Shown here: positions 1-28,109 of the stretch, piece after piece | Layout of the letters: each line of letters starts with the position of its first letter | Numbering within the stretch: the first letter of the stretch is position 1 | Translations under genes and position numbers: made by a program | Notes under the pieces: model-generated | Told to the model about the DNA's origin: nothing | The model's input: only the letters and a program-made list of their open reading frames with translations | Databases searched by the model: none | Source of the DNA: a virus | DNA: 28,109 bases | Virus record (IMG/VR): IMGVR_UViG_3300005882_000015 | Location: 1 to 28,109 of that record | Direction: 5' to 3' (one strand)

Positions 1-126
1 CTCATGGGCCTCCAGCCAGTCGCCATCGAAAGGGTTGTGAAGGTCGGCGTCAGGCAGGTCGCGCTCGTCCATGGTCGCGCCTTGCGCCACTCGCTGACGC
101 ATGCGCTCGGCTATCCATCTCAGCAT
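1..126 (-). CDS. Unrecognised phage protein, N-terminal fragment (42 residues visible)
   Basis: The reading frame starts at an ATG whose bases overlap the stop of the 107-residue gene (ATGCTGA, 7 bases shared) and runs off the left edge in frame. The visible part is charged, beginning MLRWIAERMRQRV and rich in D/E/R. The overlap indicates translational coupling in the leftward packaging operon. In many phages a portal or head gene follows the terminase, but nothing in these 42 residues identifies one. Confidence 0.6.
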   Translation of the reverse strand, partial: MLRWIAERMRQRVAQGATMDERDLPDADLHNPFDGDWLEAHE

Positions 127-443
127 GTCGGGTACTCCATCGTCAGGCCATGTCGCCGCCCCTTCTCGATCTCCCAGGCGCCGTGCAACGGATGACTGGG
201 CGGGAACGGATTAGCGGGCCTGCCGGGCAGCCCCAGGCGGTCGACCATCTCGACGACGCGCTCGGGGGTCAGCGGCTCGACCTCCTCGCCTGGCTCGCAG
301 CCTGCCGTCAGCAGCTGACCGGCCTCGCTCTCGGCGGACTCGAGCATGCTGGCCGCCAGTGCTCGCTCTGCGCGACTGGGCTGCCGTCCCTTGGCGTCGG
401 CGGACACCGCCTTGCCGATGATGGTCACGCTGTCAGGGGTCAC
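120..443 (-). CDS. Hypothetical phage protein, 107 residues
   Basis: A soluble, charged protein without a signal peptide or membrane segment. A central stretch reads EEVEPLTPERVVEMVDRLGLPG, looking like an amphipathic helix, and the C-terminal part is proline-rich. It lies 10 bases downstream of the exported protein gene and overlaps the next gene by 7 bases, so it belongs to the leftward late operon. I do not recognise the family. Its place beyond the terminase suggests a head or packaging accessory role, which is inference from position only. Confidence 0.6.
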   Translation of the reverse strand: MTPDSVTIIGKAVSADAKGRQPSRAERALAASMLESAESEAGQLLTAGCEPGEEVEPLTPERVVEMVDRLGLPGRPANPFPPSHPLHGAWEIEKGRRHGLTMEYPTC

Positions 444-453
444 GGGCTCCTCC

Positions 454-906
454 TCACATGCCGGCCAGGGACAGCGCGGCCAGCACGCTACCCAGGTGCG
501 GGTTCAGGGTCTCGGACTTCATGCGCTCGATCGAGGCCGGACCGAAGTCGTTGGCCGCCATGCGCTCCTCGATGCGGGTAATCGCGGCGTCGGCCCGATA
601 CTCCAGCACCGGCAGGCGGCCCTGCTCTTGCGCATAGCCTGCCTCGATGGTGGCGGCGGCCACGTTGGCGATGCCGCACGCGGCGGCGACCACCTCGGCA
701 TTGCCAGTGGCGGCTACCAGGTCTTCCCAGCACTGACGTTCCGCCCGGTACATCTCCGCCGCCCCGCCATACTGGTAGGCGTTGTACATCATGGTGGTGA
801 TCTCACGCACCTGGTCGTTGGTGACCAGGGGCTCGGCATGGACCGTGCTGGCGAACAGGGCAGCGGCGCCCAGGGTGGTGGCGATGGCGTGGCGGACTCG
901 GGTCAT
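454..906 (-). CDS. Exported hypothetical protein, 150 residues with signal peptide
   Basis: The chosen start at 906 gives MTRVRHAIATTLGAAALF, a basic N-region and hydrophobic core, followed by a likely signal peptidase I site (VHA before EPL, about residue 24). A GGAG sequence sits 8 bases upstream; an upstream in-frame extension would bury this signal and is not preferred. The mature part is mostly helical with two cysteines (in ERQCWED and AAACGIA) that could form a periplasmic disulfide. It lies between the HNH gene and the 107-residue gene. Exported phage proteins in this position can be lysis, exclusion or conversion factors; which applies here cannot be told. Confidence 0.65.
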   Translation of the reverse strand: MTRVRHAIATTLGAAALFASTVHAEPLVTNDQVREITTMMYNAYQYGGAAEMYRAERQCWEDLVAATGNAEVVAAACGIANVAAATIEAGYAQEQGRLPVLEYRADAAITRIEERMAANDFGPASIERMKSETLNPHLGSVLAALSLAGM

Positions 907-946
907 TCCATGGCTCCGTGGCATTGCGATGATGAGAGCGATCAGT

Positions 947-1654
947 TTACACCACGTCGCCAAAGAGCGCTTCGCTGCGAGCCTTCTCCCTGGCCTCGCT
1001 GGCGGCCTCGGGAGTGTCGAAATAGCCGACATGCACCTTGCGGCGCTTGTGATTATAGAAGGCGCGGTAGCGCCCTGTGCGAGCCACGTACTCGACGCCA
1101 GTGAAACCAGTGGAGCTGGGCTTTGGCTTTCGTTTGTCGGGCACCGCCAGTGCCTCCGGCGATAGAGTGCCGTACTCGTGCAGCCGTTGCTTTTCGTGAA
1201 GGTAGCGGGCGTGGGCATCTTCCGGCGTATCGAATACGCCAAGGTGATAAGTCTTGTTGTTTTTGCGTATTTGGGCAACGTATCTGTCTCTGCTTCGTGA
1301 AACACCCAGATACCCACTACGGTTGTTCTTATGCGGGCGAACCTGATTCTGCATGTTTTGGCCGTTGGTGGCCTCTCGCAGGTTATTCAGCCGGTTGTCC
1401 AGCTTGTTGCCATTGACATGGTCGATATACCCGCTCCCCGGCCACTCACCGTGCACATAGAGCCATGCCAGCCGATGAGCCAGATAAGGCCTTCTATCAA
1501 TGTAGATTTGCAAGTAGCCGCCGCTCATTAGAATGCCTGCCCGATCCCCCGCCTGTGCGCCGCGACAATGCGCGATCCGCCACGTAAAGTGGCCGGTGCC
1601 TGGGGAATAATTCAGAACCGAGCGAAGCCTTGAAGGCGTCAGCGCGCTACCCAT
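947..1654 (-). CDS. Free-standing HNH endonuclease with two AP2-like DNA-binding domains
   Basis: The 235-residue protein has an HNH_3-type core around residues 60-95 (H60-R61, then IDHVNGNKLDNRLNNLREAT at 77-96 with D78, H79, N81, N87, N91). Two AP2-like repeats follow at about 113-155 and 182-225; each has a G(Y/F)xGV start, an aromatic beta-sheet and a 'G(V/Y)FDTPE-A' helix start. This is the HNH-AP2 architecture of phage homing endonucleases. It starts inside the last 8 bases of the terminase large-subunit gene (ATGGGTAG). Such genes usually behave as selfish elements; HNH proteins beside terminases can also assist packaging, but the AP2 repeats favour homing. Confidence 0.88.
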   Translation of the reverse strand: MGSALTPSRLRSVLNYSPGTGHFTWRIAHCRGAQAGDRAGILMSGGYLQIYIDRRPYLAHRLAWLYVHGEWPGSGYIDHVNGNKLDNRLNNLREATNGQNMQNQVRPHKNNRSGYLGVSRSRDRYVAQIRKNNKTYHLGVFDTPEDAHARYLHEKQRLHEYGTLSPEALAVPDKRKPKPSSTGFTGVEYVARTGRYRAFYNHKRRKVHVGYFDTPEAASEAREKARSEALFGDVV

Positions 1655-3185
1655 CCATCTCCTCCATCACGTCCGCAAACATCTTGCCCACCTCATCTTC
1701 CAGTGTATCACCCAGCGCTTTGCCTGCGCCGCCCTTGGATTGAGCGGGGGTGTAGACAAGGCCTTCTATCCAAGCAAAGCACACCGCGTCCCACAGGTCG
1801 GGGGACGCCATGCCCTCCCACTCCTTGCTGTGCTTGGGCGGCACGCGGATGCGCCCCTTGTCGGTGAAGGTCTTGGGAATGCGGCTCGATTGCGACAGCA
1901 TGGCGTTGCGGTGCTCGCCGGTGAGGATCGACAGCCGGCCCTCCTTGGCGGCGCGCGCGGCCTGGTGCATGGCCTGCGCGCGAAGGTTCAGGTAGCGCTC
2001 CTTGTTCCTGTTCTGGAAGCACGGATTACCCCAGTTGATGCGATGCAGCGGTTTACCCATGTCCTCCAGGTCCTGGCAGACGTTGATGCCCAGGCCACCG
2101 GAGTCGACGGCATAGGTCACACCGTCATAGGGGTCGCCCTGCTCGGCCACGGCGCCGGCAAAGACGTTGGCGCGCACGTTGTTGGTCACCACCGGCACGG
2201 TCACGATCTCCACGCGCCGCGCATCGGGTCCACGCTCGCCATAGCCGATGACCCGCGCCACGACGATGGTCGACTTGTCGCGCAGCCCCTCGCCGCTGGC
2301 GATATCGGACAGCACCACCCAGCCATAGGGCTCGTCGTCGCCGATGATGCGGCCGCGGCGATACATGGCCTCGGCCACGGGCAGATTCATCATGTGCTTG
2401 CCCGACTCCTGTGGGAACTGCCCCAGCAGGCGCACGCGGCGCTCGTCCTCGTCGTAGCTGTCCCACAGCTCCTTGAGGGCCTGGTCGCTGACCAGCGGTG
2501 ACTCCAGCGAGGAGAACACCAGCGGCGTCCAGTCGCCGCCGTTGAGATTGCTCAGGTCGTGATGCGTCCGGTAGAAGAACCCCGAGTTGCGGGTCGGCTG
2601 CGAGGTCAGCAGCATGCGGTTGTGTTCTTCGGTCAGGGCGCCGCGCAGCGTGGTCAGCACCGCGTCGGGCAGCGTCGACGCCTCGTCGCCGATGATCATC
2701 AGCCACTCACCGTGGCGGCCGGCCATCTTGTTGGCGGTCTTCTCGTTGGCGGTCTTGGACTCGACGAACCAGGTGTCGGGGAAGCCGATGATGCGCATCT
2801 GGCCGTTGGCCAGGATCTCGATATGGTCGGCGATCCAGCCGTAGGGCCCCTTGCGGATGCGCTCGACGGCCATGCCGATTTCCTTCCACAGCGTGGCCTT
2901 GAGCTGGGCCATGTCGTTGGCGGTCAGCAGGGTGATCGACTGCGGGTAGCAGAGCATGTGCCACAGCACGATGGTGGCCAGTGCCGTGGTCTTGCCCGTG
3001 CCGTGACCGGACGCCACCGACACCATGGAGCGCGACGGCGCCACGCTGTTGTAGAGCGTGATCTGCTGAGGCGTGGGCGGCAGCTCGACCACATCGATGG
3101 CGAAGCCCACCAGGTCACCGGCGAAGTCGTCGCTGAACTCCTCCCAGCGCGGATCCTCGTGCAGCAACGTGCGCTTGCTAGCCAT
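1647..3185 (-). CDS. terL: Terminase large subunit (ATPase and nuclease of DNA packaging)
   Basis: A 512-residue packaging motor protein that drives DNA into the prohead and cuts it. Walker A is GHGTGKTT at 60-67 with K65; Walker B is LMIIGDE at 162-168 with the catalytic E168; a coupling-like motif SQPTR lies at 195-199. The RuvC-like nuclease half shows acidic residues D294 (VLSDIASGEG), D361 (AVDSGGLG) and D463/D466 (SPDLWDA). Length is normal for the family. It overlaps the small-subunit gene by 8 bases (ATGGCTAG) and the HNH gene by 8 bases at the other end. Confidence 0.96.
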   Translation of the reverse strand: MASKRTLLHEDPRWEEFSDDFAGDLVGFAIDVVELPPTPQQITLYNSVAPSRSMVSVASGHGTGKTTALATIVLWHMLCYPQSITLLTANDMAQLKATLWKEIGMAVERIRKGPYGWIADHIEILANGQMRIIGFPDTWFVESKTANEKTANKMAGRHGEWLMIIGDEASTLPDAVLTTLRGALTEEHNRMLLTSQPTRNSGFFYRTHHDLSNLNGGDWTPLVFSSLESPLVSDQALKELWDSYDEDERRVRLLGQFPQESGKHMMNLPVAEAMYRRGRIIGDDEPYGWVVLSDIASGEGLRDKSTIVVARVIGYGERGPDARRVEIVTVPVVTNNVRANVFAGAVAEQGDPYDGVTYAVDSGGLGINVCQDLEDMGKPLHRINWGNPCFQNRNKERYLNLRAQAMHQAARAAKEGRLSILTGEHRNAMLSQSSRIPKTFTDKGRIRVPPKHSKEWEGMASPDLWDAVCFAWIEGLVYTPAQSKGGAGKALGDTLEDEVGKMFADVMEEMDG

Positions 3186-4161
3186 CGTCGACCTCGCCTG
3201 TCGCCCCGTCGATGATCAGCCCCAGGCGATCGGCACGGCTGCGCATCTCGCGCTCGACCTGCGCCGCCTTGGCCAGGGCGGCCTCGATGCGCTCCCGACG
3301 GGCTTCGCGGTCCACCAGTGCAATGCTGGGCTTCTCCTCGACCTCCACCTTGTCCTTCCACAGCTCGGGCTGGCGGTTCTTCAGCCAGAACTTGGCCGCC
3401 TCGGTATCCGGCGGGACGATCTCGGTGTAGGGCACGACGACCGGCTGCCCCTGGTACTGGAACACCTTCACCGCCTGGTGCGTGTAGCCGGTGGCCTTCT
3501 TGTACAGCGAGCGCGCCACGTTGGCGTCGGCATCGCCGCGCCCCTGCTCCATGGCGGCGCGGAACTCGGGATGGGCGGACATCCAGTCATAGACGGTCTG
3601 CTCGGTCACCTCCAGCAGGCTGGCGACGTGGGCGGGCGTCGCGCCCAGCAGGGCATGCTTGTAGGCCAGCCGGGCGTACTGGCGGCGGTACTTGGTGCGG
3701 CCCGAGGCGTCGGTCTCGTAGATCTCGTGCAGCGGGCTGTCGCCGAAGTCGTCCTCGAGCGAAATCGTGGTCACGCGCGTTAGGGTCAAGCCATGAAGTG
3801 GTGCGCCCTGCCCCTCCTCCCCCTCATCGAACGGTATGGAATCGGCCTCCTCCAGCGGCACCGCCTTGTCTGCGAGCTCCGGCGGCAGCTCCTCCAGCTC
3901 TTCGACCGGGGTTTCCGGTTTCTGGCTTGGTTTCCGGTTTCCGGTTTTCGCCTTGGGTTTCTGGGTTTTCGGTTTCCGGGCCGGTTTCACCCTGGCCTTG
4001 CCGCTGCCCTTGCACCATTCCTCCTTGAGGGCGCGCTTGCGCACGGCAGGGCCCGACACGTCGAGCCCCAGTTCCCGAATCAGCCAGGCATACCCGTCGC
4101 GGGAATCCGCCTCCCAGGTTTCTCTCGCCTTCTGCCACTGCTGCTCCGTCAACTTCGCCAT
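3178..4161 (-). CDS. terS: Terminase small subunit (packaging-site recognition)
   Basis: A 327-residue protein, longer than usual for small terminases. An N-terminal helical segment (about 5-50) resembles a first DNA-binding helix-turn-helix, then a Lys/Pro-rich linker (about 54-85) and an acidic stretch (about 86-118). A second helix-turn-helix lies at 175-200 (HVASLLEVTEQTVYDWM), followed by a helical C-terminus with KFWLKNRQPELWKDK, typical of small terminases. It sits directly upstream of terL with an 8-base overlap. The Lys/Pro linker is encoded by a striking repeat described separately. Confidence 0.87.
   Translation of the reverse strand: MAKLTEQQWQKARETWEADSRDGYAWLIRELGLDVSGPAVRKRALKEEWCKGSGKARVKPARKPKTQKPKAKTGNRKPSQKPETPVEELEELPPELADKAVPLEEADSIPFDEGEEGQGAPLHGLTLTRVTTISLEDDFGDSPLHEIYETDASGRTKYRRQYARLAYKHALLGATPAHVASLLEVTEQTVYDWMSAHPEFRAAMEQGRGDADANVARSLYKKATGYTHQAVKVFQYQGQPVVVPYTEIVPPDTEAAKFWLKNRQPELWKDKVEVEEKPSIALVDREARRERIEAALAKAAQVEREMRSRADRLGLIIDGATGEVDDG
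3910..3988. repeat. Array of GGTTTC repeats inside the small-terminase gene
   Basis: Seven exact GGTTTC hexamers start at 3910, 3917, 3929, 3936, 3956, 3971 and 3983, with two GGTTTTC variants between them. On the coding strand these read GAAACC and encode the Lys/Pro/Glu linker. In several phages the packaging start site lies within the small-terminase gene, so this is a candidate recognition array. It could also be only a low-complexity codon pattern. Confidence 0.5.
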
Positions 4162-4835
4162 CAGGTGTACACCAGCTCCAGTTCGGGTTGCACACCCCCG
4201 GCAGCGGCACGGGCCTCGCGATGCATGCGCTTCAGCTTCGACTCGGCGGTACGCCCGGTGGCGGCAGCGCGCTCGACGGCGGATTGCAACCGGGCTCCAC
4301 CCTTCACGTTCTCCCAGCGACGTGGGTTCAGCTCCTCGACCCGGGACAGGGCGTCTTGGGCTTCCTGAAGCTGTTGCGCCATGAGCATGGCCAGCTCCTC
4401 AACGGCCTCGACGCGCTCCTGCACCTCGCGGGTAACCAGCATGTCCCGCCAGCGGTGCCGCTCCCACTCCTCGCGCATCAGGATGATGGTGTCCCGGGCG
4501 GCGTGGCAGCGCCGCTCGTCGACCTCCATGTTCTCCGTGTTGCCCAGCAGGTAGTCGATGGACACGTCGTACAGCAGGGCGGCCCGCTTCACTACCCACA
4601 GCGGTATCTGTGAGCTGTCGCGACCACCCTCGATCTTGGCCAGCTTGGTAGAGTTGGCATAGCCCAGCAGCTGGGCAGCCTTGACCTGCGAATACCCCTG
4701 CATCTCGCGGGCTTCGCGCAGCCGCTCTCCCACCTTGCACGCCAGCAATACCTGCTCCTGGCGAGACGGGACACCGCGCCCACCCCGGCGCTTGCGTCCC
4801 ACTACCGCATTGGCTGCCGCTTCGACCTGCTCCAT
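4161..4835 (-). CDS. XRE-family DNA-binding protein, 224 residues
   Basis: A basic N-terminus (RKRRGGRG) is followed by an XRE helix-turn-helix at about 34-70, with VGERLREAREMQGYSQVKAA, LLGYANSTKLAKIEGGR and then IPLWVVKRAALLYDVSIDYLLGNTE, the usual five-helix fold ending. The C-terminal half (about 105-210) is charged and helical, probably a coiled coil for oligomerisation. Its stop shares one base with the terS start (TGATG). Position at the end of the nin-like segment and before the terminase suggests a regulator of late or packaging genes; this is inference. Confidence 0.75.
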   Translation of the reverse strand: MEQVEAAANAVVGRKRRGGRGVPSRQEQVLLACKVGERLREAREMQGYSQVKAAQLLGYANSTKLAKIEGGRDSSQIPLWVVKRAALLYDVSIDYLLGNTENMEVDERRCHAARDTIILMREEWERHRWRDMLVTREVQERVEAVEELAMLMAQQLQEAQDALSRVEELNPRRWENVKGGARLQSAVERAAATGRTAESKLKRMHREARAAAGGVQPELELVYT

Positions 4836-4848
4836 GCCACCCCCCGTG

Positions 4849-5046
4849 TCAGCTCAATGTGCCGTTGCTGTGCGCCTGCGCGGCCCGTTTCGCGGCGGCC
4901 GCATTGCCGCGCCACATGCCCAGCCGTTCATCGCCGGCATGCAGCTCGAACCACTCCTCGCCGGACAGCACCACCTTGGCAATGCGGTACTGCCCGGCCC
5001 GGATGCAGTAGCGGCTGACCTTCTGCCACTCGAGACCCGGCTTCAC
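4849..5046 (-). CDS. Small hypothetical protein, 65 residues, GTG start
   Basis: A GTG start at 5046 overlaps the stop of the resolvase gene (GTGA), giving VKPGLEWQKVSRYCIRAGQY and continuing with a compact predicted beta-rich domain (RIAKVVLSGEEWFELH) and an Ala/Lys-rich tail. The coupling and the codon bias in this frame support a real gene. It has no recognised function. The pattern of aromatic and charged residues resembles small phage proteins that sit among nin-region genes. Confidence 0.6.
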   Translation of the reverse strand: MKPGLEWQKVSRYCIRAGQYRIAKVVLSGEEWFELHAGDERLGMWRGNAAAAKRAAQAHSNGTLS

Positions 5047-5525
5047 GCTGCCCCCTTGGCCATGAGCTGGCGGCCGTACTCGGCCAGGCATACGGCGTCG
5101 GCGATGCCGTCGTGAGGTACCCGCTTCTTGCCCGGTGTGAGGTCGACCATGGGGAAGGCGCGCTTCACGAACGCGATGGCGGCGCCCTTGTCCTTGGCGG
5201 TACCGGCGAGCACACGCTTCTTCCAGGCCTGCGGGGTCACCAGGCGATACGGGATGCCCAGGGCCTCGCACACGCCCAGCAGGCGCCCATAGCCGGTGCC
5301 GAAGGTGAACATCGAGGTCCCGCCTTGGGGGCGGCCGTTGACCCGCGCGGCTCCGACCTTCTCGATGATCACCAGGTCAGGCGCGGTCGCGGTGAGGATC
5401 CGGGCCAGCTCGTGCCCATCGATCTCCTTGCCGATGATGGGCATCACGTCGCCGGACGCCTGGCCGGTGGCGTTGATGGAGGCGATGCCACCGGACTTGC
5501 CGGGGTCGATACCGATGATGTTCAT
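5043..5525 (-). CDS. RuvC-like Holliday junction resolvase, phage type
   Basis: A 160-residue RNase H-fold nuclease that would cleave four-way or branched DNA before packaging. The acidic catalytic set is visible: D7 in IDPGKSGG, E55 in LVIIEKV, and D139/D143 in HDGIADA. The central VTPQAWKK and KDKGAA motifs are also typical of RuvC-like phage resolvases. The start is set by a 4-base ATGA overlap with the upstream HNH gene. It takes the place of the Rap/NinG or RusA resolvases of other lambdoid phages. Confidence 0.9.
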   Translation of the reverse strand: MNIIGIDPGKSGGIASINATGQASGDVMPIIGKEIDGHELARILTATAPDLVIIEKVGAARVNGRPQGGTSMFTFGTGYGRLLGVCEALGIPYRLVTPQAWKKRVLAGTAKDKGAAIAFVKRAFPMVDLTPGKKRVPHDGIADAVCLAEYGRQLMAKGAA

Positions 5526-5869
5526 GCCGTGGCGCCCTCCCTGGCGTCGATGAAGGCGAGCGCGTGCGTCAGCTGCTCGCGGATGTCGGGGTCGTTGGCG
5601 AACTGGGCCAGGCCGGCACGGATCGTCTGCTGCAGCCACTCCACCTGCCAGGGCTGCCACTCGGCGCGCTGGTGGACCATGCGATGCGCCCACGGGGTCA
5701 GCGGCATCACGAACGAATCCGGGGCCTTGAGCCCCCAGCCGGACAGGCCCCACCCCAGCCCGATGACGTGGTGAGCCTCGCAGCCCTCCTCGCCGGTCAT
5801 GCAGCACGGCAGGCTGCGCACCCATGCCAGATAGCGCTCGCTGCGCCAGGCCTTGCTCTTGGCGATCAT
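5522..5869 (-). CDS. YbcO/DUF968-like zinc-HNH phage protein
   Basis: The start at 5869 is fixed by an ATGA overlap with ninB, giving 115 residues. It carries a Cys/His cluster: C22-C23, C30, H33-H34 (CEAHHVIG) and H62-x3-H66 (PWAHRMVH), with the 'HHVIGLGWGLSGWGLKAPD' pattern of DUF968/YbcO-type proteins in nin regions of lambdoid phages. These are thought to be structure-specific nucleases or recombination accessories. It lies between NinB and the resolvase, agreeing with a DNA recombination role. The exact family assignment is tentative. Confidence 0.75.
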   Translation of the reverse strand: MIAKSKAWRSERYLAWVRSLPCCMTGEEGCEAHHVIGLGWGLSGWGLKAPDSFVMPLTPWAHRMVHQRAEWQPWQVEWLQQTIRAGLAQFANDPDIREQLTHALAFIDAREGATA

Positions 5870-6324
5870 TGGCGGGCCTCCCTCAGTTCCTCGTATGCCT
5901 TCAGCGCGGGGTCGCTCCATGCCACCTGGTGTTCAGAGCCGAAGGCGTAGATCAGCTCCACCAGGTCGGAGAACTGGCGCTTGCTCATGCGGCTGGTGGA
6001 GCTGCCCAACATCACGAAACCGCCATCGACGCCAGGCACGGCGCGCTGCCGCTTCAGGCCAGCGGTGAACACCTGCTTCCAGTCATCGGAGCCGAGCTTC
6101 TTGCCGTACCAGTCCACCTGCTCCGAGACGTCGCGCAAAATGGCCCACAGCAGACGATTCTGTGAGTCGGTGCGCTTCTCCTCGATGCGTGTCAGGATCA
6201 CGCGCACCGGGCCGCCCTTGAGCCCACGGCCGGCCATCTCCATCGCTTGGCTCATGACCGGGGCCAGCTGCCCCGGGTGCTGGATCACGTACTCGACCTG
6301 GTTGGCGGAAGCGGTGCGGGTCAT
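5866..6324 (-). CDS. ninB: NinB/Orf-family recombination mediator
   Basis: A 152-residue protein matching lambda NinB (Orf) in length and motifs: KRTDSQNRLLWAILRDVSEQ, WYGKKLGSDDWKQVF, RQRAVPG, STSRMSKRQFSDLVELIYAFG. Lambda Orf binds single-stranded DNA and replaces RecFOR in loading recombinase on SSB-coated DNA. It overlaps its neighbours by 4 bases on each side. With the HNH protein and resolvase it forms a compact recombination cluster on the replication operon, while the exonuclease and RecT are on the opposite operon. Confidence 0.92.
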   Translation of the reverse strand: MTRTASANQVEYVIQHPGQLAPVMSQAMEMAGRGLKGGPVRVILTRIEEKRTDSQNRLLWAILRDVSEQVDWYGKKLGSDDWKQVFTAGLKRQRAVPGVDGGFVMLGSSTSRMSKRQFSDLVELIYAFGSEHQVAWSDPALKAYEELREARQ

Positions 6325-6833
6325 GTCTCGACGCCTCCGGCGGTCAACAGCTGCTTGCCGGTCTCCGCCAGCCAGAGGAGGTCGCCAGCCGCTCCCGCTT
6401 CCCCTTGCTCATACGCCGCGGTGGCTTGCTTCCATAGAGCCTGGTGCATGGCTGCGCAGCGGCTGACCAGCTCGGCCGGCATGGCGGCAGACTCCTGGCG
6501 AACAATGGTGACGATAGCGGTGGTGTCTGTTCCTTTGACGGGATCCACGCCCACGCTCTCCGGGGCGGGCTCGGGCTTGGCCTCCCCAGCCTGCTCGACG
6601 GCCTCCAGGTCGACAGTCATGCCGTGCACCGTCGGCAGCCAGGCGCCGTAAGCTACCCCTGCCAGCCCCTTGTCACGAAGGCGGCGCAGGGCACGGTTCA
6701 CGGCGCTCACCTCAGCCTGGCTCGCGGCATTGCAGCCAATGCAGATGATCCGTTCCGTGACGGGGCGCCGCGTCTGCCGGTGCTCATTGCGGATGACGCC
6801 CAGGGCCTCGCGCTCGTATCGCGTCATGGTCAT
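6321..6833 (-). CDS. Hypothetical phage protein with possible winged helix, 170 residues
   Basis: The start at 6833 overlaps the dnaC-like stop by 4 bases. The first 75 residues (RYEREALGVIRNEH..., ASQAEVSAVNRALRRLRDKGLAG) look like a winged-helix domain, with a recognition-type helix and a short wing. A Pro/Glu-rich linker follows (about 85-100), then a helical C-terminus. The CIGC motif (residues 31-34) could bind metal but has no clear partner. Position between the helicase loader and NinB suggests a replication or recombination accessory. I do not recognise the family. Confidence 0.65.
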   Translation of the reverse strand: MTMTRYEREALGVIRNEHRQTRRPVTERIICIGCNAASQAEVSAVNRALRRLRDKGLAGVAYGAWLPTVHGMTVDLEAVEQAGEAKPEPAPESVGVDPVKGTDTTAIVTIVRQESAAMPAELVSRCAAMHQALWKQATAAYEQGEAGAAGDLLWLAETGKQLLTAGGVET

Positions 6834-7648
6834 GCGGCGGCCTCCTTCCGGTAGCTCCCCCAGTCGAGCGTCAGCGTCATACCTCCGCCTTCGCTCATAC
6901 GGTCGATGATCCGCTCCCCCAGGTAGTCGCCCAGGCCGGCGGCATCGACGTTGGAGATCAGGATCGTGGGTAGCATTTGCTTGTAGCGCTCGTTCACGAT
7001 CTTGAAGAGGATCAGGCGCTCCCACTCGGTGCCCAGCTGGGCGCCCACCTCGTCGAGGATCAGCAAGTCGAGCCCGCCGACGAAGGCTTTGATAGCCTCA
7101 CGCTCGCTGCCGCCCTTCTGGCTGAAGGCGCGCTCCTTGATCAGGTCGATCAGCTCGTAGACGTCGATACCCATGACGCGGTAGCCGCTAGCCAGCAGAG
7201 CGTTGCCGACGCCATAGGCCAGGTGGCTCTTGCCGGCGCCCACGGAGCCGGTCAGCACCATCCCGCCGCCCTGAGCCAGGCGATCCTCGAAACGCTCGAC
7301 ATAGCGCTGGCAGGCCGCCTTGGCGAATGCCTTGCCCTTGTGGCCACCGACGTTGAAGCCCTCCAGGGTGCGCGACGCGAAACGCTTGGGGATCATCGAG
7401 TTTTCGCGCAACTTCTCCAGCCTGGCGGTGCCGGCCTGGCCCGCTCGCTGACGCTGCTCGGCCTGGCGCTGGCGGTCCTTGTCCTCCTCGATGCAGGTCG
7501 GGCAGGCGGACCACTGGCCGTTGGGCATCAGCGTGGCGGTGTAGGGCCCATGAGCACGGCAGGTGTCGTGTCGATCCTTGGTTTGCCCCGACAGGATGCT
7601 GGCCAGGTGGCCGCGAACTTCCGGGGTGGTGGTCATCGGTTGTGCCAT
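6830..7648 (-). CDS. DnaC-like replicative helicase loader (AAA+ ATPase)
   Basis: A 272-residue protein likely to load the host DnaB helicase at the phage origin. A possible zinc knuckle is formed by C30, H33, C49 and C52. The AAA+ core shows Walker A GSVGAGKS at 134-141, Walker B LLILDE at 195-200 and sensor-1 N233 (TILISNVD); RIIDRM near 246-251 holds the arginine seen in DnaC/IstB proteins. The start at 7648 was chosen because it lies 2 bases past the initiator stop; the longer frame overlaps the initiator. It plays the part of lambda P. Confidence 0.93.
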   Translation of the reverse strand: MAQPMTTTPEVRGHLASILSGQTKDRHDTCRAHGPYTATLMPNGQWSACPTCIEEDKDRQRQAEQRQRAGQAGTARLEKLRENSMIPKRFASRTLEGFNVGGHKGKAFAKAACQRYVERFEDRLAQGGGMVLTGSVGAGKSHLAYGVGNALLASGYRVMGIDVYELIDLIKERAFSQKGGSEREAIKAFVGGLDLLILDEVGAQLGTEWERLILFKIVNERYKQMLPTILISNVDAAGLGDYLGERIIDRMSEGGGMTLTLDWGSYRKEAAA

Positions 7649-7650
7649 GA

Positions 7651-8640
7651 TCAGTCCCTCATCCAGTCGGGAAGGTTGTCCATGTCGGTCGGCGTGTAGG
7701 TGCCCTGCGGCTGCGGCTGGGCGAAGCCTTTGCGGCCGTCCAGGCGGCCAGGCTGGCGTGCCGCCGGGGGAATCCACTCGTTGTCGAACTCGGCGTTGGC
7801 GCCGAAGAACCGCTTGGCCTGCATCACGAACTCGGAGGCCTCGTCCCCCTTGGCGCGAACGTAGGCCGCATAGCGCTCGACGGCGGCCAGCATGTCGGCA
7901 GGGTCCACGCCCTCGGCGATACGGGCATTCCAGCACTCGAAGGCCGGTTTCTTGGGGTTGCTCCCGGCTCGCTTCGGGTAGGCCGACCAGGCGCGCTCGA
8001 ACACCTCGGTGTACTCAGGGCTGCGGCGCGCCTTGGTTTTCGCGGCGGTTTTCGGCTCGGGCTTGGGTTCGGCAGGCGGCGATGGCGTCAGCTCGAGCTC
8101 AGGCTGGTCGATCTCGGATGCACCACCCTCCGAACGAAGTGAGGAGGGGTTGTCTTTCCTGTCTTTAGAAGGGAGGTCAGATTGACCTGACTGAGATAGG
8201 TCAGATTGACCTGACTGAGGCTGTTTTGATTGCGGCGTTGGCGGGGTGTACTTGCCCGCTTGAAGCTCCCAGGTTTCCGCATGTTTGTTCAGGGAAACCG
8301 GAGAACGGCTGCCACCATGGCGAAGCAAGACCTTCTTCTCGATCAGGGATGCCATCACCTTGGCGCACGTCGATGCGTGGATGCCGGTCAGCTTGGCCAG
8401 CAGACCGCCGGTGACGCGCGCCTGCTTGCGATTCCAGCCATACGTCAGGCGAATGATGGCCATCACGACACGCATTTCGCGCAGCGTGAACGGGGCCGCC
8501 ATGACCTGCTCCAGGAGCTCGTTCGCGATCCTCGTGTATCCATCCTCCACTTGGGGCCCCTTTGGCGTTTCTGCGGGCGCCTGCGGCTCCTCTGGCGGCT
8601 GCTCATGGAAGCGCTCGGGGAACTTCAGCACGTTGCTCAT
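7651..8640 (-). CDS. Lambda O-like phage replication initiator
   Basis: A 329-residue protein whose N-terminal domain (about 33-130) matches the phage replication protein O family: DGYTRIANELLEQVMAAPFTLREMRVVMAIIRLTYGWNRK, then a winged-helix segment and SRSPVSLNKHAETW. The middle (about 135-205) is a disordered Gln/Ser/Pro/Lys linker with a duplicated QSGQSDL peptide, encoded by the iteron repeats. The C-terminal domain (about 210-300; RAWSAYPKRAGSNPKKPAF) would contact the helicase loader. It is followed at once by the dnaC-like gene, as O precedes P in lambda. Confidence 0.9.
   Translation of the reverse strand: MSNVLKFPERFHEQPPEEPQAPAETPKGPQVEDGYTRIANELLEQVMAAPFTLREMRVVMAIIRLTYGWNRKQARVTGGLLAKLTGIHASTCAKVMASLIEKKVLLRHGGSRSPVSLNKHAETWELQAGKYTPPTPQSKQPQSGQSDLSQSGQSDLPSKDRKDNPSSLRSEGGASEIDQPELELTPSPPAEPKPEPKTAAKTKARRSPEYTEVFERAWSAYPKRAGSNPKKPAFECWNARIAEGVDPADMLAAVERYAAYVRAKGDEASEFVMQAKRFFGANAEFDNEWIPPAARQPGRLDGRKGFAQPQPQGTYTPTDMDNLPDWMRD
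8174..8219. repeat. Two palindromic iterons inside the initiator gene; candidate replication origin
   Basis: Two identical 22-base copies lie at 8174-8195 and 8198-8219, with a 24-base period (exactly 8 codons). Each contains a perfect dyad, AGGTCA-GAT-TGACCT, followed by GACTGAG. The flank at 8150-8172 is relatively AT-rich for this DNA. In lambda the origin is a set of palindromic iterons within gene O, bound by O protein, so this is the likely origin here. Confidence 0.72.
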
Positions 8641-9386
8641 GCCGGCACCCCCGCAAAAGTCTCTGCCAGCTTCGCCAGGCCTTTGCGGGTGACTCTGGCC
8701 TGCTCGCTCACCTTCTCGTTGCCATCTTCAAGCGGAACAACCGTCACCTTGTGCTCGAGCACGCCCTGCTGGAGGCGAGCCTGGTACGCCACAAGCCTCT
8801 TGTTGCCGACGCGGCGGTAGATCCACTTATGCGCCTGCATCCAGGCGATCAGGTCCTTGGGGCGAACCTGAAGATGCTTGGCGGCATCGGTCAGGCACAG
8901 CGAGCCCTCGCTTTCCGCGATGCGCTGGAAGGCCTGAACCTTGGGCGCCTGCTCGGAAACGGTGGACTCCAGGGCCAGCACCTTCTCCGTGTAGCCCAGC
9001 AGCAGCTCGCGCATGGTGGCCGGATCGGAGAGCGCCTGAAGCGGGTCCGCGGCGGCCGGAGCCTGCATGGCGTCGTAGGCACGAATCACCTTGAGATGGA
9101 ACGCGGGACTGACCCACATCGCGTAGGCGTAGACCAACTCCTTGCAAACGTAGGTACCGGGAGCCCTCCCCCCGCGGATAGACGCCAAAGCAGGAATTCC
9201 TGCTTTGCCTATTTCTTCAACCAGAGCCTGGGTTTGTTGGTTCTCCGCCCACAGGGAGGGGCGGTGCCGATTCTCCCCGCCCGAAGCCCTGTGCAGGTCA
9301 TTCAGGCAGAAGCGCCCTTCTGCATCTTGACGGACGTCGACGCCAGCTACGGCTAGCAACTGGACGTTTGGCGATTTAGCGTTCAT
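8637..9386 (-). CDS. KilA-N and ANT domain phage antirepressor-type protein
   Basis: A 249-residue protein. Residues about 20-108 form a KilA-N domain (CLNDLHRASGGENRHRPSLW, then TYVCKELVYAYAMWVSPAFHLKVIRAYDAM). Residues about 147-225 form an ANT/KilAC domain (SEGSLCLTDAAKHLQVRPKDLIAWM, WIYRRVGNKRLVAYQ). Proteins of this kind bind DNA and often act as antirepressors. The start at 9386 has GGAG 6 bases upstream. It overlaps the initiator gene by 4 bases, so it is coupled to replication genes; its target is unknown. Confidence 0.9.
   Translation of the reverse strand: MNAKSPNVQLLAVAGVDVRQDAEGRFCLNDLHRASGGENRHRPSLWAENQQTQALVEEIGKAGIPALASIRGGRAPGTYVCKELVYAYAMWVSPAFHLKVIRAYDAMQAPAAADPLQALSDPATMRELLLGYTEKVLALESTVSEQAPKVQAFQRIAESEGSLCLTDAAKHLQVRPKDLIAWMQAHKWIYRRVGNKRLVAYQARLQQGVLEHKVTVVPLEDGNEKVSEQARVTRKGLAKLAETFAGVPA
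9186..9207. repeat. Perfect 22-bp palindrome within the KilA-N gene
   Basis: Eleven-base arms, CAAAGCAGGAA and its exact complement, meet with no spacer. It encodes residues around KAGIPAL between two parts of the KilA-N domain. A palindrome this long is not expected by chance in a window of this size. It may be a protein-binding or cruciform site; there is no direct evidence for either. Confidence 0.6.
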
Positions 9387-9412
9387 AATCATCTCCATAC
9401 ATGAAGTGACAT

Positions 9413-9446
9413 CAACGCCCCGCGGTGCCAGCCGATCGGGGCGTTG
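9413..9446 (-). promoter_or_regulatory. Strong hairpin in the leader of the KilA-N gene
   Basis: Perfect 10-base arms (CAACGCCCCG at 9413-9422 and its complement at 9437-9446) enclose a 14-base loop. It lies between the 81-residue helix-turn-helix gene and the KilA-N gene. There is no T-run on either strand, so it is not a classic terminator. It may be an attenuator or a transcript-stability element, or a protein-binding dyad. Confidence 0.45.
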
Positions 9447-9459
9447 TTGTGTCCGGGGG

Positions 9460-9705
9460 TTACCCGGCGTTTTGCACATCGGAAACCTCAACCGCCTCCC
9501 CGGCCTCAAGCCGAGAGAGCTCCGACGTGCTGATGCCCGCCAGGTCGGCGAGCACTCGGCGGTAATGTTGGGCACGGCGCTTGGGCTGCGCGGGAAGCCC
9601 CTTGGTACGCCAATGCCATGGAGTGGCGTGGTGGACATCGCAAGCCGCCGCCAGGCGACCATTGCCCACCACGTCGATCAGCTCTGACACGCTGGAAACA
9701 ATCAC
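9460..9705 (-). CDS. Small helix-turn-helix regulator (YdaS/Cro-like), 81 residues
   Basis: A GTG start at 9705 is preceded by GGAGGG at a 6-base spacing and lies 3 bases after the upstream gene's stop. The pattern ELIDVVGNGRLAAACDVHHATPWHWRTKGLP resembles YdaS-type or Cro-like folds: a helix, a turn and a recognition helix with aromatic residues, followed by helices HYRRVLADLAGISTSELSRLEAG. Lambda has CII in the comparable place. It is likely a transcription regulator of the early operon; no target is known. Confidence 0.68.
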   Translation of the reverse strand: MIVSSVSELIDVVGNGRLAAACDVHHATPWHWRTKGLPAQPKRRAQHYRRVLADLAGISTSELSRLEAGEAVEVSDVQNAG

Positions 9706-9708
9706 GGG

Positions 9709-10332
9709 CTACCCTCCGCTCTTGGCCACCGCCAGGCGAACGCCGGGGTTACGTCCCAGCACCTTGCGCTCGATCAGTGAGCGCGTGCTCATCAGCGCGA
9801 CGATGGCGTCGTCAATTTCGGCCAGCGCCTCATCGGCCATGGGAAGGTCTGCCGGGCTCAACTTGTTGTCGTGAAGCATTCGCGACATGACGGCCATCAC
9901 GTCGCCGGTTTCTCGGCTCACCTCGCCCAGTGCGGCAAACCCGCAGGAAATCTCATCCCCGCTCTCGGGTCGCTTTACCCCCATGAAGCCGTGGCGGCGC
10001 GTCAGGCTGACGCGAGCAAAGTCGTCGCCGAACACCTCAAGCGCTGCACACCAGGGCTCCTCCAGCCAGGCCGGGAACTCAACGGCACCGCTGGCCCAGC
10101 GCTGCACGCGCTTGGCCCAGCTCATCACCGCGTGGTCGTACTCGTCCCCTACGGCGGTGAAACCATCCAGATCGGGCAGGTGAAGGTCGGCCGCCTTGGC
10201 CGGGCAGCACGCCATCACCTGGCGGTTGAGTTCACGAGCAAAGCGCTCGCAGGCGATGCCGCGCTGCTCACGCAGGCGGCCCAGGGCATCACGCAGCAGG
10301 GCATCTCGGCTGGGGTGTCGGGTTTCGGACAT
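9709..10332 (-). CDS. Hypothetical early phage protein, 207 residues
   Basis: The start at 10332 has AAGGAG 8 bases upstream. The N-terminal part (DALLRDALGRLREQRGIACERFARELNRQVM) is helical and charged. The middle contains RVQRWASGAVEFPAWLEEPWCAALEVFG, which looks like the end of a DNA-binding domain found in phage regulatory proteins that contact operators near cro. The C-terminus is helical (about 150-190). Being second in the Cro transcript suggests a regulator, perhaps with a CII-like role, but I do not recognise the family. Confidence 0.65.
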   Translation of the reverse strand: MSETRHPSRDALLRDALGRLREQRGIACERFARELNRQVMACCPAKAADLHLPDLDGFTAVGDEYDHAVMSWAKRVQRWASGAVEFPAWLEEPWCAALEVFGDDFARVSLTRRHGFMGVKRPESGDEISCGFAALGEVSRETGDVMAVMSRMLHDNKLSPADLPMADEALAEIDDAIVALMSTRSLIERKVLGRNPGVRLAVAKSGG

Positions 10333-10365
10333 AGCAGGGGCTCCTTGCTCTGAATAGGGTGAAGG

Positions 10366-10572
10366 TCAGGCGGCGCTCGGCGGAAAAACGTCGTCGATGG
10401 ACACGTTGACGCCTCTGCTGCGGATAGCGGCGACGATTTTTCTAACTACCTCGAAGCTCGGCGTGCGCGCCCCAGACTCGTAATTGGCTATTGCTGACTG
10501 ACCCAGCCCGCACGCCTCAGCAAGCTCGCGCTGCGTCATGTTTGCCTTGGATCGGAGGGTGCGGATGTTCAT
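10366..10572 (-). CDS. Cro-like XRE repressor, 68 residues
   Basis: A small protein that is almost entirely an XRE helix-turn-helix: TQRELAEACGLGQSAIANYESG at about 13-34, then RTPSFEVVRKIVAAIRSRGVNVSIDDVFP. GAGGTG lies 5 bases before the ATG. It is the first gene of the leftward operon and faces the CI-like repressor gene across a shared operator region, the usual place of Cro. It would bind the same operators and favour lytic growth. Confidence 0.88.
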   Translation of the reverse strand: MNIRTLRSKANMTQRELAEACGLGQSAIANYESGARTPSFEVVRKIVAAIRSRGVNVSIDDVFPPSAA

Positions 10573-10598
10573 GTCATCACCTCAGGATGTTTCGCCTG

Positions 10599-10626
10599 AG
10601 AATATCACATTTTGTGGTTTCATCAA
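10599..10626 (-). promoter_or_regulatory. Promoter of the leftward cro/replication operon
   Basis: Read on the minus strand, TTGATG (complement of 10621-10626) is followed after 16 bases by TATTCT (complement of 10599-10604). Each matches 4 of 6 consensus bases. One operator dyad (10601-10619) lies between and over these elements, so repressor bound there would block RNA polymerase. The start of transcription would be about 10592, giving a short leader to the cro ATG. Confidence 0.62.
10601..10619. promoter_or_regulatory. Operator 1 of the cI-cro region
   Basis: On the minus strand it reads AACCACAAAATGTGATATT, fitting the form AAMCAC-N5-GTGATATT shared with two sites near 12.93-12.97 kb. 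Its CAC-N5-GTG core is a dyad centred at 10611. It overlaps the leftward promoter. It is the most strongly supported of the three sites in this region because the same 19-bp form recurs 2.3 kb away. Confidence 0.68.
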
Positions 10627-10641
10627 TCACGAATCGTCGAG
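10625..10641. promoter_or_regulatory. Operator 2 of the cI-cro region (weak match)
   Basis: AATCAC-GAATC-GTCGAG has a CAC-N5-GTC core centred at 10633, 22 bases from operator 1. One core base differs from the dyad. Its regular spacing between two better sites is the main reason to list it. Confidence 0.42.
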
Positions 10642-10647
10642 TGACTT

Positions 10648-10664
10648 AATCACGCAGCGTGTTA
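10648..10664. promoter_or_regulatory. Operator 3 of the cI-cro region
   Basis: AATCAC-GCAGC-GTGTTAA contains a perfect CACGC-A-GCGTG dyad and the CAC-N5-GTG core, centred at 10656, 23 bases from operator 2. It is the site nearest the repressor gene. By analogy with lambda OR3, occupancy here could control cI expression; that is inference. A weak plus-strand promoter (GTGACT at 10641, TAACAA at 10663) overlaps it. Confidence 0.52.
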
Positions 10665-10735
10665 ACAATGGAGGGCATATTGCTGCGCCGCTCGCGGGAG
10701 GCGCAGGCAAGCAGCCAGGAAACGGAGGGGAATGC

Positions 10736-11407
10736 GTGGGAGGGTCGATCGGCGAGAGGATCAAAGCAGCCAGGCAGAGAGCCGGAATGACTCAGCCAGA
10801 GCTAGCTAAGGCGTGCGGCTGGGACAGCCAAGGCCGCGTCTCTAACTACGAGCGCGGTTTGCGAGAGCCAAAAAGCAACGATGTCACTGCTATCGCCAAG
10901 GCGCTTGGGGTGAGCGAAAGCTACCTTTGGACTGGCGAAGGCAAAGAGGCTGCGGCTGTCATCGGCCATTCTGCTGGGCAAGAGTCCAATATTACCCCCG
11001 CCCCTCAAGCCACTGGCATGTGCCCAGAAATCAGCTGGGTACAGGCCGGTGCCTGGACCGAGGTCTGCCACGTCGAGCGGGACCCAGAAGCCATCACCTG
11101 GCACCCCCGCCCTGCCGGAGCCTCCGAGCAGACCTTCGTGCTCAGGGTGGTTGGCGAATCCATGGCGCCTGAGTACCTGCCGGGCACGCTGATCTATGTC
11201 GACCCGGAGCGCGCGCCAGAGAACGGCAAGGACGTAGTGGCGGTCATGACCGAAACTGGCGAGGCAACGTTCAAGCGGCTGATCGAGGAACCGGGGCATG
11301 GCCGCATGCTCAAAGCGCTGAACCCGGTCTGGCACGAGCCTTACATCAAGATCAACGGCAACTGCCGCGTGGTAGGCGTGGTAGTTGCTGACATGCGATT
11401 GCGCTGA
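10736..11407 (+). CDS. CI-like prophage repressor with S24/LexA self-cleavage domain
   Basis: The GTG start at 10736 has GGAGG seven to eight bases upstream and gives 223 residues; upstream codons in the frame run through the operator region and are not used. Residues 5-65 are an XRE helix-turn-helix (MTQPELAKACGWDSQGRVSNYERG). Residues about 98-223 are an S24 peptidase domain with cleavage site A104-G105 (WVQAGAW), nucleophile S142 (GESMAPEYLPG) and general base K180 (ATFKRL). It should keep the phage silent by binding the operators and be inactivated through RecA-stimulated self-cleavage after DNA damage. Confidence 0.94.
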   Translation: MGGSIGERIKAARQRAGMTQPELAKACGWDSQGRVSNYERGLREPKSNDVTAIAKALGVSESYLWTGEGKEAAAVIGHSAGQESNITPAPQATGMCPEISWVQAGAWTEVCHVERDPEAITWHPRPAGASEQTFVLRVVGESMAPEYLPGTLIYVDPERAPENGKDVVAVMTETGEATFKRLIEEPGHGRMLKALNPVWHEPYIKINGNCRVVGVVVADMRLR

Positions 11408-11417
11408 AGGAGTTCAC

Positions 11418-12260
11418 ATGGAAGTCGAGCAGTTCAAGGCTCTCTTTGGAGATGCGCAGACACTCCCGAAAGATATAGAGGCCATCCACCAACTGTTTTT
11501 CGAGAAAGGCATTCCTTGTCTTGAGGTGTCGAAAACGCCACAGCTCAATGCGCACAGCCTTATCCATCCAGCGGCTGATGCTGGGCAAACTATTATTGAG
11601 CGCCTGGAAGGATCGCCAGCGCAGAGCATTACTCTTGTCGTTATCGAGAAGGCCGAGTTTTGTCCAGATAAATACGAAAGGACGGCCATCGGCTATAACC
11701 CACGCCACCACTTCAGCTTTCTGTTTGGCGCTGATACGCCCGAGGAAAACGCTCACAAAGAGCACAAGGCGTTGGCCAACAAGCCGCTGGGGATAACTAC
11801 CTACCTGTTCGCCGAGAATGGGCTGTGCTTCGCTTACAAGCGCGCTTCGTGGCAATCTCTCGTGTTGGGCCAAACCGATGAAGACCCCTTCATCGACGAT
11901 GAATACGATGACCCTCTTTACGACGAAGCCGAGGAAGCGGCTTACCAGGAGCGCCAAGAGAAGGTCTTAGAGCTGGGGCACGAGTTGGCCCACGCCCCTG
12001 GCTGGGGGTTATGCAGCAATCACCAACAACGCCTCTATTTCGCAGACAAGTTCTTTGCTAACCACGATGGCGTTGAGCAAGATCACCTATACGGTGCCGT
12101 TGAAAGAGCCAATATCATTTTCGATATGGAGGTACTTCCCGAAAAGGTGGCCCTCCTTCATAAGAACGGCAAGACTCCGAAAGAAATCTCGGCTGAAACC
12201 GGATGTAGCCAAGCCAAGGCGAAGCGAATTATTGCTCAGCTGGTTTCACAGGAGGCCTAA
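11418..12260 (+). CDS. Unrecognised protein co-transcribed with the repressor, 280 residues
   Basis: The ATG is 5 bases after AAGGAG and 10 bases after the repressor stop, so it should be expressed in lysogens. The N-terminal half (1-150) looks like an alpha/beta domain. An acidic segment follows (about 154-174, PFIDDEYDDPLYDEAEE). H188-E-L-A-H192 fits an HExxH metal-binding pattern, but a third ligand is not clear. The C-terminus (about 240-277, VALLHKNGKTPKEISAETGCSQAKAKRIIAQL) is a helix-turn-helix. Its GC content is lower than in surrounding phage genes. Candidates are an immunity, exclusion or anti-phage factor; no family is recognised. Confidence 0.72.
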   Translation: MEVEQFKALFGDAQTLPKDIEAIHQLFFEKGIPCLEVSKTPQLNAHSLIHPAADAGQTIIERLEGSPAQSITLVVIEKAEFCPDKYERTAIGYNPRHHFSFLFGADTPEENAHKEHKALANKPLGITTYLFAENGLCFAYKRASWQSLVLGQTDEDPFIDDEYDDPLYDEAEEAAYQERQEKVLELGHELAHAPGWGLCSNHQQRLYFADKFFANHDGVEQDHLYGAVERANIIFDMEVLPEKVALLHKNGKTPKEISAETGCSQAKAKRIIAQLVSQEA

Positions 12261-12496
12261 TGACCGAAGACTACGAGAAGCGCATTGCCAAGCTCGAGGC
12301 TGCCATGCGTGATGTGATGGCAATCACTGCCGGACTGGCGGAATCCGGGCTGGAGCTGTCTGTTATTGCCAAGAATAGCGAAAACGCAGAGGAGCGAGTT
12401 CGTGGCGAGCGCGCCTTTCAAAGTATTGGCACCATTCTCGACCACCTGGAAGCGCTCGAAAAGAGCTTCCCGCCAAAGGAGAAAGCCGGTGACTGA
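12260..12496 (+). CDS. Small helical protein of the repressor operon, 78 residues
   Basis: The start codon shares one base with the previous stop (TAATG). The protein is a charged helix from end to end (DYEKRIAKLEAAMRDVMAITAGLAESG, then ILDHLEALEKSFPPK), probably a short coiled coil. It lies in the repressor operon ahead of a membrane-anchored coiled-coil protein, so the two may work together. No function is recognised. Confidence 0.65.
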   Translation: MTEDYEKRIAKLEAAMRDVMAITAGLAESGLELSVIAKNSENAEERVRGERAFQSIGTILDHLEALEKSFPPKEKAGD

Positions 12497-12824
12497 TCAC
12501 AAGGTGACCGACATTCGCGACCGCTGGACCAGCGAGCAGGCCCAGAGTGCCGACGCCCGGCGTGACAAAGCACGGCGTGATGGCGACAATGGGGGCAACG
12601 GAGGAGAGCCGCCCATGAATGACCTGACCGCACGAGTTGAACACCTGGAGCGCGATGTCACTGACATCAAGGTGACGCTTGCCGGCATCTCGACAAAGCT
12701 CGATGGCTTTGCCACCAAGACTGAGCTGGCCCAGATGGAGGCCCGTATCATCAAGTGGAACGTTGGCACGCTGCTGGCCGTGGGCGGCCTGGTTTTCGCC
12801 ATCATGCGCTTCCTGCCCGCCTAG
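12489..12824 (+). CDS. Coiled-coil protein with C-terminal membrane anchor, 111 residues
   Basis: A GTG start at 12489 overlaps the upstream gene by 8 bases and has AAAGGAG 6-7 bases before it. Residues about 45-85 form a coiled coil (LTARVEHLERDVTDIKVTLAGISTKLDGF), and the last 20 residues (VGTLLAVGGLVFAIMRFL) are a single membrane segment. XhlA-type and DUF1640-like phage proteins have this plan. Since it ends the repressor operon it would be made in lysogens; a membrane protein here could act in superinfection exclusion, which is inference. Confidence 0.7.
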   Translation: MTDHKVTDIRDRWTSEQAQSADARRDKARRDGDNGGNGGEPPMNDLTARVEHLERDVTDIKVTLAGISTKLDGFATKTELAQMEARIIKWNVGTLLAVGGLVFAIMRFLPA

Positions 12825-12855
12825 CCCCAAGAAAGCCCACAGAACCCCACCACCA

Positions 12856-12877
12856 CCCGCCGCCCGGCGGGTTTTTT
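12856..12877 (+). terminator. Intrinsic terminator of the repressor operon
   Basis: CCCGCC at 12856-12861 pairs with GGCGGG at 12866-12871 around a GCCC loop, followed directly by six T residues. It lies 31 bases after the last gene of the operon and ahead of the next promoter, separating lysogenic from early transcription. Confidence 0.92.
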
Positions 12878-12926
12878 GTTGCCTGCAACTTTCTGATTTC
12901 AAAGAGAGCGTGATATTTTACCTAAA

Positions 12927-12945
12927 AATATCACATAACGTGGTT
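12927..12945. promoter_or_regulatory. Operator upstream of the plus-strand early promoter
   Basis: The minus strand reads AACCACGTTATGTGATATT, identical in plan to operator 1 (AAMCAC-N5-GTGATATT). Its centre is 12937. It overlaps the first bases of the TTGACA promoter element. An extra GTGATATT half-site at 12910-12917 forms a 10-base inverted repeat with this site (arms 12910-12919 and 12925-12934). Confidence 0.72.
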
Positions 12946-12972
12946 GACAGGTAAAACACGATGCGTGATATT
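12944..12972 (+). promoter_or_regulatory. Early promoter of the plus-strand recombination operon (pL-like)
   Basis: A perfect TTGACA at 12944-12949 is followed after 17 bases by GATATT at 12967-12972 (4 of 6 bases of the -10 consensus). Transcription would begin near 12979. Operators overlap both elements, so the repressor should shut it in lysogens. It is placed to drive the genes from 13325 onward. Confidence 0.78.
12954..12972. promoter_or_regulatory. Operator overlapping the -10 of the early promoter
   Basis: AAACACGATGCGTGATATT fits AAMCAC-N5-GTGATATT on the plus strand, centred at 12962, 25 bases from the neighbouring operator. It covers the -10 element. Confidence 0.7.
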
Positions 12973-13008
12973 TACCCCAACAGCACGGCACGCAGCCCAC
13001 TGGATCAC

Positions 13009-13022
13009 CGCTCTTTCACAAT
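13009..13022 (+). promoter_or_regulatory. boxA-like antitermination element
   Basis: CGCTCTTTCACAAT matches the Escherichia coli rRNA boxA (TGCTCTTTAACAAT) at 12 of 14 positions and also contains the CGCTCTT start of lambda boxA. It would lie about 30 bases from the 5' end of the early transcript and is followed by a hairpin after 12 bases. NusB/NusE bind such an RNA in known systems. Confidence 0.68.
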
Positions 13023-13030
13023 CCGCGATC

Positions 13031-13289
13031 CCCTCCCCCTGGGGCCACAAGGGGGCACCACCCGAGAAACCGGGCAGGTGGGCACGGCCTCACCCGTATG
13101 AGGAACGACACTCCAACAGCATTGGCTCTGTCGTCGCGGGGCGCTCCCTAAGAGAGGTGGGGGCGCGGCCTGGCAGCCGCCGGCGCGACCGGCAGCCGTG
13201 CCAAAAGCCCCTGGCAACAGGGGCCATCGAGATGCTTCCTGCCCCTGCCTGCCATGGGACCAGGGGAAGCGCCAGGGAGCATCTCGATG
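13031..13289 (+). ncRNA. Structured leader RNA: run of hairpins, candidate nut/put-like element
   Basis: This stretch has no convincing gene but holds several hairpins in a row: CCCCCT 13035-13040 with AGGGGG 13050-13055; CCCG 13061-13064 with CGGG 13071-13074; GCCGG 13179-13183 with CCGGC 13189-13193 inside TGGCA/TGCCA; GCCCCTG 13207-13213 with CAGGGGC 13218-13224 closed by a GCAA tetraloop; and a long stem of 17 positions, 13225-13241 with 13273-13289 (one G-U pair). The last two abut. They sit between the early promoter and the first gene. Known phage parallels are lambda boxB (Nut) and HK022 put RNAs; the assignment is inference. Confidence 0.5.
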
Positions 13290-13324
13290 CGCTACCCTAT
13301 CGGCCCATTCCAAGAGGAACGCCT

Positions 13325-13612
13325 ATGACCGACACCGCCTATGAAGCCATCGGCCGCTGCAAGGTGCTGCGCGAGCGCATCGACGCCTTGGAGGCCGAGC
13401 ACTACCGCCACGTGGAAACACTGACGGCCCTGCTGGACGACAGCAAGCGGTTGGCCGCCAACATTGTTTACGAGCTGGATGCCGAGCAAGCCCACCGGCT
13501 GCTGGCCAAGGCCAGCGAGGCAAAAACCGCCGCCTTGGAGGCGGTGCGCGAGCACAACCGCTGGGCGCCACAGGCTGGCGAGCCGCTCATCAGGGCGAAG
13601 CGCCCCGGCTGA
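13325..13612 (+). CDS. First gene of the plus-strand early operon, coiled-coil protein of 95 residues
   Basis: The ATG is preceded by AGAGGA about 8 bases upstream. The protein is almost wholly helical and charged (CKVLRERIDALEAEHYRHVETL, then LDAEQAHRLLAKASEAKTAALEAVREHNRW). No domain is recognised. An intrinsic terminator follows it directly, so it would be made even without antitermination, much as N is in lambda. It lacks an arginine-rich RNA-binding segment. Confidence 0.65.
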   Translation: MTDTAYEAIGRCKVLRERIDALEAEHYRHVETLTALLDDSKRLAANIVYELDAEQAHRLLAKASEAKTAALEAVREHNRWAPQAGEPLIRAKRPG

Positions 13613-13640
13613 ACCAGCCCTCACCCTTCCCTACTACACA

Positions 13641-13665
13641 GGCCACCCCACACGGTGGCCTTTTT
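13641..13665 (+). terminator. Intrinsic terminator after the first early gene
   Basis: GGCCACC at 13641-13647 pairs with GGTGGCC at 13654-13660 around a 6-base loop, followed by TTTTT. The same hairpin with TTTTTCATGC after it recurs at 19138. Because at least 14 kb of same-strand genes follow, readthrough must be allowed in some way. Confidence 0.8.
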
Positions 13666-13683
13666 CATGCCCGGAGGCGCCGT

Positions 13684-13848
13684 ATGGCCACCACAACCCC
13701 GGGCGGCGCCGTCCGCCCCGTTACCCGACACGAGCGACGTGAACAGCTCGACCGCGCTGCGGCCCGCGCGTATCGGCGCCGCATCGATATCGATCAGCGG
13801 CTACGCGATATGGCGCTGGCCCGCGAACTGAAAGAGACCTGGCAATGA
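13684..13848 (+). CDS. Arginine-rich 54-residue protein, candidate N-like antiterminator
   Basis: The ATG has GGAGG 6 bases upstream, and the stop overlaps the next start (ATGA). The sequence TRHERREQLDRAAARAYRRR is an arginine-rich helix resembling the RNA-binding motifs of phage N proteins (TRRRERRAEKQ in lambda, TRRHERRRKLA in P22). The rest (IDIDQRLRDMALARELKETW) is helical. At 54 residues it is about half the length of lambda N. Its place shortly after the boxA/hairpin leader and after the first terminator fits or slightly strains that role. It may instead be a DNA-binding or structural peptide. Confidence 0.6.
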   Translation: MATTTPGGAVRPVTRHERREQLDRAAARAYRRRIDIDQRLRDMALARELKETWQ

Positions 13849-14006
13849 ACCCAGCCGCCGCTATCGCCAACGCCCTGGCCCACTACATCGACCCGGCCCT
13901 GGCCGGAGCCATCGGCTCCATCGCCCTGTTCGTCGGCATGTTCGCCATCGCCGGGGCCGGGGCAGCCGTCTTTACCTACTTCCGAGGCAATGAGGTGCAG
14001 TCATGA
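13845..14006 (+). CDS. Single-span membrane protein, 53 residues
   Basis: The start overlaps the previous stop (ATGA), and the stop overlaps the next start in the same way. Residues about 17-45 (LAGAIGSIALFVGMFAIAGAGAAVF) form one membrane helix, followed by a short charged tail (FRGNEVQS). It is the first of three tiny membrane proteins in this cluster. No family is recognised. Confidence 0.62.
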   Translation: MNPAAAIANALAHYIDPALAGAIGSIALFVGMFAIAGAGAAVFTYFRGNEVQS

Positions 14007-14221
14007 GACGACGCAGCCCGGTTCGCGTTGAGCTGGACGCCCAGCGGCGCGCAAGAGGTGTGGTGGTCACCGGGCCACAGCACCCCATCATCGCCAGCCG
14101 CCCCTTCGATCCCAAGAAGGTGCGCAGCGCACAGGACAAGGCCAACGCCCGCCGGTGGGCTGACTTCCATAGTCGCTACGCCGGGCAGTCCGCGCCGCTG
14201 CTGCAACTGTGGGAGGCGTAA
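14003..14221 (+). CDS. Basic hypothetical protein, 72 residues
   Basis: Coupled to its neighbours by ATGA and TAATG overlaps. The N-terminus is arginine-rich (MRRRSPVRVELDAQRRARG), then a beta-like stretch (VVVTGPQHPIIASRPFDPKKV) and a helical end with RRWADFHSRYAG. It could bind nucleic acid through its basic head. No family is recognised. Confidence 0.6.
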   Translation: MRRRSPVRVELDAQRRARGVVVTGPQHPIIASRPFDPKKVRSAQDKANARRWADFHSRYAGQSAPLLQLWEA

Positions 14222-14310
14222 TGGTCGAGCTGATCGCCAACCACGGGCTGAGCATCGCCATGGCGCTGATCGTGACCGCTGTGGTGCTCGCCTTCATGAC
14301 GAGGAAGTAG
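14221..14310 (+). CDS. Tiny membrane peptide, 29 residues
   Basis: The start codon shares a base with the preceding stop. The peptide is MVELIANHGLSIAMALIV followed by TAVVLAFMTRK: one membrane helix with a basic C-terminal tip. The coupling at both ends and the position in a tight run of genes are the reasons for calling it. It is too short for family assignment. Confidence 0.5.
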   Translation: MVELIANHGLSIAMALIVTAVVLAFMTRK

Positions 14311-14312
14311 CC

Positions 14313-14429
14313 ATGGATGACATCTGGATTGTTCAGGCCGCTCAGGACATGAGCACGCCCCAAGCCATCGTGGTGGCAGGCCTGGTTATCGCCTTCGCCA
14401 TCTGGACCAGTTCTAACTGGAGGCAGTGA
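14313..14429 (+). CDS. Tiny membrane peptide, 38 residues
   Basis: It begins 2 bases after the previous stop and ends with a TGATG overlap with the next gene. A polar head (MDDIWIVQAAQDMSTPQ) is followed by AIVVAGLVIAFAIWTSS, one membrane helix. It pairs naturally with the preceding peptide; together they resemble the small early membrane proteins that phages use for exclusion or host inhibition, but this is inference. Confidence 0.5.
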   Translation: MDDIWIVQAAQDMSTPQAIVVAGLVIAFAIWTSSNWRQ

Positions 14430-14707
14430 TGATGAAAACCCGTATCGCTGGCATCCCCTGCCTGGTGGATGTCACCAGCTACACCCCGGCCGACCCGGGC
14501 AGCTTCTTCGAGCCGCCCAGCGGTCCGGAGAACGAGTACGAGGTCTACGATCGCCGCGGCTACAAGGCGGGCTGGCTGCTGTCCAAGCTCACCGACGCCG
14601 ACGACGACGCCATCCTGGAGCAGTACGAAGCCAGCCTACGCGAAAGCCGAGACCAGGCACGCATCGATGCCTACATCGACAGCCTGGAAGCCCGCGCCTG
14701 GGCATGA
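14429..14707 (+). CDS. Hypothetical phage protein, 92 residues
   Basis: The start at 14429 overlaps the upstream stop (TGATG) and has GGAGG 6 bases before it; the ATG at 14432 is an alternative. The N-terminus (RIAGIPCLVDVTSYTPADPGSF) and middle (NEYEVYDRRGYKAGWL) look like a small beta-barrel-like domain, followed by an acidic helix. Proteins with this pattern are frequent beside phage exonuclease genes, but their role is unknown to me. Confidence 0.7.
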   Translation: MMKTRIAGIPCLVDVTSYTPADPGSFFEPPSGPENEYEVYDRRGYKAGWLLSKLTDADDDAILEQYEASLRESRDQARIDAYIDSLEARAWA

Positions 14708-14741
14708 AAAAGCCCCACCCCAGTAGGCGCTGGAGTGAGGC
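14707..14741 (-). terminator. Leftward intrinsic terminator antisense to the early operon
   Basis: On the minus strand a 12-pair hairpin (two G-U pairs; arms complement to 14730-14741 and 14712-14723) is followed by TTTTT. On the plus strand the same stem has two C-A mismatches and no T-run, so the signal favours leftward transcription. It lies between the 92-residue gene and the exonuclease gene. It would stop antisense RNA coming from the right. Confidence 0.55.
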
Positions 14742-14793
14742 CCGTTGCAGTGACCGACAACCGATATCGATTCACCCGAACGAGGATAGCACC

Positions 14794-15885
14794 ATGAGCA
14801 TGACCATTGAACAAGCAAAGCACGAGCTGATCACCAACCATCGCGTCGCCACCCTGGATATGCCCGAGGAGGTCTGGCTGTCGCTGCGCGGGCTGGGCAT
14901 CGGGGCCAGCGAGGCCGCGGCAGCCGTCGGGGCCAGCGAGCACCGCACGCCGTTCGAGATCGCCGAGCGCAAGCTGGGGCTGGCCGCCGACGACGCCGAC
15001 GCCAACTACCGCCGCCGTCAGAAGATGGCCATGGGCCACGTCATGGAGCCGGTGACCGCGTCACGCTTCGCCGAGTTCACCGGGCTCAATGTCCAGAACT
15101 TCAACTGCATGCTGGCCCACCCCGAGCACCCCTTCATGCTGGCCAACATCGACCGCCGCATTGTCGGCGTCACCGATGCCCAGTCGGCCTGGCTCGAGCT
15201 GGTCATGGGCCAGACGGTGAAGGGGCCTGGCGTGGCCGAGCTCAAGAACGTCGAGTTCGCCAAGGGCTGGGGCAAGCCGGACAACGTCCACACCACCGGC
15301 GGGCTGTGCACCACCGGCGAGGTGCCGGAGGATTACTTCATTCAGGTACAGCACCAACTGGCCGTCACCGGCTACGAGTGGGGCTTCCTGGTGGTGACCA
15401 TCGCCGGCTGGGAGACCCGCTGGTACCCCATCCTGCGCGATGACGACCTGATCGATGACCTGATCGCCCTGGAAGGCGAGCTGTGGGCCACCATCCAGCG
15501 CGGCGAGCTGCCGGAGATCGATGTCGAGCACCCCAAGGCCGTCGAGCTGCTCAAGCGCCTTTACCCGGGCACCGACGGCAGCATGGTCGACCTGGCCGAG
15601 CTCGAGCACTGTCGCAAGGTCGAGCAGCAGGCCAAGGAGGAGATCAAGGCCCTGGAGACCACCGCCAAGGTGGCACGAGCCCGCATCCTCAAGGCCATGG
15701 GCGACGCCGCGGTGGCCACCTTCGGCGACGACCAGGTGATGCGCCGCAAGGTGGTGAAGCGCAAGGCCTACACCGTCGAGGTCGGCGAGAGCGAGTACGT
15801 CGATATCCGCTACGGGAAGATGAACAAGGCCGAGAAGGACCAGCTGGCTACCCAGAGCGAACACGAGACCGAGGAGGCGGCCTGA
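14794..15885 (+). CDS. YqaJ-family viral exonuclease (lambda Exo-like recombinase)
   Basis: A 363-residue nuclease that should resect double-stranded DNA ends for the RecT annealing protein. The fold signature is RGLGIGASEAAAAVG at 32-46, with E85 (GHVMEP), D120 (MLANIDRRIVG) and E149-x-K151 (VAELKNVEF) as the PD-(D/E)XK active site, then YFIQVQHQLAVTG. The C-terminal 100 residues are a helical extension. The start at 14794 has GAGGA about 8 bases upstream; the longer frame from 14704 runs through the minus-strand terminator and is not used. Confidence 0.93.
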   Translation: MSMTIEQAKHELITNHRVATLDMPEEVWLSLRGLGIGASEAAAAVGASEHRTPFEIAERKLGLAADDADANYRRRQKMAMGHVMEPVTASRFAEFTGLNVQNFNCMLAHPEHPFMLANIDRRIVGVTDAQSAWLELVMGQTVKGPGVAELKNVEFAKGWGKPDNVHTTGGLCTTGEVPEDYFIQVQHQLAVTGYEWGFLVVTIAGWETRWYPILRDDDLIDDLIALEGELWATIQRGELPEIDVEHPKAVELLKRLYPGTDGSMVDLAELEHCRKVEQQAKEEIKALETTAKVARARILKAMGDAAVATFGDDQVMRRKVVKRKAYTVEVGESEYVDIRYGKMNKAEKDQLATQSEHETEEAA

Positions 15886-15886
15886 C

Positions 15887-16180
15887 ATGGGCGAGGTCAC
15901 CGTCATCCCCAAGCGGCGGCCGGCACCTGCCGAGCCGCCTCGCCTGCCGCCCCGCGAGCTTGCGCGGACCTTCATCATCCAGCAGTACAGCGACGGGCAC
16001 TTCGACGTGATCGAAGGCGACCGCCGCGTCGACCGTCTCGCCTGGGACGAGATGCTGGGCCATGTGGCCCAGCTCACACACCGCCAGCTCGGCAGCCCTC
16101 TCTACGCCATGCGCACGCCCGATGAGGAGTTCGAACGCGAAGCCCTCATCCGTGGATACGTCAAAAGGAGCGAATCATGA
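15887..16180 (+). CDS. Hypothetical protein between exonuclease and RecT, 97 residues
   Basis: It starts one base after the exonuclease stop, with GGAGG overlapping the exonuclease end, and overlaps recT by 4 bases. A proline-rich head (KRRPAPAEPPRLPPREL) precedes a compact domain (FDVIEGDRRVDRLAWDEMLGHVAQLTH) and ends RTPDEEFEREALIRGYVKRSES. Its coupling to both recombinases suggests an accessory role in the same complex. No family is recognised. Confidence 0.7.
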   Translation: MGEVTVIPKRRPAPAEPPRLPPRELARTFIIQQYSDGHFDVIEGDRRVDRLAWDEMLGHVAQLTHRQLGSPLYAMRTPDEEFEREALIRGYVKRSES

Positions 16181-17199
16181 CCACCGACACCCAGACCGCC
16201 GAAGCCGTCCAGCAGCAGAGCCTGCAGGAGCCGGAGTTCCACGCCCCGGCCGCGGCCGAATCCTCCAGCGACGTCGAGCTGGCGAGCAACGAGGTGCGCA
16301 ACCAGTTCATGAAGGCCATGACGCCGCGCACCTTCGATGACGTGTGGCGCATGTCCGACATGATCGCTCAGAGCGACCTGGCGCCGAAGGACTACAAGGG
16401 CAAGCCCGGCAACGTGATGATCGCCTGGCAGACGGGCGTCGAGCTGGGTATCACCAGCCCGCTGCAAGCCATCCAGAACATCGCGGTGATCAACGGCCGG
16501 CCCACCATCTGGGGCGACATGATGCTGGCCATCTGCCGCGCGGCACCAGCCTGGTCCGAGGCCGACTTTCAGGAGTGGATCGAGGGCGAAGGCGCCCAGA
16601 TGGTCGCCAACTGCACGGTGCGCCGCCGGCCGAACGGCAACGTCGCCCACTACACCTTCAGCATGGCCGATGCCAAGGACGCCGGGCTGCTGGGCAAGCA
16701 AGGGCCCTGGCAGCAGTACCCCAAGCGCATGCTGCAAATGCGCGCCCGCGGCTTCGCGCTGCGCGACACCTTCACCCCGGAGCTGAAGGGCATCCGCATG
16801 GCCGAGGAGGAGCGCGATATCACCCCCGAGGCCGGGCAGCCCGCCCAGCAGGCGCCCGCCAACGGCGGCCAGCAGCAGCGCGCCGGTACCGCCGGACGGG
16901 TCGGCGACAAGCTGGCCCAGCGCCGCCAGAAGGCCCAGCAGCAACGCCAGGCCCGGGAGGTCTACGAGACCACGGCCGAGCCCAAGGCGGACGACACGCC
17001 GCCGGAGGGCGCCGGCCCCGGCGGCGAGATCACCTGCGCCTACGTCTGCGAGCAGATCAAGAAGGCCACCACCCGGGACGAGATGGCCGAGGCCATCGAC
17101 CTGGCCCGCCACGTGCCGGAATCCGACCACGGCGTGGTTAACGAGGCCTACAAGGCGCGCCTGGCAACGCTCAAGCAGCAGGCCGAAGGCGGCCAGTAA
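16177..17199 (+). CDS. recT: RecT-family single-strand annealing protein
   Basis: A 340-residue annealase. The RecT core runs about 35-215: LAPKDYKGKPGNVMIAWQTGVELGITSPLQAIQNIAVINGRPTIWGDMM, then WPQQYPKRMLQMRARGFALRDTF-like sequence (here GPWQQYPKRMLQMRARGFAL). The C-terminal third (about 216-285) is Gln/Ala/Pro-rich and disordered, ending in a helical domain (ITCAYVCEQIKKATTRDEMAEAI) of the kind that contacts SSB or the partner nuclease. With the exonuclease it forms a two-component recombination system. Confidence 0.95.
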   Translation: MTTDTQTAEAVQQQSLQEPEFHAPAAAESSSDVELASNEVRNQFMKAMTPRTFDDVWRMSDMIAQSDLAPKDYKGKPGNVMIAWQTGVELGITSPLQAIQNIAVINGRPTIWGDMMLAICRAAPAWSEADFQEWIEGEGAQMVANCTVRRRPNGNVAHYTFSMADAKDAGLLGKQGPWQQYPKRMLQMRARGFALRDTFTPELKGIRMAEEERDITPEAGQPAQQAPANGGQQQRAGTAGRVGDKLAQRRQKAQQQRQAREVYETTAEPKADDTPPEGAGPGGEITCAYVCEQIKKATTRDEMAEAIDLARHVPESDHGVVNEAYKARLATLKQQAEGGQ

Positions 17200-17209
17200 C
17201 CCACCACCA

Positions 17210-17230
17210 GGGCGGCCCGCGCGGCCGCCC
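17210..17230 (+). promoter_or_regulatory. Intercistronic hairpin before ssb
   Basis: GGGCGGCC at 17210-17217 pairs perfectly with GGCCGCCC at 17223-17230 around a CGCGC loop. No T-run follows. It lies in the 48-base gap between recT and ssb. Confidence 0.6.
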
Positions 17231-17247
17231 GCCAACAAGGAATCACC

Positions 17248-17802
17248 ATGGCCAGAGGCGTCAACAAGGTCATCCTTATCGGCAACCTGGGGCAGGATCC
17301 GGAGGTGCGCTTCATGCCCTCAGGCAACCCGGTCGCCAACCTGAGGCTGGCCACCACCGACAGTTGGATGGACCGCCAGAGCGGCCAGCGCCAGGAGCGC
17401 ACCGAATGGCATAGCGTCGTGCTGTTCAACAAGACGGCCGAAATCGCCCAGCAGTACCTTCGCAAGGGCTCCAAGGTCTACATCGAGGGCCGCCTACAGA
17501 CCCGCAAGTGGCAAGGGCAGGACGGCCAGGACCGTTACAGCACGGAGATCGTCGCCAACGACATGCAGATGCTCGACTCGCGCGGCGACCAGCAGGGGCA
17601 GTCGGCCGGCGGCTACGGCGGCCAGCCACAAGGCGGCTACGGCCAGGGCGGCCAGCAGCAGCGCCGGCCGCCGCCTCAGAGTCAGCCGCCCGGCTACGGC
17701 GCCCCGCCGCCCAACCAGGCCCCGCAAGGCGGAGGTGGCGGCTTCGACGACTTCAACGGCGAGATCCCGTTCGCCCGGTTCCCGAATATCGCCGGGGGCT
17801 AG
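17248..17802 (+). CDS. ssb: Single-stranded DNA-binding protein
   Basis: A 184-residue SSB. The OB fold spans about 1-110 ([55 protein letters not shown]). The linker is Gly/Gln/Pro-rich. The tail is unusual: acidic residues and IPF appear ([10 protein letters not shown]) but are followed by ARFPNIAGG, so the usual free C-terminal phenylalanine is buried nine residues from the end. That tip normally docks host recombination enzymes. AAGGA precedes the ATG. Confidence 0.96.
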
Positions 17803-17832
17803 GGCCCAACTACCCCATTCCAAGGAGGCGAC

Positions 17833-18588
17833 ATGTCCGCCCAGCAAGCTCAGACCCTGGAGCAGCTGCTCCACGACCGCGTTTCCCAGTTCGCCGCCAG
17901 CGAGCGTCCAAAAGAGATCATCGACCAGCACGTCGAGAAGATGTTTGCCAGCGTGATCGACGACGCCTTTCGCAGTTATGGCGACATGGGCAAGGCCGTG
18001 AAAGAGGCCGTCAAGGCGGCCATGCCCGGCAACGTCAGCGATATGGTAGAGCTGACCCGCTACAACAGCCTGATCGCCAACGCGATGAAGGAGAAGTGGG
18101 CGGAGGCCGGCGTCGGAAACGAGATGGTACGCCGTACCCACGAAGCCATCGACGAAGTTATCAAGGACATGCAGATGCCGGAGTTCGTCAGCCTTCGCGA
18201 GCTTCTGGAGGCTTTCGTCGAGGAGCATGCCGAGGAGGCCATGCACGAGGGGTGGGAGGCGCCGCGCATCGAGATCGAGGAATCCGAGCACGTCGACGGG
18301 CATTGGCGCATCTACTTCGACAAGGATCCCGGCGAGTCGCGCTACAGCGCTCGTAGCGTCCACCGACTCGACAACATGCTGGCGATAAGCGCCCGCGATA
18401 ACGAGACCCGGGGCGGACATCACGTTGGCGAGGTCTACGCCGCTCAGGTCGATGGCGACATCATGAGTCGAAAGATGGGCGTGTGGCACCGCGACTGGGA
18501 GAAGCTGATGGTCGCGCTGTACTACGGTGGCGCCAAGCTGGTGATCGACTGCGACGCCGACGACTTCTCCTACCCCGGCTACGACTGA
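17833..18588 (+). CDS. Hypothetical protein, 251 residues
   Basis: A strong AAGGAGG site lies 6 bases before the ATG. The N-terminal 130 residues are helical (ASERPKEIIDQHVEKMFASVIDDAF, then VVRRTHEAIDEVIK-like sequence, here VRRTHEAIDEVIKDM). The C-terminal half looks like mixed alpha/beta (HWRIYFDKDPGESRYSARSVHRLDNM, KLMVALYYGGAKLVIDCDADDFSY). It sits after ssb in the recombination operon. No family is recognised, though its place suggests DNA metabolism. Confidence 0.75.
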   Translation: MSAQQAQTLEQLLHDRVSQFAASERPKEIIDQHVEKMFASVIDDAFRSYGDMGKAVKEAVKAAMPGNVSDMVELTRYNSLIANAMKEKWAEAGVGNEMVRRTHEAIDEVIKDMQMPEFVSLRELLEAFVEEHAEEAMHEGWEAPRIEIEESEHVDGHWRIYFDKDPGESRYSARSVHRLDNMLAISARDNETRGGHHVGEVYAAQVDGDIMSRKMGVWHRDWEKLMVALYYGGAKLVIDCDADDFSYPGYD

Positions 18589-18600
18589 CGCTCAGCCGTT

Positions 18601-18655
18601 CCCCGCACGGGGCTCAACCACAACCCTGCCCCGCCATGATGCGGGGCTTCCTGTT
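18601..18655 (+). promoter_or_regulatory. Two intercistronic hairpins before the zinc-ribbon gene
   Basis: CCCCG 18601-18605 pairs with CGGGG 18608-18612, and GCCCCGC 18628-18634 pairs with GCGGGGC 18641-18647 around a 6-base loop. The second is followed by the T-rich TTCCTGTTT and so has a weak terminator look. Confidence 0.55.
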
Positions 18656-18668
18656 TCTGGAGGACATC

Positions 18669-18959
18669 ATGCAGTGCGATTGCCAAACAAAGGTCGCCGA
18701 GAAGCTGGCCGAGCACGTCAAGGCGAAGCTTCCTGAAGGATTCAAGGACTTCGAAGCCAATCTCAAGGGGTACGGCTTCGCCATGGCCGGCAACCAGCTT
18801 ATGTCGCCGTTCATGATCAGTTACCAGGGCGAGGCCTGGGTTCCGAAGAAGAACGGTGACGGCCTCAAGCGCCAGAAGATCGACACCTTCGTCACCGCCA
18901 ACTTCTGCCCCTTCTGCGGCAAGGCGGCCAAGCCCGACGACGACCAGGAGGCGGCATGA
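18669..18959 (+). CDS. Zinc-ribbon-like phage protein, 96 residues
   Basis: GGAGG lies 5 bases before the ATG at 18669. The protein has an N-terminal C-x-C (MQCDCQTK) and a C-terminal CPFCGKAAKP, which together could form a zinc site joining the two ends. The middle (FEANLKGYGFAMAGNQLMSPFMISYQGEAW) is a beta-rich domain, with a KKNGDGLKRQKID basic turn. It overlaps the next gene by 4 bases. Small proteins of this type are common in phage early operons; function unknown. Confidence 0.72.
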   Translation: MQCDCQTKVAEKLAEHVKAKLPEGFKDFEANLKGYGFAMAGNQLMSPFMISYQGEAWVPKKNGDGLKRQKIDTFVTANFCPFCGKAAKPDDDQEAA

Positions 18960-19135
18960 ACCTGCTGACCAGCATCGCCGCCATGCTCGGTACCAAGGCC
19001 CGGACATGGGCCGGCATCCCGATACCTCGCCACGAGGCGCCGCGCAAGCCCAAGTACGGCAGCGTGAAGGCTCACCAGCGGCACGCCGCCAAGCGCCGCG
19101 CGCGACGACGCGCCAGGCGGCTCAACCACTTCTGA
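18956..19135 (+). CDS. Arginine-rich basic protein, 59 residues
   Basis: The start overlaps the preceding stop (ATGA). The C-terminal third (AHQRHAAKRRARRRARRL) is strongly arginine-rich, the kind of segment seen in RNA-binding phage antiterminators and also in DNA-binding peptides. The N-terminal part (MNLLTSIAAMLGTKARTWAG) is a short amphipathic helix. An intrinsic terminator follows 2 bases after the stop. It is a second candidate for an RNA-binding regulator in this operon. Confidence 0.58.
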   Translation: MNLLTSIAAMLGTKARTWAGIPIPRHEAPRKPKYGSVKAHQRHAAKRRARRRARRLNHF

Positions 19136-19137
19136 TA

Positions 19138-19163
19138 GGCCACCCCACCGAGGTGGCCTTTTT
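19138..19163 (+). terminator. Intrinsic terminator within the recombination operon
   Basis: GGCCACC 19138-19144 pairs with GGTGGCC 19152-19158 around a 7-base loop, followed by TTTTT. It is nearly the same as the terminator at 13641, including the CATGC after the T-run. Further same-strand genes follow at once. Confidence 0.75.
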
Positions 19164-19182
19164 CATGCTCGAGGAGACCGAC

Positions 19183-19275
19183 ATGCACGACATCGACACC
19201 GTTTTCGAGGCCTGGCACCAGGCCGCCCAAGCCAATGCCCTCGCCGCCCAGCAGCTCGAGGCCTGGCTGTTATGA
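19183..19275 (+). CDS. Tiny helical protein, 30 residues
   Basis: GAGGAG lies 6 bases before this ATG; an ATG six codons upstream lies too close to the terminator to have a site of its own. The peptide MHDIDTVFEAWHQAAQANAL ending AAQQLEAWLL is one amphipathic helix. Its stop overlaps the next start (ATGA). The coupling supports translation; no function is known. Confidence 0.45.
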   Translation: MHDIDTVFEAWHQAAQANALAAQQLEAWLL

Positions 19276-19475
19276 CCGGCCAGCCGCACCCCGATTCACC
19301 GAACGCCAAGTGGGCGCGGCACGGCTACCAGGTCGAGCGCATCCCGCGCCGCGGGAGCGGCGGCCATCACCGCATCATCCGCGACCCCGAGGGGCGCGTC
19401 GTGCTTCAGGACGCCGGCCATGCCGGCGAACTGGAGTGGATCAAGGCCAACCTGGAGGACGGCACGCATGATTGA
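19272..19475 (+). CDS. Hypothetical protein, 67 residues
   Basis: Coupled to the preceding tiny gene by ATGA and overlapping the methyltransferase gene by 8 bases. The protein has a basic middle (WARHGYQVERIPRRGSGGHHRIIRD) and an acidic end (GELEWIKANLEDGTHD), with a predicted beta hairpin. It may be a partner or regulator of the methyltransferase, judging only from position. Confidence 0.6.
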   Translation: MTGQPHPDSPNAKWARHGYQVERIPRRGSGGHHRIIRDPEGRVVLQDAGHAGELEWIKANLEDGTHD

Positions 19476-21168
19476 GCAGCGCGAGATTCGGCACTTCCAC
19501 CTGTTCTGCGGGCTGGGAGGCGGAGCCAAGGGCTTCAACCGCGGGAACGCGCGCGTCGGCAACATGGAGGCGCGCTTCCGCTGCATCGGCGGAATCGACG
19601 TCGACCCTGGCGCCATCGCCGACTTCCAGCGCCTGTCCGGCGCGCCCGGTACCGCGCTCGACCTGTTCGATCGTGACCAGTACCGAGCCTTCCACGGCGC
19701 GGAGCCGCCGGCGGACTGGCGCGAGGCCACGCCCGCCGACATTCAGGCGGCAGCCGGCGGCGAGACGCCGAACATCGTCTTCCTGAGTGCGCCCTGCAAG
19801 GGGTTCAGCGGCCTGCTGTCGCAGTCGCGCAGCACCACGCCCCGCTACCAGGCGCTCAACCGCCTGACGCTTCGCGGCATGTGGCTGACCATGGAAGCGT
19901 TCGCCGACGACCCGCCGGAGCTGGTGATCTTCGAAAACGTCCCGAGGATCGCCAACCGAGGCCGACCTCTCCTCGATCGCATCGTGGCCATGCTCGAGCA
20001 CTACGGCTACCACGTCGCGGAGACCACGCATGATTGCGGCGAAATAGGCGGCCTGGCGCAGTCCCGCAAGCGCTTCCTGCTGGTCGCCAGGCACGCCGAG
20101 AAGGTGCCGCCCTTCCTCTACGAGCCGGTTTGCCGCCCGCTGCGCGCCGTCGGCGACGTGCTGGGCGACATGCCGCTGCCCGGCGACGAGCTGGCCGGCG
20201 CCATGCACCGTATCCCGCGCCTGCAATGGAAGACGTGGGTCAGGCTCGCCTTCGTGGAGGCCGGCAGCGACTGGCGGTCGCTGAACCGGCTGGCAGTCGA
20301 AGACGGCTTTCTCAAGGACTACCTGCTGGTACCCGAGGGGCGTAACAACGGCTACCTGGGCGTGCACGACTGGCGAGAAGCGGCCGGCACTGTGTCCGGC
20401 GCCAGTCGCCCGGGGAACGGCAAGTTCTCCGTAGCAGACCCTCGCTTCAACCAGTCGGCCAAGTGGAAGGACGGCCAGGCTTACGGCGTCCGCCGCTGGG
20501 ACGGCCCCACTGGCGCCATCACCGGGCAGAAGTCGCCCGGGCAAGGCGCTTTCGCCGTCGCGGATCCTCGCCGGGAAGGGCCGTCATTCGGCAAGTACAT
20601 GGTCACCCGCTGGGAGGAGCGCAGCGGCACCGTCATATCCGGCAGCACCACCGGGCAGGGCGCCTATGCCGTCGCCGACCCACGGCCCGGCCTGAGCCGC
20701 GGCAAGGGTGACCACTACCTCACCGCCGGACACTACGGCGTCGTGCCCTGGCGCGCGCCATGCGGCGCCGTCTCGGCATCGGCGGGCCACGACAACGGCA
20801 GCTGGTCGGTGGCCGACCCGCGCCTGCCCGAGCCCAACGACAAGCTGGTGGCCGTGATCCGGTCGCTGGACGGCTGCTGGCACCGGCCCTTCACGACGCT
20901 CGAGCTCGCCGCGCTGCAAGGCCTCGTCGATCCCTGCGAGCACCTGGAGCTGGAGGGGCTGAACGACAGCGCCTGGCGAGAGCGCATCGGAAACGCGGTG
21001 CCGGCGCCGGCCGCCGAGGCCATTGCCGGCGTCATGGGCACCACCCTGCTGCTGGCGTGGAGCGGCGAGACGTTCGCCCTGGGCTCGACGCCGATATGGG
21101 TGCGCCAGGTCGCCGCCAGCCTTTCGCTTCACCGCCCCGAGAAACCCGACCCCAAGGCCGCCCACTGA
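19468..21168 (+). CDS. DNA cytosine-5 methyltransferase with four internal repeats
   Basis: A 566-residue C5 methyltransferase. Motif I is FCGLGGG (13-19); motif IV has the catalytic C110 (SAPCKGFSG); motif VI is ENV (156-158); motif VIII QSRKR (198-202); motif IX TTLELAALQG; motif X GNAVP (508-512). Between VIII and IX, at about 300-455, four imperfect repeats end in VADPR (322-326, 364-368, 402-406, 448-452), each preceded by W-x-GTVSG-like and PGxGxF-like sequence. This is where the target-recognition domain lies. It probably protects phage DNA from host restriction. The recognition sequence cannot be read from the protein. Confidence 0.95.
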   Translation: MIEQREIRHFHLFCGLGGGAKGFNRGNARVGNMEARFRCIGGIDVDPGAIADFQRLSGAPGTALDLFDRDQYRAFHGAEPPADWREATPADIQAAAGGETPNIVFLSAPCKGFSGLLSQSRSTTPRYQALNRLTLRGMWLTMEAFADDPPELVIFENVPRIANRGRPLLDRIVAMLEHYGYHVAETTHDCGEIGGLAQSRKRFLLVARHAEKVPPFLYEPVCRPLRAVGDVLGDMPLPGDELAGAMHRIPRLQWKTWVRLAFVEAGSDWRSLNRLAVEDGFLKDYLLVPEGRNNGYLGVHDWREAAGTVSGASRPGNGKFSVADPRFNQSAKWKDGQAYGVRRWDGPTGAITGQKSPGQGAFAVADPRREGPSFGKYMVTRWEERSGTVISGSTTGQGAYAVADPRPGLSRGKGDHYLTAGHYGVVPWRAPCGAVSASAGHDNGSWSVADPRLPEPNDKLVAVIRSLDGCWHRPFTTLELAALQGLVDPCEHLELEGLNDSAWRERIGNAVPAPAAEAIAGVMGTTLLLAWSGETFALGSTPIWVRQVAASLSLHRPEKPDPKAAH

Positions 21169-21177
21169 GGCGGCCTT
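21154..21177 (+). promoter_or_regulatory. Hairpin spanning the methyltransferase stop codon
   Basis: A 9-base stem (AAGGCCGCC 21154-21162 with GGCGGCCTT 21169-21177) has the TGA stop of the cytosine methyltransferase in its 6-base loop. It ends 4 bases before the ACGGAGG site of the adenine methyltransferase gene. Confidence 0.6.
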
Positions 21178-21194
21178 CATACGGAGGCTGCCTC

Positions 21195-22037
21195 ATGCAC
21201 TGCCCTGTCATGCGTTACCACGGCGGCAAGTGGCGCATCGCCAGCTGGGTGATATCGCACTTCCCGCGCCACCAGGTCTACGTCGAGCCCTTCGGCGGCG
21301 CCGCCGGCGTGTTGATGCAGAAGCCGCCGGTATCAGCCGAGGTCTACAACGACCTGGACGGCGAGATCGTCAACGTGTTCCGCGTGCTGCGCGACCCGGC
21401 GAGCGCCGAACGCCTGGCCGAGCTCTGCCGCTTCACGCCTTACGCCCGCGCCGAGTTCGATCTATCGCAAGATCCGGCCGACGATCCCATTGAACAGGCC
21501 CGGCGCACCCTGCTGCGCGCCTGGGCCAGCTTCGGCTCGGCCGGCGCCACGCGCGGCAACTCGGGGATGCGCACCTTCACGCGCCCGGATGGCGTCTATC
21601 TGGGTGTGGCGCACGCCTGGGCCCGTGTCGCCGATGCGATACCCGAGTTCGCCGACCGCTTCCGCAACGTGGTGATCGAAAGCCGCCCGGCCATCGACGT
21701 CATGACGCAGCACGACAGCCGGGAGACGCTGCACTACGTCGACCCGCCCTACCTGCCGGAGACGCGCAGTCAGGGCAGCAGCCGCTACTACCGCCACGAG
21801 ATGAGCGTCGAGGAGCACGAGACGCTGCTGGAGTCCGTCAGACACCTGCAGGGCTTCGTGGTGATCAGCGGCTACGACTCCACGCTCTACAACAACCGCC
21901 TACCCGGCTGGATGCGCGTGACGCTGCCCACGTCCGGATCCAGTCGCTTCGGCAGCGTGAAGCGCACCGAATGCCTGTGGCTGTCGCCGCGAGCAGCAGA
22001 CCAACAACGCCAGCGCGACATGTTCGCCACCGCCTAA
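21195..22037 (+). CDS. Dam-type (D12 class) adenine-N6 DNA methyltransferase
   Basis: A 280-residue methyltransferase with an RYHGGKWRIASWVI opening (7-20), the cofactor motif VEPFGGAAGV (30-39), YNDLDGEIVNVFRVLR, and the catalytic DPPY at 183-186. The alpha order of motifs (cofactor site before DPPY) and length match the D12 class, which commonly modifies GATC. GGAGG lies 7-8 bases before the ATG. With the cytosine enzyme it gives the phage two DNA-modifying activities side by side. Confidence 0.95.
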   Translation: MHCPVMRYHGGKWRIASWVISHFPRHQVYVEPFGGAAGVLMQKPPVSAEVYNDLDGEIVNVFRVLRDPASAERLAELCRFTPYARAEFDLSQDPADDPIEQARRTLLRAWASFGSAGATRGNSGMRTFTRPDGVYLGVAHAWARVADAIPEFADRFRNVVIESRPAIDVMTQHDSRETLHYVDPPYLPETRSQGSSRYYRHEMSVEEHETLLESVRHLQGFVVISGYDSTLYNNRLPGWMRVTLPTSGSSRFGSVKRTECLWLSPRAADQQRQRDMFATA

Positions 22038-22041
22038 CCCT

Positions 22042-22061
22042 GCGCGGCCACCTGGCCGCGC
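22042..22061 (+). promoter_or_regulatory. Intercistronic hairpin before rdgC
   Basis: GCGCGGCC 22042-22049 pairs with GGCCGCGC 22054-22061 around an ACCT loop. It lies 9 bases before the GGAG site of the rdgC-like gene. No T-run follows. Confidence 0.6.
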
Positions 22062-22082
22062 CCTTCAACCTGGAGAATCGCC

Positions 22083-23240
22083 ATGTGGTTCAAGAACCTT
22101 CGTCTGTACCGCCTGCCCGCCGCCGGCAGCATCGCCGTTGAAGCCCTGGCCGAAGCCATGGGCCGCTTCGCCACCCGCGACATGGGCGGCCAAGAAGCCA
22201 AGCATCTGGGCTGGGTGCCACCAGCCGGCCGCAAGAGCGAGACCCTGGTCCATGCCATTCAGGGTCAGTTCCTGCTGACCATGCAGCGCCAGGAGCGAAT
22301 CCTGCCCTCGTCCGTGGTGAAGGAGGAGGTGGAGGCCCGCTGCGAGGAGATCGAGACCGTTCGCGGCGGCCCGGTACCGCGCGCGGAGAAGATGAGCATC
22401 AAGGAGCAGGTCTACGAGGAGTTCCTGCCCCGCGCCTTCGTGCGCAGCCATCGGGTCGACCTCTGGTGGGACATGGCCGGCGGCATGATCGCGGTCAACA
22501 CCTCGTCGGCGAAGCGTGCCGAGGAGGCACTGGACTTGCTGCGCGCCACGCTGGGCAGCCTGAAGGTGGTGCCGGTCGCTACTCACTCCCTGCCCATGAG
22601 AGTCATGACGCACTGGCTGCAAGACCCGAGCCTTCGCCCGTCCTGGCTGGAGGTCGGCGACAGCGTGCAGCTCCGTGAGCAAGGCGACGACGGCAAGGTG
22701 ACGGCCAAGCATGTCGACCTCGACACCGACGACATGCAGCGGCTGCTGGAGTCCGGCCGCCAGGCCGCCCAGCTGAGCATCACACTCGACGAGCGCGTAT
22801 CGCTGACGCTGACCGACGGCCTGACGCTCAAGGGCCTGCGCTTCTCCGACGCCCTGCTGGACGAGGCCAGCCAGGCCGACGATGGCGACGACGCCATCAT
22901 TCGGATGGAAACCGACTTCATCCTGATGGCCAACGCCCTGCGCGACGTCATCAAGCTGCTGCTGGTCGGCCTGGGTGGCGAGGCCGTGCCCGAGCTCAAG
23001 AGCATGGAGGAGGCGGCACCGACGCCCGCCTCGCCCGGTACCGACGAGCCCGACCCGCTGCTGGGCGAGGTGCGCGGCTTCGTGATCGAGAGCCGGCGAG
23101 CGTCGATATCGGCCGTACAGCGGCACTTCAAGATTGGCTACAACCGCGCGGCGCGCCTCATCGAGGACCTGGAGCGCCAGGGCGTGGTTTCCCCCATGGA
23201 CAACAGCGGTTCCCGCAAAGTGCTCAAGGAGGCGGCATGA
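22083..23240 (+). CDS. rdgC: RdgC-like recombination protein fused to an FtsK-gamma winged helix
   Basis: A 385-residue protein. The first 300 or so residues match RdgC ([75 protein letters not shown]). RdgC forms DNA-encircling dimers and modulates RecA. After a Glu/Pro-rich linker (about 300-322), residues 324-385 match the FtsK gamma domain: [20 protein letters not shown] then [20 protein letters not shown]. In FtsK this domain reads KOPS sequences and activates XerD. Standard RdgC has about 303 residues and no such domain. One continuous frame encodes both parts. Confidence 0.92.
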
Positions 23241-23506
23241 CATCACTGGCCCACACCCTTACCCCGGTCGCGGCGACGGACTGCCCGTTCTGCGAGCAGG
23301 TCCTGCAGCGCAACCAGGAGCTGGAAGACGACAAGGTGAGCCTGGCCGACCAGCTCGAGGATCAAGACGAGGCGCGCCGCCACCTGGATGAGGTCATTCG
23401 GCGCTCCGGCATGTTCAAGAAGCCCGCCACCTTCCTGGAAGCCGTGGTCGCCGTCTGCGAGGACAACCACGAGCTTCGCCGGCAGCTGGCCAGCCATCGC
23501 GCCTGA
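23237..23506 (+). CDS. Small coiled-coil protein, 89 residues
   Basis: The start overlaps the rdgC stop (ATGA). A CPFC pair (residues 16-19) is followed by a coiled coil ([33 protein letters not shown]) and a short domain with [27 protein letters not shown]. It may dimerise or bind a neighbour. It is translationally coupled to the RdgC fusion, so a joint role is possible. No family is recognised. Confidence 0.68.
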
Positions 23507-23534
23507 CGTCCGCCCACCACCGATGGAGCCCACG

Positions 23535-24296
23535 ATGAACGCATACGCCCACGCCAGCGAGGGCGCGCCCGCGCGTGTCTCGCTCGACCCCTACGACGAG
23601 GCCATCCGCCTGGCCTTGGAGAACCAGGAGCTCCGCGAGGAGCTGCTGGCCGCCCAGCGTCTCGCCGAGCGCGCGACCGCCAGCCGGGACAAGGCCAAGG
23701 CCGACGCCGACCAGCAGCGCGAACGCGCCGACCGCCTGGCCGCCGAGAAGGCGGCCGGCAAGAAGGAGCTGGCTCAAGTCCGCCATCAAGCCCGGCAGCG
23801 CGTCCAGCAGCTGGAGGCCGAGCTGGCCCGCAAGGAGAAGGCGCCCGCCGAGAAGGCCGGCGAGGATCCGGGGCCGCACGCCACGATCAAGAGCGAGGAC
23901 GGCGCCGTGATCGTGCAACTGGCCTTCAACCAGGTGCACATCCACGAGCCCGACCGCTGGTACATGGTCAGCAGCAAGCCGCTCGACCAGGCGGAGAAAC
24001 ACCGCATGATCTTCTGCGGGCTGATCGACGGCATCATGGCCGGCGAGCACAAGCACTTCATCAAGGGCGCCATCCACCGCCTGGCCGGCCACTGGCGCAA
24101 AGAGAACGGCTGCCAGCGCATCGAAGACCTCGACTTGCCGGGCCGTGTCGTCAACCAGCTCGAGGACGCCGGCTACGAGCTGCTGAGCGAGATCAACACT
24201 GAGGGCAAGCGTAAGTCGCTCGCCGGCATCAAGGGCATCGGCCCGGCCACCATCCAGAAGATCGCGCGCGCCGCGCGCAAGGCAGGTGGCAAGTGA
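23535..24296 (+). CDS. Coiled-coil protein with an RNA polymerase alpha-CTD-like C-terminal domain
   Basis: GGAG lies 6 bases before the ATG, giving 253 residues. Residues about 22-108 form a long charged coiled coil. Residues about 118-192 are a separate domain (AVIVQLAFNQVHIHEPDRW, HRMIFCGLIDGIM). Residues 195-247 resemble the C-terminal domain of RNA polymerase alpha: RIEDLDLPGRVVNQLEDAG, then SLAGIKGIGPATIQKI. R204 and N207 keep the R-x-x-N spacing of the DNA-contacting R265 and N268 of E. coli alpha. This helix-hairpin-helix fold also occurs in other DNA-binding proteins, so a polymerase role is unproven. Confidence 0.78.
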   Translation: MNAYAHASEGAPARVSLDPYDEAIRLALENQELREELLAAQRLAERATASRDKAKADADQQRERADRLAAEKAAGKKELAQVRHQARQRVQQLEAELARKEKAPAEKAGEDPGPHATIKSEDGAVIVQLAFNQVHIHEPDRWYMVSSKPLDQAEKHRMIFCGLIDGIMAGEHKHFIKGAIHRLAGHWRKENGCQRIEDLDLPGRVVNQLEDAGYELLSEINTEGKRKSLAGIKGIGPATIQKIARAARKAGGK

Positions 24297-24811
24297 CCAA
24301 CTTCGAGCTTAACGACAAAGCCCAGCAGCTGGCCGATACCTCGTCGGCCTATGAGCTGGCCCGGCGGATGATAGAGATGGAGCAGGAGCGCGACCAGCTG
24401 CGCGGCTGCTTTTACAACGCCTGCGGGGAGCTGGCTGCCCTGAAGGCTGCGCTGGTGGACGAAGGCGATGAGGCCCCGATAGGGCCGGCGCTGTCGCTGG
24501 TGGAAGCGCTCAAGGGGGAGCGTGACGCCTTGGCAGCATACGCCGAGGATCTTCGCAAGGCCGGCAATCGCGCCATCTGCTACGGCGGCGCCGAGAGCCC
24601 GGACGAATGGCACAGGGTGTTGGCTCAGGCGCCGGAAGTCAGCCTGGCGCTCCGTGACGCCGGTGAGCGCGCCAAAGGCGCTTCAGCCATTCGGCATCTG
24701 ACCCAAGGAGAAGGCTGGGAAGACCAGGACCTGCGAAAAGTGATTGATGACTACATCGCCACCGTCGTCCAGGTAAGCCAGGCCACGAAGGAGGCGCTCG
24801 ATGGAGACTGA
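24293..24811 (+). CDS. Hypothetical coiled-coil protein, 172 residues, GTG start
   Basis: A GTG start overlaps the previous stop (GTGA). The sequence begins with helices (MTNFELNDKAQQLADTSS, then RMIEMEQERDQLRGCFYNACGELAALKAAL), has a middle with GNRAICYGGAESPDEWHRVL, and ends with a helix (LRKVIDDYIATVVQVSQATKEAL). Phage early operons often carry such helical proteins of the Ea22-like kind, but no clear family match is seen. Confidence 0.68.
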   Translation: MTNFELNDKAQQLADTSSAYELARRMIEMEQERDQLRGCFYNACGELAALKAALVDEGDEAPIGPALSLVEALKGERDALAAYAEDLRKAGNRAICYGGAESPDEWHRVLAQAPEVSLALRDAGERAKGASAIRHLTQGEGWEDQDLRKVIDDYIATVVQVSQATKEALDGD

Positions 24812-25400
24812 TGATCTTCCACCGCTGACCGAGGCCCTGGTGCAGGACTTGATCTACGCCTGGTGCAGCCGCGCCAAGCACGAGATCACGGTACCGAACT
24901 GCGGCACGGCCTGGGGCTACGACTCGGACGTGGCGTCAGTCACTCGGTCGCGCCTGGGGCATGAGTTCGAGGTCAAGGTGTCCCGAGCCGACTGGCTGGC
25001 CGAGCTGCGCCAGATCCGGGGCGACACGTCATGCGCGAAGCGCAGCCGGGCTCGCAACCTGGCCATGGCCGGAGAGATCGCCAAGGCGGTGAAGGCGGCT
25101 CACGCAGAGGGCCGAAGCCATGCCGTCATGGACGGCAGGTACCACGCCCACCCACCGCCCAGCTACTTCTGGATGGTCACCACCCCCGGGATCATCAAGC
25201 TCGAGGAGCTTCCTGACTACGCCGGCCTGATGGAGGTCGAGCCCTACCGGCAAGGGTGGGTGAAGGCTCACGGCTACATGTTGCGAGAGGCCCGGCCGGC
25301 ACCCCGCCTGCATCGCGTGAAGATGCTCGACAACCAGCTGATGGCCATGGCTCGGGGAGTGACCCTGCGCTACTGGCAGCAACGAAGGAAAGCCGCATGA
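24801..25400 (+). CDS. PD-(D/E)XK nuclease-like protein (MmcB-type)
   Basis: A 199-residue protein overlapping its neighbour by 11 bases. Its N-terminal region has D43 (YDSDVASVTRS) and E57-V58-K59 in HEFEVKVSRADWLAEL, the order and spacing of a PD-(D/E)XK active site. The 'E-x-K-x-S-x-x-D-W-L' pattern resembles MmcB-family DNA-repair nucleases. The C-terminal half (SYFWMVTTPGIIKLEELPDYAGLM, then HRVKMLDNQL) also fits that type. It may process phage DNA ends or host DNA. Family assignment is moderate. Confidence 0.66.
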   Translation: METDDLPPLTEALVQDLIYAWCSRAKHEITVPNCGTAWGYDSDVASVTRSRLGHEFEVKVSRADWLAELRQIRGDTSCAKRSRARNLAMAGEIAKAVKAAHAEGRSHAVMDGRYHAHPPPSYFWMVTTPGIIKLEELPDYAGLMEVEPYRQGWVKAHGYMLREARPAPRLHRVKMLDNQLMAMARGVTLRYWQQRRKAA

Positions 25401-25531
25401 GAACCCGCCTCAAGAATTCCCCTGTTCCCGATATCCGGGCCGACTGGCGACCGATATCCAGCGCCTGGGCGGGCATGGGGCTCGCCACGGTGGGCATCCC
25501 CCTTCAAGTCTTTGAGGAGAACCAATCATGA
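25397..25531 (+). CDS. Small hypothetical protein, 44 residues
   Basis: Joined to the upstream and downstream genes by 4-base ATGA overlaps. The protein (MRTRLKNSPVPDIRADWRPI, then AWAGMGLATVGIPLQVFEEN) has a short hydrophobic middle but no clear membrane helix. The GAGGAG in its 3' end serves as the binding site for the next gene. Function unknown. Confidence 0.5.
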   Translation: MRTRLKNSPVPDIRADWRPISSAWAGMGLATVGIPLQVFEENQS

Positions 25532-26880
25532 ATGAGACAGCACCGATACAGCGGCTTCTAGCGGTCGAGCAAGAGAACGAGCGACTGAAGGCGGAGAACG
25601 AGCGCCTGGCCAACGTCTCGCCCCACGGTCATGTTCAGAACACCCGGGCGCTGCTGGAGATGGAGGAGAAGCTGGCAGCCGCTACCGACTGCGCAGAAGA
25701 TCGCGCTCGCATGCTGGGCATGATCGCGGAACGCCTGGGTGTGGCCGGCGAGCCCCACCAGGGCCGGGGCAAGCGCATCCTGGAGGCGCTGGACGCCCTC
25801 ATCGAGCGCAGTCGGCGCATGGAGGAGGCTATCGACTTCGCCTGCGCGCCTGACATGTGGGAGGAGCGCTCCGACCTGGGCGGCGAGGTCTACGAGTACA
25901 AGTACCTGAAGTGGTATGTCGACGTGCTGCAGGAGGCGTTGACGCCCCACGAGCTGCACCCCGATGACGCTATGGTGGAGGCCGCGGCCCTGGCCATGCG
26001 CCGGAAGCTGGCCGCTAAGCGCAAGGAGGGGCGCGGCGGCTGGGAGGAGATGTCACTGGGCGCGCTGAACAGCATGCTGGTCAACCACGTCGCCAAGGGC
26101 GACCCGGTGGACGTGCTCAACTTCGCCGCCATGATCCATGCCCTTGGTGGACGCACCAGCCTCGATCGCGTGGCCCCGAGACAGCCAGGCGAGGCACCGC
26201 GCTGGTACGTCACCGACGACAAGCCGTGGTTCGCCTACTGCCCTGACCAGGGCCTGATGGCGTTCGGTACCGAAGCCGAGGCCGTCGAGCAGGCCACCGA
26301 CTTCATCGACAGCTGGCTGGATGGCGACACCGGCTGGGACGAGCAAGTCGGCCAGGTGTTCGTCGGGCGAGCCACGCAGATCAGCAGTCAGGTAGATCGC
26401 GTCGACCGTCCGGACGAGGGTCAACTGGATGAAGACGGTTGCGACCCCGAAGGCTACCACTGGGGCGACTTCGAGTACGTGTGCAACTACAAGGTGCAGC
26501 CGGTGGTCAGCGACGCCGCCAAGGCGTGGGCGGCCACCAGCGGCGGCGACACGTCCGGCTACGACCTGGTGGCCCACATGAAGCGCCAGATGGCGTTCTC
26601 GACTCGCGCCTTTGGGCCCGGAGACCGCCAGGCCGGCGTGGTCGACCATATCCGCAAGGAGTTGAAGGAGATCGAGGCCGCCCCGCGCGACCTCGAGGAG
26701 TGGGTCGACGTCGTATTGCTCGCCCTGGATGGCGCTTGGCGTGCCGGCCATTCCGCCGAGCAGGTGGCGGCTGGGCTGGACGCGAAGCTCACCAGGAACG
26801 AAGGGCGCGACTGGCCGGACTGGCGAACTGCCGACCGGACCAAGGCCATCGAGCACAACCGGCAAAGCGAGGAAGCATGA
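25528..26880 (+). CDS. Multidomain protein ending in a MazG-like dATP/dGTP pyrophosphohydrolase
   Basis: A 450-residue protein. Residues about 8-60 are a coiled coil (VEQENERLKAENERLANV). Residues about 140-207 form a domain common in phage pyrophosphohydrolases (ALNSMLVNHVAKGDPVDVLNFAAMIHALG). Residues about 355-432 match the DUF550 MazG-type family: FGPGDRQAGVVDHIRKELKE, then DLEEWVDVVLLALDGAWRAG and RNEGRDWPDWR. Acidic metal ligands would be E378/E381 and E390/E391/D394. The enzyme would cleave dATP/dGTP to monophosphate and pyrophosphate. The start has GAGGAG about 8 bases upstream. Confidence 0.88.
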   Translation: MNETAPIQRLLAVEQENERLKAENERLANVSPHGHVQNTRALLEMEEKLAAATDCAEDRARMLGMIAERLGVAGEPHQGRGKRILEALDALIERSRRMEEAIDFACAPDMWEERSDLGGEVYEYKYLKWYVDVLQEALTPHELHPDDAMVEAAALAMRRKLAAKRKEGRGGWEEMSLGALNSMLVNHVAKGDPVDVLNFAAMIHALGGRTSLDRVAPRQPGEAPRWYVTDDKPWFAYCPDQGLMAFGTEAEAVEQATDFIDSWLDGDTGWDEQVGQVFVGRATQISSQVDRVDRPDEGQLDEDGCDPEGYHWGDFEYVCNYKVQPVVSDAAKAWAATSGGDTSGYDLVAHMKRQMAFSTRAFGPGDRQAGVVDHIRKELKEIEAAPRDLEEWVDVVLLALDGAWRAGHSAEQVAAGLDAKLTRNEGRDWPDWRTADRTKAIEHNRQSEEA

Positions 26881-27137
26881 TGGTCAAGTTCTGCGAGGAG
26901 AAGGACGTGCCCGACTTTTCGGGCCGTGCCGTGCTTACCCTGAGCATCGAGGGCGCCCGGTTCAGCGATATGGACATGGGGCGCGTCGGCGAGATATTCG
27001 GCCTGCTGGCCAAGATTGCCGGCGAGGACTCGGTACTGGTCCGCTATTCCGGCGGCGAGATCATCGTCAAGGAGGGGCGCCCGGGCGGCGCCGCCGAGCC
27101 GATGCGCGAGGACGTCGAGGAGGAGAGCGATGCCTAG
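26877..27137 (+). CDS. Hypothetical protein, 86 residues
   Basis: The start overlaps the previous stop (ATGA); a second ATG follows at once. It has a small alpha/beta pattern (RAVLTLSIEGARFSDMDMGR, then IFGLLAKIAGEDSVLVRYSGGEIIVK) and an acidic C-terminus (REDVEEESDA) that could mimic DNA or bind a basic partner. It overlaps the following gene by 8 bases. No family is recognised. Confidence 0.65.
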   Translation: MMVKFCEEKDVPDFSGRAVLTLSIEGARFSDMDMGRVGEIFGLLAKIAGEDSVLVRYSGGEIIVKEGRPGGAAEPMREDVEEESDA

Positions 27138-27441
27138 CTTTGTATGGCGGCCGAAGCCGCCCACCCTGGAGGAGGTCGTGGCCGCGGGAGGCGTGGCCCA
27201 CTACTGGGCGCGCGGCTGGAACTTCAACCGGCCGGTGATCGCCGAGGTATCGGTCTCCACCCGCGTCGACCCGCTGGAGAATTTCGTGACCGTGGTTAGC
27301 GTGGGTGGAAAGGAGGTGCTGGAGTCCACCGCCAGCCCGCGCTTCACCAACCACGAGATGCTGCCGGGGTGGGCGCCCTTGGAGTGGGCCGGCCCCATCC
27401 CCCGGCCCGTCGACGGAAAACACGCCGCCGACACCCCATAG
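27130..27441 (+). CDS. Hypothetical protein, 103 residues
   Basis: The start lies within the last 8 bases of the previous gene (ATGCCTAG). It begins MPSFVWRPKPPTLEEVVAAG, followed by a WARGWNFNRPVIAEVSVSTR beta stretch and a proline-rich end (WAGPIPRPVDG). It is probably a small soluble protein. Its place before the AlpA-like gene gives no functional hint. Confidence 0.62.
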   Translation: MPSFVWRPKPPTLEEVVAAGGVAHYWARGWNFNRPVIAEVSVSTRVDPLENFVTVVSVGGKEVLESTASPRFTNHEMLPGWAPLEWAGPIPRPVDGKHAADTP

Positions 27442-27515
27442 CTACCCATCACTATTCAAGAGAGCCCGGCTGGCAGCCGTCAGCCGGCTGTCTACCCTGT
27501 TATCGAGAGGTTCCC
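27442..27515 (+). promoter_or_regulatory. Short intergenic region with a hairpin before alpA
   Basis: This 74-base gap contains AGCCCGGCTG near 27464 and CAGCCGGCT near 27481, forming an imperfect hairpin with one bulged C. No clear promoter is visible. It may separate translation of the AlpA-like gene from the rest of the operon. Confidence 0.35.
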
Positions 27516-27776
27516 ATGACTTCCGCTGCCGCCCCGGCCACTGAGCATGACGACAACGTTGAGCGCGACGATGAGCTGGTATTCCTGACCACTCAGGACG
27601 TGATCGAGAAGACAGGCCTGTCCAGCACCACCCTTCAGCGCCGTCGCGGGAGCGACCCGGCCTTCCCCAAACCGGTGGTGCTGAGCTGGATCGGCAACCG
27701 CCCGCGCAGCATCCGCTGGGTGAAATCCGAGATCGAGGAATGGATGCGCCGCCAGCTGGATGGGCGTCCGGACTGA
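27516..27776 (+). CDS. AlpA-like DNA-binding regulator, probable excisionase
   Basis: An 86-residue protein with an AlpA/MerR-like winged helix at about 22-80: VFLTTQDVIEKTGLSSTTLQ, then SDPAFPKPVVLSW and SIRWVKSEIEEWMRRQL. The 'P-x-F-P-K-P' and 'R-x-S-E-I-E-x-W' elements are the family signature. Such proteins control prophage integrase genes or act as excisionases. It is the last gene before the host junction, where lambda has xis. It is set apart from the upstream operon by 74 bases. Confidence 0.88.
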   Translation: MTSAAAPATEHDDNVERDDELVFLTTQDVIEKTGLSSTTLQRRRGSDPAFPKPVVLSWIGNRPRSIRWVKSEIEEWMRRQLDGRPD

Positions 27777-27785
27777 TTCCCGCCC

Positions 27786-27803
27786 GCCCCCGCCTCAGGG
27801 GGC
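27786..27803 (+). terminator. Weak terminator-like hairpin after alpA
   Basis: GCCCCC 27786-27791 pairs with GGGGGC 27798-27803 around a 6-base loop. It lies 9 bases past the alpA stop. No T-run follows, so termination strength is doubtful. Confidence 0.45.
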
Positions 27804-27827
27804 TCACCATTCCAGCCCGCAACTTCT

Positions 27828-27876
27828 TGTATGGCGCCGTGTATGGCTCCTTCCCGCCAAGCAAAATCACCATACA
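27828..27876. repeat. Three TGTATGG motifs between alpA and the host gene; possible recombination-protein sites
   Basis: TGTATGG occurs at 27828-27834 and 27840-27846 in direct orientation (12-base period) and as CCATACA at 27870-27876. The stretch from 27777 to 27898 contains no gene. Clusters like this flank attachment sites as arm-type integrase or excisionase sites. The core attachment sequence itself cannot be named without the other end of the prophage. Confidence 0.48.
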
Positions 27877-27898
27877 CTTTCAGGTGATCCCACCACTG

Positions 27899-28109
27899 CT
27901 ATTCGACCAACTCGCGACGCACCAAAACCGCTGAATTCCTTGGAGTTATTGCCCTTCCCCTAGCCTCAAGATGGCACCTTGTGAAGGCTGCCCCAAAGAG
28001 GACGATAAGGGAGCTGTAGTAGACCCAGAGGAGGATCATCACCACCGAGCCCGCCGCCCCGTAGGTGGAGGCGGTGGCGGTGTGCGAGAGGTAGAGGGCG
28101 ATCATCGAG
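27899..28109 (-). CDS. yihY: Host YihY/BrkB-family membrane protein, C-terminal fragment
   Basis: About 69 residues are visible. STYGAAGSVVMILLWVYYSS and LIVLFGAAFTR match the last membrane segment and conserved end of the YihY/BrkB (formerly RNase BN) family. After GAAFTR the sequence (CHLEARGRAITPRNSAVLVRRELVE) is less family-like and its DNA is less GC-rich, so the 3' end may have been supplied by the phage at integration. The gene continues past the right edge. Confidence 0.82.
   Translation of the reverse strand, partial: SMIALYLSHTATASTYGAAGSVVMILLWVYYSSLIVLFGAAFTRCHLEARGRAITPRNSAVLVRRELVE

Follow-up and report, generated by a model that had tools for sequence, protein, structure and literature searches.

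Organization of the immunity region

The window analyzed here is the whole 28,109-base stretch of DNA, a 28-kb virus fragment, and all motif searches cover its full length. A gene for a CI repressor (10736–11407, plus strand) and a gene for a Cro-like HTH protein (10366–10572, minus strand; Pfam HTH_3, 2e-14) are arranged divergently, with an array of putative operators in between. Downstream of cro follows a gene for a CII-like activator (9709–10332, minus strand; phrog_4834, 2.3e-26), and further leftward genes encode an antirepressor-like protein (8637–9662), an O-like replication protein (7651–8640), a RuvC-like protein (5043–5825) and the terminase (1647–4161). A second HTH regulator-like gene (4161–4835, minus strand) adjoins the terminase small subunit gene.

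On the other side, cI is followed by three rightward ORFs (11418–12260, 12260–12496 and 12615–12824). The first of them encodes 280 amino acids, occupies the rexAB position and contains the sequence HELAH, which is HExxH-like; searches of Pfam, PHROGs and NCBIfam returned nothing significant for it. A terminator-like stem (12855–12872) lies between the last of these ORFs and a second cluster of putative operators, OL. Genes for a RecE/YqaJ nuclease, a RecT-like protein and an SSB (14704–17802, plus strand) form the operon that the promoter at OL, pL, would drive. The gene order is thus that of lambda, pR-OR-cI-(rex position)-OL-pL-recombination genes: early genes of CII and O type follow cro, and recombination genes follow pL.

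The CI protein combines an HTH (approx. residues 5–65; Pfam HTH_3/HTH_31) with an S24 self-cleavage domain (Peptidase_S24, 6.5e-23). Its nearest solved structure is intact lambda CI, 3bdn, with which it aligned in a phmmer search (E 3.9e-11). In alignment A1 the candidate catalytic residues S142 and K180 are invariant, and A104-G105 is the candidate cleavage bond. The nearest CI relatives with named records sit in Halomonas genomes, and relatives with the same CI HTH were found in the family of one Halomonas CI relative, from which we conclude that this temperate phage probably has a Halomonas host.

Operator-like sites at OR and OL

Three close copies of a 19-bp motif built around CAC-N5-GTG had been described in the sequence-only reading, each over a promoter. 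The copies are exact and lie at 10601–10619 (minus), 12927–12945 (minus) and 12954–12972 (plus), and they are the sole matches in the window even if three mismatches are allowed. The accompanying promoters were found at OL and not at OR. At OL, a near-consensus, rightward pL-like promoter, TTGACA-N17-GATATT (12944–12972, plus strand; 10 of 12 matches), has its -35 region abutted and overlapped by the upstream operator and its -10 region covered by the downstream operator. The operators of OR recur in this way at another early promoter, located past the cI operon. No promoter of the OR region exceeded the scan threshold, and the pR and pRM hexamers appeared weak by eye, so that both promoters are only presumed.

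The OR array consists of the cro-proximal site OR1 (AACCACAAAATGTGATATT, 10601–10619), the weak site OR2 (10623–10641, no strand assigned) and the cI-proximal site OR3 (10646–10664, no strand assigned), which contains the core CACGCAGCGTG. Their CAC triplets at 10606, 10628 and 10651 are spaced regularly by 22 and 23 bp. The two looser dyads and the spacing noted earlier therefore exist, with the dyads beginning at 10628 and 10651 instead of the three bases upstream (10625 and 10648) given for them. In OR2 one half is intact (CAC) and the other reads GTC; this GTC half lies near the presumed pRM -35 region.

Only two sites scored at OL, and a third was not detected by the position matrix described below. 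Upstream of them a lone half-site, GTGATATT, is present at 12910–12917. It belongs to an inverted repeat (12910–12935; GTGATATTTT-ACCTA-AAAATATCAC), in which the left half of the upstream OL site forms the right arm. The half-site in the left arm may be the remnant of a third, decayed OL site.

Just downstream of pL, the window contains a boxA-like sequence, CGCTCTTTC (13009–13017, plus strand), as its sole exact match to CGCTCTTWM. The six relatives with the same CI HTH carry the boxA-like sequence GCTCTTTAA downstream of pL, and in several relatives the element after pL reads GCTCTTTAACA, resembling the ribosomal boxA. The position of the element and its ribosomal form in relatives suggest that the pL operon is subject to nut-type antitermination. 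A comparison with Rfam gave no match in the window.

Specificity of the operator motif

Plain pattern counts were too weak to decide whether the motif exceeds chance. With as many as three mismatches allowed, the 19-bp pattern was expected 0.76 times in shuffled windows and occurred at least three times in 5 of 100 shuffles. The bare CAC-N5-GTG dyad was found 11 times over the window against 9.6 expected, which is the chance level. An independent matrix was therefore built from phages outside the window. A tBLASTn search with the CI HTH identified named phages with HTH regions 42–48% identical to that of the window, which carry CAC-N5-GTG arrays in the cI-cro region and at the distal early promoter. 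The 19 columns of the matrix were derived from 26 operators of the enteric and Aeromonas phages mEp213, GF-2, mEpX1, S107 and pAEv1818, with the window excluded.

The five sites at OR and OL took ranks 1 to 5 of the window: OR1 (CAC at 10606, 24.0 bits), the upstream OL site (12932, 21.1 bits), the downstream OL site (12957, 20.1 bits), OR3 (10651, 19.4 bits) and OR2 (10628, 10.0 bits). The sixth-best score was 6.9 bits. In shuffled windows the best score averaged 9.6 (maximum in 100 shuffles: 22.7) and the second best 7.3, and the mean of the real top four was reached by none of 300 column-permuted matrices. The motif search proposed from the sequence thus revealed no equally good copies elsewhere in the 28,109-base window.

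Conservation in relatives with the same CI HTH

The OR and OL sites of the window recur in six loci, each from a prophage or a virus contig, that have its CI HTH type (L033 to L036, L037 = L013 and L014 = L010). All six display OR1, OR2 and OR3 at steps of approx. 22–23 bp and two OL sites 24–25 bp apart with TTGAC in between. This pL TTGAC occupies the same place in all relatives and also in the heteroimmune siblings L004 and L005. OR1 is kept in the relatives, and the cI-side half of OR2 is GTC instead of GTG in the window and in L033–L037, five of the six relatives; in L014 OR2 is normal and OR3 degenerate. The distance from OR1 to OL is 2.33 kb in the window and 1.24, 1.55, 2.39, 2.55, 3.67 and 4.50 kb in the six relatives. 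It ranges from approx. 0.5 to 4.5 kb over all relatives including the enteric and Aeromonas phages; its exact value is therefore not conserved.

Three further loci with an HTH 49–56% identical to that of the window (L038–L040) had no clear operator array and were not counted as support. The K-12 DicA locus, considered as a relative, has an HTH 39% identical and no such sites and served as a negative. The exact composite OL pattern had no match in viral contigs, and a direct DNA search with the immunity region of the window returned no match among named phages.

Comparison with phages of another HTH type

In seven loci (L004–L008, L011 and L012) CI has the C-terminal domain in common with the window but not the HTH. 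These loci lack the sites of the window, with one above-threshold match in 74 kb. In L010/L014 the CI C-terminal domain has diverged (approx. 33–35% overall identity), the HTH type is the same and the sites are present.

The closest comparison is provided by L004. Its DNA is 92.9% identical to the window at 9357–10379, 90.4% at 10995–12309, a stretch that includes the ORF at 11418–12260, and 83.2% at 12803–13235. Identity falls to 31–40% over cro, OR and the cI HTH (10380–10994) and to 43% over OL (12893–12979), the immediate flanks of which are 90–95% identical. L004 accordingly differs from the window in its Cro, its CI HTH and its operators at both clusters. It has an ATGCAT-type operator of its own at each of them (L004 positions 4888–4960 and 6659–6720), which represents a second immunity type, while TTGACAGG is retained in its pL. 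Approx. 0.5 kb of window DNA between 12309 and 12803 is missing from L004, so that a loop would be shorter there. In L007 and L008, likewise, the OR motif of these loci is repeated beside a distal TTGAC.

The patterns in L004, L007/L008 and L010 indicate that at both clusters the type of operator goes with the CI HTH. As judged from these alignments, the heteroimmune pair of the window and L004 provides strong evidence that the CI HTH reads both clusters. We slightly favor the further reading that two small separated cassettes, one comprising cro, OR and the cI HTH (approx. 615 bp) and one the OL operators alone (approx. 87 bp), have been replaced in concert to switch the immunity type within this phage group, leaving unchanged the C-terminal part of CI, the gene next to cI and the TTGACA of the promoter, and that selection maintains the GTC half of OR2 as a tuned weak site.

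A probable lambda-type switch

The sites, their conservation, the OL promoter and the pairing of each operator type with a CI HTH type can all be read from the DNA, and on this basis the five sites are very probably the operators of one lambda-type lysis/lysogeny switch and the predicted targets of CI and Cro. The OR/OL logic of lambda, proposed earlier for this phage, is supported by the gene order, the common operators, the CI domains, the six relatives and the paired replacement in L004.

Homology provides the model for binding, the order of site filling and the steps that follow. CI dimers would bind the three OR sites in the cro-cI interval and, over the distal rightward early promoter, both OL sites. 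In a lysogen, CI would shut off leftward cro-cII-O and rightward RecE/RecT transcription and would regulate pRM from OR2 and OR3, with activation from OR2. During lytic growth Cro, which belongs to the same HTH subgroup, would occupy the same sites, and SOS-triggered self-cleavage of CI at the Ala-Gly bond would end both blocks at the same time. CI may also hold OR and OL in a loop of approx. 2.3 kb.

Such looping is plausible and, as a rough estimate, moderately favored. The geometry is compatible with it and resembles that of lambda, in which two sets of three operators lie approx. 2.3 kbp apart (PMC5880393). This likeness is not itself evidence, because the spacing varies among the relatives over the range given above. 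Matched clusters flank cI in every examined phage with the HTH type of the window, and the C-terminal domain of CI can be aligned with the domain through which lambda CI forms tetramers and octamers. Both points speak against the less probable but still substantial alternative that the sites are CI/Cro operators with OR and OL acting independently, CI binding each promoter region alone and no loop being formed. That alternative would fit the widely varying OR-OL distance and the presence of just two clear OL sites. It also has a precedent in phage 933W, whose repressor is reported to lack cooperative binding to adjacent sites (PMC3317979).

It is improbable that the main protein acting at the sites is Cro or another phage HTH regulator, such as the 4161–4835 protein, instead of CI. 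The Cro proteins are also related among phages with the operator type of the window, and L004 replaces cro together with the cI HTH; however, L004 keeps the CI C-terminal domain and changes precisely the HTH when the operators change, and the placement at OR and OL is that of CI targets. Since Cro and CI are expected to use common sites, this reading is only a partial rival. That the dyads arose by chance, or that they form the site of a host regulator, can practically be dismissed: the bare dyad occurs at chance frequency and CRP sites use similar GTGA/TCAC words, but the independent matrix ranking, the conservation and the paired swap stand against both, and a CRP-like site was rejected on polarity, the window sites reading TCAC-N5-GTGA, opposite to the CRP site TGTGA-N6-TCACA.

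Relation to known systems

The lambda-type switch favored here is of a known kind, a lambda-type OR/OL immunity region, to which the window adds a member. It is like lambda in its divergent cro and cI, three OR sites, S24-type CI and similar spacing, and in the location of OL on a distal early promoter behind the genes downstream of cI, with recombination genes after pL. It is unlike lambda in the operator sequence, in having two clear OL sites instead of three, in the unrelated ORFs that replace rexAB and in the conserved half-site defect of OR2.

CAC-N5-GTG operators at OR and OL are shared with mEp213, mEpX1, ECP1, Edwardsiella GF-2, Salmonella S107 and Aeromonas pAEv1818. Where compared, their CI HTH is 42–48% identical to that of the window and their Cro 50–51% (GF-2, S107, mEp213 and mEpX1, all with the same operator type). 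These enteric and Aeromonas phages differ in their hosts and in an OR-OL distance of approx. 0.5–2.5 kb; the first five have three OL sites, whereas pAEv1818, like the window, has two. The telomere phages N15 and phiKO2 (immB) also combine three OR with two OL operators, and their prophage repressor binds each of the five (PMC4997575), so three OL sites were not taken to define a lambda-type immunity region. They differ from the window in their 16-bp operators with a T-A-N10-T-A motif, in a CB repressor without self-cleavage residues and in an OL that controls repA (PMC4997575). In the PaaR2/YdaS switch of CP-933P, CI-like and Cro-like regulators work through related sites at PR, PRM and a distal PL (PMC8630535); its operator sequence, toxin-antitoxin genes and regulators are different.

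A study of co-transfer in lambdoid phages found that cI and cro move together, and its main text makes no mention of operators (PMC9836094). Searches of the freely accessible literature on CI operators of halomonad phages and on mEp213 operators returned nothing naming this CAC-N5-GTG operator. The region described here carries the logic of lambda's two operator sets over to halomonad prophages and comes with a defined operator. The concerted replacement of two cassettes, if true, would constitute a natural minimal immunity swap. The window and L004 form a closely related heteroimmune pair in which operator sets approx. 2 kb apart have changed together, which makes the claim that both sets must match one repressor, and the origin of such double exchanges, directly testable.

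What the first reader, a model, noticed from the sequence alone, without database searches (positions are those of the whole stretch)
19468..21168. Cytosine methyltransferase whose recognition region is built from four VADPR repeats
Seen: four imperfect 38-46 residue units, each ending VADPR, fill residues 300-455 between motifs VIII and IX. Known: this is the site of the target-recognition domain in C5 enzymes, and multispecific phage enzymes carry several recognition modules there. Inference: the repeats may give several target sequences or a repeated blade-like fold.
Basis: partly seen in the sequence, partly recalled or inferred. Interest (0 to 1): 0.56.

Follow-up and report, generated by a model that had tools for sequence, protein, structure and literature searches.

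The report
Methyltransferase with swappable DNA-reading modules
A phage enzyme that marks cytosines in DNA carries four short, different, apparently exchangeable recognition modules in a row, and its relatives carry two to nine, so one enzyme can probably protect phage DNA at several different sequences at once.

Summary
Window 19468-21165 encodes a 566-aa orphan cytosine-C5 DNA methyltransferase (P0001). Between motifs VIII and IX it has four repeats ending VADPR (VADPR starts at aa 322, 364, 402, 448), more than chance gives. Relatives in phages, prophages and conjugative plasmids show that the repeats are modular. Complete arrays hold 2 to 9 units. Unit number changes at least 45 times on a tree of 104 relatives. 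In close relatives single units are inserted or replaced whole, each with its upstream spacer, while neighbouring units stay nearly identical. Units inside one protein are never alike (0 of 808 pairs at 70% identity), fewer than permutations give. The last unit plus C-terminus aligns with the DNA-reading part of M.HaeIII. I conclude that each 36-46-aa module is a small target-recognition domain, so the enzyme probably methylates up to four targets. This works like the multispecific Bacillus phage methyltransferases, but the family is separate, uses short repeated modules and reaches nine. Not shown: any target, any methylation, or the fold (AlphaFold2 gave no confident model of the repeats). 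The inference of several targets is supported by comparison only; the "blade-like fold" is untested.

The parts
19454..19458 (+). GGAGG ribosome-binding-like sequence before the ATG at 19468
   Evidence: printed sequence
19468..21168 (+). C5 cytosine methyltransferase gene, 566 aa (P0001)
   Evidence: PF00145, 60.2 bits, cut-off 22; phrog_116
19504..19524 (+). motif I, FCGLGGG (aa 13-19)
   Evidence: glycines conserved in A1
19792..19797 (+). motif IV catalytic Pro-Cys (P109 C110)
   Evidence: invariant in 33 of 33 rows
19933..19941 (+). motif VI ENV (aa 156-158)
   Evidence: invariant in 33 of 33 rows
20059..20076 (+). motif VIII QSRKRF (aa 198-203)
20215..20283 (+). family-specific constant stem PRLQWKTWVRLAFVEAGSDWRSL (aa 250-272) before the first unit
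   Evidence: mostly invariant in 33 rows
20356..20445 (+). unit core 1 (aa 297-326)
   Evidence: unit HMM 53.6 bits
20446..20571 (+). module 2: spacer plus core (aa 327-368; core 339-368)
   Evidence: unit HMM 55.5 bits; module limits from swap and insertion pairs
20572..20685 (+). module 3: spacer plus core (aa 369-406; core 377-406)
   Evidence: unit HMM 50.8 bits
20686..20823 (+). module 4: spacer plus core (aa 407-452; core 423-452), joined to motif IX; its profile with the C-terminus matches M.HaeIII
   Evidence: unit HMM 45.8 bits
20893..20922 (+). motif IX TTLELAALQG (aa 476-485)
20989..21003 (+). motif X GNAVP (aa 508-512)
   Evidence: G508, N509, V511, P512 invariant in 33 rows

Best explanation
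P0001 is a phage-encoded orphan C5 methyltransferase with one catalytic core and a tandem array of four exchangeable target-recognition modules. Each module is a spacer plus a core of the form YGVxxWxxPxGTV-loop-GxxSVADPR. Inferred mechanism: one module at a time docks over the active-site cleft and presents its variable spacer and loop to the DNA, as the two recognition loops of M.HaeIII and M.HhaI do, and the shared catalytic domain flips and methylates the cytosine. Each module therefore gives its own short target, so the enzyme would protect phage DNA against up to four restriction specificities. Shown: the modular sequence anatomy, the varying number, whole-module exchange, and non-redundancy within arrays. 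Inferred: DNA contact, separate targets, and the anti-restriction role.
For: Unit number is 2 to 9 in apparently complete arrays; 108 distinct arrays: 5 units 40, 4 units 32, 6 units 19, 7 units 9, 3 units 4, 2 units 3, 9 units 1, a few cut by contig ends. A tree of 104 cores needs at least 45 changes of unit number (shuffled mean 53.9). Of 191 pairs with core identity of at least 85%, unit number differs in 98, and 136 have a unit under 55% identical to every unit of the partner; in the same 191 pairs a 30-aa window of the core falls under 55% in only 2. L012/L047: DNA identity falls to 30-40% over one unit and is 97% just after it. In 3 swap pairs the upstream spacer changes with the core (mean identity 0.28) and the downstream spacer stays (0.93); 9 insertion pairs fit the same module limits. 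0 of 808 within-array unit pairs reach 70% identity; position-restricted permutations give 2.5 to 12.2 such pairs per clade on average and reach the observed 0 in 0 to 45 of 1000; no two units of one array share the same 6-residue loop (0 of 808 against 854 of 72,728 between arrays). The last unit plus C-terminus matches M.HaeIII (E 4e-4 over 177,635 PDB sequences), unit VxxWxEPAxTVxxS onto HaeIII 228-243; the unit profile alone scores 10.9 bits there against a best of 7.0 in 500 shuffles. Loop positions are variable and frame positions (V, W, G, ADPR) conserved. No restriction enzyme among 10 window proteins scanned with PADLOC.
Against: No target or activity is measured. AlphaFold2 gives no confident fold for the repeats in P0001 or in a two-unit relative. 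The unit profile does not detect the recognition domains of the multispecific SPbeta enzyme, and profile comparison with it covers only the catalytic part, at low probability (1.9). The HaeIII stretch tested had been chosen because it matched, and the E-value includes motifs IX and X. Swap pairs are few (3, two of which share L047), and 4 of the 9 insertion pairs share L008. Under the strictest permutation (position and array size both fixed) the excess of dissimilarity is weak (permutations at or below the observed count of pairs at 70%: 19 and 45 of 1000; mean identity in the larger clade not low, 618 of 1000).
Confidence: 0.74

Rival explanations
1. Only one module (probably the last, next to motif IX, or the first) reads DNA; the others are silent spare cassettes or spacers, a reservoir from which new specificities can be moved into the working place.
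For: Only one recognition surface can lie over the active site at a time (established C5 mechanism, recalled). Silent 'pseudo' recognition domains are recalled from Bacillus phage enzymes. The last unit is placed like the HaeIII segment.
Against: The frame residues stay conserved in units at all positions, arrays are non-redundant, and interior units are kept in nearly all relatives, which idle cassettes would not need.
Confidence: 0.13
2. The array reads one long or degenerate target together, unit by unit, like a repeat-based DNA-binding protein.
For: Regular tandem repeats with variable positions in a fixed frame.
Against: Unit number changes between near-identical relatives, whole units are replaced singly, near-duplicate neighbours typical of expanding repeats are absent, and the last unit plus C-terminus resembles the recognition part of M.HaeIII.
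Confidence: 0.07
3. The repeats mainly shape a scaffold (for example binding a partner or packing into a blade-like fold) and the enzyme has relaxed specificity such as 'one C in CC'.
For: Other large phage m5C enzymes are reported with relaxed specificity (PMC5537653, section 3.4 read), and one of them, ARM81ld p31, also shows tandem PxPT-type stretches by eye.
Against: The variable positions cluster in the loop rather than on the frame. Relaxed specificity as reported there may itself be several targets.
Confidence: 0.06

Closest known systems
Multispecific C5 methyltransferases of Bacillus phages (M.SPbeta, M.SPR, M.phi3T, M.H2I and relatives)
   Same: One C5 core on temperate phages with several recognition domains in tandem giving several targets (PMC12707154 passage; PMC8936443 passage). 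By eye SPbeta mtbP has two PxxTL/TV elements.
   Different: The unit profile finds nothing significant in SPbeta and the proteins align only over the catalytic part. Here modules share a strong common frame (VADPR, W, GTV), recur 2 to 9 times and sit in Pseudomonadota and Bacillota elements including conjugative plasmids.
M.HaeIII (PDB 3ubt, 1dct)
   Same: C5 fold; its segment 228-243 VRQWNEPAFTVQASGR aligns with one unit, followed by motifs IX and X.
   Different: One recognition element and one target (GGCC, recalled); no repeats.
Large phage m5C methyltransferases with relaxed specificity (phi2LM21 p23, Paracoccus JCM7686_0772, ARM81ld p31)
   Same: Large phage C5 enzymes; ARM81ld p31 shows tandem TRD-like stretches by eye.
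   Different: Different repeat sequence; the unit profile gives only 1.7 bits at best. The Paracoccus enzymes are reported as modifying at least one C in CC (PMC5537653, section 3.4).
Type I HsdS specificity subunits with exchangeable target-recognition domains
   Same: Specificity evolves by swapping recognition domains (general knowledge; passages of PMC12707154).
   Different: Unrelated protein and adenine methylation; two domains read one split target.

Membership tests
C5 cytosine DNA methyltransferase (PF00145) | Pfam profile above curated cut-off | tested here: met
   60.2 bits, cut-off 22; TIGR00675 below its own cut-off (42.7 of 100.65)
C5 cytosine DNA methyltransferase (PF00145) | Motifs I, IV (PC), VI (ENV), VIII (QxRxR), IX, X (GNxVP) in order | tested here: met
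C5 cytosine DNA methyltransferase (PF00145) | Methylates cytosine in DNA | not testable with these tools
   no assay
Multispecific tandem-TRD C5 methyltransferases (Bacillus phage type) | Several recognition-type modules in tandem between motifs VIII and IX of one C5 core | tested here: met
   (sequence only)
Multispecific tandem-TRD C5 methyltransferases (Bacillus phage type) | Each module gives its own methylation target | not testable with these tools
   needs methylome and module deletions
Multispecific tandem-TRD C5 methyltransferases (Bacillus phage type) | Homology of the recognition modules to those of M.SPbeta | tested here: not met
   unit HMM gives no hit in SPbeta mtbP; hhalign of A1 with it covers aa 6-215 only, probability 1.9. 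A resemblance by eye remains. I therefore do not file it in that family, only as working alike
Multispecific tandem-TRD C5 methyltransferases (Bacillus phage type) | Orphan: no partner restriction endonuclease next to it | tested here: met
   PADLOC scan of 10 window proteins shows only methyltransferase-type models on the two methyltransferases; not all window ORFs were scanned
M.HaeIII-type recognition element | Sequence match of a unit to HaeIII TRD segment followed by motif IX | tested here: met
   E 4e-4 (profile of last unit plus C-terminus), 10.9 bits for unit alone, stretch preselected
M.HaeIII-type recognition element | Same fold | tested here: inconclusive
   AlphaFold2 pLDDT under 50 in the repeats; Foldseek matches come with a repeat region that is not modelled

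The most novel reading that the evidence does not exclude
A separate, widespread family of mobile-element methyltransferases uses a short (36-46 aa) self-contained recognition cassette with a fixed frame. Cassettes are gained, lost and shuffled one at a time, selected to differ from each other, and stacked up to nine on one catalytic core, so that one protein covers up to nine targets. This would be a natural combinatorial system for cytosine-methylation specificity and a library of interchangeable readers.
Probability: 0.6. Interest if true: 0.74.

Novelty: new variant of a known kind. Interest (0 to 1): 0.55.

Why it matters
If true, one enzyme's targets could be read from its modules. The family would offer 195 different six-residue loops among the units of 78 non-redundant arrays as a natural training set for the unsolved question of how C5 recognition loops encode sequence. 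It would also explain how phages and conjugative plasmids of Pseudomonas, Halomonas and relatives pass several restriction systems with one gene, and give a ready scaffold for building methyltransferases with chosen targets.

Tried and rejected
Structure: AlphaFold2 on P0001 with 33 rows and on the two-unit relative L122 with 50 rows both modelled the catalytic domain well and left the repeats unmodelled; Foldseek therefore speaks only for the C5 core. Direct PDB search with P0001 alone gave only chance hits.

Membership in the SPbeta type by sequence: not supported.

A conserved pairing with the adenine methyltransferase next door: a relative lies within the fetched flank in 20 of 129 loci (11 downstream on the same strand), so it is not a fixed pair.

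Distant transfer of near-identical units between remote relatives: only 1 unit pair at 90% identity among 2591 protein pairs with core under 60%, so exchange is mainly seen among relatives. Free permutation mixed positions and could mislead; it was repeated with position-restricted permutations.

Literature: no paper on this family was found in searches (open-access library only; listings and abstract starts seen; REBASE and subscription papers not searched). Trautner 1996 (PMC450048) was not held. Passages only were read of PMC3526280, PMC12707154, PMC8936443, PMC11347163, PMC5867850, PMC11780129 and PMC13076061; section 3.4 in full of PMC5537653.

Rows dropped: 5 of 109 distinct arrays lacked a long enough core or C-terminus; 78 of 104 kept for redundancy tests. 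Unit counts include loci cut by contig ends or with short reading frames (for example L058, L059, L063, L065, L112); they are not used for the statement of 2 to 9.

Full report
What is there. The window is a 28,109-base virus record. Its 19468-21168 reading frame encodes a 566-aa protein (P0001) that passes the Pfam C5 methylase cut-off (60.2 bits against 22) and matches phrog_116, DNA methyltransferase. Its nearest relatives are a 100% copy on another IMG/VR contig (L003) and a 97% copy in Halomonas salipaludis (L081), so the host is probably a halomonad (inference). Scans of the neighbouring genes show a temperate phage replication and recombination region: RecE-like and RecT-like proteins, SSB, Dam-like methyltransferase, RdgC, CI-like repressor, antirepressor. 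No restriction enzyme showed in 10 proteins scanned with PADLOC.

The repeats. VADPR stands at aa 322, 364, 402 and 448 and nowhere else in six frames of the window; no 5-mer reached four copies in 2000 shuffles. A profile started from the four units and iterated over 130 proteins (129 loci plus the query) finds units in all but one, a locus with a short reading frame. The consensus over 533 units of 109 distinct arrays is YGVxxWxxPxGTVxG, then a variable loop, then GxxSVADPR. D28 and R30 of the profile never vary where present (531 of 531 and 520 of 520); positions 4, 5 and 16-20 are among the most variable, with position 24. That is a fixed frame carrying a variable loop.

How the family varies. 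The unit count in the distinct arrays is 2 to 9: 40 arrays with five, 32 with four, 19 with six, 9 with seven, 4 with three, 3 with two, 1 with nine, including a few arrays cut by contig ends. Two paralogues in one assembly, Desulfoscipio geothermicus, have five (L116) and three (L118). On a maximum-likelihood tree of 104 N-terminal cores the number of units changes at least 45 times, near the 53.9 of shuffled labels (quick search, many weak branches).

Units move as cassettes. Among 191 pairs of proteins whose cores are at least 85% identical, unit number differs in 98 and 136 have a unit under 55% identical to every unit of the partner. The same pairs have a 30-aa core window under 55% in only 2 cases. 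These pairs are not independent. At DNA level L012 and L047 fall to 30-40% identity over one unit and are 97% identical just after it; L071 has 114 extra bases, one unit, against L055 and a swapped neighbour; L110 carries one extra unit against L040. Where one interior unit is swapped (3 pairs, two sharing L047) the spacer before it changes too (mean identity 0.28) and the spacer after it does not (0.93). Nine insertion pairs from six proteins that bear the extra unit fit the same limits. The exchanged module is therefore the spacer plus the core up to VADPR, 36-46 aa.

Arrays avoid repeats of the same module. In 78 arrays with cores under 90% identical, none of 808 within-array unit pairs reaches 70% identity; for interior units alone 14.0 and 4.5 are expected in the two clades when units are permuted freely. 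With permutation limited to the same place from the end or from the start the expectation is 4.4 to 12.2 per clade, and at most 7 of 1000 permutations reach 0. With place and array size both fixed it is 3.4 and 2.5, reached in 19 and 45 of 1000. No two units of one array share the same six loop residues (0 of 808), against 854 of 72,728 between arrays. Tandem repeats that serve structure usually show recent duplicates; modules that each serve a separate target should not be duplicated.

What a module resembles. A profile of the last unit plus the C-terminus (42 of 75 available sequences) finds M.HaeIII first in the PDB (E 4e-4), with the unit on HaeIII 228-243, VRQWNEPAFTVQASGR, then motifs IX and X. 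The unit profile alone gives 10.9 bits there, above 500 shuffles (best 7.0), on a stretch chosen because it had matched. From recalled structures that segment of M.HaeIII carries the second recognition loop (Arg243) and begins next to the first (Arg225, Arg227); the spacer before each unit would then be the first loop. I take this as the reason why spacer and core travel together; it is inference.

Mechanism. Shown here: one intact C5 core by motif, several module copies, whole-module exchange, and avoidance of duplicates. Inferred: modules take turns at the catalytic cleft and each reads its own target, so P0001 has up to four targets and protects phage DNA from several restriction systems. 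Occurrence in 37 of 50,697 phage records (31 from Pseudomonas by name) and 168 of 72,556 plasmid records, 66 of them typed conjugative, including pWW0, fits an anti-restriction role for DNA that enters new hosts. Not shown: structure, activity, targets.

Comparison with the known. Tandem recognition domains giving several targets are known from Bacillus phages (PMC12707154 and PMC8936443, passages read). So the principle is not new. This family is not demonstrably the same by sequence: its unit profile misses SPbeta mtbP and the profile comparison covers only the catalytic part. What differs is the short common frame, 2 to 9 modules, and the clear natural record of single-module exchange. I found no paper on it in ten searches of an open-access library. 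A second large phage type, ARM81ld p31, shows other tandem stretches by eye and its kind is reported with relaxed specificity (PMC5537653, section 3.4 read in full), which might be multispecificity seen with a limited enzyme panel (speculation).

Verdict. Observation confirmed; interpretation of several targets likely (0.74) but untested; fold unknown. New variant of a known kind, interest 0.55.

Noticed in passing
window 22083-23237 (+): One reading frame joins RdgC (PF04381, aa 1-300) to an FtsK gamma winged-helix domain (PF09397, aa 322-381), an unusual-looking fusion of a recombination protein with a DNA-motif-reading domain.
   Followed up: no
window 21198-22034 (+): D12/Dam-type adenine methyltransferase directly downstream of the C5 enzyme; a relative lies in the fetched flank of only 20 of 129 related loci.
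   Followed up: partly
window 25528-26877 (+): 450-aa protein with a C-terminal dATP/dGTP pyrophosphohydrolase domain (PF04447, aa 355-444) and a long N-terminal part matching small phage families of unknown function.
   Followed up: no
L134:25673-27337 (-): Aeromonas phage phiARM81ld C5 methyltransferase p31 shows about five tandem DxPxPTxTTxDHxxLV...KYYG-like stretches by eye, a second kind of repeated recognition region.
   Followed up: partly
window 20215-20283 (+), aa 250-272: Nearly invariant stem PRLQWKTWxRxAxxxAGxDWRxL before the first unit; DNMT1 has GSDWRDL at the matching place in a weak profile match.
   Followed up: no
window 8174-8219: Perfect 24-bp direct repeat, 1.9 copies (AGGTCAGATTGACCTGACTGAGAT), with an inverted GGTCAgaTTGACC inside; possible operator, not tested.
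   Followed up: no
window 3910-3979: About ten degenerate copies of the heptamer GGTTTCC inside the minus-strand ORF 3178-4161.
   Followed up: no
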